DNA from: a virus
Reading direction: 5' to 3' (one strand)
Virus record (IMG/VR): IMGVR_UViG_3300006916_000103
Location: 1 to 41,745 of that record
DNA: 41,745 nucleotides
The translations under genes and the position numbers were made by a program. The notes below the pieces were generated by a model. It ran no database searches. It was not told where the DNA came from and was given only the letters and a program-made list of their open reading frames with translations. Positions 1 through 41,745 of the stretch are shown here, piece after piece. Positions within the stretch are counted from its first letter, which is position 1. Every line of letters starts with the position of its first letter.

Positions 1-2
1 AG

Positions 3-671
3 CAGATTCGACTAGAAAACATGATGCAGTCTGGGACTGGAGCTACTTCATTGGCTGGTGGATCACCTACGGGTACTCAAGTTGATAGATCAGGTAAGGC
101 ATTGGGTACACTTTTGACTCAGACTAGATCGCAGTTTAGTAAGTTTGTGAGAAAGTTTGAGAAAAGAATGATTGAAAAAAGCCTACAGAAGTCATGGGAT
201 ATAATTATACAATTTTTTGACGATGAGATATTGATACCTATACAGGGTTCTGATGGGGTAGTTACATCGAAATTACAAACACCTTCGGAGATAGTTGGTC
301 AATTTAAGATAAATGTATCAACAGGGTCTCAATTTTTAAAAGAGCGTGAGTATCGGGACTCTATACTCGAATTACTATCTGTGGCTGGTATAAATGATAA
401 ATTTATTGAGACGCTTGATATTGTACCGATGCTACAAGAGATTGCTATGTCACTATCACCAAAATTAGCCAGATTTATAAATCCTGATAACTTGGTAAAT
501 AAGCAATCTCAGATGATAAAGCAACTACGACAGGCTCTAGAAAATGTGGGGGAACAGAATAAAGACTTATATGAAGAAGCAAAGAGATTGCAGGGAGAGT
601 TAAAACAAACTGATAGAGCTGCTGCATCCATACCTGGTCCTATTGAGAAAGAGGAGCTTAAGACAAATTGA
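3..671 (+). CDS. Portal protein, C-terminal part (5'-truncated by window edge)
   Basis: This reading frame enters at the window edge and encodes the last 222 residues of the portal protein; the complete gene is at 39307-41328. The residues match that protein's C-terminus except for three substitutions near the end (K/Q, R/Q and A/S in the final coiled-coil stretch). The segment is helical, with a Gln/Glu/Lys-rich coiled coil at about the last 60 residues, as expected for a portal barrel or C-terminal region. The stop TGA overlaps the TTG start of the next gene. Since this is the same locus seen from a second strain, it should be counted once. Confidence 0.9.
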   Translation, partial: QIRLENMMQSGTGATSLAGGSPTGTQVDRSGKALGTLLTQTRSQFSKFVRKFEKRMIEKSLQKSWDIIIQFFDDEILIPIQGSDGVVTSKLQTPSEIVGQFKINVSTGSQFLKEREYRDSILELLSVAGINDKFIETLDIVPMLQEIAMSLSPKLARFINPDNLVNKQSQMIKQLRQALENVGEQNKDLYEEAKRLQGELKQTDRAAASIPGPIEKEELKTN

Positions 672-931
672 TTTATGAACAGTCTGATGAGGATTTAGAA
701 AAAATAAAGAATGCTTCTTATATGAAAGATTTATTAACAACGCCAGGCTGGAGATTAATAGATTCAGGAATAAAAGATGAGTTATCTTCATTAAAAGTAA
801 AAAGGGACAGTTCCGATGACCCTAACATTATAATGTCTTGCATTAGGCAGGAAGATGGTATAATGTTCGTTAAAGAGGTTATTCAAGAGTATATTACTCT
901 TGGTGACGAAGCAGTGAAAAACTCTGCCTAA
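668..931 (+). CDS. Small head-region protein, unknown
   Basis: This 87-aa, acidic, mostly helical protein sits between portal and scaffold. The only in-frame start is TTG at 668, which overlaps the portal stop (TTGA), so initiation is probably translationally coupled; a GAGGAG lies about 13 nt upstream. The second allele at 41325-41588 keeps the frame with only a few residue changes, which shows that it is a conserved coding gene. No domain is recognised. Its position suggests a capsid-assembly or minor head role, but nothing in the sequence proves it. Confidence 0.7.
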   Translation: MIYEQSDEDLEKIKNASYMKDLLTTPGWRLIDSGIKDELSSLKVKRDSSDDPNIIMSCIRQEDGIMFVKEVIQEYITLGDEAVKNSA

Positions 932-941
932 ATAACACTCC

Positions 942-960
942 ACGTGGTCGTCAACCACGT
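942..960 (+). promoter_or_regulatory. Hairpin in the scaffold leader
   Basis: A perfect 7-bp stem (ACGTGGT / ACCACGT) with a 5-nt loop CGTCA lies between the 87-aa gene and the scaffold start at 985. There is no T-run, so it is not a simple terminator; it could be an RNA-processing, stability or translation-control element. In the second allele (41599-41617) the stem carries a mismatch, and a different perfect palindrome ACCACGTGGT (41596-41605) appears. Confidence 0.5.
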
Positions 961-984
961 AAAACAGACGTAAGGAGAAAAAAA

Positions 985-1824
985 ATGCCTATTGAAGACA
1001 TTGAAATTAAAGCACCTGAGATTTTGACACAAGAAATGGGGGAATCTGTATTTAACGAGATGTTTGATCAGAAACAGCCAGGTGTTAAGAATCAAGATGC
1101 AGACTTAGGAGTAAGTGAATCACTTAACCAAGTCGAGGATGATATACCTAATGCTTCTATTCGTTTAGAGAAGATGAAGAAGCAAAGGGATGATGCTACA
1201 CAGGAGATGCAGGCTCTAAAAGAACAGTTTGCTGAACTAAAAGGTCAAATATCAGCCTTTAAAGATTTAAATAATAATAATGGAGATATAGATACGGAGG
1301 TTGATCCTACGGAGTATATGGATGATGTTCAGAAGTTAAATTATACTGAAACCCAAAATCTAAAAGAGCAGGTTAAACAGTTAACTGATGTTATCCAGGG
1401 TATTCAGACTGATAAAACTAAAGATAAAATACAGAAGCAAGAAGACAACTTCTTTGATAGTAAGCCAGAGTTAAAAGCTAAAAAAGATGAGGTTGTTGGA
1501 GAGCTTCTAGATTACCTTAAAGATAAGCCATCGATTAAGGCTATGATCAAAGAGGGATCTGTAACTTTAAATGAAGTTTACGGCATGTATTCAGCCAGTA
1601 AACCTCAATCCACAAAAACATCTCAGGTTAGTAATCCTGATAAATTTTTTAGTGGGCATTCTGAACCTGTGCAGTCTAATAGAGATCAAGTATCTGAAAA
1701 TGATGTTAATCGCAAAAAAGCGTTAAGAATATTAAGAAACAAGGAATCTATGAATAAATCTGACGCAGTTAATTACCTTAAGGATACAATAACCTCAGAT
1801 CTAATCTCACAACTAGATTTTTAA
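985..1824 (+). CDS. Capsid scaffolding protein (probable)
   Basis: The 279-aa product is very rich in Glu, Asp, Lys and Gln. It has a long predicted coiled coil at about residues 55-90 (RLEKMKKQRDDATQEMQALK and following) and a second helical stretch near 125-150. It lies directly before the major capsid gene, the usual scaffold position. Low hydrophobicity, no catalytic motif and length all fit a phage scaffold. The start has an AAGGAG site 8 nt upstream. The C-terminus is a small helical, basic segment, as in scaffolds that bind the capsid shell. The call rests on position and composition rather than a sequence-family match. The beginning of a second allele is at 41642-41745. Confidence 0.8.
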   Translation: MPIEDIEIKAPEILTQEMGESVFNEMFDQKQPGVKNQDADLGVSESLNQVEDDIPNASIRLEKMKKQRDDATQEMQALKEQFAELKGQISAFKDLNNNNGDIDTEVDPTEYMDDVQKLNYTETQNLKEQVKQLTDVIQGIQTDKTKDKIQKQEDNFFDSKPELKAKKDEVVGELLDYLKDKPSIKAMIKEGSVTLNEVYGMYSASKPQSTKTSQVSNPDKFFSGHSEPVQSNRDQVSENDVNRKKALRILRNKESMNKSDAVNYLKDTITSDLISQLDF

Positions 1825-1842
1825 TAATTAAGGAGAAAAAAA

Positions 1843-2754
1843 ATGGCTACTTTATATTCAACATATCAAGCTCAACAAAATGCGCGAGACGTATCGGACT
1901 TTGTAACAAATGTATCCCCAAAGGATAGTCCGTTTTTTTCATTAATTGGATCAAACGCCGGAGGATCTCGATTAAAAGAGAATGTAACTGATTCTTTAGC
2001 AGCAGCGAACAAGGACAATGCATTAGCAGAAGGTGGTACATTTTCAGATGATACAATTGGCACTAGATCTACTGAGTCAAACTATATGCAGATTTTTGAT
2101 AAAGTCATTAATGTTACGGGGACTCAAGAAGAAGTTCTCAAATATGGCGGTGTTAAATCAGAGCTTGCTTATCAGGTTAAGAAACGTTTTACTGAACTTG
2201 CGACTGACGTTGAAGAGGCTTTCATTCAAGGTGTCTCAGCTTCTGGGACAACAGCGGTTGCACGTAAACTCAATGGTCTTGTGGCAAAGATCACCACAAA
2301 TACAGCCACAGCAGATATTACTGGCGCTACATGGACTGGAACAAGTGACGCTAACTTAGCAGCTTTTGAAGATTCACTTAATGATATGTTTGACCAAATG
2401 TGGACAACGGGACAAGCCCCAGACACAGTATTAGTTGGTGGTGACCGTAAGAGACGAATTTCTAAGTTATCAACTAAAGTAACACGAAACGTTGAGGCCG
2501 AGCGCAAAACACAAATTTTATCAATTAACGTATATGATTCAGATTTTGGTACAGTAAATGTCATTCTTGATAGATACGTTCCTGACGCAAATATTCTAGC
2601 GGTAGCTCTAGATATGTGGGAAGTTTCATATTTAAGACGTTTTACACAATTCAAATTAGCAAAGACTACTGATAGCACTCGTATTGCTATTGTTGGTGAG
2701 CTAACATTGGATGGTAAGACAGAGAAGGCTGGCGGTAAAATTACAGCTTCATAA
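1843..2754 (+). CDS. Major capsid protein, DUF5309 / SU10-like
   Basis: The 303-aa protein forms the phage head shell (HK97-type fold expected). The N-terminal pattern DVSDFVTNVSPKDSPFFSLIG (about residues 17-36) is typical of the DUF5309 (SU10-type major capsid) family. It is followed by the conserved 'E..YMQIFDKVINVTGTQE' segment near residue 80 and a TRNVEAE/LDRYVPD region toward the C-terminus. It has a strong AAGGAG ribosome site and sits 18 bp after the scaffold. A strong rho-independent terminator follows directly, so this gene can be the most abundant 3' product of the head operon. Length is slightly short for the family but domain order looks complete. Confidence 0.92.
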   Translation: MATLYSTYQAQQNARDVSDFVTNVSPKDSPFFSLIGSNAGGSRLKENVTDSLAAANKDNALAEGGTFSDDTIGTRSTESNYMQIFDKVINVTGTQEEVLKYGGVKSELAYQVKKRFTELATDVEEAFIQGVSASGTTAVARKLNGLVAKITTNTATADITGATWTGTSDANLAAFEDSLNDMFDQMWTTGQAPDTVLVGGDRKRRISKLSTKVTRNVEAERKTQILSINVYDSDFGTVNVILDRYVPDANILAVALDMWEVSYLRRFTQFKLAKTTDSTRIAIVGELTLDGKTEKAGGKITAS

Positions 2755-2781
2755 GTTATAATTTAACCTTAGAGATTCTTT

Positions 2782-2817
2782 AAAAGGCGACGAGTTGAAA
2801 GACTGTCGCCTTTTTTT
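2782..2817 (+). terminator. Rho-independent terminator after capsid gene
   Basis: A 10-bp perfect stem (AAAAGGCGAC / GTCGCCTTTT) with a 13-nt loop runs into a T-run at 2811-2817. It separates the head operon from the glycan cassette and would sharply reduce read-through into it. Confidence 0.9.
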
Positions 2818-2818
2818 A

Positions 2819-2847
2819 TTGAATATGTAATAACATTGTTATAGAAT
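2819..2847 (+). promoter_or_regulatory. Sigma70-like promoter of the glycan cassette with overlapping palindromes
   Basis: A TTGAAT box, 17-nt spacer and TAGAAT box directly follow the terminator. Two perfect palindromes overlap it: ATAACA-T-TGTTAT at 2830-2842 and GTTATA-GAA-TATAAC at 2838-2852, both operator-like. With a normal 7-nt discriminator, transcription would start at about 2854, the A of the next ATG, so the first mRNA could be leaderless. This is predicted from sequence only. Confidence 0.6.
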
Positions 2848-2853
2848 ATAACC

Positions 2854-3186
2854 ATGTTTACTTTACAAGAATTGGCTATAGCTTCAGATGTGGACCTGTC
2901 ACGAATAAATCCAGAGATGTCTGATTTTGATCAAAAGGTAGAGATGGCTAATCAGCTTGTTAAAAAGTGGATGAAAAACCCTAAAAACAGAGAGTATCTT
3001 GATGAAAAAAAATCAGATTACATCCATGACAGAGGCTGGTCCGTAGGCTCTAACTTTAAGCATGAGGTCGATATACCTCAGGAAGCTTTTCTTCTATTAC
3101 CTAAAGAGATACGTAGTGATAAAAAAGAACTTATGAAATGGGCATCAAGGTATCACCCGTATCTTTTTCATAAAAGTGTAGTATGA
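2854..3186 (+). CDS. Unknown protein, first gene of glycan cassette
   Basis: The 110-aa protein is soluble and has no recognised domain. It is charged, with a helical N-terminus and aromatic-rich C-terminal end (SRYHPYLFHKS). There is no Shine-Dalgarno sequence before the ATG, and the predicted promoter would place the transcription start at the ATG itself. The next ATG in frame (residue 22, in PEMSDF) also lacks a clear ribosome site. Its stop overlaps the following transferase start (ATGA), so it belongs to the same unit. It could be an accessory factor for glycan transfer or a capsid protein that is decorated, but no function can be assigned. Confidence 0.75.
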   Translation: MFTLQELAIASDVDLSRINPEMSDFDQKVEMANQLVKKWMKNPKNREYLDEKKSDYIHDRGWSVGSNFKHEVDIPQEAFLLLPKEIRSDKKELMKWASRYHPYLFHKSVV

Positions 3187-3905
3187 GTCACCCATGCATT
3201 GATTGGATACCTTCAGAAGTAGCTCTAAGATGCAATATTTTTTGGACATTAGATTTTGGCATCCCAGAATTACCAGGACCAAAAATTTGGATTGAGCACG
3301 GCATCCCTGATAATCATGTTCTATCTAAGAGGCAATTCCATGATGATGTACATTATCTTTGTAATAATAATTGGACGTATGATAACTTAAAAAAAAACGG
3401 CTTAATGGCTTATCATGTAGGTAGTATTTATACGGACATGACAATTCCTCGTCGTAGAAATCCATCTAAACTTGTATATGCGCCTCAGCATTGTAGAATG
3501 GAGCATCATAGTTTACCTGTGGAATGGAATCAAGAACCTCTGACTAAATTGGAGTTAGAAAAAATATGCGAAGATTATGATTGTGATGGATACATTACAT
3601 CTATTGTTGATGATACTCAAAGGGATTTGTACGATCACTTAAATCCAATAATGAGTAATAGATTTTACAATATGGGTCGTGAACATTTTAAAAAATGTCA
3701 GTTTTTATATGAAAACGCAAAAGTTGTCTATTCGGACCTGATGTCGACATTCGATATAGTTGCCGAATCACACGGGATTAAGGTGATAGGCAGGGGCAAT
3801 CAAAATATGCCTCGTGATTACGATAATATAGAGGTATTAACAGATGGACAGTCATGCGCTCGTATTTTAAAGGTCATAAAGGAGATACTGGATGGATTTT
3901 CTTAA
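3183..3905 (+). CDS. GT-B-like glycosyl / glycerophosphotransferase
   Basis: This 240-aa protein has two features of GT-B or CDP-glycerol-type transferases. The first is a 'KIWIEHGIPD' segment (about residues 34-43), similar to the WIEHG region of CDP-glycerol glycerophosphotransferases. The second is a C-terminal 'AKVVYSDLMSTFDIVAESHG' segment followed by IKVI (about residues 178-201), which matches the nucleotide-sugar-binding 'SD.SST..EA...G.PVI' pattern. The short length suggests a reduced or single-lobe version. The start overlaps the previous stop (ATGA) and the end overlaps the methyltransferase. Donor and acceptor are unknown; a CMP-nonulosonate or another sugar nucleotide is possible, given NeuA and NeuB elsewhere in the genome. 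Confidence 0.6.
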   Translation: MSHPCIDWIPSEVALRCNIFWTLDFGIPELPGPKIWIEHGIPDNHVLSKRQFHDDVHYLCNNNWTYDNLKKNGLMAYHVGSIYTDMTIPRRRNPSKLVYAPQHCRMEHHSLPVEWNQEPLTKLELEKICEDYDCDGYITSIVDDTQRDLYDHLNPIMSNRFYNMGREHFKKCQFLYENAKVVYSDLMSTFDIVAESHGIKVIGRGNQNMPRDYDNIEVLTDGQSCARILKVIKEILDGFS

Positions 3906-4593
3906 ATCTTTAGACTTACCATTAGCTAAAAAGTATAGATCGGTAATATTTATGCATCCTAGATGGACCCCGTTGTCTGCCTGGACACAACATATACCGT
4001 TTGCATTTTTTTTAATGGCAGTTATGAAGCCTAAGAAAGTTGTTGAGCTAGGATCTTTTTTAGGTTCTTCATTTTTTGCTTTTTGCCAAGCAGCTAAAGA
4101 ACTTGATATAGACACGCAGTGTTATGCAGTGGATACATGGGAAGGAGATAAGCATGCGGGTCACTATGATGATGATATATATAAGACTGTTGTGGCAGCG
4201 CATTCTCATTATAGGGAGTTTGCATATTTATTGCGGATGACATTTGATAAAGCAAATAAATTATCTGAAACTAACAATGTGGATTTGTTGCATATAGATG
4301 GGCTTCATACATATGAGGCTGTCAAACATGATTTTGAAACATGGTTACCAAAGATGTCTGATAATGGTGTAATTATATTTCACGATACAACTGAGATGAA
4401 AGAGGATTTTGGAGTCTGGAGATTATGGAATGAAATATCAACACAGTATCCATCGGCGAATTTCTCTCACGGTCATGGTCTTGGGATATTGCTGGTGGGG
4501 AGTAAAGTAAAAAAAGAACTTAGGAGGTTTGTTAAAGATAAACACTTCCATTCTTACGAACATCTATTTCACATACTTGGAGTATCTATATGA
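3892..4593 (+). CDS. SAM-dependent methyltransferase (Methyltransf_24-like)
   Basis: A class I methyltransferase of 233 aa. The SAM-binding motif I is KVVELGSFLGSSFF (about residues 45-58), an acidic motif II lies in 'CYAVDTWEGD' near 77-86, and the family hallmark 'LLHIDGLHTYEAVKHDFETW' is at about 131-150. It ends with 'GVIIFHDT'. This family often O-methylates sugars or glycan chains and is common in polysaccharide clusters. The start is preceded by AAAGGAG and lies inside the end of the preceding transferase; its stop overlaps the next glycosyltransferase (ATGA). Role inferred: methylating the glycan made or transferred by its neighbours. DNA methylation is unlikely, because no DNA-methylase catalytic motif is present. 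Confidence 0.8.
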   Translation: MDFLKSLDLPLAKKYRSVIFMHPRWTPLSAWTQHIPFAFFLMAVMKPKKVVELGSFLGSSFFAFCQAAKELDIDTQCYAVDTWEGDKHAGHYDDDIYKTVVAAHSHYREFAYLLRMTFDKANKLSETNNVDLLHIDGLHTYEAVKHDFETWLPKMSDNGVIIFHDTTEMKEDFGVWRLWNEISTQYPSANFSHGHGLGILLVGSKVKKELRRFVKDKHFHSYEHLFHILGVSI

Positions 4594-5816
4594 TTAAAAA
4601 ACAAAAAGGTTGGAAGTTAAGAGTATGTATAATATCCAAAAATAAAGGTTTTTGTTACTACTACAGATTGAAGTGGCCTTTAGCTGAGCTAGAGAAGAGA
4701 GGGTTAGTTGAAACGCGAGGTTTAGATTGGTCAAACCCTGAATTTAAGAGGAATATAGGTAAGTACATGTCAGATGCCGTAGAGTGGGCAGATGTTATTA
4801 TATTTCATTATACAAACCCTTCTGATATTTTAGTTAGATTTAATGATTTTGCAATACAGAATAAATTACCTAAATTATTTGTGTCAGAATTTGATGATGA
4901 TTTTACATGTGTCCATCCATCTAACAGTTATTACAGGTATGCCGGAATAAAGAATATTCAGTTATCTGATGGTAATTATGCTTGGAAAGATGGGGAATTG
5001 TGTGATCCACTTGGGGAGTATAATGATGCAAGCGATTCTGAAAAAGACGCTTTTCGATTTAATATTTTAAGAAATAAGGCAAGAATGGCGAAGATGTTTA
5101 GAGCTCTCATATATTCAGATGTCATAACCTGTACAACCCCAGATCTCGGATTAACATTTAATAAGTGGAACGAAAACGTTTCTATTTTACCTAATTTTAT
5201 TAACCCAGATGAAATGAACTACCCTGGTAAAAAGAAGAGGCGTGACCATGTATTAATAGGGTGGCAAGGTGGTGATAGTCATCATCACGATTTAAAAATG
5301 ATTATGCCGGCATTAAAAATGATTAAGGAAAAGTACAAGGATAATGTCAAATTTAGATTTTATGGAGCAGCTTTTGTTAATATGTATAAAGAAATAAATG
5401 GTGAACATATAGAGTGGATAGATCCAGAAAAATTTAATAAAGTATTTTCAGAAGACCTTATTGATATAGGGATAGTCCCATTAATAGATCCAGAGATTAA
5501 TCGTTTCAATAACTCAAAATCTAATATAAAATGGCTTGAGTATTCACACTACGCAATACCATCCGTAGTTTCTGGGTGTAAACCATACGTTCAACATATA
5601 GAGGATGGGAAGACAGGGCTTTTGGCTTATAGTGTAAATGACTGGTTTAATCACATATGCAAACTTATAGATGACCCTATTTATAGATTTAAATTAGGAT
5701 CAGATGCAAAAAAACATGTTGATTTAAATTTCTCTATCCAGAATCATGCGTATAAGTGGTATGATTTATATATGAATGCGCTTAATGCAAAGGTTAAGCA
5801 TTTATCTACAATATGA
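4590..5816 (+). CDS. GT4-family-like glycosyltransferase
   Basis: The 408-aa protein has GT-B architecture. An N-terminal Rossmann-like half contains 'RLKWPLAELEKRG' and a 'DVIIFHYT' strand (about residues 68-75). The C-terminal half has 'VLIGWQGGDSHHHDL' (about 221-235) and the donor-binding 'NSKSNIKWLEYSHYAIPSVV' (about 309-328) followed by 'HIEDGKTGLLA', the usual E-x7-E-type region of GT4 enzymes. The start overlaps the methyltransferase stop (ATGA). It is the last gene before the tail adaptor, and 14 bp separate them. It probably transfers a sugar to a virion protein, a growing glycan, or modified DNA; the acceptor cannot be read from the sequence. Confidence 0.82.
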   Translation: MIKKQKGWKLRVCIISKNKGFCYYYRLKWPLAELEKRGLVETRGLDWSNPEFKRNIGKYMSDAVEWADVIIFHYTNPSDILVRFNDFAIQNKLPKLFVSEFDDDFTCVHPSNSYYRYAGIKNIQLSDGNYAWKDGELCDPLGEYNDASDSEKDAFRFNILRNKARMAKMFRALIYSDVITCTTPDLGLTFNKWNENVSILPNFINPDEMNYPGKKKRRDHVLIGWQGGDSHHHDLKMIMPALKMIKEKYKDNVKFRFYGAAFVNMYKEINGEHIEWIDPEKFNKVFSEDLIDIGIVPLIDPEINRFNNSKSNIKWLEYSHYAIPSVVSGCKPYVQHIEDGKTGLLAYSVNDWFNHICKLIDDPIYRFKLGSDAKKHVDLNFSIQNHAYKWYDLYMNALNAKVKHLSTI

Positions 5817-5830
5817 AATAAGGATTTAAT

Positions 5831-6478
5831 ATGGCTACATTCTCATGGACTAGTTTATTTACAAACCAGACTTTAACCCGAGACTCATTTATTACTAACT
5901 TAAGAACTAGGGTTGATGAAGACACAGAGGATAATATTAGTGATACTCAAATTGTATCTCTTATTAATCAGGGGTTAGATAATATTGGTCGAGCAGCTGG
6001 TCTCTTGCCAGAGTATGCCACCGTAAGTGCTGATGGTTCATCATCTTATACATTGCCTACAAACTTAGTTATGCTTGATGAATTGTATTATATCGATACA
6101 AATTCACCAGCAAACTATACATATTTGAGTTCAACTAATTTTCAAGAGCTACAGAGTAACGGATATAGCTCAGACACTCCTTATTATTATGTTAGAGAAG
6201 GTGAGAATGTATCAATATTTGGAAGCGGTAAAAGCACAGGTACTTATCGCCTATATGGTAGTAGAATACCTACAAAGCCAGCAACTGGCTCATCATATAT
6301 AGATTTGCCAGATCAATATATAGAGTTACTTTACTTATGGTGTGAATGGAAATATTGGGTGAGAAGAAGAGTCCCAGATGAATCTTCTTTAGCTCGAGAG
6401 TTGTATTTTAGTATATTAAATAGTGTTCGAGAACAGGTTGTGTCCCAGTACTCAAGAGGCGCTACAGCTTATGGCTAA
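5831..6478 (+). CDS. Head-tail adaptor protein
   Basis: The 215-aa protein is predicted to sit below the portal and link it to the tail nozzle. An N-terminal helical segment 'RDSFITNLRTRVDEDTEDNI' (residues 17-36) is followed by 'LINQGLDNIGRAAGLLPEY', a beta-rich middle ('YTLPTNLVMLDELYYID'), and a C-terminal helix 'LYLWCEWKYWVRRRVPDESS'. This order is characteristic of gp4/gp6-like connector adaptors of short-tailed phages. It lies between the inserted glycan cassette and the nozzle gene and overlaps the nozzle start by 8 bp. AAGGAT serves as ribosome site. Confidence 0.72.
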   Translation: MATFSWTSLFTNQTLTRDSFITNLRTRVDEDTEDNISDTQIVSLINQGLDNIGRAAGLLPEYATVSADGSSSYTLPTNLVMLDELYYIDTNSPANYTYLSSTNFQELQSNGYSSDTPYYYVREGENVSIFGSGKSTGTYRLYGSRIPTKPATGSSYIDLPDQYIELLYLWCEWKYWVRRRVPDESSLARELYFSILNSVREQVVSQYSRGATAYG

Positions 6479-8195
6479 AGATCTTCGACAGAAAGTTGTT
6501 GATAATTTTTCTACTGGCTTAAATGTTATAGATAGCCCACATGATATGGCAGATTCTGATCTTCAGGTAGCAGATAATGTGGTTTTTAGACCTAGCGGGG
6601 AGGCTGAATCTATAGATGGACTTCTTCAGACTGGTAACGATATTTATATTAATGGGTCAATATCAACTAGCATATTAGGTGGAGTTAGGTTTAATGACCT
6701 AATATACATAATGGCGAGTAATGGCGTAGAGTCAAGACTAGTTTATTTAGATACGACATTAACCGGATCAATAACAGCCTTCGCTGATGCCGGAAGCGGT
6801 CAGGTGACTGTAACTTCTGTAAGTCACGGCATGAACAATAATGATTCAGTAACTATAAGTGGAACTACAAATTATAATGGTATTTTTACTATAGCAAATA
6901 CAACCACTAATACATTCGAAATAACAGATACGTGGGTATCTGACGATGCTACGGGAACCTGGGATACAGATGGATGGGTGGAAGCCTCTAGTCAAAACTT
7001 CGATCCAGCAGCATTATTTGATTTCATTGTTTATAATAATAAGATGTGGTTTGTTAATGGATTAACAACAAATTCAAATGTTATTCACTTTTTAGATACA
7101 TCTAATACTTTGACAGGCCTTACTACGGCATCAGGATTAGAATCCGGAATAAATCGTATAACTCTTCATTTAGAACGTGTATGGATATCTAAAAATAATA
7201 GTATATTTGTCTCTATTCAATATCCAACAGGTTCAAATACAGATTGGGATGCATCTAGAGCTTACTCAGGATCAAATGCACCAGGTCTTATCCAGTTAGA
7301 TAATAACACTGAGGATTCTATAAAAAAAATGGAATCACATTTCGGTCAATTAACTGTATTTAGGGAGTTTAGGATAAATGTTGTTACTGGAACCTCTATA
7401 CTTACAGCAACTATAGAAAAATCATTTAATGCCAGAGGGATAATTGCACCTTTTTCAATAGGAAAATCAGATCGTTTCTTGTATTTTTTATCACGAGATG
7501 GGGTTAAGCAGTTTTCTGGCATAACAACGCAGGATCAGACTACAACATTCGATTCTATAAGCACTATAGGATTAGATAGAAAAATAAGAACAGAGGTAAC
7601 GGCTTTCTCAGACCAGTCAATGGCCACAGGGTATGCCTTTAAGGATAAATATTACCTATCTGATGGAGATAGTACAATATTGGTATTTGATGAAATAACA
7701 GGAGGCTGGTCAAAATGGACTATAGGAGGTGCGGAATTGTTTTTAGAGTCCGGTGATAATCTTTTTGTTGCAAAAGGCTCTAAGTTTTACCAGATTAATG
7801 CGGATCCATCATCATCAATAACTTCAAGGGTAAAGACAAAAGATTTTAATTTACAAACAGACCAATATTATAAAATGTTTGATAAATTACTTATAACATT
7901 AAAATCATTTCAGTCATCTCAAGATGTAGATCTTGAGTGGTACCTAGATGGTTCTGAAACGGCAAGTGGATCAAAAAGTATTACGGTTCAAGGTACTGGT
8001 GTGAAGTGGGATTCTGGATATAAATGGGATTCAGGTGTTCGATGGGATGCTGGATCAATAAATTTCACAAGAGAAAAGCAGCGAAAATTACGTCAAGGTG
8101 TTACAATAGCTTTTGGAGTTAAATCTACAGGATCAAATAGGTTCTCTGTTAGCTCGATAGATTTATTATATGAAATAATGCGAAAGGAGTCTTAG
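6471..8195 (+). CDS. Tail nozzle / stopper beta-propeller protein
   Basis: The ATG at 6471, which overlaps the adaptor stop, gives 574 aa. Its N-terminus 'FSTGLNVIDSPHDMADSDLQ' plus 'VADNVVFRPSGEAES' is the typical opening of phage nozzle or tail-tubular-B-like proteins. An embedded beta-sandwich segment lies at about residues 103-175 ('GQVTVTSVSHGMNNNDSVTI'). It is followed by propeller-like repeats ('DRFLYFLSRDGVKQFSG', 'YYLSDGDSTILVFDEITGGW'). The C-terminus carries the motif K/RWDSGxKWDSGVRWDAG. An upstream in-frame start at 6423 would lie deep in the adaptor gene and lacks support. Confidence 0.75.
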   Translation: MAKDLRQKVVDNFSTGLNVIDSPHDMADSDLQVADNVVFRPSGEAESIDGLLQTGNDIYINGSISTSILGGVRFNDLIYIMASNGVESRLVYLDTTLTGSITAFADAGSGQVTVTSVSHGMNNNDSVTISGTTNYNGIFTIANTTTNTFEITDTWVSDDATGTWDTDGWVEASSQNFDPAALFDFIVYNNKMWFVNGLTTNSNVIHFLDTSNTLTGLTTASGLESGINRITLHLERVWISKNNSIFVSIQYPTGSNTDWDASRAYSGSNAPGLIQLDNNTEDSIKKMESHFGQLTVFREFRINVVTGTSILTATIEKSFNARGIIAPFSIGKSDRFLYFLSRDGVKQFSGITTQDQTTTFDSISTIGLDRKIRTEVTAFSDQSMATGYAFKDKYYLSDGDSTILVFDEITGGWSKWTIGGAELFLESGDNLFVAKGSKFYQINADPSSSITSRVKTKDFNLQTDQYYKMFDKLLITLKSFQSSQDVDLEWYLDGSETASGSKSITVQGTGVKWDSGYKWDSGVRWDAGSINFTREKQRKLRQGVTIAFGVKSTGSNRFSVSSIDLLYEIMRKES

Positions 8196-8196
8196 T

Positions 8197-9519
8197 ATGG
8201 CAACTATATCACTTACGGACATTGTGTTTAATAGTGACTTAGAATCGGCAACGGTAAATTCTATATTTGCTGAAGTTGAAGATTTTCTAAATGGAACAAC
8301 AGCTTCGGCAGATATTACTGTGACAGGGGCAGTTCAGGGAAGCTCAGTAACAGATGGAACAGCTACATTAACGAGCGGGGCATTTACTGGTCTTACTAAT
8401 TTAACAATGTCCGGAACTATTGATCTTGGAACTAATACAATTTTAGATGGGACATTTACAGGTAATTGGAATTTCGGGTCTGGAACAATCGATACAACCG
8501 GAGAAATAACCGCAGGTTCTATGGTAACTGATAATATTACAGTTAACGGGAACATTATTAGTACAACAGCCGGTAATTTATCTTTAAATCCTGTTGCTGG
8601 ATCAAGCGTTATTATTGACGGAGCAGCTAATTTTGATTCGGGGGTTGTAACTGGAATTACAAGTCTTACATCCACAACATTAACAGATGGGACTGCGACT
8701 ATAACTGGCGGGGTCGGTTCTGGATTCACCTCATTTACATCCACAACATTGACAGATGGGACTGCGACTGTAACTGGCGGGGTCGGTTCTGGATTCACCT
8801 CATTTACATCCACATCATTAACAGATGGGACTGCGACTATAACTGGCGGGGTCGGTTCTGGATTCACCTCATTTACATCCACATCTATAACTGGGACATT
8901 ACAAACGGCGTCACAGTCAAACATTACAAGCTTAGGAACATTAACCTCTCTAGTTATTTCCGGAGATCTTACAGTAGACACAAGCACTTTTCATGTTGAT
9001 AGTACAAATAATAGGGTGGGGTTAGGTACAGCTATTCCTGCATTTAGGTTAGATGTCAGAGGTTCAGATGCGACAAAATTTACAGGTATATCGTTAAGAA
9101 ATACAGATACTACCGCAGGAACTGAATCAGTATTACAAATGCCAGTTTTCAATGGGAATCCAGGATTTACATTAAGACAGTCATCCAACGCAGTTGGACC
9201 ATCTTGGGCAACTGGAGCTTATGATGTTATGATTGCTACAGGTCAAGGATCTTCAGATATGCATTTTAGTGCAGGGGCTTTGGTTACGCCTGATCTTACT
9301 ATAAGCTCAGAAGGTAGGGTTGGCATTGGATCATCATCACCAGTCTCTACTGCTCAATTGGAGATTTCCTCAACAACACGAGGGTTCCTGCCACCAAGAA
9401 TGACTACAACACAGCGTGACGCCATCTCATCACCGGCAGCAGGGTTAGTAATCTACAATACAACGACATCGAAAATTAATTTATATACTGGATCATGGGA
9501 AGCCGTAACAAGCGCATAA
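8197..9519 (+). CDS. Tail fibre / spike protein with tandem repeats
   Basis: The 440-aa protein is rich in Thr, Ser and Gly. The N-terminal half is built of beta-helix-like repeats, including three near-identical 23-aa units (residues about 158-226). The C-terminal half has 'NRVGLGTAIPAFRLDVRG' and 'GRVGIGSSSPVSTAQLEI', which are the fibre 'VGIGT..P...L.V' repeats. It ends with 'RGFLPPRMTTTQRDAI' and 'GLVIYNTTTSKINLYTGSWE', a tail-fibre terminus common in environmental phages. The ATG follows GAAAGGAGTCTTAGT. It probably binds the host surface. No peptidase or lyase motif was seen. Confidence 0.85.
   Translation: MATISLTDIVFNSDLESATVNSIFAEVEDFLNGTTASADITVTGAVQGSSVTDGTATLTSGAFTGLTNLTMSGTIDLGTNTILDGTFTGNWNFGSGTIDTTGEITAGSMVTDNITVNGNIISTTAGNLSLNPVAGSSVIIDGAANFDSGVVTGITSLTSTTLTDGTATITGGVGSGFTSFTSTTLTDGTATVTGGVGSGFTSFTSTSLTDGTATITGGVGSGFTSFTSTSITGTLQTASQSNITSLGTLTSLVISGDLTVDTSTFHVDSTNNRVGLGTAIPAFRLDVRGSDATKFTGISLRNTDTTAGTESVLQMPVFNGNPGFTLRQSSNAVGPSWATGAYDVMIATGQGSSDMHFSAGALVTPDLTISSEGRVGIGSSSPVSTAQLEISSTTRGFLPPRMTTTQRDAISSPAAGLVIYNTTTSKINLYTGSWEAVTSA
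8668..8874 (+). repeat. Three tandem 69-bp repeats in the fibre gene
   Basis: Units start at 8668, 8737 and 8806, with a partial fourth from 8875. They are almost identical at the DNA level, with only a few base changes, and each encodes 23 aa including 'LTDGTATITGGVGSGFTSF'. Near-identity argues for recent duplication or gene conversion and a fibre length that can change by recombination. Confidence 0.9.
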
Positions 9520-9532
9520 AAGGATAAAAAAA

Positions 9533-9778
9533 ATGGCAATTAAATCAGATGTAAGTTTTAAAGGTATAACAGTTAATGACTCTTATATAAAATTAGAAAA
9601 GATAGTTAATGCAGGTCCAAATATTCAGCTTCAGGTTGGTATTTATTCTATAGTTGATGGCGAGAAAGGGGAGTTAATTGAGAGATTACCTTATGAAATC
9701 GAGAATACTAAATCAATTTTAGATCAGGCATATCAGGCATTGAAAACTCAGATATTCACAGAGTCTACAGATATTTAA
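9533..9778 (+). CDS. Small unknown virion-region protein
   Basis: An 81-aa beta-rich protein ('YIKLEKIVNAGPNIQLQVGI') with a helical end. It is preceded by AAAGGATAAAAAAA. Sequence resembles small conserved proteins seen after fibre genes in environmental phages, but no function is known to me. It is followed two bases later by the next start. Confidence 0.65.
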   Translation: MAIKSDVSFKGITVNDSYIKLEKIVNAGPNIQLQVGIYSIVDGEKGELIERLPYEIENTKSILDQAYQALKTQIFTESTDI

Positions 9779-9780
9779 CT

Positions 9781-10128
9781 ATGACTGAAGATATCGCGTC
9801 TAAGGTAAATAGATTATCTAGTGATATACAAGAGTTAAAGAGAAGTCCTAATCAGGCGGTAATTGATAAGACTATGGCACTTCTTGTATCTAAATTAGAT
9901 GACAGAGATAAGATAATAGATTTAGAGTTACGAAATCTATCAAAATCTATACAACTCGATATTCAAAAGACATTAGATGTTTCATTTTCTAATTTTGAAT
10001 CAAGAATTGATAAAAAATTAAAAGAAGTTGTAAGAGAGCAAAAAGATAAAGTTAGCTGGGGTATTGAGGTAGTTAGATTTACTGTGGTTGTAATAATGTT
10101 TATACTTTCTATAAAGTTGGTGAAGTAA
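9781..10128 (+). CDS. Coiled-coil protein with C-terminal membrane anchor
   Basis: The 115-aa product has a long charged helical region, then one hydrophobic segment close to the C-terminus (about residues 93-112, 'VVRFTVVVIMFILSIKLVK'). This tail-anchored layout fits a spanin- or holin-accessory-like membrane protein. The stop overlaps the DUF5675 gene start by one base pattern (TAATG) and a membrane protein follows, so these three genes look like a lysis group. There is no clear ribosome site; coupling to the gene before is likely. Confidence 0.65.
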   Translation: MTEDIASKVNRLSSDIQELKRSPNQAVIDKTMALLVSKLDDRDKIIDLELRNLSKSIQLDIQKTLDVSFSNFESRIDKKLKEVVREQKDKVSWGIEVVRFTVVVIMFILSIKLVK

Positions 10129-10523
10129 TGAAAAAGATTATATTGAAACGATTTAGTGAAAAAGCCGAATGTATTCAGGGTGTTATTTTAGATGCGGAAA
10201 CAAAAAACATAATTGCTCTAACATTAGAGAACCCCTGGTTAGATAATAAGCCAAATATAAGCTGCATACCTAAAGGATCTTATGTATGCTCTAGGTATAA
10301 CTCTAATAAATATAAAAATGTCTATGAGGTTAAAAACGTAGATGGCAGGACTTATATATTAATACATTGTGGGAATACTGAAAAAGATACAAACGGATGT
10401 ATATTAGTAGGTAAAGGATTCAGTGTAATTAGGGGGCATCAAGCTATAACTAATTCAATAGCTGCCATGTTAGAATTAAATAGTTTTCTTGGGGATAATG
10501 ACTTTGAGATATTAATAGAGTGA
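10128..10523 (+). CDS. DUF5675-family protein, candidate lysis factor
   Basis: The 131-aa protein matches what I recall of the DUF5675 family. It has 'ALTLENPWLDNKPNISCIPK' (about residues 29-48), 'GSYVCSRY', then 'YEVKNVDGRTYILIHCGNTE' (about 64-83) with the family's conserved IHxGN, and 'TNGCILVGKG'. Family members are frequent in phage lysis regions and in conjugative or secretion loci; an enzymatic role on cell wall has been suggested but is not established. The conserved His and Cys are the candidate active residues. No other endolysin (lysozyme, amidase or peptidase) is visible in the genome, which makes this the best lysin candidate. Confidence 0.75.
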   Translation: MKKIILKRFSEKAECIQGVILDAETKNIIALTLENPWLDNKPNISCIPKGSYVCSRYNSNKYKNVYEVKNVDGRTYILIHCGNTEKDTNGCILVGKGFSVIRGHQAITNSIAAMLELNSFLGDNDFEILIE

Positions 10524-10533
10524 GGAGATAAGT

Positions 10534-10869
10534 ATGTTAGAAAGTGTATTTGTATTTATTTTTGATAAAGTTTTAGGGGGTGTAATCGGAGCGCTGCCAA
10601 TTCCTATTCAGCTTGCCATATATGGTGTATTGGGGGCATTAGGCATATTTGTTGGAAGAAAGTTTATATTTATTAATATATGCATGAGATTCTTTCCTAA
10701 TTTATTTGTAACTATGATGACGGATTTAGGCAAAAGTTGTAATACTTTTTTTGAAAAAAAGAAAGCTAAGGGAAAGTATAAAAATAGCTGGAAAATAGCA
10801 GAAGAAAAACTATCAGAAGCTATAACATCTTTTAATAATGAAATAAAGAAAGGTCCAGATGTCATTTAA
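10534..10869 (+). CDS. Membrane protein, holin-like
   Basis: The 111-aa product begins with a hydrophobic stretch (residues about 3-40, 'VFVFIFDKVLGGVIGALPIP' then 'IQLAIYGVLGALGIFVGRKF') that can form two membrane helices. A third amphipathic or hydrophobic segment lies at about 43-60, and the C-terminal half is basic and soluble. This topology and its place beside DUF5675 fit a holin. GAGGAG precedes the ATG. The gene end overlaps the next ORF by 11 bp. Confidence 0.6.
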   Translation: MLESVFVFIFDKVLGGVIGALPIPIQLAIYGVLGALGIFVGRKFIFINICMRFFPNLFVTMMTDLGKSCNTFFEKKKAKGKYKNSWKIAEEKLSEAITSFNNEIKKGPDVI

Positions 10870-11182
10870 AAGTGATTTTCAAGAGCCAAAAGATAGGTAT
10901 TTTGCAGCTGAGAATCTTAATTTTCAGGTCGGTTCAAGCCCTACTATTTCAGATATTTCTGGATCTATTGGGATACCCAGTATAGATGGTCACATTCTAT
11001 GTAAGAATACAGCCGGTTCTACCGGAAATATATTAGTTGAAATAAGTAATGATGGATTAAATTATGGTGACCAATTTACATTATTTAACACAGAGACGTT
11101 TGATTTAAGTGGATTAAGTATAAAGAAGATAAGAATAACACATTCTGGAACTGATTCAGGCTTTAGGCTATTTGCGCGATAA
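10859..11182 (+). CDS. Small beta-rich virion surface protein
   Basis: The 107-aa protein has a Gly/Ser-rich, beta-strand pattern. 'ILVEISNDGLNYGDQFTLFN' (about residues 60-79) resembles the strand pattern 'EFSSDGVNWDEKNKYTLYGG' in the next, larger protein. The two therefore share a small beta-sandwich module, possibly a fibre or decoration domain. The start overlaps the holin-like gene, and its TAA overlaps the following ATG (TAATG). Confidence 0.6.
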   Translation: MSFKSDFQEPKDRYFAAENLNFQVGSSPTISDISGSIGIPSIDGHILCKNTAGSTGNILVEISNDGLNYGDQFTLFNTETFDLSGLSIKKIRITHSGTDSGFRLFAR

Positions 11183-13062
11183 TGGGTTATCAAAGAGGGT
11201 TCCCCGCCTCGGGGGTTGTATCAGATAATAATAGCACTTCAGTAACGCTTGGTATTAATGGTGTATACAAAAAGTGGGACGAAGGTCGTAAGTTTGACTC
11301 TGGTGTAAAATGGGACTCATTGAGTTCAAAATATATAGGTAAGCCAGATGAGGTTCTAGAGTATTCTGAAATAACTATATTTATTTACTCGGAGGTATCT
11401 AGTGCTGATAATGGTATAAGTTTAGAATTCTCTTCTGATGGTGTTAACTGGGATGAGAAAAATAAATATACACTATATGGTGGGGAATCATTTAAAACTA
11501 CATTAAAAGTGACAGCAAGATATTTCCGTGTTGTTTATGACAACGGATCATCCGCTCAGACTGATTTTAGACTACAAACTATTTATCATAGGTCAAAAAA
11601 TGAAGGCGGAGATGGGTCATCTTCTAATCAATCTGTATCTGATCTACCTCTGGCAGCTTTTGGTGAAGTTAATACAATACAATCTACACCTATTGAGCAA
11701 ATAATGTATGTGTATGGGATCGGGGATAAAACAGAAGTTTTTGCAGGCGCCTCTGGGTCTGTAAATGTGGCAGACTCACTTGTAAATTGTACAACTGGTA
11801 CAACCATAGGTGGTTATGGAGTAGCCAGAAGTAAGCGAGCTTTAATATATAGACCAGGAGAGGGTGCTGAAGCAAGATTTACAGCTATTTTTACAACGGG
11901 GGTTGCCAATAGTCTGCAATTCGCTGGTTTATTCAGTGCAACTGACGCGTTTTGTTTTGGATATGATGGGTCTAATTTTGGAATATTACATAGGTATGGT
12001 GGAGCCTTAGAGATACAAACTATACAGATAACTAATTCAGCAAGTGGAGCAGAAACCGTTACCTTAACTTTAAATAATACAATATTTTCAATACCTGTAA
12101 CCAATGGAAGTGTTCAATTTAACGCTCGTGAAATTGGTGAGTATCTCGAGTTAAACACTTCAGACTGGAGAGTTGATATTATAGATGATTCAGTTACTAT
12201 TTTAGCTCAATCAGTTGGAGATAAGGCAGGCACTTTTTCAATATCATCTACCGGTACGTTAACGGGGTCTTTTTCAGAGGAACAGGTGGGGGTTGATAAT
12301 ACATCCGACTGGACATATCTTTCTTCATGGAATGGTTTAGGGGCTAACTGGTTAGATCCGACAAAAGGAAATGTATATAAAATAGAATTTCAATATCTAG
12401 GGTTCGGTGCAGTTAATTTTTTTATCGAACATCCTGACACCGGTCGCCTTATACTTATACATCAACTAAAATATACAAACAGAAACACGTCAACATCTGT
12501 AAGGAATCCATCTTTAAAATGTGGTTGGGCCTCAGCTTCCCTTGGTTCAACAACTGATCTTTCAGTAAAAGGTGCTTCTATGTATATTGCAACCCAAGGA
12601 ATAAGGGTAAAAAGAGAAGAATCACATTCTTATGTAAACACAAAAAATATATCTACTACAGATACAAACTTAATCACAATTAAAAATTTAATCACGTTTA
12701 ATAACATACCTAATCTTAGTGAAATTATACCTATAATATTAACTGGGGCAAGTGAAAGTAATAAGACTACTATAATAACAGTGGTGAAGAATGCAACAAT
12801 TGATGGGACTCAAAACTTTGAGTATTTTTCTGAAGATGAGAATATAGCTCTAATAGATACTGCAGGGACTACATATACCGCAGGAGATGGGAAGGTTATA
12901 GCAACTACGGTTATATCACCTACTGGGGTATCGCCTGAGATTATGTTTGAAAATTTAAAGGTAGTGTTAATACCAGGAGATACATTAACATGTCTTGCAA
13001 GATTATCAGGTGGGGCTGCCAGCGATGTTACTATTAGTATTTCATGGGATGAGGACTTATAA
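11182..13062 (+). CDS. Large beta-rich tail / receptor-binding protein
   Basis: 626 aa, mainly beta-strand and low in charge. The N-terminal part has the motif 'KKWDEGRKFDSGVKWDS' (about residues 30-46), which recurs at the C-terminus of the nozzle protein and may mark a docking element. A beta-sandwich follows ('EFSSDGVNWDEKNKYTLYGG', residues about 81-100). The middle region (about 165-450) resembles an environmental-phage structural domain with 'GEGAEARFTAIFTTGVANSLQF' and 'KIEFQYLGFGAVNFFIEHP'. The C-terminus is another jelly-roll-like part. No catalytic motif is seen. Probably a tail-tip or fibre component. Confidence 0.65.
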   Translation: MGYQRGFPASGVVSDNNSTSVTLGINGVYKKWDEGRKFDSGVKWDSLSSKYIGKPDEVLEYSEITIFIYSEVSSADNGISLEFSSDGVNWDEKNKYTLYGGESFKTTLKVTARYFRVVYDNGSSAQTDFRLQTIYHRSKNEGGDGSSSNQSVSDLPLAAFGEVNTIQSTPIEQIMYVYGIGDKTEVFAGASGSVNVADSLVNCTTGTTIGGYGVARSKRALIYRPGEGAEARFTAIFTTGVANSLQFAGLFSATDAFCFGYDGSNFGILHRYGGALEIQTIQITNSASGAETVTLTLNNTIFSIPVTNGSVQFNAREIGEYLELNTSDWRVDIIDDSVTILAQSVGDKAGTFSISSTGTLTGSFSEEQVGVDNTSDWTYLSSWNGLGANWLDPTKGNVYKIEFQYLGFGAVNFFIEHPDTGRLILIHQLKYTNRNTSTSVRNPSLKCGWASASLGSTTDLSVKGASMYIATQGIRVKREESHSYVNTKNISTTDTNLITIKNLITFNNIPNLSEIIPIILTGASESNKTTIITVVKNATIDGTQNFEYFSEDENIALIDTAGTTYTAGDGKVIATTVISPTGVSPEIMFENLKVVLIPGDTLTCLARLSGGAASDVTISISWDEDL

Positions 13063-13087
13063 TAGTATAAATAAAGAGAGGTAGATT

Positions 13088-14206
13088 ATGGCACGAACAA
13101 TAAGTCAAATATCAGGAGAATTCGGATTGTCTCGAGGGGCAACTGCCGATCCATTTTCAAAGCAGGAAGCTGCAGTATTATCTAATGTGCAAAGATCTTT
13201 GCAAGATATAAGGTCTCAACAACTAGAATCTGAATCAGGAAGAGGGTTCGGTAGAAGCTCTTTTGCAGATGCTGCATTTTCTAGACAAGCAGAGGGTGTT
13301 GTGGGTCAGGTGGGACAACAGTTTGCTCAAGCTAGAACACAAGAACAGTTAGCTGAGAATCAATTTCAAAGGAATATTATAGGGCAACAGGTTGGGGCTG
13401 ATGTTAGTAGCCGATTATTAGGCGAACAGACAGCAGCAGAACAGCAATTAATAGGTTCTAGAGGGGCTGAACAGAGATTAACAGATATAGCAGGTGTTGA
13501 GGCAAGAACCGCTAGTGAGCAGCAGCTTATTGGAGCAAGAGGATCTGATACTCGTCAAACTTTAGCCCAGCAAATTGCTGGTCAGCAAGATTTATCAGCC
13601 CAACAGGCTCAGCAGCAACTAGGACAGCTAGAGGCTGCTACACAGGCCGAGACAGGGTTGATAGGTGCTAGAGCAGAAAGCCAAAAAGATTTACTAGCAG
13701 ATCAAATTGCTGGTCAATCAGCATTATCAACACAGGAAGCAGCACAGCAGATAGACAAAATACAAGCTGCAGCTGGTGTTGAAGAGGGCCTTATAGGGGC
13801 TCGTGGAGCCGAGCAACGCCTTGGAATACAGGAGCAAGCACAGGCAGCGGAAAGCTTAGCTCAGGTACAAGGTATTGAGCAAAGGATTACGCAATCTCAA
13901 AATTTTCAAGAACAAGGCAATTTAATTAATCAAAAAGCTGAGATTCAAACACAGCAGGCTAATCAACAATTTCAGAATGATTTAGCTCTTCTTAATCAGA
14001 AGTATGATCGAGTTATACAATCATTGCCTGAGGAATTTAAATTAAAGGCTGAATATGAAGAACAGGTTTTTGAGAATAAATTACAAATTACAAGAGAGCA
14101 ACAGATTGTTGATTTTGCGACAGAGGCAGCCTTCACTCAGTTATTAAGTATATTAGGGGGAGATTTGCCGGGATTAGATTTAGACCTACCGGAGATAAGT
14201 ATATAA
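13088..14206 (+). CDS. Gln/Ala-rich internal virion (ejection) protein
   Basis: 372 aa with unusual Gln, Ala and Gly content. It has imperfect approximately 40-residue repeats containing 'EQQLIGARG'/'EEGLIGARGAEQRL' blocks that predict long alpha helices or coiled coils. The N-terminus 'FSKQEAAVLSNVQRSLQDIR' and 'GRGFGRSSFADAAFSRQA' resembles proteins that open internal-virion operons in short-tailed phages. The stop overlaps the next gene's ATG. AGAGAGG is the ribosome site. The role in DNA ejection is inferred from composition and neighbours. Confidence 0.6.
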   Translation: MARTISQISGEFGLSRGATADPFSKQEAAVLSNVQRSLQDIRSQQLESESGRGFGRSSFADAAFSRQAEGVVGQVGQQFAQARTQEQLAENQFQRNIIGQQVGADVSSRLLGEQTAAEQQLIGSRGAEQRLTDIAGVEARTASEQQLIGARGSDTRQTLAQQIAGQQDLSAQQAQQQLGQLEAATQAETGLIGARAESQKDLLADQIAGQSALSTQEAAQQIDKIQAAAGVEEGLIGARGAEQRLGIQEQAQAAESLAQVQGIEQRITQSQNFQEQGNLINQKAEIQTQQANQQFQNDLALLNQKYDRVIQSLPEEFKLKAEYEEQVFENKLQITREQQIVDFATEAAFTQLLSILGGDLPGLDLDLPEISI

Positions 14207-16008
14207 TGCCATCATTAGCAGATAGTTTATTTAGAGACGAGATATCAGATATAGATGAAGGTGGAGAAAAGGATATATTATTTGATATTACCTCTAAATC
14301 AGGTATTAGTGGATCATTATCTACCCCATTAAAACAAAGTGATACGGGGATTGGTAGGTCTGGTTTTAAATTATTTAATCCATTCTCTGGTCTATCATCT
14401 CCAGATATACAATCTCCAGATATACAATCTCCCGATATACAGGCTCCAGATATACAATCTCCCGATATACAGGCTCCAGATATACAATCTCCCGATATAC
14501 AGGCTCCAGATATAGAAGCTCCAGATATACAGGCTCCAGATATAGAAGCTCCAGATATACAAGCTCCAGATATACAGGCTCCCGATATACAAGCTCCAGA
14601 TATACAGGCTCCCGATATACAGGCTCCCGATATACAAGCTCCCGATATACAGGCTCCAGATATACAGGCTCCAGATATAGAAGCTCCAGATATAGAAGCT
14701 CCAGATATACAGGCTCCAGATATAGACTTACCTAGGATTAACTTACCTGATATTGATTTCCCATCTTCAAATGATGGGAAAGTTCAATTATCTACTGGTA
14801 TTGGTGGAGATTTAACAAATGGGATATCTATCGAGCAAGATGACGGAAGTTTCGGTCAAATAGGTACCTATGGGGGGGGGGCAATAGATGTCAGCGATAG
14901 GCTTGAATCTGAATGGTCTAATGTAACTAAAGGGACGGATGCCGAAGGTATTAAGTTAAAGGATCTTAACGATTTTTATCTTGATCCTGCAGGGGCTTTA
15001 GAGAAGCATGGAGAAGATAAGTTAAATTCGGCATTAAGTCAATATAGTGATATTGGGACTGAAGATATAAAGGAGTTAATTGACTTCGCTAAAGACCCCG
15101 TTGATTATATTGAAAATAAAGGTGTAGATAAAGCTAAAGAGTTAGCTCAAAAATCTGTAGAAAAAAAGATTAAAAAAACGGTAGAGAAAGAGCTTAAAGA
15201 GCAGTTTGGAGACAGTGTATCTGATAAACTTGTTAATGATGCAACAAAGCAAATTGCTAATGAATATGGGGCTGAATTAATAGTAGGCATAGGGACATTA
15301 ATTAATGGAGGGAATGTTAAAGACGCCAGAAATGCTGCAGCTAAGGAGTTTGTTTACCAATCATTAAATAGTTTTATGCCTGGTAGTGGCTCACTAGTAA
15401 GAGTTTTAGCTGACAAACAAGTAAGCCAAATAGTTGATTTTGCGTTCAAACCTACGGATATTGCCCTTGAGGCCTTAGGTGACCTTGGTGAAGAGGCTCT
15501 GGATTTGGTAAAAGATGTAACAGGCGCTATAAGCTTTGCCGGAGGCACGCTGCTAGATGTTGTTGACCCAATAGATTCAATAACCAGCTATGGGTGTAAT
15601 CTATCGACAGCAGCATATAGATCTTCATTTATTACAAAAGATGAGTTCTTAGATTTTCCTAGGTTTAGAATTCGTTTTCAAAAGCATGAAAGAGGGGCAG
15701 ATAAATTCTGGTCAGGATACGTGATATTAACAAACCCTATTCAGGACTTTCTTGTTTTAAATAAAAACATAGGGTATGTAACCTATAAATTAATAACTAG
15801 ACCTTGGTTAAATCATATGCAATTTATTATGGGGAAGAAAAAGTTTAGCATATTTGGATTTCTGGCTATGCAGTTTATGCGTGTAATTTCGATATCCGCA
15901 TATTTTATAAATAAACATAAGTGCGATAGCTTAAATACATTTTTCGAAACAAATAGTATAATGAGTGTATATAGAAAAACAATAAAAGGAGTCTCTAAAT
16001 GTCGTTAG
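14206..16008 (+). CDS. Large virion protein with PDIQ pentad repeats
   Basis: 600 aa. Residues about 65-174 are 22 tandem five-residue units (S/A-P-D-I-Q/E/D), forming an extended Pro-rich rod. Residues 235-380 are charged and helical ('KELAQKSVEKKIKKTVEKEL'). The C-terminal 140 residues form a separate basic, aromatic-rich domain ('YGCNLSTAAYRSSF', 'FRIRFQKHERGADKFWSGYV') with hydrophobic stretches near 'FSIFGFLAMQFMRVISISAY'. The protein sits among internal-virion proteins, so it may span or line the tail during DNA ejection. The C-terminal domain resembles conserved phage structural proteins, but I cannot name it. Confidence 0.65.
   Translation: MPSLADSLFRDEISDIDEGGEKDILFDITSKSGISGSLSTPLKQSDTGIGRSGFKLFNPFSGLSSPDIQSPDIQSPDIQAPDIQSPDIQAPDIQSPDIQAPDIEAPDIQAPDIEAPDIQAPDIQAPDIQAPDIQAPDIQAPDIQAPDIQAPDIQAPDIEAPDIEAPDIQAPDIDLPRINLPDIDFPSSNDGKVQLSTGIGGDLTNGISIEQDDGSFGQIGTYGGGAIDVSDRLESEWSNVTKGTDAEGIKLKDLNDFYLDPAGALEKHGEDKLNSALSQYSDIGTEDIKELIDFAKDPVDYIENKGVDKAKELAQKSVEKKIKKTVEKELKEQFGDSVSDKLVNDATKQIANEYGAELIVGIGTLINGGNVKDARNAAAKEFVYQSLNSFMPGSGSLVRVLADKQVSQIVDFAFKPTDIALEALGDLGEEALDLVKDVTGAISFAGGTLLDVVDPIDSITSYGCNLSTAAYRSSFITKDEFLDFPRFRIRFQKHERGADKFWSGYVILTNPIQDFLVLNKNIGYVTYKLITRPWLNHMQFIMGKKKFSIFGFLAMQFMRVISISAYFINKHKCDSLNTFFETNSIMSVYRKTIKGVSKCR
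14398..14727 (+). repeat. 22 tandem 15-bp repeats (PDIQ units)
   Basis: The unit is TCT/GCT-CCA/CCC-GAT-ATA-CAA/CAG/GAA, and 330 bp equals 22 exact units. Variation is confined to a few positions: Ser or Ala first, third base of Pro, Gln or Glu last. The array is thus kept in frame while codons drift or are shuffled by unequal exchange. The reverse frame is open only because of this periodicity. Confidence 0.95.
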
Positions 16009-17435
16009 GATTCGCACAATTTGCAGAGTTGGATACTGAAATTAGTGATATGCCATCCAATAATATACCAGCGCCAAGATCATCTAAAACAGGTAAGAGA
16101 AAACCTATATCTAATAATAAAGCAGCAGCAAAATCTAGGGCTGGTGGCGCAAAAACTAGATCAGAGATAGCATTAGAGTCTGTCATTAAGGGGCAGGATG
16201 ATCTAATGAAGTCCCAGCAAAAAGCCACAAAAGTAAAAGAAGCTTCTTCTAAAATGATTACATTAATGGATAAAATTGGTGAACTACCTCCAGAGGAAGC
16301 TCAGTCTGAGTCAACTTATAATAATGTAAAAAATATAGTACCTAACTTAACATTAGAGCAGTATAGATCTTTAGCTGATAAATCTCAAAAAAGAGCTACT
16401 TTAACAAGGCAGTTATCTAGATTACCTGTTGGAACTCAGTTGCCAGAGGCTTCGCTTAAAAAACTAAAATCAGTAGGTATTGATAACCCTAATAAATATA
16501 TGAGCTTATCTGTAACTAAACCAACAAACACTATTGTTGGCGCCTTACAACAAACAGCCATAAATCGAGCTAAGGCAGCTAGAAAGACGGGGGTGTCAAC
16601 TTTTGGATCAGGAGCAGGGGAGGGGTTACTATCTAAGCAAGAAGATATAGCTAAATCTGCCACTGAGTCCCTAGCCTTAAAGGATAGGGAAAAACTAATG
16701 AGAATAAAATCTCTTTCTGAAGGTTTAAAGTCAGGTAGTTTAGATGAGAGGCAAAGGTTTACGGCTATACGTGAGATTAAAAACGACCTAATTACTCAAT
16801 CGAAAACTGCTGACACGCTTAATCAATGGTTTAATAATGTGCGTGATTTTTCTAGTCTAGATAAATCTAAATCAACTCTTAGGCTGGATGATAATTTCGG
16901 TGAATTAACTGGTACAGGCAAGGCAATCGTGACTAAAAAATCTTTCCAGAACATAAATGATATTGGATTGGTGTATTCTCTTATTAAAATGCTAGACCCT
17001 GAGTCTGTTGTCAGAGAGGGTGAGATTAAATTAGCTAATAACTCATTAGGATTATTAGAATCCCTTGGTGTTAAGGTAAATAATATATTTAAAGGTGAGA
17101 CATTAAGCCCGCAGCAAAGAGCTGGTATATTAAATGTAGCTAATAAGACATTTATTAGTGGGAGTAGATCTTTAAGGGAGAATGTTAAGACTGCAGATGC
17201 TACCGCTAAGAGGTTTGGGTTAGAATCTGAACTTGCTATACCTGGTAGCGTAAGAAAGATTGTGAAAAACTCTGAGGTAGCTGAGAAAGCTATATCTGAT
17301 TTTGAAGCGAGTCAAAAACCACCAGAAGGTACATTTAAAAGTGTAGAGGAAGCTGAGCGTTCTGGGCTTAGAAAAGGCGCAGTGGTTGAGATTGAGGATG
17401 CCACAGGTAGAAAAAGAAAGGCGATAATTGAATAA
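15999..17435 (+). CDS. Internal virion protein candidate, helical
   Basis: 478 aa, mostly helical, charged and Ser/Lys-rich, with no membrane segment. The N-terminus (about residues 20-60) is a basic low-complexity linker ('SSKTGKRKPISNNKAAAKSR'). The C-terminus has 'PPEGTFKSVEEAERSGLRKG' plus 'AVVEIEDATGRKRKAIIE', a small beta segment often found at the end of phage structural proteins. The start follows AAAGGAG inside the previous gene's end; the stop forms TAATG with the next start. Placed between two ejection-type proteins; function inferred from context only. Confidence 0.6.
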   Translation: MSLGFAQFAELDTEISDMPSNNIPAPRSSKTGKRKPISNNKAAAKSRAGGAKTRSEIALESVIKGQDDLMKSQQKATKVKEASSKMITLMDKIGELPPEEAQSESTYNNVKNIVPNLTLEQYRSLADKSQKRATLTRQLSRLPVGTQLPEASLKKLKSVGIDNPNKYMSLSVTKPTNTIVGALQQTAINRAKAARKTGVSTFGSGAGEGLLSKQEDIAKSATESLALKDREKLMRIKSLSEGLKSGSLDERQRFTAIREIKNDLITQSKTADTLNQWFNNVRDFSSLDKSKSTLRLDDNFGELTGTGKAIVTKKSFQNINDIGLVYSLIKMLDPESVVREGEIKLANNSLGLLESLGVKVNNIFKGETLSPQQRAGILNVANKTFISGSRSLRENVKTADATAKRFGLESELAIPGSVRKIVKNSEVAEKAISDFEASQKPPEGTFKSVEEAERSGLRKGAVVEIEDATGRKRKAIIE

Positions 17436-19300
17436 TGCCAGTTAAATTTTTAGATAGTGATAAACTTAATACATCGGATAATCAATTGGTATCGAACGCT
17501 CCAAAAAGGAGAGTTGTCTTTCTAGATGAGCTAGACCCAAGTGACCCTAATTATGAACCGACACCAGAGCCTGTAGAAGATTTTACGACCACTGAGAAGG
17601 TTATTTCTGAGAGTGCCCCTATATTAGGAGGGTTATTAGGTTCCGTTTCTGGGGCTGCACAAGGCGCTGCCATAGGTAGCGCAGTTCCTGTGTTAGGAAC
17701 CGCCGTAGGTGGGGTTGCTGGTGCTATTATAGGGGGCGCTATAGGTAGTGGTGGAGGACGAGCCTTAGGAGATGTAATGGAGGCTCATTTCGGTGGTAAA
17801 GATCGCCCTGGCTCTGAGATTATGAAGAGATCAGCACGTGAAGCAGGTATGAGCGCACTTATCGACGTCCCCCTTCTTGGACTAGGGGCTGCTGCTAAAG
17901 CTGTACGTCCAGCGGTGCGTGGCTTATCAAAAAATGTAAGGGCTTCGCGTCTATTAAAGCAATCTAATCAGAGGGTTATTAACAATAAAGCTAAGGTTCA
18001 ACTTAAACTTGATATGATTAATAAGGAAGTCTCTGATGCAAATAAAGCTATAAAAAAAGATCATGCAATTAAAAAAGCAATGTCAGAAGGCAGAGCAGAT
18101 AAGGCTCTTGGTAAAATTGGTATAATTCTAGATAAAGAGGTTACTAAAGTTTCTAAAGAGATAGCAGGAGCTTCAAACCAGGCTCTAAAAGAGCTTGGTA
18201 AGGAGTATGATCTTATAGGGGAGCAGTTCGGTCGTAATACCATAGAGTTAAAGGATACTATTGTCGGTTTGAATAAGTTAAGTAAATCGAATGACCCCGT
18301 CATATTTCAGTCTATGAGTAAAGTTAAAGGTCTAATTAAAACATTAAATGCAAAGAAGAATGGGCACACGGTTAATGACGCGATAGCTTTAAGACGACAA
18401 ATTACTGCTCAGGAACGTAAGTTATATAATTCTGGTGGTGAGGTTAGTGGTGCTTTAGCTGAAACTTTATCTGAAATAAGAAGTGTTCTTGATAGCAAGT
18501 TATCCGATTCAACTTTTGGATTATCTGGTAAATTAGCTGAACGCTACAAGGAAACTATAAATTTAGCTAAATCAAATAAGTTATTTAGGGGTGATTTATT
18601 GAAAGCTGGTAATCTTGGTATGCGTAACGCTGAAGATATAGTGCAAGCTGATATAAAGGGTATGCTAAGAGAGTCAGAGCGAGTAGGTGATAGCTTTCTA
18701 AAAGTTGGCCATAAGCAAGCTCTAGAGATAGCACAGTCAGGTGAAAGCATTTTTGATATAAGTAATAAGAGTGTATTAAAGATAGCTAATCAATCAAAAA
18801 TACTAAGGGCTTCTAAGGTACCTGATATGATTAAATTAGCGGATTCAATTGATGAGTCCATGATAAATATAGCCAGGGGTCAGATAAGTAAGTCAAATAT
18901 TAAAAAATCACTAAAGTCAATTGGACAACCTGAGATGGTATCTAATGATCTAGCGGATGTTTTAGAGAGCCGTCTTCTTAAATTAAAAAATCTTGATGTA
19001 AAACAAAAGGATAAATTATTAAAAATGGGGGCAGATAGGGATGTTGCAAATAGCTTACTTGGCACATACATAGCAGGTGATACTGCTGCTAGGGTTCTGC
19101 CTGGTGCGGTTGGAAAATCTATACAAGGTGCAGTTAATCTTTTAGCAATAAAGAAGTGGGCCCCGATTACCGCTGATGTGTTAGACCCAATATTAGAAAA
19201 GTATTCTAAATCCCTATTAAGTGTCCCTTCTTTTAAAAATGAAGCACTAAGACAGATGATGCAGACGGTAGTTAGTGATGTATCTAAAACTGAAAATTAA
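17435..19300 (+). CDS. Ejection-type protein with glycine-zipper membrane segment
   Basis: 621 aa. Residues about 60-112 hold a long Gly/Ala-rich hydrophobic stretch with GxxxG spacing ('LGGLLGSVSGAAQGAAIGSA', 'GGVAGAIIGGAIGSGGGRAL'), a glycine-zipper pattern used by phage DNA-ejection proteins that insert into membranes. The rest is helical and Lys/Ser-rich with coiled-coil stretches (about 190-330). It is the last gene of the late operon, and its TAA meets the stop of a convergent small gene at 19297. The role in forming a DNA conduit is inferred from the zipper and the gene order. Confidence 0.65.
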   Translation: MPVKFLDSDKLNTSDNQLVSNAPKRRVVFLDELDPSDPNYEPTPEPVEDFTTTEKVISESAPILGGLLGSVSGAAQGAAIGSAVPVLGTAVGGVAGAIIGGAIGSGGGRALGDVMEAHFGGKDRPGSEIMKRSAREAGMSALIDVPLLGLGAAAKAVRPAVRGLSKNVRASRLLKQSNQRVINNKAKVQLKLDMINKEVSDANKAIKKDHAIKKAMSEGRADKALGKIGIILDKEVTKVSKEIAGASNQALKELGKEYDLIGEQFGRNTIELKDTIVGLNKLSKSNDPVIFQSMSKVKGLIKTLNAKKNGHTVNDAIALRRQITAQERKLYNSGGEVSGALAETLSEIRSVLDSKLSDSTFGLSGKLAERYKETINLAKSNKLFRGDLLKAGNLGMRNAEDIVQADIKGMLRESERVGDSFLKVGHKQALEIAQSGESIFDISNKSVLKIANQSKILRASKVPDMIKLADSIDESMINIARGQISKSNIKKSLKSIGQPEMVSNDLADVLESRLLKLKNLDVKQKDKLLKMGADRDVANSLLGTYIAGDTAARVLPGAVGKSIQGAVNLLAIKKWAPITADVLDPILEKYSKSLLSVPSFKNEALRQMMQTVVSDVSKTEN

Positions 19301-19473
19301 TTTTTCTTATGGTCAATAAACGACTCAGCCATATTTGTAGATGCTATTATAAATAAGCATAAAAACATAGCTAACGATAATTTACCTAAGAAAAAAAGAA
19401 CTACCGCACTGTACCCTGAGATCTCAATATACAGTGCGGTTAATATAATCCCTAAAGCTATTAATATTTTCAT
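19297..19473 (-). CDS. Small two-helix membrane protein (possible)
   Basis: A 58-aa frame beginning MKILIALGIILTALYIEISG, with a second hydrophobic segment 'VVLFFLGKLSLAMFLCLFII', i.e. two likely membrane helices, and a charged end. It starts with ATGA overlap on the 94-aa gene upstream and ends at TAA 19297-19299, overlapping the last late gene tail to tail. A perfect 11-bp hairpin followed by a T-run lies inside the frame, so the early transcript may stop before the gene is complete. Possible roles: membrane or superinfection protein, or chance frame. Confidence 0.5.
   Translation of the reverse strand: MKILIALGIILTALYIEISGYSAVVLFFLGKLSLAMFLCLFIIASTNMAESFIDHKKN
19403..19440. terminator. 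Perfect 11-bp hairpin between convergent operons
   Basis: The arms ACCGCACTGTA (19403-19413) and TACAGTGCGGT (19430-19440) enclose a 16-nt loop holding the palindrome GAGATCTC. On the minus strand it is followed by TAGTTCTTTTTTTCTT, a good rho-independent terminator for the early transcript. For plus-strand transcripts the downstream run is only AT-rich, so activity in that direction is less certain. Confidence 0.75.
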
Positions 19474-19754
19474 TTAGAAATTTCTGTGATTAATTGGTGC
19501 TTAAGAATATTCGTCATTCCTTTGTGAGTTTTAATTAGATCTAATATTTTATTTTTATCTGTATCATCTACTTTAATTACGCCTTCTGTCATTAGACTTA
19601 CTGCCCATGCTATATACTTACCTGGTTCCTCTGTGTTTGCTCCAGCAAAGAAATTGCCAAGTGTTTTTGCGAGAGTTAATGTATTCCCATTCTCGTCCTT
19701 AAGTTCTTTTTGGTTTAGATCCACAATAGATTTATCTAGGTTTATTTTTTTCAT
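19470..19754 (-). CDS. Conserved-looking small phage protein, unknown
   Basis: The 94-aa soluble protein has 'NTLTLAKTLGNFFAGANTEE' and an acidic/helical C-terminal half. Composition and pattern resemble small phage proteins of unknown role encoded near tail-end or early genes. Its start overlaps the RHH gene stop (ATGA at 19751-19754), and its stop overlaps the downstream 58-aa frame the same way. These tight junctions support real translation; GAGGAG lies upstream of the ATG. Confidence 0.7.
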   Translation of the reverse strand: MKKINLDKSIVDLNQKELKDENGNTLTLAKTLGNFFAGANTEEPGKYIAWAVSLMTEGVIKVDDTDKNKILDLIKTHKGMTNILKHQLITEISK

Positions 19755-19909
19755 TTTTTTAGCTCCTCATTATCTTTAGTTATTAAATACCATATATACG
19801 CAGACATCGACATATTTCTTTTATTAGCACACTCCTTCATATATTTCTTTTGATCTGAATTTACTCTCATATAGAAGTGCTCTGACTTCTTATTGTTTAT
19901 AATAACCAT
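19751..19909 (-). CDS. Ribbon-helix-helix DNA-binding protein
   Basis: A 52-aa frame. The segment 'FYMRVNSDQKKYMKECANKR' followed by 'NMSMSAYIWYLITKD' (residues about 12-46) fits the beta-strand, helix, turn, helix pattern of Arc/MetJ/MobC-type RHH proteins, with a short strand (FYMRV) that would read the major groove. It is coupled by ATGA to the 94-aa gene and overlaps the SDR gene's end by 13 bp. It could be a phage repressor acting on the palindromes at 2830, 21249 or 34331. Target is inference. Confidence 0.65.
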   Translation of the reverse strand: MVIINNKKSEHFYMRVNSDQKKYMKECANKRNMSMSAYIWYLITKDNEELKK

Positions 19910-20910
19910 CTATCATTCCTTAATGACCAGTATACGGTATTACAAAGATTATCCATGACGTTTCCTGGCTCCCACCCTATAGACTTCATTCTAGAACCAT
20001 CTAATGCATACCTCAAGTCGTGCCCTGGTCTTGATGAGTGGAAGTCCACCATCTCATATATTAATTCTTTACCAACGTTTAAAGCTATTGTCTTTGCAAG
20101 CTCAAGATTATCTATTTCCTTTGACCCCACAATATTGAATTTCTGACATTTTACACCGCTATCGTGTATGGGCATGTTAACTGTATCGTAATTTATAAGA
20201 TGCAAAAGTGCAGATGCGACATCTTTTGCATGTATATAATGCCTAGAACCAGCCTTTTTCATTGACTCATCCGAGTGTATTGTTACTTTCTGACCATCCC
20301 TAACCTTCTTAATGCACATTGGTATGAATTTTTCTGGATGCTGACGCTCTCCAAATACATTCATAGTATGTGTAATTATAGCTGGTAGTCCGTATGTGTT
20401 GTGATAGGCTACTACAAGCTCCTCAGCAGCAGCTTTTGATGCGCTATAAGGGTTTGTCGAGTTATATCTATCATACTCTTTATACGATAAACCCTGTGGT
20501 GCTGGACCAAATATTTCGTCCGTAGAAAAATATATAAACTTCTTTAATGATTTAAGTTTTCTTGCATAATCCATGATATTTACTGTACCTACTGTATTAT
20601 CAAGAACAAAATCCATAGGGTAATCAATTGATCTATCTACATGAGACCCTGCTGCAAGGTGCGCGATATAGTCAACATCTCCAATCATTTTTGATATCAT
20701 AGGGTTTACTGCCGACTTTAAGTCATGATGTACGATTGATAATCGTTTTGAGTTTTTTACAGAATCCATATTTAGATCTGAAATTCTATTTAGATTTCCA
20801 CTATAGTCTAGTCTATCAAGACATACTATATCCCAATCAGTATTCAGGTAAATGTATTCTAGTAAATGATGCCCTATGAATCCGGCTGCACCAGTTATTA
20901 ATATCCTCAT
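19897..20910 (-). CDS. NAD-dependent sugar-nucleotide 4,6-dehydratase/epimerase (extended SDR)
   Basis: The 337-aa enzyme belongs to the extended short-chain dehydrogenase group. It has the Rossmann motif GAAGFIGHH (residues 7-15), 'HLAAGSHVDRSI' (about 86-97), 'IYFSTDEIFG' (about 127-136) with the TDE triad of dTDP-glucose 4,6-dehydratases, and catalytic Tyr/Lys in 'NPYSASKAAAEE' (about 153-164). The C-terminal substrate part contains 'GSRHYIHAKDVASALLHLI'. It most resembles RmlB-type 4,6-dehydratases; LegB/PseB or other SDR substrates remain possible. The start overlaps the DUF6378-like stop (ATGA). It likely feeds the glycan pathway, although it lies 4 kb from NeuA and NeuB. Confidence 0.85.
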   Translation of the reverse strand: MRILITGAAGFIGHHLLEYIYLNTDWDIVCLDRLDYSGNLNRISDLNMDSVKNSKRLSIVHHDLKSAVNPMISKMIGDVDYIAHLAAGSHVDRSIDYPMDFVLDNTVGTVNIMDYARKLKSLKKFIYFSTDEIFGPAPQGLSYKEYDRYNSTNPYSASKAAAEELVVAYHNTYGLPAIITHTMNVFGERQHPEKFIPMCIKKVRDGQKVTIHSDESMKKAGSRHYIHAKDVASALLHLINYDTVNMPIHDSGVKCQKFNIVGSKEIDNLELAKTIALNVGKELIYEMVDFHSSRPGHDLRYALDGSRMKSIGWEPGNVMDNLCNTVYWSLRNDRWLL

Positions 20911-21185
20911 TCCAAACCCTCTATCATAGCAGCAGTTCTAGCATACCCTGCCATATCTACTAAATTGTCTCTTTTATGAGCAGCCTTCTCTCTTGCTACT
21001 TTAAATAAAACCATCATTAAAGACACATCCTTCTTAGACACATCTACACCTAGATATCCTGACCATAGATCAGCTATATCCTGGAAGTTGTGCTTAGGAT
21101 CCCCGTACTGAGTCATTCTATTATTGGATGTTATGTCTAAAGCTTCCATTAATATAGACGCATCCTTCTCGTTTTTTATCTGCAT
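20907..21185 (-). CDS. DUF6378-like phage protein
   Basis: The 92-aa protein contains 'NNRMTQYGDPKHNFQDIADL' followed by WSGYLG (about residues 22-47), then 'KDVSLMMVLFKVAREK' and 'DNLVDMAGYARTA'. This is the conserved pattern of the DUF6378 family, known from many phages but without proven function. I chose the ATG at 21185, because GAGGAG lies 9 nt upstream and the family begins near here. An upstream ATG at 21263 would overlap the nuclease stop (ATGA) but would translate through a strong hairpin and has no ribosome site. Confidence 0.75.
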   Translation of the reverse strand: MQIKNEKDASILMEALDITSNNRMTQYGDPKHNFQDIADLWSGYLGVDVSKKDVSLMMVLFKVAREKAAHKRDNLVDMAGYARTAAMIEGLE

Positions 21186-21205
21186 TTTTTGTCTCCTCAA
21201 ATAAA

Positions 21206-21247
21206 TACCACCCTGGTGCCCAGGGAGGGGGGTGACCCAGGATGGTA
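21206..21247 (-). promoter_or_regulatory. GC-rich leader RNA with two alternative hairpins
   Basis: On the minus strand TACCAtCCTGG and CCAGGgTGGTA can pair (11-bp stem with one mismatch), closing a GC-rich loop. Alternatively CCCTGG-GCA-CCAGGG forms a perfect 6-bp hairpin using the same 3' arm. The two are mutually exclusive. The element lies between a predicted promoter and the ribosome site of the DUF6378-like gene, as an attenuator or translational switch would. Confidence 0.5.
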
Positions 21248-21253
21248 ATATAC

Positions 21254-21282
21254 AATGTATCATACAGTGTTATCTATTTCAA
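21254..21282 (-). promoter_or_regulatory. Sigma70-like promoter with ATACAATGTAT palindrome
   Basis: Reading on the minus strand: TTGAAA (21277-21282), 17-nt spacer, TACATT (21254-21259). The perfect palindrome ATACA-A-TGTAT (21250-21260) covers the -10 box. The same 11-base palindrome core lies at the predicted promoter at 34336-34365. It sits inside the 3' end of the VRR-NUC gene and would drive the leader and the last early genes. Confidence 0.5.
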
Positions 21283-21565
21283 TTATTTTATCTATTACTT
21301 CCTGGACACTCTTCGCAACAAAAGCAATCCCACCACAGTTATTGACGCTATCGATAAACCAATCTTGTAGCTTCGTCGTCCCTTTCTTGTTACTTGGAGT
21401 CTTAACCTCGATAGCAACGAATTTCCCTTTATAAACACCGATGAGGTCTGAGATACCAGCCATTTGCATTGGCCCCCCATGTATCTTAAAAAAGAATGAC
21501 TGGTCATAACTGTTTAGCTCCTTTTTTATTTTTAGTACGAGTGCGCTTTCTTGCTTCATTGCCAT
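21260..21565 (-). CDS. VRR-NUC-type nuclease
   Basis: The 101-aa protein is a small PD-(D/E)XK-fold nuclease of the VRR-NUC family. 'HGGPMQMAGISDLIGVYKGK' (about residues 29-48) supplies the catalytic Asp, and 'FVAIEVKTPSNKKGTTKLQ' supplies the E-x-K pair (about 53-55) and the trailing Gln helix. Single-domain VRR-NUC proteins are common in phages and act on DNA junctions or flaps. The gene overlaps the upstream 158-aa frame by 62 bp, and its stop overlaps a possible downstream start. Confidence 0.88.
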   Translation of the reverse strand: MAMKQESALVLKIKKELNSYDQSFFFKIHGGPMQMAGISDLIGVYKGKFVAIEVKTPSNKKGTTKLQDWFIDSVNNCGGIAFVAKSVQEVIDKIIEIDNTV

Positions 21566-21980
21566 TTAAAATATCTCCTTCGAATTGTACTTTAATTTCA
21601 TGTATCTTTCTTAAATCTTTACAACTGTAATTTTTTAACTCCTCTGTTTCTGATGGGGTGTATTTTATAATCTCTCCATTCTTAATATTTCTAAATATCC
21701 AAGTTCTTTGATCTTCACTTATATACATTTTATGATCATCTAAAAAACTTAGACCACCCATCGGTATTACTCTTTCAGGGATATTTTTAAGACCCCCCCA
21801 GGCGTAAGATTCAGACTCTTCCCTCCATCCAATATTTTTATAATGCTCCTTTGCTAAACTAACACAGTCATTATGTACTTTTATAAATTTATTATAGTTA
21901 GCCTCTGTATTGATAGTCATTACATATTCACGAACCTTACATAACGCCTTATATTGTGGCGTTGTAAAAAACATACTCAT
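21504..21980 (-). CDS. Unknown protein between primase and nuclease
   Basis: 158 aa, soluble, without a recognised domain. The N-terminal half has aromatic and Lys-rich helices. Residues about 60-105 look beta-rich ('YISEDQRTWIFRNIKNGEII'). The extreme C-terminus is basic ('NEARKRTRTKNKKGAKQL'), perhaps for nucleic-acid contact. Its start is joined to the primase stop, and its end extends 62 bp into the nuclease gene. Replication-related by position only. Confidence 0.7.
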   Translation of the reverse strand: MSMFFTTPQYKALCKVREYVMTINTEANYNKFIKVHNDCVSLAKEHYKNIGWREESESYAWGGLKNIPERVIPMGGLSFLDDHKMYISEDQRTWIFRNIKNGEIIKYTPSETEELKNYSCKDLRKIHEIKVQFEGDILNGNEARKRTRTKNKKGAKQL

Positions 21981-24919
21981 TAATCTAGCCCCTCTTCATT
22001 AAAGTCATACTCTACTTCTGTTTTTATATTATTCATCTTATTTATATCCTCTAGAACCTCTTCGTCAAAATTGTTTTTATATGTCATTATTGCCTTTAGC
22101 ATTCTGCATCTATCTAATATTATCGCAGACCCTTTTGAGCCCCCTGTATTATGGTTTTTTAGATCCGAGTCTTTATCTATTATATGAAACTTCCTCAATA
22201 ATTGCTTAAGCTTCTGGTATGTCATATAACTAAAATCATCTTCATTCTCTTTACTCTTTAAGACGTCTTTAATGAAGTGATCGCTTATTCCTCTACGTAT
22301 ATATACATCGCCATCATATAGGAAGCTCATATCTTTTATTTTTCCATCCTGAACTCTTTTAATCCAAAGATATAACCTCTCTACTATCTCTAATGATTTA
22401 GTATCCCCGCCAAACGCCTCTCTTGTATCTACTCCATCCCTTGCCTTTTCAAGCATAATATTAAAAACACTCTCATTTACATGTGACTTATCATCTATTA
22501 GCTTTGCTACACATAGGTATGGGGTCCACAACTCTTTCTGCCTAAATGTAACCTTACTCTTTTTTAACTCTTCGCGCTTATTAGATAATGATGTTCTGTA
22601 GATATCGTCAACATCCTTCGCGTACTGCATACCAAAGCAATAGATCATATCTCTAAGCTCCTGAGATTCATCTTTCACGTTAGCCTCTATAAGCTCCTCT
22701 ATCTCAACGCCCTCCATGGCTCTAATCATCTCTAATAAAATCATCCTATCTTCAAGTATGGAGTCGGCGCCTTTTGTTCCAGCAAATATTTTCATACAGT
22801 AGTTATGAAACGTAACAACCGAGTTCGATTGTCCCTCACACCTTGTTGCCGAACCGCTCTTTTTGTACCCAGCCTTCAAAAGTTCTAATTTTTCTGACTG
22901 CCCTACCTCTCTTTGCTTTTGAGTTGGGTTAAGATTTTCAGCTTCATCTATAAGAAGCATGCAGCGGAACGCCTCAACACTCCTAAAAAGGGCTGCATCA
23001 GATATTGATGACGCAAGTTGCGAGTTAAAACCTAAGAGATGAAATATCTCTAAAAGTGTCGTTTTGCCAGACCTTTTTTCAGCTAGAAGGTGGACATAGC
23101 CGACTGCATTGAAAACCATAAATAACGATGTCACCATTAATAATACTGCACAGAATGAAGCATCGTAATTTTTTTTAAAATAAACAAATCTATTTATAAA
23201 TTTAAGAAGTTTCTCGTATAAATCTCTTGGATCTACCATGGCCTTGCCATTTACGTACTTATTTACCGAGTATGGGCCATCCTTAAAAGACCAGTACTCA
23301 CACCTATACTCAGGGCCTAATTTCCTCTGTAGCGCGAAGTTTTCTTTAATAATCTGGTAATCTTTTACTACCGAGATATCTCCATTCGAGCAAACCATTA
23401 AAACTTCATTAACAACCTTCATTATTCCATTTTTATCAGTAACGGTCTTAGGTCTTGTTATTGTGTAATAAAGAAACCCCTCCTTATAATCTTGCCCTGA
23501 GCTTATTAGCTTTATATCATTTTCATGATCTTTAAATATAGACGACTTATCATCCTCTGTATCCTTATCTTTGAACACCTCAGTTTGACTTGAAAAGACC
23601 AAGTCTTGTATAGACCTAAGTATATTTTTAAATGATGATAACTTGAATCGTTGCTTTATCTTATCTAAAACGTAAACCTCAGCAATATGTTTCGGCATAC
23701 TTGAAAGGAGGTTGCATATCGGTTCTAGTTTTAAAACGAGATCTTTCTTGTCAGTATCAGGTGGTATTTTATTAATTAAGTGATCTATATAAGATTCTGA
23801 TTCTAACTTTAATTCATGGAAAGCCTCGACACCTTTATCTTTTATAAATTCATTTAAATCTATTTTAGATACTCCAGGGCCCCTAGGCAATAGTATAACA
23901 AAAGGGTTAATGCCAGCATGTAACAACATTTCACAAATTCTATCAGTACCCTTCTGGCCAGCCTGATTTTCATCGTTATCATTAGCGATATAAACCCGTT
24001 TAAAATTCTTACAAAATTCAACGACTCTTCCATACTCATCTCTTTTGAATGATGTCGTGACCGCAGATACGGAATTGATCCCATGCATCTTTGCTGATAA
24101 ATAATCTGTAACCCCTTCCGTTATGACAACTTCATCATTGTCTTTGCTGCACTTAATTATCTGGTTTTTTATTGATTTTGATACCCATGGTCTTTTCTCA
24201 GAGTTTAAGTATTGCTTAAAATACTTTGGGGACTCTACTCCATTGCCCCAATTATTTGTTTTTGATGTCTTTCTACCTATGGTGTACTTTACCACACCGT
24301 AGTCATTATATGGGATGACTAATCTCCCTTGGTATATATGGAATACTCCCGTCTTTGATTTTTCTGATTTATTAAATAACCCTGATGACAAAAGCTCCTC
24401 TTGAGTCCAGTATTCCCGCATATTCACCGAAGGACATACCGCACCATACCCCCATCTTTCAGTCTCTAAAAATTCTTTATTGAATCCATATTTTTTACAT
24501 ATAGACTCAGCCATATTTGTTTTTTTTAACTGTGACTGATATTCGGATACCGCATATTCGATTATATCAAATACAGGCGAGTAAACACCTCCCTCATATG
24601 ATGAGTCCTGTTGATTTATCTCATATTTATTTGCAAGGTATTTTATAGCCCCTTTAAATGACTCTGATGCTTTTTTACCTCTTGAGCATGACCCAAATTT
24701 TATTAGCTCTATTAGATGTATATAATTACCGGATACACCGCAGTTAAAGCAATTAAATGTCGGCTCTATTGTGTTTACCTGAAAGCTAGTCCCAGACTTG
24801 CTACTATGCCCCACAGGGCATTTCCCTATATAGTTATGCCCATTTTCTTTCATCTCTGGGAGATAGCTTAATACCTCACTTATAGTGAGTCTTTTATTTA
24901 TCTCATCTATTATATTCAT
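21980..24919 (-). CDS. Primase-helicase: CHC2 zinc finger, TOPRIM and AAA/helicase-like ATPase
   Basis: 979 aa. The N-terminal zinc finger is 'CPVGH ... CFNC' (residues about 34-59). A TOPRIM domain follows, with 'VVITEGVTDYLSAK' (Glu near 268) and 'VYIANDNDENQAG' (Asp-x-Asp near 314). The C-terminal half has an ATPase: Walker A 'LAEKRSGKTT' near 616 and Walker B 'MLLIDEAEN' near 658. This primes DNA and probably unwinds it; the ATPase resembles DUF3987/phage-plasmid-type helicases more than DnaB. The first zinc ligand pair is C-P-V-G-H rather than C-P-x-H. It follows NeuA directly with overlapping ends. With no DNA polymerase in the genome, it would load host polymerase. Confidence 0.88.
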   Translation of the reverse strand: MNIIDEINKRLTISEVLSYLPEMKENGHNYIGKCPVGHSSKSGTSFQVNTIEPTFNCFNCGVSGNYIHLIELIKFGSCSRGKKASESFKGAIKYLANKYEINQQDSSYEGGVYSPVFDIIEYAVSEYQSQLKKTNMAESICKKYGFNKEFLETERWGYGAVCPSVNMREYWTQEELLSSGLFNKSEKSKTGVFHIYQGRLVIPYNDYGVVKYTIGRKTSKTNNWGNGVESPKYFKQYLNSEKRPWVSKSIKNQIIKCSKDNDEVVITEGVTDYLSAKMHGINSVSAVTTSFKRDEYGRVVEFCKNFKRVYIANDNDENQAGQKGTDRICEMLLHAGINPFVILLPRGPGVSKIDLNEFIKDKGVEAFHELKLESESYIDHLINKIPPDTDKKDLVLKLEPICNLLSSMPKHIAEVYVLDKIKQRFKLSSFKNILRSIQDLVFSSQTEVFKDKDTEDDKSSIFKDHENDIKLISSGQDYKEGFLYYTITRPKTVTDKNGIMKVVNEVLMVCSNGDISVVKDYQIIKENFALQRKLGPEYRCEYWSFKDGPYSVNKYVNGKAMVDPRDLYEKLLKFINRFVYFKKNYDASFCAVLLMVTSLFMVFNAVGYVHLLAEKRSGKTTLLEIFHLLGFNSQLASSISDAALFRSVEAFRCMLLIDEAENLNPTQKQREVGQSEKLELLKAGYKKSGSATRCEGQSNSVVTFHNYCMKIFAGTKGADSILEDRMILLEMIRAMEGVEIEELIEANVKDESQELRDMIYCFGMQYAKDVDDIYRTSLSNKREELKKSKVTFRQKELWTPYLCVAKLIDDKSHVNESVFNIMLEKARDGVDTREAFGGDTKSLEIVERLYLWIKRVQDGKIKDMSFLYDGDVYIRRGISDHFIKDVLKSKENEDDFSYMTYQKLKQLLRKFHIIDKDSDLKNHNTGGSKGSAIILDRCRMLKAIMTYKNNFDEEVLEDINKMNNIKTEVEYDFNEEGLD

Positions 24920-25437
24920 TATCTTAGCTCACTAGGTAGATGGACTTCATGTGCTTTTGTTATAAGTGCACCACAGTAAGTTGATACATTACTGCTCTTT
25001 AGACACTCACTCCTCATTGTTATTACACCGTTTTCAACCCCCTCATTATTGTATGTTCGTACTTCATTTAGATTATTTGATACCAATATGTCAGCGGTCT
25101 TTTTTATAAACCCAGATTTAAACCCTATAACAGACGGTAGTACTACAGACACTATATCGTAGTGGTCCCCCATAGATAGGTATACCCATCTTGCTATAAG
25201 AAAAACTGAATCCTCTGGCTCTAATGCATTCTTAGGTCGCATTAAAACACTTAGCTTATCATCACCCATTTCGAGGAACCGCTCGATGTCCGTTGCTAAC
25301 GCAACTCTAGATATCCTCTTATCTCTTAGGCACTCTTTTATTACATCATCCATAAGAATCTCATTTTTACTTGGGAATCTTTTAGAGTTTTTTTTAGCGC
25401 AAATTATTACAAGTATTTTATTAATTTCTCGTTCCAT
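24919..25437 (-). CDS. neuA: CMP-nonulosonate (sialic acid) cytidylyltransferase, short
   Basis: The enzyme activates a nonulosonic acid with CTP. The N-terminal nucleotide-binding signature 'IICAKKNSKRFPSKNEIL' (residues 11-28) is the NeuA-type A-x-x-x-S-K-R-x-P-x-K-N. 'RVALATDIERFLE' (about 44-56) and 'RPKNALEPEDSVFLIARWVY' (about 67-86) follow the family order. At 172 aa it is shorter than bacterial NeuA (about 220), with the C-terminal part trimmed. GAGG precedes the ATG, which lies inside the end of the HAD gene (31-bp overlap). The exact sugar (Neu5Ac, legionaminic, pseudaminic, KDN) cannot be decided. Confidence 0.82.
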   Translation of the reverse strand: MEREINKILVIICAKKNSKRFPSKNEILMDDVIKECLRDKRISRVALATDIERFLEMGDDKLSVLMRPKNALEPEDSVFLIARWVYLSMGDHYDIVSVVLPSVIGFKSGFIKKTADILVSNNLNEVRTYNNEGVENGVITMRSECLKSSNVSTYCGALITKAHEVHLPSELR

Positions 25438-25709
25438 TCTTCAAACCTCACGCCTTTATCATCAATGTATAAGTCTGCCACTGGCTTCCCGAACTGAATA
25501 AGATCGTATTTAACCTTATTCCTACTTAACCAACTTTTAGTAATGCTAAGGTTGTTTATATGTCTTCCTGTGTGAATAATTACTATATTCCCTGTTTTTT
25601 TTAGTTGGGCCATAATTAAAATTGTATTTCTTATAGGACTTCTAAATTGATAATCATCATGGTCTATCTCACATATGACCCCGTCCATGTCAAAACAGTA
25701 TGTCTTCAT
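25407..25709 (-). CDS. HAD-family phosphatase of the nonulosonate cassette
   Basis: A compact 100-aa HAD fold with all four motifs: D7-x-D9-G (CFDMDGVIC), T47 (IIHTGR), K75 (FGKP) and D83-D84 (LYIDDK). It has no cap domain, like KdsC-type or capsule-biosynthesis phosphatases. Between NeuB and NeuA it most simply dephosphorylates a nonulosonate 9-phosphate, which would imply that the NeuB makes a phosphorylated product. Its start overlaps the NeuB stop (ATGA) and its end overlaps NeuA. Phosphatase specificity is inferred. Confidence 0.8.
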   Translation of the reverse strand: MKTYCFDMDGVICEIDHDDYQFRSPIRNTILIMAQLKKTGNIVIIHTGRHINNLSITKSWLSRNKVKYDLIQFGKPVADLYIDDKGVRFEEWNEKLIKYL

Positions 25710-26728
25710 TTTATATTCTCCATTTTTATAGCTGTCTTAGCATTTATATCTGAATTGCAAGTCTTGCCTATTAAATTGCGATAGTAATTACCAGGTATAC
25801 CGTCCCCAGGGCTTAATAGACACAAATTATCTTCCGTAAAAACCTCCCCTTTTCTTATATTTCTATTAGCACATATTGACCGCATTAATTTAATTCTTGA
25901 CCCCTTAATCCCGTCACCATCTATAGCCGATAATGAATGATCTAATCCTATCATTTCTTGAATATAATTCACCTGTCTCCTCATGTATCTAAATTTGACT
26001 GGTGTCAAAGATCCTTTGTGATCTGACCCCTTATCTTCAGGGTCTAATGTCATGTGCTTCTCTATTACTGTTGCCCCCATACAAACCGCAATTTTAACCG
26101 CATCTATCCCCATCGTGTGGTCCGAGTAACCTATTCTATATCGTATTCCATATTGATTCTTTAGTGTGTTTATACGAATTAATCTAGCATCACTATCTTC
26201 TGTTGGGTATTTAGACACACAGTGCATTATTGTTACGTCTTTCTTATATAGTATCTTAAGAGCCTCTGTTAACTCGAAAAAATCACACATACCTGTAGAT
26301 ATTATTATTTTTTTATCCAGAGGCTTTATCCCTTCTAATAAAGGTATGTTGGTTATGTCTCTCGATGCAATCTTAATATATTCGCATTTTGGTATTATGT
26401 GCTCTCTTATTATTCTTTTGTTTAAAAGCGTTGATGAACATAATGTAATAACTACATCCACCCCTAAATCTTTCGCCCTAATACATAAGTTGTTTATATC
26501 TACCGGATCTAACTCTAATTTCTTTCTATGATCCATGTATGTTTTTCCGTAGCTATTTGGTGAATTATAAGGTGAATTAGCCATATCATCCGTCATCTCA
26601 TTATCAAGATCTCTCATGGTTAGCTTGATTGCGTTAACCTGACTCTTTGAGGCCTTCTCTATCATGTTATATGCGGTATCAATATCCCCATTATGGTTTT
26701 GCCCTAACTCAGCTATTATGTATGTCAT
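25706..26728 (-). CDS. neuB: N-acetylneuraminate / nonulosonic acid synthase with SAF domain
   Basis: 340 aa; condenses phosphoenolpyruvate with an N-acyl-mannosamine-type sugar. The TIM-barrel signatures are 'AELGQNHNGD' (residues 5-14), 'IISTGMCDFFELTEAL' (about 145-160), 'MHCVSKYPTE' (about 167-176), 'GYSDHTMGIDA' (about 197-207) and 'VIEKHMTLDPEDKGSDH' (about 218-234). A C-terminal antifreeze/SAF domain is intact ('RNIRKGEVFTEDNLCLLSPG', then 'IPGNYYRNLIGKT'). Length is the family norm, so it is probably active. GAGG lies 7 nt before the ATG. It could be NeuB, LegI or PseI; no NeuC-type epimerase was seen, so the mannosamine-type precursor would come from the host. Confidence 0.93.
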   Translation of the reverse strand: MTYIIAELGQNHNGDIDTAYNMIEKASKSQVNAIKLTMRDLDNEMTDDMANSPYNSPNSYGKTYMDHRKKLELDPVDINNLCIRAKDLGVDVVITLCSSTLLNKRIIREHIIPKCEYIKIASRDITNIPLLEGIKPLDKKIIISTGMCDFFELTEALKILYKKDVTIMHCVSKYPTEDSDARLIRINTLKNQYGIRYRIGYSDHTMGIDAVKIAVCMGATVIEKHMTLDPEDKGSDHKGSLTPVKFRYMRRQVNYIQEMIGLDHSLSAIDGDGIKGSRIKLMRSICANRNIRKGEVFTEDNLCLLSPGDGIPGNYYRNLIGKTCNSDINAKTAIKMENIK

Positions 26729-26927
26729 TTATCAACCTCACTGCTATTATTGTTATTTTTGTACTGCACTTTGCACATATATCATCATCCTTAGTGTTGA
26801 CAGGCACAAGACCCCTACAGTTCCCACAGGCCTTTTTGTATCCATTATTCCCATAAAAGAATTCATTTTCTTTTATGTTTTTTACCCACATAAAACGGGT
26901 TGCTTTTACCTCATCAACTGTCATCAT
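26709..26927 (-). CDS. Small zinc-ribbon protein
   Basis: 72 aa (a second Met at codon 2). Two Cys pairs, 'ACGNCRGLVPV' and 'ICAKCSTK' (residues about 33-57), form a four-Cys zinc ribbon. The rest is helical. The gene ends 20 bp inside NeuB and begins inside a 51-aa gene. It may bind nucleic acid; no specific partner is evident. Confidence 0.7.
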   Translation of the reverse strand: MMTVDEVKATRFMWVKNIKENEFFYGNNGYKKACGNCRGLVPVNTKDDDICAKCSTKITIIAVRLINDIHNS

Positions 26928-27069
26928 TGCCGTTGTCTAACTCCTGTTCCTTTATTATAATCTGAAATATTTGTCTTAAATCATCTGCTATTCTTGGGTG
27001 TTTTTCTTTTAATTTTATTCTAGCTGTGTTTAGAGAGACTAATTGTCTATTTGTTATTAAATTTTTCAT
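26914..27069 (-). CDS. Small helical protein, unknown
   Basis: A 51-aa charged helical protein (MKNLITNRQLVSLNTARIKL...). It starts with ATGA overlap on the 68-aa gene's stop and ends 14 bp inside the zinc-ribbon gene. Those junctions and the codon usage support translation. No domain seen. Confidence 0.55.
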   Translation of the reverse strand: MKNLITNRQLVSLNTARIKLKEKHPRIADDLRQIFQIIIKEQELDNGNDDS

Positions 27070-27272
27070 AATAAAGACTTTTTCAACCTCGCTTCCGTTA
27101 GTTTTAATTTATTAATTCTAAAAATATAATCTGAGAATGCTTCGTCTATCTTTTCAGAATTACTTATAATATTAACTACACTATTATTGTTCATATTGAT
27201 ATTTACATTTAATGAACCAGGTAAAGAGAAAGGTGAACTTGGGTCTGGATGTAATGATATTATTTTTTTCAT
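27066..27272 (-). CDS. Small unknown protein
   Basis: 68 aa with an Asn/Ser-rich beta-like N-terminal half ('SLNVNINMNNNSVVNIISNS') and a basic helical end. It starts immediately after ThyX, with AAAGGACT as ribosome site, and couples by ATGA to the next gene. Role unknown. Confidence 0.6.
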   Translation of the reverse strand: MKKIISLHPDPSSPFSLPGSLNVNINMNNNSVVNIISNSEKIDEAFSDYIFRINKLKLTEARLKKSLL

Positions 27273-27905
27273 TTAAATTAGTCCTTTTAATGTTGGTATC
27301 TCTTTAATAAGTGTTTCTTTTATATCTAATGCTATGTCCATGTGTTCTTTCTGAGTGCCGTTACCTGTCCTTAGTTTTAGATAATGTATCCAACTACGAA
27401 TCGTTCCAGACATATATAAAGTTGTTTGAGTGGATAATGGAAGTAGCGATCTTGCACATTCTTTAGCTACACCGTGCTCAATGGCTGTATTGTAAAGTTT
27501 TAAAGACTTCTCTTGGTGATGTTTCAATACGCATTTAAACCAAGACTTCTTATCTTCTGTTAAGTCGTCATTACTCATTTGTCTATTATTAAGATCCTGA
27601 CTCCTAGCTTCTTGCGTCTCGAATGACGTAGCCTCTGCATACCTTTGACTGAACTCCTGAAATGAGAAACTACGGTGTCTAAGTATCTGGGCCGATATAG
27701 CTCGACTAGTTGTAATCTCCACACACATACTACCCATCTCAAATACAGACCAATGACCTTTGGTCATACAGTATTTTAATAGTTTAGATACATTTGGGTT
27801 ATCTTGGTTTGCAGGGTTACTCACCCGTGCACAATACCCTATTACCTTCTCACATTCTGGGGTCACCCAGATTATTTTTGTTTTACTCACACTCAGACTC
27901 CTCAT
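27273..27905 (-). CDS. thyX: Flavin-dependent thymidylate synthase
   Basis: Makes dTMP from dUMP with FAD, NADPH and methylene-tetrahydrofolate, raising thymidine supply for an AT-rich phage. The ThyX signature RHRSFSFQEFSQR (R-H-R-x7-S-x-R) lies at about residues 77-89 with the product as called. The preceding 'ITTSRAISAQIL' and the C-terminal 'RSLLPLSTQTTLYMSGTIRS' (dUMP/FAD site) are also present. At about 210 aa it is a normal compact ThyX. ATG 27905 has only a weak AGG; the GTG at 27890 has GAGGAG 7 nt upstream and could be the true start, costing five residues. Confidence 0.95.
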   Translation of the reverse strand: MRSLSVSKTKIIWVTPECEKVIGYCARVSNPANQDNPNVSKLLKYCMTKGHWSVFEMGSMCVEITTSRAISAQILRHRSFSFQEFSQRYAEATSFETQEARSQDLNNRQMSNDDLTEDKKSWFKCVLKHHQEKSLKLYNTAIEHGVAKECARSLLPLSTQTTLYMSGTIRSWIHYLKLRTGNGTQKEHMDIALDIKETLIKEIPTLKGLI

Positions 27906-28062
27906 CAAAAAGACCTAAAACTTCCTTTTTTTGTTTATAATTCATATGTTTATATGGTGTCGTCATATCAAACATATAGTAATCATCTTTCGTTCCATCA
28001 CTGTTATATGATGTAACCATATAACATTCGTTCGGGTCTATTAAACTTATTTTTTTAAACAT
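27883..28062 (-). CDS. Small acidic protein, unknown
   Basis: A 59-aa frame starting MFKKISLIDPNECYMVTSYN, with a Tyr/Asp-rich centre and a Glu-rich end. AGGGG lies 8 nt before the ATG. The end overlaps the ThyX start region by about 23 bp, so the Shine-Dalgarno for ThyX is within its last codons. No domain is recognised. Confidence 0.6.
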   Translation of the reverse strand: MFKKISLIDPNECYMVTSYNSDGTKDDYYMFDMTTPYKHMNYKQKKEVLGLFDEESECE

Positions 28063-28066
28063 CTTT

Positions 28067-28195
28067 CTAACCCCTGACTATATAGTCTCTTGTGTCTATG
28101 CCTTCTTCTAATAAAATTAAATATTCTTCTTTAGTTATTACAATTCGTTCCTTACTCATTTCATATAATCCTTTATATGTGTCTAGTGTGTTCAT
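28067..28195 (-). CDS. Micro-protein, unknown
   Basis: A 42-aa helical, charged frame (MNTLDTYKGLYEMSKERIVI...) whose ATG overlaps the stop of the membrane gene before it (ATGA). It ends 4 bp before the next start. Placement in an unbroken coupled gene chain is the main support. The ATG at codon 13 could also be used. Confidence 0.5.
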   Translation of the reverse strand: MNTLDTYKGLYEMSKERIVITKEEYLILLEEGIDTRDYIVRG

Positions 28196-28470
28196 ACTAA
28201 AAACTTAGCAATTTCTATTATAGATATACTAGCGAACCCACCAGCAGCCGTTGCCATATAATCCATGGGGTCGCAGGTGTGATTCTTAGGATTTAGGTAG
28301 TCATAAACCTCTTTCCCTATAGCTCCTGCTTGTACGGCCATTATAGATAAGGGTAAGTTACCTAATGAAACAATACCAACTAAAAAACCAACTATAAAAT
28401 GACCTCTCTTGTCTTTTGCTAACTTTATCATGTGAAAATTCTCCCTTGGTGCGCTTATTAATTTATTCAT
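28192..28470 (-). CDS. Small membrane protein with GKE.YD and D..AT..GG motifs
   Basis: 92 aa. Hydrophobic segments at about residues 24-48 ('HFIVGFLVGIVSLGNLPLSI') and 73-92 ('ATAAGGFASISIIEIAKFLV') suggest two or three membrane helices. 'KDKRGHFIVG', 'GAIGKEVYDYLNPKNHTCDP' and 'DYMATAAGG' resemble a pattern found in YfiM-like or small phage-encoded membrane proteins with a conserved His and Lys-Glu. The start overlaps the repeat-protein stop (ATGA), with AGAGG before it. It could be a superinfection or lysis accessory; unproven. Confidence 0.65.
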   Translation of the reverse strand: MNKLISAPRENFHMIKLAKDKRGHFIVGFLVGIVSLGNLPLSIMAVQAGAIGKEVYDYLNPKNHTCDPMDYMATAAGGFASISIIEIAKFLV

Positions 28471-29972
28471 CTCTCAACCTCTTTCGTTCCATTTTGATTT
28501 TTCAATAACCTACTATAAACGGATTGCTTGCGATCCCCGCATTGTCTGCTATCACCGCATTGTCTGCTATCCCCGCATTGTCTGCTATCCCCGAATTGCT
28601 TGCTATAACCATATTGTCTGCTATCACCGTATTGTCTGCTATCCCCGAATTGCTTGCTATAACCATATTGTCTGCTATCACCGTATTGTCTGCTATCACC
28701 GTATTGATGGCTGTTCCCGTATTGCTTGCTATTCCCGAATTGCTCGCTATTCTCGTATTGCTTGCTATTACCGTATTGCTCGCTATCCTCGTATTGGCAG
28801 CTGTTACCGTATTGCTCGCTATCCCCGTATTGCTGGCTGTTCCCGCACTGCTCACTACCACCGTATTGCTCGCTATCCCCGTATTGCTGGCTATTACCGT
28901 ATTGCCAGCTATTACCGTATTGCCAGCTTTTACCGTATTGCCTGCTATTACCGGATTGACTGCTATCACCGGATTGCAAACTATCATCGGATTGCTCGCT
29001 ATCCCCGTATTGCTGGCTGTTACCGTATTGCTTGCTATTATCGTATTGCTCGCTATTCTCGTATTGCTTGCTATTACCGTATTGCCAGCTATTACCGTAT
29101 TGCCTGCTTTTACCGTATTGCCTGCTATTACCGAATTGCTCGCTATTCTCGTATTGCTTGCTATTACCGTATTGCTCGCTATCACCGTATTGATGGCTGT
29201 TACCGGATTGCTGGCTATTATCGTATTGCTCGCTATTCTCGTATTGCTTGCTATTACCGTATTGCCAGCTATTACCGAATTGCTCGCTATCCCCGTATTG
29301 CTGGCTATTACCGTATTGCCAGCTATTCCCGTATTGCCTGCTGTTACCGTATTGCCTGCTTGTACCGTATTGTCTGCTATCACCGTATTGCTGGCTGTTA
29401 CCGTATTGCTTGCTATTCCCGAATTGCTCGCTATTCTCGTATTGCTTGCTATTACCGTATTGCTCGCTATCACCGTATTGATGGCTGTTACCGGATTGCT
29501 GGCTATTATCGTATTGCCAACTATTATCGTATTGCTTGCTATCACCGGATTGCCTGCTGTTACCGGATTGCATGCTATCACCGGATTGCTGGCTATTACC
29601 GGATTGACTACTATTACCGCATTGCCTGCTATTACCGGATTGCCTGCTATTACCGGATTGCTTGCTATTACCGTATTGCTTGCTATTACCGAATTGCCAG
29701 CTATCCCCTAATTGCCTGCTGTTCCCGTATTGCCTGCTGCTACCTTTAGCGATTGAATCCCCACTGCGTCTTGAATTCTCATAACCAACAGACTCATCAA
29801 AAAGCCAGCATGACCCTAACTGTGATAGGTTTTCTTCAGAAGCAACCCAGCCTCCCTTATCTCCTTTTTTCACATCTCCTGCAATAGTTTTAAAATCTTT
29901 CAAAGCTTCTATTCTATAAACGATAACCCCTTGCTCTAACTCTCTTGTCTCTTCTGTCAATTTGTATTTCAT
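28467..29972 (-). CDS. YdcK-like N-domain plus long QYGNS hexapeptide-repeat protein
   Basis: 501 aa. Residues 1-75 form an intact small domain ('KYKLTEETRELEQGVIVYRI', 'FKTIAGDVKKGDKGGWVASE', 'NLSQLGSCWLFDESV'), as in YdcK-like and many phage proteins whose repeats read VYGNAR. Here about 65-70 hexads follow, Q-Y/S/F-G-N/D-S-x, with Gln replacing the usual core Val and Ser replacing Ala; Gln, Asn, Ser, Tyr and Gly dominate, a prion-like mix. A parallel beta-helix or amyloid-like stack is plausible. The C-terminus is shifted by a 1-nt deletion relative to its paralogue at 29976-30629, extending it into ATGA overlap with the next gene. Confidence 0.8.
   Translation of the reverse strand: MKYKLTEETRELEQGVIVYRIEALKDFKTIAGDVKKGDKGGWVASEENLSQLGSCWLFDESVGYENSRRSGDSIAKGSSRQYGNSRQLGDSWQFGNSKQYGNSKQSGNSRQSGNSRQCGNSSQSGNSQQSGDSMQSGNSRQSGDSKQYDNSWQYDNSQQSGNSHQYGDSEQYGNSKQYENSEQFGNSKQYGNSQQYGDSRQYGTSRQYGNSRQYGNSWQYGNSQQYGDSEQFGNSWQYGNSKQYENSEQYDNSQQSGNSHQYGDSEQYGNSKQYENSEQFGNSRQYGKSRQYGNSWQYGNSKQYENSEQYDNSKQYGNSQQYGDSEQSDDSLQSGDSSQSGNSRQYGKSWQYGNSWQYGNSQQYGDSEQYGGSEQCGNSQQYGDSEQYGNSCQYEDSEQYGNSKQYENSEQFGNSKQYGNSHQYGDSRQYGDSRQYGYSKQFGDSRQYGDSRQYGYSKQFGDSRQCGDSRQCGDSRQCGDRKQSVYSRLLKNQNGTKEVER
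28520..29740 (-). repeat. About 65-70 tandem 18-bp repeats (hexapeptide array)
   Basis: The unit on the coding strand is close to CAATACGGTAATAGCAGG (in the plus strand seen as ccgtattgcctgctatta). Every copy keeps 18 bp, so the frame is never lost, but bases drift at four to five positions. Boundaries are approximate. The array is open on the minus strand in two frames and on the plus strand in all three, which explains several long spurious frames. Confidence 0.9.
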
Positions 29973-29975
29973 TTC

Positions 29976-30629
29976 TCAACCTCTCTCGTTCCATTTTAAT
30001 TTGTTCAATAACCTGATATCACCAGATTGCTTGCTATCACTGAATTGCCAGCTATAACCGAATTGTCTGCTATCCCCGAATTGCTTGCTATCTCCGGATT
30101 GCCTGCTATCTCCGTATTGCCTACTATAACCGGATTGCTTACTGTTACCGGATTGCTTGCTGTTACCGGATTGCTTGCTGTTACCGGATTGCTTGCTGTT
30201 ACCGGATTGCTTGCTGTTACCGGATTGCTTGCTGTTACCGAACTGCTCGCTATAACCGTGTTGCCTGCTATAACCATATTGTCTGCTATTCCCGTATTGC
30301 CAGCTATAACCGAATTGCTGGCTATTATCGTATTGCTGGCTATCTCCGAATTGCTGGCTATTACCGGATTGCCTGCTATTACCGTATTGCTTACTGTTAC
30401 CTTTAGCGATTGAATCCTCACTGCGTCTTGAGTTCTCATAACCAACAGACTCATCAAAAAGCCAGCATGCCCCTAACTGTGATAGGTTTTCTTCAGAAGC
30501 AATCCAGCCTCCCTTATCTCCTTTTTTCACATCTCCTCCAATAGTTTTAAAATCTTTCAAAGCTTCTATTCTGTATACAATAACCCCTGGCTCTAACTCT
30601 CTTGTATCTTCTGTCAATTTGTACTTCAT
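29976..30629 (-). CDS. Shorter paralogue of the YdcK-like repeat protein
   Basis: 217 aa. The N-terminal 75 residues differ from the neighbour at only a handful of positions (for example PGVIV for QGVIV, GGDV for AGDV). About 20 hexads follow, including a run of six near-identical SKQSGN units, and the protein ends 'KLKWNERG'. The two genes are three bases apart and arose by duplication. It ends with the same TGGAACGA-AGAGGTTGA sequence that also ends the Lar gene upstream, which carries the ribosome site for the next gene. Function unknown; surface, fibre-like or host-interacting roles are possible. Confidence 0.78.
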   Translation of the reverse strand: MKYKLTEDTRELEPGVIVYRIEALKDFKTIGGDVKKGDKGGWIASEENLSQLGACWLFDESVGYENSRRSEDSIAKGNSKQYGNSRQSGNSQQFGDSQQYDNSQQFGYSWQYGNSRQYGYSRQHGYSEQFGNSKQSGNSKQSGNSKQSGNSKQSGNSKQSGNSKQSGYSRQYGDSRQSGDSKQFGDSRQFGYSWQFSDSKQSGDIRLLNKLKWNERG

Positions 30630-30632
30630 TTT

Positions 30633-30824
30633 TCAACCTCTTTCGTTCCATGCTTGTATAATTAAACCGTGATAATCATCAACCTCCTCTGGCCCCCTGG
30701 CATTACAGTCTGCACACTCTACCTGTGATGTACCGTAGTCACCTTCTAATATAGAAAAATTGTCATCATTGCCACAAAATGGGCATCTCTCGAAATGGTA
30801 CTTATCTGATAGTTGTACTCTCAT
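30633..30824 (-). CDS. Lar-like restriction-alleviation zinc protein
   Basis: 63 aa with two Cys pairs: 'RCPFCGNDDN' (about residues 13-22) and 'VECADCNARGPEE' (about 35-47), and the family ending 'IIQAWNERG'. The C-P-x-C-G plus C-x2-C-x-A-x-G-P pattern is that of Lar (restriction alleviation) proteins, which modulate host type I restriction-modification. In phages the same fold is widespread and the anti-restriction activity is proven for only a few. GAGGAG precedes the ATG. Confidence 0.78.
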   Translation of the reverse strand: MRVQLSDKYHFERCPFCGNDDNFSILEGDYGTSQVECADCNARGPEEVDDYHGLIIQAWNERG

Positions 30825-30839
30825 TTTTCTACTCCTCTA

Positions 30840-31169
30840 TCATTCCTCAGCATGAACCGAATCTTTGAATAAATGCTTGAACTCTATGGGTTTTTCTATG
30901 TTCTCTATTCCGTTAATTCTTAAATCTATAAGGTCTAAATCATCTTTTATTGATTTAAGAGTAGATTCTATATACTCTATTTTTCTACAGTAACCAACTA
31001 TCTTTAACTTAGTTTTATATATTTCAGTCTTATTGCTTATAGACATTTCCTCAATAAGGAAATTCCCTCTATCTTTAAAATCAGATATATATTCTTTCCC
31101 TTTCCTTTGTATCTCCATATAAAAGTGAATCATTCCGACAACTCCTAATATAGTTAAGATCTCTATCAT
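30840..31169 (-). CDS. N-terminally anchored coiled-coil protein, unknown
   Basis: 109 aa. Residues 1-20 are hydrophobic (MIEILTILGVVGMIHFYMEI), a membrane anchor; the rest is a charged helix with coiled-coil character ('EYIESTLKSIKDDLDLIDLR'). It starts at TAATG overlap with the helicase stop. No family recognised. Confidence 0.65.
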   Translation of the reverse strand: MIEILTILGVVGMIHFYMEIQRKGKEYISDFKDRGNFLIEEMSISNKTEIYKTKLKIVGYCRKIEYIESTLKSIKDDLDLIDLRINGIENIEKPIEFKHLFKDSVHAEE

Positions 31170-32758
31170 TATTCTGCTCCCTTGACAAACGCCAATGCTT
31201 CTCTACTTGTAAAATCTTTCTTCTTCAACGACCCATAAATCGCCTTATCAACTGTATTTTTAGCAAGTAAGTAAATGTAAAAAATACAATCGTGCTTACT
31301 TCCGGTAGCCCTCAATATCCGGCCTTTACTCTGGATGTGATTTTTTCTAGAGTAATCTAACTCATAAAATATACAATACCTAGCGTTAGGTAGGCTGTAT
31401 CCCTCTGATTTTTGTATCTGCGCAATAAATACACGTGAATCATCATTATTAAACTTCAGATAAACTTCCTTATCCTTAGTTCTTCCATCATAAATATGGT
31501 AACCAAGATTCATCTTTTCACAAAGCTCTGCGACCCTATCTATACTCCTTGTGAATCTGCAAAATATCAAAACCTTATCTGTTATCTGACTCAAAGTTTC
31601 TTTTAAAACATCCAGCTTCTCAGTCCCTACATACTCAACCGTATCGCTATCCTTATCCACTAAATACCCTGAAGTTATTTGAGATAACCTAAGTAATCTC
31701 TCTAGTACATTTTGAGCAACGACCTGACCACTATCTACCCCAACAATCATCTCGTCTTTCATCTGGCTGTAAAGCTTCTTGGATTTATTACTTAATACTA
31801 TATCTTTAATTATAACCTGCTCATCTGGGAGGTTATCTATTACGTCCCTTATGTCAAATTTTATAGAGTTACTAGCCACCAACCTCTTGAGCTCATTTTG
31901 TTTCTTATACCCTATAACCTGGTTAAACATTGGCTCAGTTATGATGTACCTCTCCTTAAACCTTGTAAAGTGAGGCCCGAATATTGACTGGTCTACTACC
32001 TTATACGGCATGAATAAATCTTCATAATTATTACTTATTATTGTTCCGGTTAAACCAACCTTGATGTTTATCCCTTGCGTTGCATTATATGCATCCTTAG
32101 ATCTATTTGACGTTCTACTTTTACAATAGTGAACCTCGTCAAAAACTACCATATCATATCCTTTTTTTAAGATATCCTGACTCAACTTCCCTAGTACCTC
32201 ATAATTAACAATATCAAAAAGTGTTGTTGAGTTGCTTATTAGATCTTTTCTTTTTGTGATAGACCCATAAATTATAGTGCTATCAAAGTCTGAGTGTACC
32301 TTTATCTCGTTCGCAAAGTTCCACATTATAGATGCAGGTGATACAATTAAGACCTTCTTTACTCGTCCCATGTCCCATAGCAAGGTAGCTGCGTCAATAG
32401 CTGCCTTGCTCTTCCCTGTTCCTACTCCAGCGAATATAAAGCATTTCTGTCTTTTAACTATAAGGGCAGTTATATGCTCTTGATGTTTAAACTGCTTAGT
32501 TTTGAACTCTTTGTTTAACTTGAAGTTTTTTATTGCTCGATTTTTATTTGCGAAATACTCTGAAACTTTGGGGCACACCTCTATATCAATCCCCTCATCC
32601 TTCACCGTCTCTAGTATCTGGTTATACACCACTATAGACGGCTCAAACATCCAAGATTTATATCTTCTATTCCATCTGCCCTTTAGAGAAGCTGGTATGT
32701 CCCGTCTCTCATAAGGGCAGTCTAAGAAAATCTTGCTATCTTTACTTCTAAGTTTCAT
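31169..32758 (-). CDS. SNF2/DEXH helicase-like ATPase
   Basis: 529 aa, a two-lobed superfamily 2 motor. Walker A 'FAGVGTGKSKAA' lies near residue 110; 'MVVFDEVHYCKS' (DEVH, motif II) near 205; 'KVGLTGTIISN' (motif III) near 235; 'KVLIFCRFTRSI' near 400; and 'IQSKGRILRATGSKHD' (motif VI arginine finger region) near 480. An N-terminal segment of about 90 residues, typical of phage DEXH proteins ('RWNRRYKSWMFEP'), precedes it. It likely remodels DNA or replication complexes. The stop overlaps the coiled-coil gene start. No nuclease domain is attached. Confidence 0.88.
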   Translation of the reverse strand: MKLRSKDSKIFLDCPYERRDIPASLKGRWNRRYKSWMFEPSIVVYNQILETVKDEGIDIEVCPKVSEYFANKNRAIKNFKLNKEFKTKQFKHQEHITALIVKRQKCFIFAGVGTGKSKAAIDAATLLWDMGRVKKVLIVSPASIMWNFANEIKVHSDFDSTIIYGSITKRKDLISNSTTLFDIVNYEVLGKLSQDILKKGYDMVVFDEVHYCKSRTSNRSKDAYNATQGINIKVGLTGTIISNNYEDLFMPYKVVDQSIFGPHFTRFKERYIITEPMFNQVIGYKKQNELKRLVASNSIKFDIRDVIDNLPDEQVIIKDIVLSNKSKKLYSQMKDEMIVGVDSGQVVAQNVLERLLRLSQITSGYLVDKDSDTVEYVGTEKLDVLKETLSQITDKVLIFCRFTRSIDRVAELCEKMNLGYHIYDGRTKDKEVYLKFNNDDSRVFIAQIQKSEGYSLPNARYCIFYELDYSRKNHIQSKGRILRATGSKHDCIFYIYLLAKNTVDKAIYGSLKKKDFTSREALAFVKGAE

Positions 32759-32973
32759 CTTTGTCGCTTAACAGTTCTTGGCTTTCGGAAATACACATCT
32801 TCCTCAACCTCCTGAATAACAGGCTCCTGGTTTATATTCTCTAATACAACCATCTTTGAATATGTAGCCATAGGCATATCATACGACTTAGCCTTTTCTT
32901 TCAACTTCTCATGGTCTTCCTGGGTGAATGACAGGTGTACTATTTTATTTGTATCTAATTTTTTATTTTTCAA
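32755..32973 (-). CDS. Small RHH-like DNA-binding protein
   Basis: 72 aa; the start is TTG with GGGAG 7 nt before it, since no nearby ATG exists. 'KIVHLSFTQEDHEKLKEKAK' followed by 'SYDMPMATYSKMVVLE' (about residues 10-45) fits beta-helix-helix as in MobC or CopG-type proteins; the tail is charged (VEEDVYFRKPRTVKRQR). The stop overlaps the helicase ATG (ATGA). Regulator or DNA-architectural role inferred. Confidence 0.6.
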   Translation of the reverse strand: MKNKKLDTNKIVHLSFTQEDHEKLKEKAKSYDMPMATYSKMVVLENINQEPVIQEVEEDVYFRKPRTVKRQR

Positions 32974-32985
32974 TTTACGCTCCCA

Positions 32986-33690
32986 TTAATCTAATTCCGC
33001 GTCTTCAAAATTATATTCTTTATCATCCTGTGGCTCTGGGTTATCCTCTGTAATTGTTGGTACAATATTCATCACCATGCCCCTTACTTTAGATGCTGAT
33101 ACAACTATATCTTCGCTATTGAATCCTGAGTTTAACTTATATCTTGCTACTGAATATGTCTTACTTCCCTTCTTTGCCTCTTCTGTATACAAAGTGTAGT
33201 TTCTAGCATACATTGGCTCACCATTACCCTTTGTAAACTTTGCAATTGATGTTGTGAACTTCTTCCCCGTTCTAAAGCTAGTCCCTTTAAATGAGATAAT
33301 GAAAGGTAGCCCACTTGGATTATCGTTTAAGATAACGAAGAAATCTAAGAATGCGCACTTCCATTTATCATCCTCTGATAAACTATCCCCGTTGTCCCAG
33401 GTTACCCCATCTTGTGATTGTGTCACTAGCTTAAAGTCCGAATCGAATTTGCGCCAGTTTTGACTAATCTTACATACCGTTACAACCACACTTGGTCCAA
33501 ACGATTCTCCTGTTGCTGAATCATACCAATCCCCAAGTGATACCCCTTCTTTATCGCTGTCATGAGCCATCTGCAAAAATGACTTCTCAATCAGGCTCGA
33601 TGATATATCATCTGCCCCGTCACCCTGATATTTTTTCAAGTAATCCGGTGTCGTTAATGATGTCTCTTTTTTTTCTAATTCTTGTGTCAT
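32986..33690 (-). CDS. Probable ssDNA-binding protein
   Basis: 234 aa. The middle (about residues 65-215) looks like an OB-like beta-barrel with aromatic strands ('KWKCAFLDFFVILNDNPSGL', 'ISFKGTSFRTGKKFTTSIAK', 'NYTLYTEEAKKGSKTYSVAR'). The C-terminus is strongly acidic and ends EYNFEDAELD, the tail typical of single-stranded-DNA-binding proteins that recruit partners. The place beside a helicase and before other replication genes agrees. I do not recognise a specific family, so the call is from architecture. AAAAGGAT is the ribosome site. Confidence 0.55.
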   Translation of the reverse strand: MTQELEKKETSLTTPDYLKKYQGDGADDISSSLIEKSFLQMAHDSDKEGVSLGDWYDSATGESFGPSVVVTVCKISQNWRKFDSDFKLVTQSQDGVTWDNGDSLSEDDKWKCAFLDFFVILNDNPSGLPFIISFKGTSFRTGKKFTTSIAKFTKGNGEPMYARNYTLYTEEAKKGSKTYSVARYKLNSGFNSEDIVVSASKVRGMVMNIVPTITEDNPEPQDDKEYNFEDAELD

Positions 33691-33770
33691 TTTTTTATCC
33701 TTTTAGTATTTGATTGAAATAAATATAATTCATTCACCGTCGCCGTCGACTAGGCCAATAATCTATCTGC

Positions 33771-33899
33771 TCATAAAAAAATTCTCCCTATCATTTTAAA
33801 GAAACCTTCTCTTTCCACATTTATTGGACGTCTATATATCTTAATCTCACCGCACTTGTATCTACGACCGTCTATACGTAACCTTCTTATATGAATCAT
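33771..33899 (-). CDS. Small basic protein (tentative)
   Basis: A 42-aa frame (MIHIRRLRIDGRRYKCGEIK...) rich in Arg and Lys, starting within the 3' end of the 151-aa gene and ending 81 bp before the ssDNA-binding protein gene. GGGA lies about 10 nt before the ATG. It fills part of a gap with no other gene. A chance frame cannot be excluded. Confidence 0.4.
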   Translation of the reverse strand: MIHIRRLRIDGRRYKCGEIKIYRRPINVEREGFFKMIGRIFL

Positions 33900-34317
33900 T
33901 GCAGTCTATCCCATCTGTTAAGGGATCAGGCACAATCCCTTCTTTTATAAGTTTATTAATCTCAGAGTTTTTAAATATATCACTCTTCAAAATCTGTGGA
34001 TTACGAGAAACGAAATCCAGTGCTCTTCTCTTGTCTACTACCTTTATAACTGTCTGATTACTCATGTAAGCGCCATACCCATTAGCTTTATGCTTATCTA
34101 TATCCATTTTAGTCATTAAATTATAAACCTCTGAGTCTATCTGACTAATAACATCATTAAGTGGCTCTATCATATCTTTTTTTATATTTGATATCCTATT
34201 AGTTAATTCCAAACGATCAGATAACAATTTATTCATCATCTGATTAACCTTAGCCGCCCCTCTCGCAATCTCGTTTATGTTAATTCCATTTTCGTTTATG
34301 TCCATTTGTATATTCAC
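33862..34317 (-). CDS. Coiled-coil protein, unknown
   Basis: 151 aa. Residues 15-70 form a long helix ('NQMMNKLLSDRLELTNRISN'), followed by a small beta-like part ('QTVIKVVDKRRALDFVSRNP') and 'SEINKLIKEGIVPDP'. AGGAGGTGAAT stands before the ATG, one of the strongest ribosome sites here. It is the first gene after a predicted promoter at 34336-34365. Its form recalls phage single-strand-associated or host-nuclease-inhibitor proteins, but no match is clear. Confidence 0.65.
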   Translation of the reverse strand: MNIQMDINENGININEIARGAAKVNQMMNKLLSDRLELTNRISNIKKDMIEPLNDVISQIDSEVYNLMTKMDIDKHKANGYGAYMSNQTVIKVVDKRRALDFVSRNPQILKSDIFKNSEINKLIKEGIVPDPLTDGIDCNDSYKKVTYRRS

Positions 34318-34335
34318 CTCCTATTTGTTATATAC

Positions 34336-34365
34336 ATTGTATAGTACTCGATAAGTACCCGTCAA
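34336..34365 (-). promoter_or_regulatory. Sigma70-like early promoter with palindrome TATACATTGTATA
   Basis: Minus-strand -35 TTGACG (34360-34365), 18-nt spacer, TACAAT (34336-34341); TATACA with a 16-nt spacer is an alternative. The palindrome TATACA-T-TGTATA (34331-34343) overlies the -10. Three GTACT-type half-sites lie across the -35 and spacer (34343-34371). It sits in the gap between the 80-aa and 151-aa genes. Confidence 0.65.
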
Positions 34366-34604
34366 GTACTTATTTTTGTTTCCTTATTAGTTTTTTTCTT
34401 GCTTTTTTTAGGGTACTTCTGCCCAAGAATACTAGAAATGTCATTCTCTAGTTTTTTAATATCATCATGTGACACAACCTCTTTTTCTAGCAGCAACTTT
34501 GATATTCCAGCCAATAATCGCCGGTTAGTATCTGCTACCCGTGTCAGATTCTCAACACTTTCGGTAAGTTTGTCCCATAATTTAAGAAAATCTTGTTTTT
34601 TCAT
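34362..34604 (-). CDS. Small coiled-coil protein, unknown
   Basis: 80 aa, helical throughout ('KLWDKLTESVENLTRVADTN'), with a Lys-rich C-terminal tail (YPKKSKKKTNKETK). The start overlaps the stop of a small membrane gene (ATGA). Its 3' end overlaps the promoter's -35 box by a few bases. No family recognised. Confidence 0.6.
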   Translation of the reverse strand: MKKQDFLKLWDKLTESVENLTRVADTNRRLLAGISKLLLEKEVVSHDDIKKLENDISSILGQKYPKKSKKKTNKETKIST

Positions 34605-34744
34605 TTGGTATCTACTCCTATCTTGTCTGTAATAGACTTCCTGAACCTACGATATAACTTTTCAGCCTCCCTACTCTCTCTCCATACTTGATAACAGGCG
34701 ATAGAAAAACTCAACGTACATATACTTACTGCTATGAATATCAT
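34601..34744 (-). CDS. Micro membrane protein
   Basis: A 47-aa frame with one hydrophobic N-terminal helix (MIFIAVSICTLSFSIACYQV) and an Arg-rich cytoplasmic-type tail. It starts and ends in ATGA overlaps with both neighbours. It could be a small early membrane effector. Confidence 0.55.
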   Translation of the reverse strand: MIFIAVSICTLSFSIACYQVWRESREAEKLYRRFRKSITDKIGVDTK

Positions 34745-34842
34745 TTCTTATTATCTAAGTGACGCTCAATAATTCTCAGATACTCCATAGCTTTCAACTC
34801 GTCTGACTCCTGAATAAATAAACTAATTAGCTCTTTAACCAT
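34741..34842 (-). CDS. Micro-protein (33 aa), unknown
   Basis: The frame MVKELISLFIQESDELKAME... has a strong AGAGGGG site 7 nt upstream and an ATGA join to the 47-aa gene. It is helical and acidic. Translation is well supported by the junctions; function unknown. Confidence 0.5.
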   Translation of the reverse strand: MVKELISLFIQESDELKAMEYLRIIERHLDNKK

Positions 34843-34877
34843 AATTACACCCCTCTTATATGATTCAATTAATTAAG

Positions 34878-34973
34878 TTACACCTTTACATCCTTATCAT
34901 GCATATCCTCCTTTAATTTATTAGCTAGATATTCCATTAAGCCTCTAGTCGTCCCTTTGTAGCTTAATTGCAT
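34878..34973 (-). CDS. Micro-protein (31 aa), unknown
   Basis: The frame MQLSYKGTTRGLMEYLANKL... begins 7 nt after GGGAG, inside the end of the 127-aa gene. It is mildly basic and helical. Low but reasonable support. Confidence 0.4.
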   Translation of the reverse strand: MQLSYKGTTRGLMEYLANKLKEDMHDKDVKV

Positions 34974-35347
34974 TGCATAGCTCCCTTAATATGCTCCTGA
35001 GCATCAATATCATCTCTTCTCTTCGCTATACCCATCAGGAACTCTAAATCATCACTATCAAATTCAGATAGATCGTTTTCATAAACTAATTCATATAAAA
35101 ACCCCTCTCGACCTTCACTTGGCGTACTATAATCAGCCTCAAGAACCCCATCTTTATTTATCATAGCAACCTGATCAAAGCTGTTAGTTAAAAAAACTTC
35201 CCCACTTTCTTTGTTCATCATTATTTTTAAACCTGATTCAGTCTCAAAATCTACCGGCTTAGGTTTTTCTGCTAGAGCTCTTATTATATTTGAAGCAATA
35301 ACTAACTCTCTATATCCAAAATCTGCTAAATCTGTTGTTGTGTGCAT
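34964..35347 (-). CDS. Unknown acidic early protein
   Basis: 127 aa, strongly acidic. The N-terminal helix 'FGYRELVIASNIIRALAEKP' is followed by a beta segment ('LKIMMNKESGEVFLTNSFDQ') and an Asp/Glu-rich helix near the end ('ENDLSEFDSDDLEFLMGIAK'). This layout is common among early phage proteins of unknown role, and acidic DNA-mimic behaviour is possible but unproven. GGGAGGTGTAAAAAA precedes the ATG. Confidence 0.65.
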   Translation of the reverse strand: MHTTTDLADFGYRELVIASNIIRALAEKPKPVDFETESGLKIMMNKESGEVFLTNSFDQVAMINKDGVLEADYSTPSEGREGFLYELVYENDLSEFDSDDLEFLMGIAKRRDDIDAQEHIKGAMQCN

Positions 35348-35372
35348 TTTTTACACCTCCCATTTTTATATG

Positions 35373-35570
35373 TTAGTCCAAACTAAAATCTGTATTTATC
35401 TTTCCCTGGTCATCTTCTAAGACGAATGGCGTCTCTTTCTCTATCTCAGTCATTAAATATCGCTTAAAAACTCGTCCTAATGAGATGTGTTCATTCTCAC
35501 TCTTAAACTTATTTAACTTATTTAGTTCATTTTCATCTAGTGTAATCGTAAAACTCTTGGAAACTCGCAT
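35373..35570 (-). CDS. Ribbon-helix-helix regulator, first early gene
   Basis: 65 aa from ATG 35570, 9 nt after GAGG. A longer frame from 35606 has no ribosome site and I reject it. 'MRVSKSFTITLDENELNKLN' plus 'KFKSENEHISLGRVFKRYLM' is beta-strand, helix, Gly turn, helix, as in CopG/Arc/Omega RHH proteins; an acidic tail follows. It is the first gene behind the main early promoter (35717-35745), as expected for an autorepressor binding the nearby palindromes. Confidence 0.65.
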   Translation of the reverse strand: MRVSKSFTITLDENELNKLNKFKSENEHISLGRVFKRYLMTEIEKETPFVLEDDQGKINTDFSLD

Positions 35571-35716
35571 AATTAAAACCTCTTTCTTGTAAAAATAAAT
35601 AACCATTTTTCAACGGGGCTATAAAATTGATAAACTAAAAACAATTAAAAATAAATACCTCCTTGTTAAGCTATAAAAATAAAGACATTGAAAACATTAG
35701 GTTGTTTTCTTGATTA

Positions 35717-35745
35717 ACTATAATCACTTTAATTTATAAAGTCAA
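35717..35745 (-). promoter_or_regulatory. Strong early sigma70-like promoter
   Basis: Minus strand TTGACT (35740-35745), 17-nt spacer, TATAGT (35717-35722), close to consensus. The inverted repeat AACAAC/GTTGTT overlaps the -35. Transcription would start near 35710, 140 bp before the RHH gene, and drive the minus-strand arm. Confidence 0.75.
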
Positions 35746-36164
35746 CAACTAAAATGTTGTTAAAGATTAAATAAGTTGACTTATTGATGTTTTTAGTGTG
35801 TGGATAACTGGTTTAGCATTAAAAAAAAACGCATGTATCAAGTTTTATCGATGGGTTATTGGGGTTTTAGCCTCAAAAATGGATTTTTGTGCAAAAAATT
35901 GCAGAGGGTACCTTTGGGTTGACTGTTTTTTTTTTTTTTAAAGAAGTAAAATATCGTAACACCTCTACTGTTAAGGCAGGTGTTTTTATATCGATGGAAC
36001 TTGATGCTTTTATTAGTGGTATTTCTTTGCTTACTTTTAACCAACAGGAGTTAATGGGCAGCGATCAACACACTTGATTTAATAAGAGACTCAATGGGGT
36101 TACTAGAGAGATTATTAATATGTCTGTCTAGCGCGCGTATATGGATGTCTCCCGACACTCTGAG

Positions 36165-36193
36165 TTGTTAACGACCACCGTATTTTATATATA
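36165..36193 (+). promoter_or_regulatory. Candidate late promoter
   Basis: TTGTTA (36165-36170), 17-nt spacer, TATATA (36188-36193) on the plus strand, with a perfect 13-bp palindrome TCAGACAGTCTGA 24 bp further on. It would give a leader of about 170 nt before the small terminase candidate. Confidence 0.45.
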
Positions 36194-36367
36194 AATACAC
36201 ATAGATAGCATAAACATCAGACAGTCTGACGCATTAGGGTGGGGATATTTATATTTTTATATTGTCAGAATGGCGAGGGGGGCGGGGTATCTCGGGTCCT
36301 GGAGGGTATGGTCTTGCCACCCCCCGTATCTCGCGACTGAAGAAAATCAGAAAGTCTAAATATAACA

Positions 36368-36772
36368 ATGTACCCAACGATAAAAAGCGTGTATAATTTA
36401 AGTATGGATGATAGAGGCCTTACGATAGCCGGTAAGTGTGCGATTGATAAAACCAGCAGAGATACTGATGTGGTTAATGTCCTTAGGGATATTAGTAAGA
36501 AAGAGATGCTGGAGAGAAAAGCGTTTGATGCCTTAGAGCGGAGACTTGAGCCACAGAATAGGATGTGTAAGAGCTGCAAGGGAGAGGGGAGTAGACAGGA
36601 TGGGGCTACATGTTCTCTTTGTCAGGGAGCTGGATTTGTTGTTGAGGATGCTGATATGAGAGCTATAGAGCTTGTTTTAGCTCCAAAGTTCCCGAAGACT
36701 AGTATAAATGTGAGTGCGGATATTGAGGGTATGAGTGTTGAGGATTTAATGAAGTCGATAGATGCGGTATGA
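36368..36772 (+). CDS. Terminase small subunit candidate with DnaJ-like zinc motif
   Basis: 134 aa, first gene of the packaging operon. Residues 67-91 hold 'CKSCKGEGSR' and 'CSLCQGAGFV', i.e. two C-x2-C-x-G-x-G units as in DnaJ zinc fingers. The C-terminus 'LAPKFPKTSINVSADIEGMS' plus VEDLMKSIDAV resembles ends of small terminases. DNA recognition for packaging is inferred from position before TerL and from the zinc motif. The start is uncertain: neither ATG 36368 nor ATG 36404 has a ribosome site. Confidence 0.55.
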   Translation: MYPTIKSVYNLSMDDRGLTIAGKCAIDKTSRDTDVVNVLRDISKKEMLERKAFDALERRLEPQNRMCKSCKGEGSRQDGATCSLCQGAGFVVEDADMRAIELVLAPKFPKTSINVSADIEGMSVEDLMKSIDAV

Positions 36773-36793
36773 TATGTGTTAGAGGTGTTTTAT

Positions 36794-37048
36794 ATGGGTG
36801 GTAAATCAGTTATGCATAATAATCCGAATCCGTTTACAGGTAATGAACCTAGAATGGGGTTTAGTGTTATAGGGTCAAGAATGAGTGGGGGGGCTAATAG
36901 TGGGAGTAGTTCTAAGAATACTTTAGAGCGTATTGAGGAGAGGCTTATTAAGCTTGAGGGTCTACTGGGCATTACTGACGAGGAATCTGATAGTGATGAT
37001 ATTATGGGGAGTGATAGTTTGTCGGATTTGTTGTTTGGGATGGTTTAG
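36794..37048 (+). CDS. Small Gly/Ser-rich packaging-region protein
   Basis: 84 aa from ATG 36794, 8 nt after AGAGG; an upstream TTG at 36776 in frame has no site. The N-terminal half is Gly, Ser and Met-rich, the centre is a helix ('NTLERIEERLIKLEGLLGIT'), and the end is acidic. Unknown; could be a small head or packaging accessory. Confidence 0.6.
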   Translation: MGGKSVMHNNPNPFTGNEPRMGFSVIGSRMSGGANSGSSSKNTLERIEERLIKLEGLLGITDEESDSDDIMGSDSLSDLLFGMV

Positions 37049-37064
37049 TTAAGGAGTTTTTAAA

Positions 37065-37301
37065 ATGAGTTTACAAAGCAGAGGTATTGGTCGTGTTGAG
37101 AGAGGATCTAAGGTCAATATGGGATCATCATCGCAGGGTGTTGGGTCACCTAAGATGAGCGGGATGAGTCCTATAGTGGTTAGGGGTGATGCTATGAGAG
37201 CTATTTTGCCTAAGGGTATGGATAGTGGCAGAGTAGTGGATGAGAGTACGGGTGGTGATAGCGTTAGTTTTCGTAAGATGGGTATCGACGCAGGTATGTA
37301 G
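37065..37301 (+). CDS. Small Gly/Ser/Met-rich protein
   Basis: 78 aa, low complexity ('RGIGRVERGSKVNMGSSSQG'), mildly basic, no domain. AAGGAG lies 10 nt upstream. It shares composition with the neighbours on both sides and may be a minor virion component. Confidence 0.6.
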   Translation: MSLQSRGIGRVERGSKVNMGSSSQGVGSPKMSGMSPIVVRGDAMRAILPKGMDSGRVVDESTGGDSVSFRKMGIDAGM

Positions 37302-37335
37302 TATTATGGTTAGAAACATATAGGAGGTGAAGATT

Positions 37336-37452
37336 ATGTCACAACCAGGACTAATGAATAAAACGGCTACAGGGAAAGCCGGTTCGGCAGTAGGGTTAAC
37401 TAAAGGGACTGAAGGTCCAGTTATCCGTATGGGCGGAGCTAAGTTGAAGTAA
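37336..37452 (+). CDS. 38-aa Gly/Lys-rich protein before TerL
   Basis: MSQPGLMNKTATGKAGSAVG... has a perfect AGGAGGTGA site 5 nt upstream and ends in TAATG overlap with the terminase start. Such strong initiation signals suggest real, abundant translation despite its size. It may be a virion micro-protein or a translational coupler for TerL. Confidence 0.65.
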   Translation: MSQPGLMNKTATGKAGSAVGLTKGTEGPVIRMGGAKLK

Positions 37453-39314
37453 TGCCAGGATCATCTAAGAAGAAGGTCTCTAAGCTTCGGGATGAGGGTA
37501 AGCATGAGTTAGCTGATTGGTTTGAGGCTAAGGAGAAGGCGAGAGCTGAGGGGAAAGAGCTTTGGCGTTGGATGAAAGAAAATCCTAAGCCAGGAGAGGT
37601 ATCGACTCCTAAAGAATCAACCAATCAGCGTACCTTGCGAAAGATAAACGAGTTCAGGGACAGTGATGAGGTAAAAAAAAACTTTACAATCCCCCCTCAA
37701 GAGCTAGGTATATTAGAGAAGATACGTGAGAATAAGAAGAAGTTAAAAGTAAGAGCTAGGAAGGCTTTTGCGAACAATTCGGTTACTGAGCTGCGTACGC
37801 TTTACAAGGTTATGAATCGTTTAGATGTTGAGGAAAAGAAGATTATATTTAAGTATGACTTTGCTCAATTTGACGATTATTTCTTTAGTGATATTCAAGA
37901 TAGGGTAGCTACTGCGCCTTTTCATTATGAGATGGTTAAGTTATATAATACGGCACCTAGATCATGTGTTGTATGTCCCCGTGGTCATGCGAAGAGTACA
38001 ACTGCAAGGAAATATATATTGCATCAATTATTATATCGCGAGGTAACTTATGTTGTGATTATTGGTGCGTCTGAGGAGATGGCGGCTCAGAACTTGAGAT
38101 GGATAAGAGACCAATTTACTGATAATGATCGAGTAATTGATGTTTATGGATATTTAAAAAATAAGGATAAGTGGGCTGACTCTCAATTTCAGACTAATAC
38201 AGGGTTAAAGGTTGTGGCTAAGGGGGCTGGGCAGAAGGTTCGTGGTGCTAATGAGAAGGGGCGACCTGATATGATATATATCGATGATTTGGAGGATGAC
38301 GAGCAGGTATCATCTAGAGATCGTCGGACGAAGTTAAAGGACTGGTTAACGAAGGCGTTGATGCCATCTAAGAGTAGGAATGGCCGTATAATTATTACGG
38401 GGACTATTTTACATATGGATTCGTTGCTTAAGAATATAAGTGAGAATAAGGTTAAGGATCATTTACCCTGGCAGGTGTTATGGTACCAGGCTCTTAGCAA
38501 GAATGAAGATGGAGAAGAGGTTGCGTTATGGCCAGAACATAAACCTGTATCTGAATTAGTGGAGCTTAGGAATACAGATCCAGAGTCGTTTGCGCAGGAA
38601 TACCAGAACAACCCTACATCGGGAGCAATGCAGGTTTTTAAGCGTGATGAGTATAATTATTACGATGAGAATGATATTCGTATTGATGATGTTGAGGGGA
38701 AAGTATATGTAAAAGGAAAGCAAGTATCTGTGTTATTAACACCAGATTTAGCCCTCTCGGAGAGGGAGGGTGCTGACTATACGGTTTTCACTATTACGGG
38801 TATGGATAGCGGGAGTAACTTGTATGTTTTGGACTATGAGAGGTTTCGGTCAGCGGACCCTTATGAGCAGATAGAGATGATGTTTGATATGATGCGGAAG
38901 TGGCACTGTGAGATAATGACCATGGAGACGGTTGCATTCCAGAAGACATTTAAGAGGATGCTTGAGTATGAGATGGAGAAGCGTGATATATTTTTCTATA
39001 TTCATGAGTTATCTAGATCCTCTATTCGTAAAATATTTCGTATTAAAGCTTTAAAGGCACCAATAAGAGCCTCTAAGATATATTGGAGACATGATCACTT
39101 TGAGCTTGAGGATGAGTTATCTCAGGTGAGTGCGACGTCCTTAGGTACGCATGATGATGTTATTGATACACTGGCTGATTCTTGGGAGGTTCAGGTCGAG
39201 ATGTATGAGGAGAATAATGTTAAGGCACCAGAGATAAATACTGTAGAATGGGCTATACAAGAAGGGTTATTACCGACTGAATATGAGAAAATGGAGATGA
39301 GCAGATATGGCTAA
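37452..39314 (+). CDS. Terminase large subunit
   Basis: 620 aa; the DNA-packaging motor. Walker A 'CPRGHAKST' lies at residues 175-183, Walker B 'MIYIDDLEDDEQ' near 275, and the coupling motif 'IIITGTILHMDS' near 315. The C-terminal RNase H-like nuclease has 'LLTPDLALSEREGADYTVFT' (first Asp near 431), a middle acidic residue in 'IMTMETVAFQ' near 494 and the final 'THDDVIDTLADSWE' near 575. An N-terminal basic helical extension of about 100 residues precedes the ATPase. The end overlaps the portal by 8 bp. Confidence 0.95.
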   Translation: MPGSSKKKVSKLRDEGKHELADWFEAKEKARAEGKELWRWMKENPKPGEVSTPKESTNQRTLRKINEFRDSDEVKKNFTIPPQELGILEKIRENKKKLKVRARKAFANNSVTELRTLYKVMNRLDVEEKKIIFKYDFAQFDDYFFSDIQDRVATAPFHYEMVKLYNTAPRSCVVCPRGHAKSTTARKYILHQLLYREVTYVVIIGASEEMAAQNLRWIRDQFTDNDRVIDVYGYLKNKDKWADSQFQTNTGLKVVAKGAGQKVRGANEKGRPDMIYIDDLEDDEQVSSRDRRTKLKDWLTKALMPSKSRNGRIIITGTILHMDSLLKNISENKVKDHLPWQVLWYQALSKNEDGEEVALWPEHKPVSELVELRNTDPESFAQEYQNNPTSGAMQVFKRDEYNYYDENDIRIDDVEGKVYVKGKQVSVLLTPDLALSEREGADYTVFTITGMDSGSNLYVLDYERFRSADPYEQIEMMFDMMRKWHCEIMTMETVAFQKTFKRMLEYEMEKRDIFFYIHELSRSSIRKIFRIKALKAPIRASKIYWRHDHFELEDELSQVSATSLGTHDDVIDTLADSWEVQVEMYEENNVKAPEINTVEWAIQEGLLPTEYEKMEMSRYG

Positions 39315-41328
39315 GAATGATAATTTAGATGAGTTGTATGATGAGGCCCTTTTATCTGATGATCTATCAGGTTCTAAGAGGGTTTCACATAAGGCTATTG
39401 AGCATGTGGTTGATTTATTTGAGAAGTATCGTGATATGCGTAGGTTTAGAAGGGGTGGGAAGGAGATTGATTTAGCTAGGGAGTGGGACGTCAGATACAG
39501 GATATACAAGGGTATATATTTACAAAGCGATCATAGCTATGATGGTGAGGCCACTGTGTTTAACCCCGTACTTAGAAAAAGTGTGAATGTTATAGAGTCT
39601 GAGGCGGGGAATGCTTTATTTGGTCGAGAAGATTATTTTTCTGTTGATGCCAGAGGAAATGATGCAGATTCAATTGAGATGGCTAGGGAAGCCTTTGGCA
39701 CATTAAAGTATTATTCAGATCAAGAAGATTTTGTTTATAATTTTGAACTAGCTATGAAGCAAGCGCTTATTTACGACAGTACTTGGGTTGAAACTATATA
39801 TGCAAAAGACAAGATAACTGGGGTTTATCGTCAGAAAGTCATTGAGCCGGTTACAGACCCTGAGTCTGGGGACCCTTTGTTTGACGAGTCTGGCGTACCT
39901 ATAACTAGAACTAACTTTAAGATTCGTAAGATTGATGAGGATAAGCCCACGATAAAGGTTGAGGTTAGAGATATTTACAGAATGTACGTAAATCATTTAA
40001 AAGATGACCCTGAAGGTGACGATATTATATATAGGGATGAGATGACAGCCCAGAAGTTAATTGAGATGAGAGATCGTGGGGTTTATAATTCTTCAGCAGT
40101 AAATAAGTTATTAAAAATGAACCCAGTATATGGTGAAAGACCAACACAGGATGTGGATGGGACGGGTGATGGTAAAACATTTATGGATGATATTGCCACA
40201 TCGAATGATAATAAAGACTCTTCTAGTTATGAGATACTAAGATTTCAGGGTTTATTCACTACTGAGAATGAAGAGACTGGCGTTAAATACCGTAAGCAGT
40301 TCTGGATAGATATAGGGGAGAGATCGGAGTGTTTAAGATGTATTGTAAGCCCTGTAATTGGGGGGTATAAGACATTTAGTGGTTGTAATTATGACAGTAT
40401 GGTTGGTGAATTTAATTCAGACTCTGTAATTAGCCCATATCAAGATCTTCAGTTTCAGATGAATGATAAAGAAAATCAGTCTTTGGACGGATTAACATTT
40501 AATTTAAATGGACCTCTCGAGGTTTTGCAGGCCTCTGGGATTAAGCAATCTGATATTTCTCAATCAAGAAAGCAACCTAATAAGGTACTCATGTCAAAGC
40601 AGATGGATTCTGTTCGAAAGATAACAGTTGATGTTCCGCTAAGTCATCTAAATAACGAGCAGATTCGACTAGAAAACATGATGCAGTCTGGGACTGGAGC
40701 TACTTCATTGGCTGGTGGATCACCTACGGGTACTCAAGTTGATAGATCAGGTAAGGCATTGGGTACACTTTTAACTCAGACTAGATCGCAGTTTAGTAAG
40801 TTTGTGAGAAAGTTTGAGAAGAGAATGATTGAGAAAAGCCTACAGAAGTCATGGGATATAATTATACAATTTTTCGACGATGAGATATTGATACCTATAC
40901 AGGGTTCTGATGGGGTAGTTACATCGAAATTGCAAACACCTTCTGAGATAGTTGGCCAATTTAAGATAAATGTATCAACAGGGTCTCAATTTTTAAAAGA
41001 GAGGGAGTATCGGGACTCTATACTTGAATTACTATCTGTTGCTGGCATAAATGATAAATTTATTGAGACGCTTGATATCGTACCTATGTTACAAGAGATA
41101 GCGATGTCTCTATCACCAAAATTAGCCAGATTTATAAATCCTGATAACTTGGTAAATAAACAATCTCAGATGATACAGCAATTACAGCAGGCCCTAGAAA
41201 ATGTAGGGGAACAGAATAAAGACTTATATGAAGAATCTAAGAGATTGCAGGGAGAGTTAAAACAAACTGATAGAGCAGCAGCATCTATACCTGGGCCTAT
41301 TGAGAAAGAGGAGCTTAAGACGAATTGA
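39307..41328 (+). CDS. Portal protein
   Basis: 673 aa, a large portal of the P22/SU10-like size class. The N-terminal region has 'VIESEAGNALFGREDYFSVD' (about residues 98-117), followed by 'FELAMKQALIYDSTWVETIY' and the wing region. The clip/stem region lies around 390-470 ('PYQDLQFQMNDKENQSLDGL'). The C-terminal part has 'QSGTGATSLAGGSPTGTQVD' and a terminal coiled coil (about 610-660). It follows TerL with an 8-bp overlap, the standard order. Its C-terminal third is repeated as another allele at the window start. Confidence 0.92.
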   Translation: MAKNDNLDELYDEALLSDDLSGSKRVSHKAIEHVVDLFEKYRDMRRFRRGGKEIDLAREWDVRYRIYKGIYLQSDHSYDGEATVFNPVLRKSVNVIESEAGNALFGREDYFSVDARGNDADSIEMAREAFGTLKYYSDQEDFVYNFELAMKQALIYDSTWVETIYAKDKITGVYRQKVIEPVTDPESGDPLFDESGVPITRTNFKIRKIDEDKPTIKVEVRDIYRMYVNHLKDDPEGDDIIYRDEMTAQKLIEMRDRGVYNSSAVNKLLKMNPVYGERPTQDVDGTGDGKTFMDDIATSNDNKDSSSYEILRFQGLFTTENEETGVKYRKQFWIDIGERSECLRCIVSPVIGGYKTFSGCNYDSMVGEFNSDSVISPYQDLQFQMNDKENQSLDGLTFNLNGPLEVLQASGIKQSDISQSRKQPNKVLMSKQMDSVRKITVDVPLSHLNNEQIRLENMMQSGTGATSLAGGSPTGTQVDRSGKALGTLLTQTRSQFSKFVRKFEKRMIEKSLQKSWDIIIQFFDDEILIPIQGSDGVVTSKLQTPSEIVGQFKINVSTGSQFLKEREYRDSILELLSVAGINDKFIETLDIVPMLQEIAMSLSPKLARFINPDNLVNKQSQMIQQLQQALENVGEQNKDLYEESKRLQGELKQTDRAAASIPGPIEKEELKTN

Positions 41329-41588
41329 TTTATGAACAGTCTGATGAGGATTTAGAAAAAATAAAAAATGCTTCTTATATGAAAGATTTATTAACAACGC
41401 CAGGCTGGAGATTAATAGATTCAGAAATAAAAGAGTTTTTATCTTCATTAAAGGTAAAAAGGGACAGTTCCGATGATCCTAACATTATAATGTCTTGCAT
41501 TAGGCAGGAAGATGGTATAATGTTCGTTAAAGAGGTTATTCAAGAGTACATTACTCTTGGTGAAGAAGCAATGAAAAACTCTGCCTAA
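41325..41588 (+). CDS. Small head-region protein, second allele
   Basis: 87 aa, TTG start overlapping the portal stop as in the other copy. It differs at a few residues, mainly the segment 'SEIKEFLSSL' against 'SGIKDELSSL', and near the end EEAM against DEAV. Same unknown function. Confidence 0.7.
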   Translation: MIYEQSDEDLEKIKNASYMKDLLTTPGWRLIDSEIKEFLSSLKVKRDSSDDPNIIMSCIRQEDGIMFVKEVIQEYITLGEEAMKNSA

Positions 41589-41641
41589 ACAAAACACCAC
41601 GTGGTAGTGAAACACGTAAAACAGAAGTAAGAAGAAAAAAA

Positions 41642-41745
41642 ATGCCTATTGAAGACATTGAAATTAAAGCACCTGAGATTTTGACACAAGAAATGGGTGA
41701 ATCTGTATTTAACGAAATGTTTGATCAGAGACAGCCCGAGTTTCA
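41642..41745 (+). CDS. Scaffold protein, 5' part only (cut by window end)
   Basis: The first 34 codons, MPIEDIEIKAPEILTQEMGE and following, equal the start of the scaffold at 985 apart from a Lys/Arg change and different final residues. The ribosome site is weakened to AAGAAG. Confidence 0.85.
   Translation, partial: MPIEDIEIKAPEILTQEMGESVFNEMFDQRQPEF

Follow-up and report, generated by a model that had tools for sequence, protein, structure and literature searches.

A glycan cassette behind the major capsid gene of an uncultured tailed phage as a possible virion glycosylation locus

Why does a tailed phage carry putative sugar-transfer genes between its major capsid protein (MCP) and head-tail adaptor genes, and on which molecule would their products act? 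We addressed this question for a viral DNA stretch of 41,745 nucleotides (IMG/VR record IMGVR_UViG_3300006916_000103; hereafter the window). A preliminary description, made from the letters alone, had placed a coupled glycan-transfer unit directly behind the MCP gene, had linked it to NeuB, NeuA and SDR genes elsewhere in the window, and had left virion protein, phage DNA and host surface as candidate targets.

RESULTS

Layout of the slot between capsid and adaptor genes

The proposed location is confirmed by Pfam matches to SU10_MCP upstream and SU10_adaptor downstream (Table 1). The slot between these genes consists of four ORFs on the same strand, whose frames are coupled by overlaps of 4, 14 and 4 bases; 14 bases separate the cassette end from the adaptor start. 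The placement directly behind the MCP gene is also correct, with a terminator-like hairpin intervening before ORF110. The evidence supports a glycan unit here. The stretch first assigned to it opens with ORF110, for which Pfam, PHROG and NCBIfam give no family match. Two members of the transferase, methyltransferase and GT4 trio are indeed of glycan type. A hairpin is found in the MCP-ORF110 gap in six of seven folded stretches from relatives, the one in L061 lacking the T run; L077 has no hairpin in the gap, and its folded stretch is mostly coding. We considered a separate promoter at 2819-2847 and do not claim it, because the region contains fewer promoter-like sites (30) than its shuffled versions (mean 39.8).

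Table 1. Features of the capsid-adaptor slot and of the separate sugar-synthesis genes in the window
Feature	Position	Strand	Evidence or remark
Major capsid protein (MCP), SU10 type	1843..2754	+	PF17236 SU10_MCP E 7.9e-74; phrog_1328 2.2e-75
Terminator-like hairpin, then T run, 3' of MCP gene	2782..2814	+	46-base fold, -17.7 kcal/mol
ORF110, small all-helical protein	2854..3186	+	relatives' sequences; predicted all-alpha model
ORF240, proposed transferase	3183..3905	+	confined to the window's close clade
Class I methyltransferase, Methyltransf_24	3892..4593	+	PF13578 E 3.6e-25
GT4-like glycosyltransferase, constant glycan gene of the cassette	4590..5816	+	phrog_7162 E 3.8e-39
Head-tail adaptor, SU10 type, right border of slot	5831..6478	+	PF24175 SU10_adaptor E 6.4e-15
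RmlB-like SDR (nucleotide-sugar 4,6-dehydratase type), separate module	19897..20910	-	TIGR01181 245 bits, cut-off 365
Short cytidylyltransferase-like protein (NeuA-like, 172 aa), separate module	24919..25437	-	NF003952 0.0055; no Pfam match
Small HAD-type phosphatase beside NeuB, separate module	25407..25709	-	TIGR01689 E 2.1e-11, below cut-off
NeuB-type synthase, separate module	25706..26728	-	PF03102 E 4.5e-56

The cassette diverges with the core genes

We compared the cassette with its relatives. Three records (L002-L004) are 100% identical to the window over the cassette and 12-14 kb; they represent the same virus and thus provide no independent support. The same layout recurs in the distinct relatives G004 and G005 at 53-76% identity, and is therefore beyond chance. 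The GT4 gene is kept in all five distinct family members compared. Its identity to G004, G005, G006 and G007 (69.8, 57.9, 45.3 and 39.7%) falls roughly in step with that of the portal, the terminase (67.4, 64.4, 55.2 and 47.1%) and the adaptor (65.1, 57.7, 47.4 and 47.1%). The G+C content of the four slot ORFs is 32.5-36.0%, that of neighboring genes 34.4-39.4%, and the window mean is 36.8%. Recent acquisition is disfavored, because the GT4 gene diverges like core genes and the G+C content of the four ORFs is close to that of their surroundings. On these comparisons, the cassette is inherited.

Proteins encoded in the slot

The GT4-like gene encodes a predicted glycosyltransferase. It matches PHROG 7162, a group annotated as glycosyltransferase, but the GT4-type Pfam models (PF13692, PF13524, PF00534) only below their curated cut-offs, at best with 9.5e-5. 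A profile of five relatives reached at best 2.8e-4 against solved GT4-type enzymes, and the GT4 of the relative L061 exceeds the cut-offs of PF00534 and PF13692. We found four relatives at 70-40% identity and 55 viral loci overall. The conserved donor-domain residues are present in all five sequences compared, with Gly-224, Gly-227, Gly-228, Ser-230, His-231, Lys-310, Asn-312, Lys-314 and Glu-317 invariant. GT4 donor domains carry an E-x7-E motif; here its first glutamate is replaced by serine, and by alanine in one of the five.

The methyltransferase scores 89.3 bits against PF13578 (curated cut-off 26.3), which establishes the Methyltransf_24 family; the sugar type given in the preliminary description goes further, and we likewise infer a sugar O-methyltransferase. 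The HIDG[LF]H and HD residues, which we take to form the metal site, are intact in three of five variants read (window, L037 and L040) and altered in L039 and L054. The two relatives' methyltransferases that lack these presumed metal-site residues speak against a virion target.

The description of ORF240 as a GT-B-like transferase was not confirmed. The protein has no match in Pfam or NCBIfam and nothing significant in the PDB, its best PHROG match (0.016) is a group of unknown function, and its AlphaFold2 model is of too low quality for use (mean pLDDT 41.6). A pattern scan located eight viral loci, a scan of genome contigs yielded no relative, and no counterpart was found in G006 and G007. 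As there is no recognized relative beyond close kin, the GT-B-like label is unproven. A likeness to CDP-glycerol transferases, seen by eye, was discarded; PF04464 gave no match.

ORF110 has relatives at 76, 65, 51 and 38% identity, as well as in L054, L077 and, weakly, L061, and is present even in relatives that lack ORF240 or the methyltransferase. Its AlphaFold2 model is all-alpha (mean pLDDT 80.7). Fold searches returned nothing from the PDB at E <= 0.001 and one uncharacterized phage protein from a viral library (9.7e-7). ORF110 is probably a head-associated core gene rather than a glycan enzyme. Its profile ranked the small gene of LUZ24-like phages first in five of ten records; in the reverse search, L037 was the sole record with ORF110 at the top, at a weak E of 4, while in the window ORF110 fell outside the best three, and hhalign gave the pair a probability of 4.4%. 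In L060, in contrast to ORF110, the small gene behind the MCP gene does belong to the LUZ24-like family (1.7e-11).

GT4 genes recur behind capsid genes of three types

We asked where related GT4 genes are found in other phages. A recognized same-strand MCP gene lies 0-6 ORFs upstream of GT4 in 29 of 46 loci, nine family loci being excluded, and none was found downstream within the stretch covered; the MCP candidate of L068 had no match but itself, and this locus was scored as lacking one. When the family was added and near-copies were removed, 26 of 40 non-redundant viral loci had a recognized MCP gene just upstream (labels entered by hand from the 46-locus reading). These MCPs are of three types: SU10, phrog_1357 and phrog_267. 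A recognized MCP is absent from the other 14 loci, two of which have at most one upstream base. Near relatives are over-represented among these loci, because the scan patterns were derived from family members, and a tree of the 40 loci, from which L098 and L102 with their short matched regions were dropped, indicates that the 26 MCP-linked loci are not 26 independent events. Nine named MCP relatives, out of 315 matched records, were examined as well: none has an annotated GT4-type gene in the slot, two have another glycosyltransferase there and seven have none.

Near GT4 or in the slot, we found a GT2 gene in G007, a TOD1/MUCI70-type glycosyltransferase in L062 and an Anp1-like glycosyltransferase in two Manatee Spring records; L064, L065 and L072 contribute a dehydratase and methyltransferases. 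Among ten chosen neighbors of GT4, six are glycosyltransferases, dehydratases or methyltransferases (the GT4 of L061 included), three have no match and one is the adaptor. The location of GT4 thus ties a phage-encoded glycosyltransferase to structural genes.

DISCUSSION

The GT4 gene is recurrently found behind MCP genes of three families, and we therefore favor a virion protein as the target, which is better supported than the phage DNA or host surface also considered at the outset. On a slight balance, we think that the cassette glycosylates one of the phage's virion proteins; by position alone, the MCP is the likeliest acceptor. The inherited cassette, slotted into the structural-gene cluster between capsid and adaptor genes, would work as follows: the GT4-like enzyme would glycosylate the virion protein with a nucleotide sugar as donor, most likely one made by the host; the methyltransferase would next O-methylate the transferred sugar; and ORF240 might attach or alter another group. 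The particle might thereby be shielded or its surface altered. The sequences show the families of the glycosyltransferase and methyltransferase, the overlapping frames, the conservation and the recurrent place behind MCP genes; that the cassette is expressed late and active, which donor and acceptor it uses, in what order it works and what it gains the phage are inferred.

Such a role resembles that of the glycosyltransferases of mycobacteriophages, which modify the phages' own capsid and tail tube proteins; virion glycosylation encoded by the phage is described for Che8, Corndog and Myrna (Freeman et al. 2023, as related in PMC12363180, PMC12619734 and PMC12691614). These are other phages with other hosts, whereas our cassette is known from its genes alone. 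The uncultured Manatee Spring podovirus ctQWt234 (MW202801) shares the order of MCP, small gene, glycan island and then stabilization protein. Its island likewise combines a methyltransferase with a relative of the GT4 (26.5% identity over 81% of the protein), but it is longer (Fe-S enzyme, glycosyltransferase, PhyH, methyltransferase, NodB and GT4), and its small gene does not match ORF110. The initial remark that no described phage system with the full combination was known can be set beside these two cases: virion glycosylation encoded by the phage has been described, and the deposited MW202801 has a longer island in the corresponding place. GT4 relatives also occur elsewhere in phage genomes. 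In Streptomyces phage Zuko, a glycosyltransferase related to the window's GT4 (tblastn) lies before the terminase gene; in Phapecoctavirus nepoznato, one related to the L066 GT4 (tblastn) lies near primase and DNA polymerase genes with three more glycosyltransferases; and in Arthrobacter phage Racecar, a relative is located within a glycosyltransferase group. That related GT4 genes also sit away from MCP genes counts against a virion target. Given the placements in nepoznato and Zuko, kinship among these enzymes does not by itself reveal the target.

LPS synthesis is a common task of GT4 enzymes, and the enzyme could act with the methyltransferase on the host's LPS or on a different envelope glycan, so that superinfection, or readsorption to debris, is blocked. 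A GtrB-like gene shares its stretch with one GT4 relative, L093, and the authors of a pelagimyophage study favor host-surface modification for the glycosyltransferases of those phages (PMC7029224, seen in part). Yet our cassette lies in the structural cluster and overlaps ORF110, suggesting late action, the GT4 location follows MCP genes of three types, and no Gtr-type match was found among the cassette proteins in Pfam, PHROG or NCBIfam; we regard this explanation as unlikely, though the least so of the alternatives. Transfer of a sugar to modified bases of the phage DNA is considerably less probable. The Phapecoctavirus relatives lie near replication genes and other glycosyltransferases, and phage glycosyltransferases that glycosylate DNA are reported, according to the title of Pyle et al. 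2024, but in the window the cassette is found among head genes, with primase, helicase and ThyX on the opposite strand. PF00303, which we take to be the family that holds base hydroxymethylases, has no match in the window (0/1) or in G001, G004, G005, G007 and G015 (0/5), while in both searches a control matched in 9 of 14 genomes; a Tet/JBP search was empty, as was its control. The slot might instead be a variable place between head genes that gathers unrelated genes, glycan enzymes included, with no capsid-related role. The LUZ24-like phage phiIBB-PAA2 (Bruynoghevirus) and Sinorhizobium phage phiM5, whose MCPs are related to ours at 32-36%, share the order of terminase, portal, scaffold, MCP, small gene and tail genes; unlike the window, they have no glycosyltransferase annotated between MCP and tail genes. 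The slot holds small or structural genes only in phiIBB-PAA2, a tRNA and a GDSL hydrolase in phiM5, and unnamed small genes in HTVC106P. Such neutral cargo is nevertheless improbable for a GT4 gene that all five distinct members retain at core-gene divergence and beside which glycosyltransferase, methyltransferase and dehydratase genes recur in the chosen loci.

We also considered whether NeuB, the HAD phosphatase, the NeuA-like protein and the SDR supply the cassette with its sugar, as suggested in the preliminary description. All these genes are present in the window, and NeuB, HAD and NeuA-like genes are clustered; G004, a relative with the full cassette, has this cluster at the corresponding position, and its NeuA-like homologue matches PF02348 at 5.4e-5. 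However, of 15 records searched, drawn from close kin, from more distant MCP relatives and from fragments, four contain NeuB, three of them the window's own virus, leaving one relative; the SDR is narrower still, being confined to three records of the virus itself. NeuB has no match in G005 (38.6 kb) or G007 (38.1 kb), both with GT4 in the slot. Another 23 records that carry GT4 behind the MCP gene, mostly fragments with four exceeding 34 kb, likewise gave none. GT4 enzymes normally take nucleotide-diphosphate sugars rather than CMP-sugars, which also argues against this pathway. Based on the NeuB and SDR distribution, we reject it as a general unit and consider it very unlikely; the two gene groups, whose co-occurrence in related phages was among the checks proposed at the outset, are largely found apart in the records searched. 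A literature search on NeuB in phages gave nothing pertinent among the matches listed.

Returning to virion glycosylation, we tentatively extend it, with less confidence than for the window's own cassette, to a general locus of uncultured tailed phages. The slot behind the MCP gene would have a PHROG 7162-related GT4 as its fixed member, accompanied by interchangeable genes (GT2, ORF240, methyltransferases, deacetylases, dehydratases) that vary the glycan coating the head. Our literature searches, mostly at abstract level and sparse for subscription papers, did not reveal recognition of glycosyltransferase genes behind the MCP gene as a recurrent locus. The recurrent capsid-adjacent glycan slot thus seems new, while phage-encoded virion glycosylation itself is known.

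The presence of a related sugar-transfer gene at the same place in many distantly related phages suggests that they sugar-coat their own particles. If so, sugar-coated virions would extend beyond actinobacterial phages to environmental phages with SU10-, phrog_1357- and phrog_267-type capsids. The glycan could then be guessed from the genes of one short stretch, particle-surface chemistry could be compared across phages from one locus, and a scattered trait would become a testable one with a defined locus, with a bearing on particle survival, adsorption and recognition.

The cassette between the capsid and adaptor genes

Four reading frames lie between the major capsid protein (MCP) gene and the adaptor gene, in the order ORF110, ORF240, a methyltransferase and a GT4-like glycosyltransferase. 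Successive frames overlap by 4, 14 and 4 bases, with 14 bases left to the adaptor, and thus look translationally coupled. Judged by sequence, the methyltransferase is clearly a Methyltransf_24 enzyme, and the glycosyltransferase is assigned clearly to PHROG 7162 and weakly in Pfam; GT4 donor-domain residues are kept in all five sequences compared. ORF110 is predicted to be all-helical in a fair model, which matched no known fold. No family library, PDB search or structure prediction gave an assignment for ORF240; pattern scans recovered it from eight viral loci, counting the window's own virus, and from none of the genome contigs. A terminator-like hairpin (-17.7 kcal/mol, 46 bases folded) separates the MCP gene from ORF110, and 3' of it lies a promoter-like site, such sites being no commoner in the region behind the MCP than in shuffled sequence. 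A perfect short inverted repeat immediately precedes the ORF110 start; at this place, the viral loci L008 and L009 carry a different sequence with AGGAGG.

The structural side of the window is, going by its family matches, of the SU10/P22 kind, with portal and terminase resembling P22- and T7-type families weakly, at scores under the cut-off. The ends of this 41,745-base virus record overlap with mismatches, so the window represents about one genome length plus the overlap, its ends coming from slightly different variants. Elsewhere, two neighbouring proteins with nearly alike N-terminal parts contain extended runs of short QYGNS/QSGNS-like repeats; Pfam gave no match for the protein of 501 residues. 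A third protein carries a long APDIQ/APDIE-like array.

Coordinates of features in the window and in related viral loci
Feature	Coordinates	Strand	Remark
Record ends	1-1088; 40658-41745		1,029 matches over 1,088 bases
MCP	1843-2754		SU10_MCP, E 7.9e-74
Inverted repeat	2838-2852		GTTATA GAA TATAAC
ORF110	2854-3186
ORF240	3183-3905
Methyltransferase	3892-4593
GT4-like enzyme	4590-5816
Adaptor	5831-6478		SU10_adaptor, E 6.4e-15
APDIQ/APDIE-repeat protein	14206-16008	+	in + strand gene block
SDR	19897-20910	-
Cytidylyltransferase-like (NeuA-like)	24919-25437	-	172 residues
HAD phosphatase	25407-25709	-
NeuB	25706-26728	-
QYGNS/QSGNS-repeat proteins	28467-29972; 29976-30629
G005 RNA ligase	L038:3191-4393		PF01139, 1.4e-61
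G005 methyltransferase	L039:7790-8464
L054 methyltransferase	L054:5291-5992
L066 GT4 ORF	L066:5668-7398		second part phrog_26101, 3.4e-12

Inheritance of the cassette

Three loci (L002-L004) represent the same virus as the window, being 100% identical to it throughout the cassette and across 12-14 kb. Distinct relatives retain the slot with differing content. The complete set of four is present in G004 and G005, and also in L054 and L055 (their GT4s near-copies), which have two small ORFs besides; G006 has ORF110, the methyltransferase and the GT4; G007 has ORF110, a GT2 (PF00535, 2.3e-12) and the GT4; and L077 only ORF110 and the GT4. The constant genes are thus ORF110 and the GT4. GT4 identity drops roughly in parallel with terminase, portal and adaptor, slightly faster in more distant relatives, which argues for inheritance of the cassette along with the head genes and against a recent acquisition. 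An exception is the G005 methyltransferase (35.6%). This protein and its L054 counterpart keep the overall sequence without some Asp/His-motif residues, which are intact in the window, L037 and L040; both look as if they had turned non-catalytic or taken another role. G005 also encodes an RtcB-type RNA ligase.

Recurrence of GT4 genes behind capsid genes

A profile from five GT4 proteins retrieved 55 viral loci with GT4 relatives. With nine loci of the window's family left out, 29 of the remaining 46 had a recognised-type MCP upstream, in the same orientation and 0-6 ORFs away; in no locus was an MCP found downstream within the stretch examined. L068 was left out of the count, since the only matches of its MCP candidate were to itself and to PHROG 29538 (unknown function). 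After removal of near-copies and addition of the family, an MCP was upstream in 26 of 40 loci, a raw count from scan patterns drawn from MCP-adjacent members and favouring near relatives. These MCPs are of the phrog_1357 (n=16), SU10 (n=9) and phrog_267 (n=1) types, five seeds being confirmed by PHROGs and the others assigned by profile or BLAST matches; two of the 14 loci with no recognised MCP upstream have at most one upstream base. When 38 of the 40 GT4 domains were placed in a tree, seven rows made up the window's clade (support 100/100) and 11 phrog_1357 rows formed another (99/98). In at least two lineages, then, placement behind the MCP is old; the grouping also implies fewer than 26 independent placements. 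In a second phage group (L066, L065, L079) the GT4 is encoded by a longer ORF (578 aa in L065, 571 aa in L079), its second part in L066 matching another glycosyltransferase family; two small conserved ORFs separate MCP and GT4 there.

Ten proteins adjoining the GT4 or in the slot, chosen by hand, were scanned. Six were glycosyltransferases, a dehydratase or methyltransferases (the GT4 itself in L061, a TOD1/MUCI70-type enzyme in L062, a dehydratase and a C-methyltransferase in L064, methyltransferases in L065 and L072), and three had no match (L060, L064, L073). The tenth was an SU10 adaptor in L060, so that this locus runs MCP, small gene, unknown gene, GT4, adaptor. An uncultured podovirus with a deposited sequence, MW202801, carries a long island of glycan genes at the equivalent position. 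From the 315 records matched by the MCP, nine named relatives were examined: two have a glycosyltransferase of another type in the slot, seven have none annotated, and none has an annotated GT4; the phiIBB-PAA2 slot holds small or structural genes only.

NeuB and SDR as separate modules

The preliminary description had joined the cassette to NeuB, NeuA and the SDR in one seven-gene pathway. On the opposite strand, close to the primase and helicase genes, NeuB, the small phosphatase and the short cytidylyltransferase-like gene adjoin one another; the same place is occupied by this trio in G004 and by a YopX-type gene in G005. The cytidylyltransferase-like protein, which is short for a CMP-sugar synthetase, is 43% conserved in G004, where its gene likewise adjoins those of NeuB and a small HAD phosphatase. 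NeuB occurs in 4 of 15 records searched, three being the window's own virus, and the SDR in three, all of that virus. None of 23 further GT4-behind-MCP records (many fragments; four >34 kb) gave NeuB, the control being detected in 9 of 14 genomes. This distribution indicates that the modules are separate, and the joint pathway would be at most a special case of the window's virus and G004.

Candidate acceptors

Related GT4 genes also occur in other settings: in Phapecoctavirus nepoznato they lie close to the primase and DNA polymerase genes, accompanied by further glycosyltransferases, in Arthrobacter phage Racecar they belong to a group of glycosyltransferases, and in Zuko they precede the terminase. 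Kinship alone thus does not fix the acceptor, and location does so only by inference. Glycosylation of phage DNA is less likely, since the cassette genes sit among head genes and a search of the window and five other records gave no PF00303-type enzyme. An altered host surface is possible. In the portions of the literature covered by our search, we recognised no paper describing a capsid-adjacent glycosyltransferase slot as recurrent; in mycobacteriophages, capsid and tail tube proteins are described as being glycosylated by phage-encoded enzymes (PMC12363180, PMC12619734, PMC12691614).

Given the gene families, overlapping frames, conservation and location observed, the best-supported reading is that the GT4 would glycosylate a virion protein and the methyltransferase would cap the transferred sugar, with a late timing, activity, donor and benefit that we infer. 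Its location suggests the MCP as the likeliest acceptor, because it is MCP genes, of three different types, with which the GT4 is associated.
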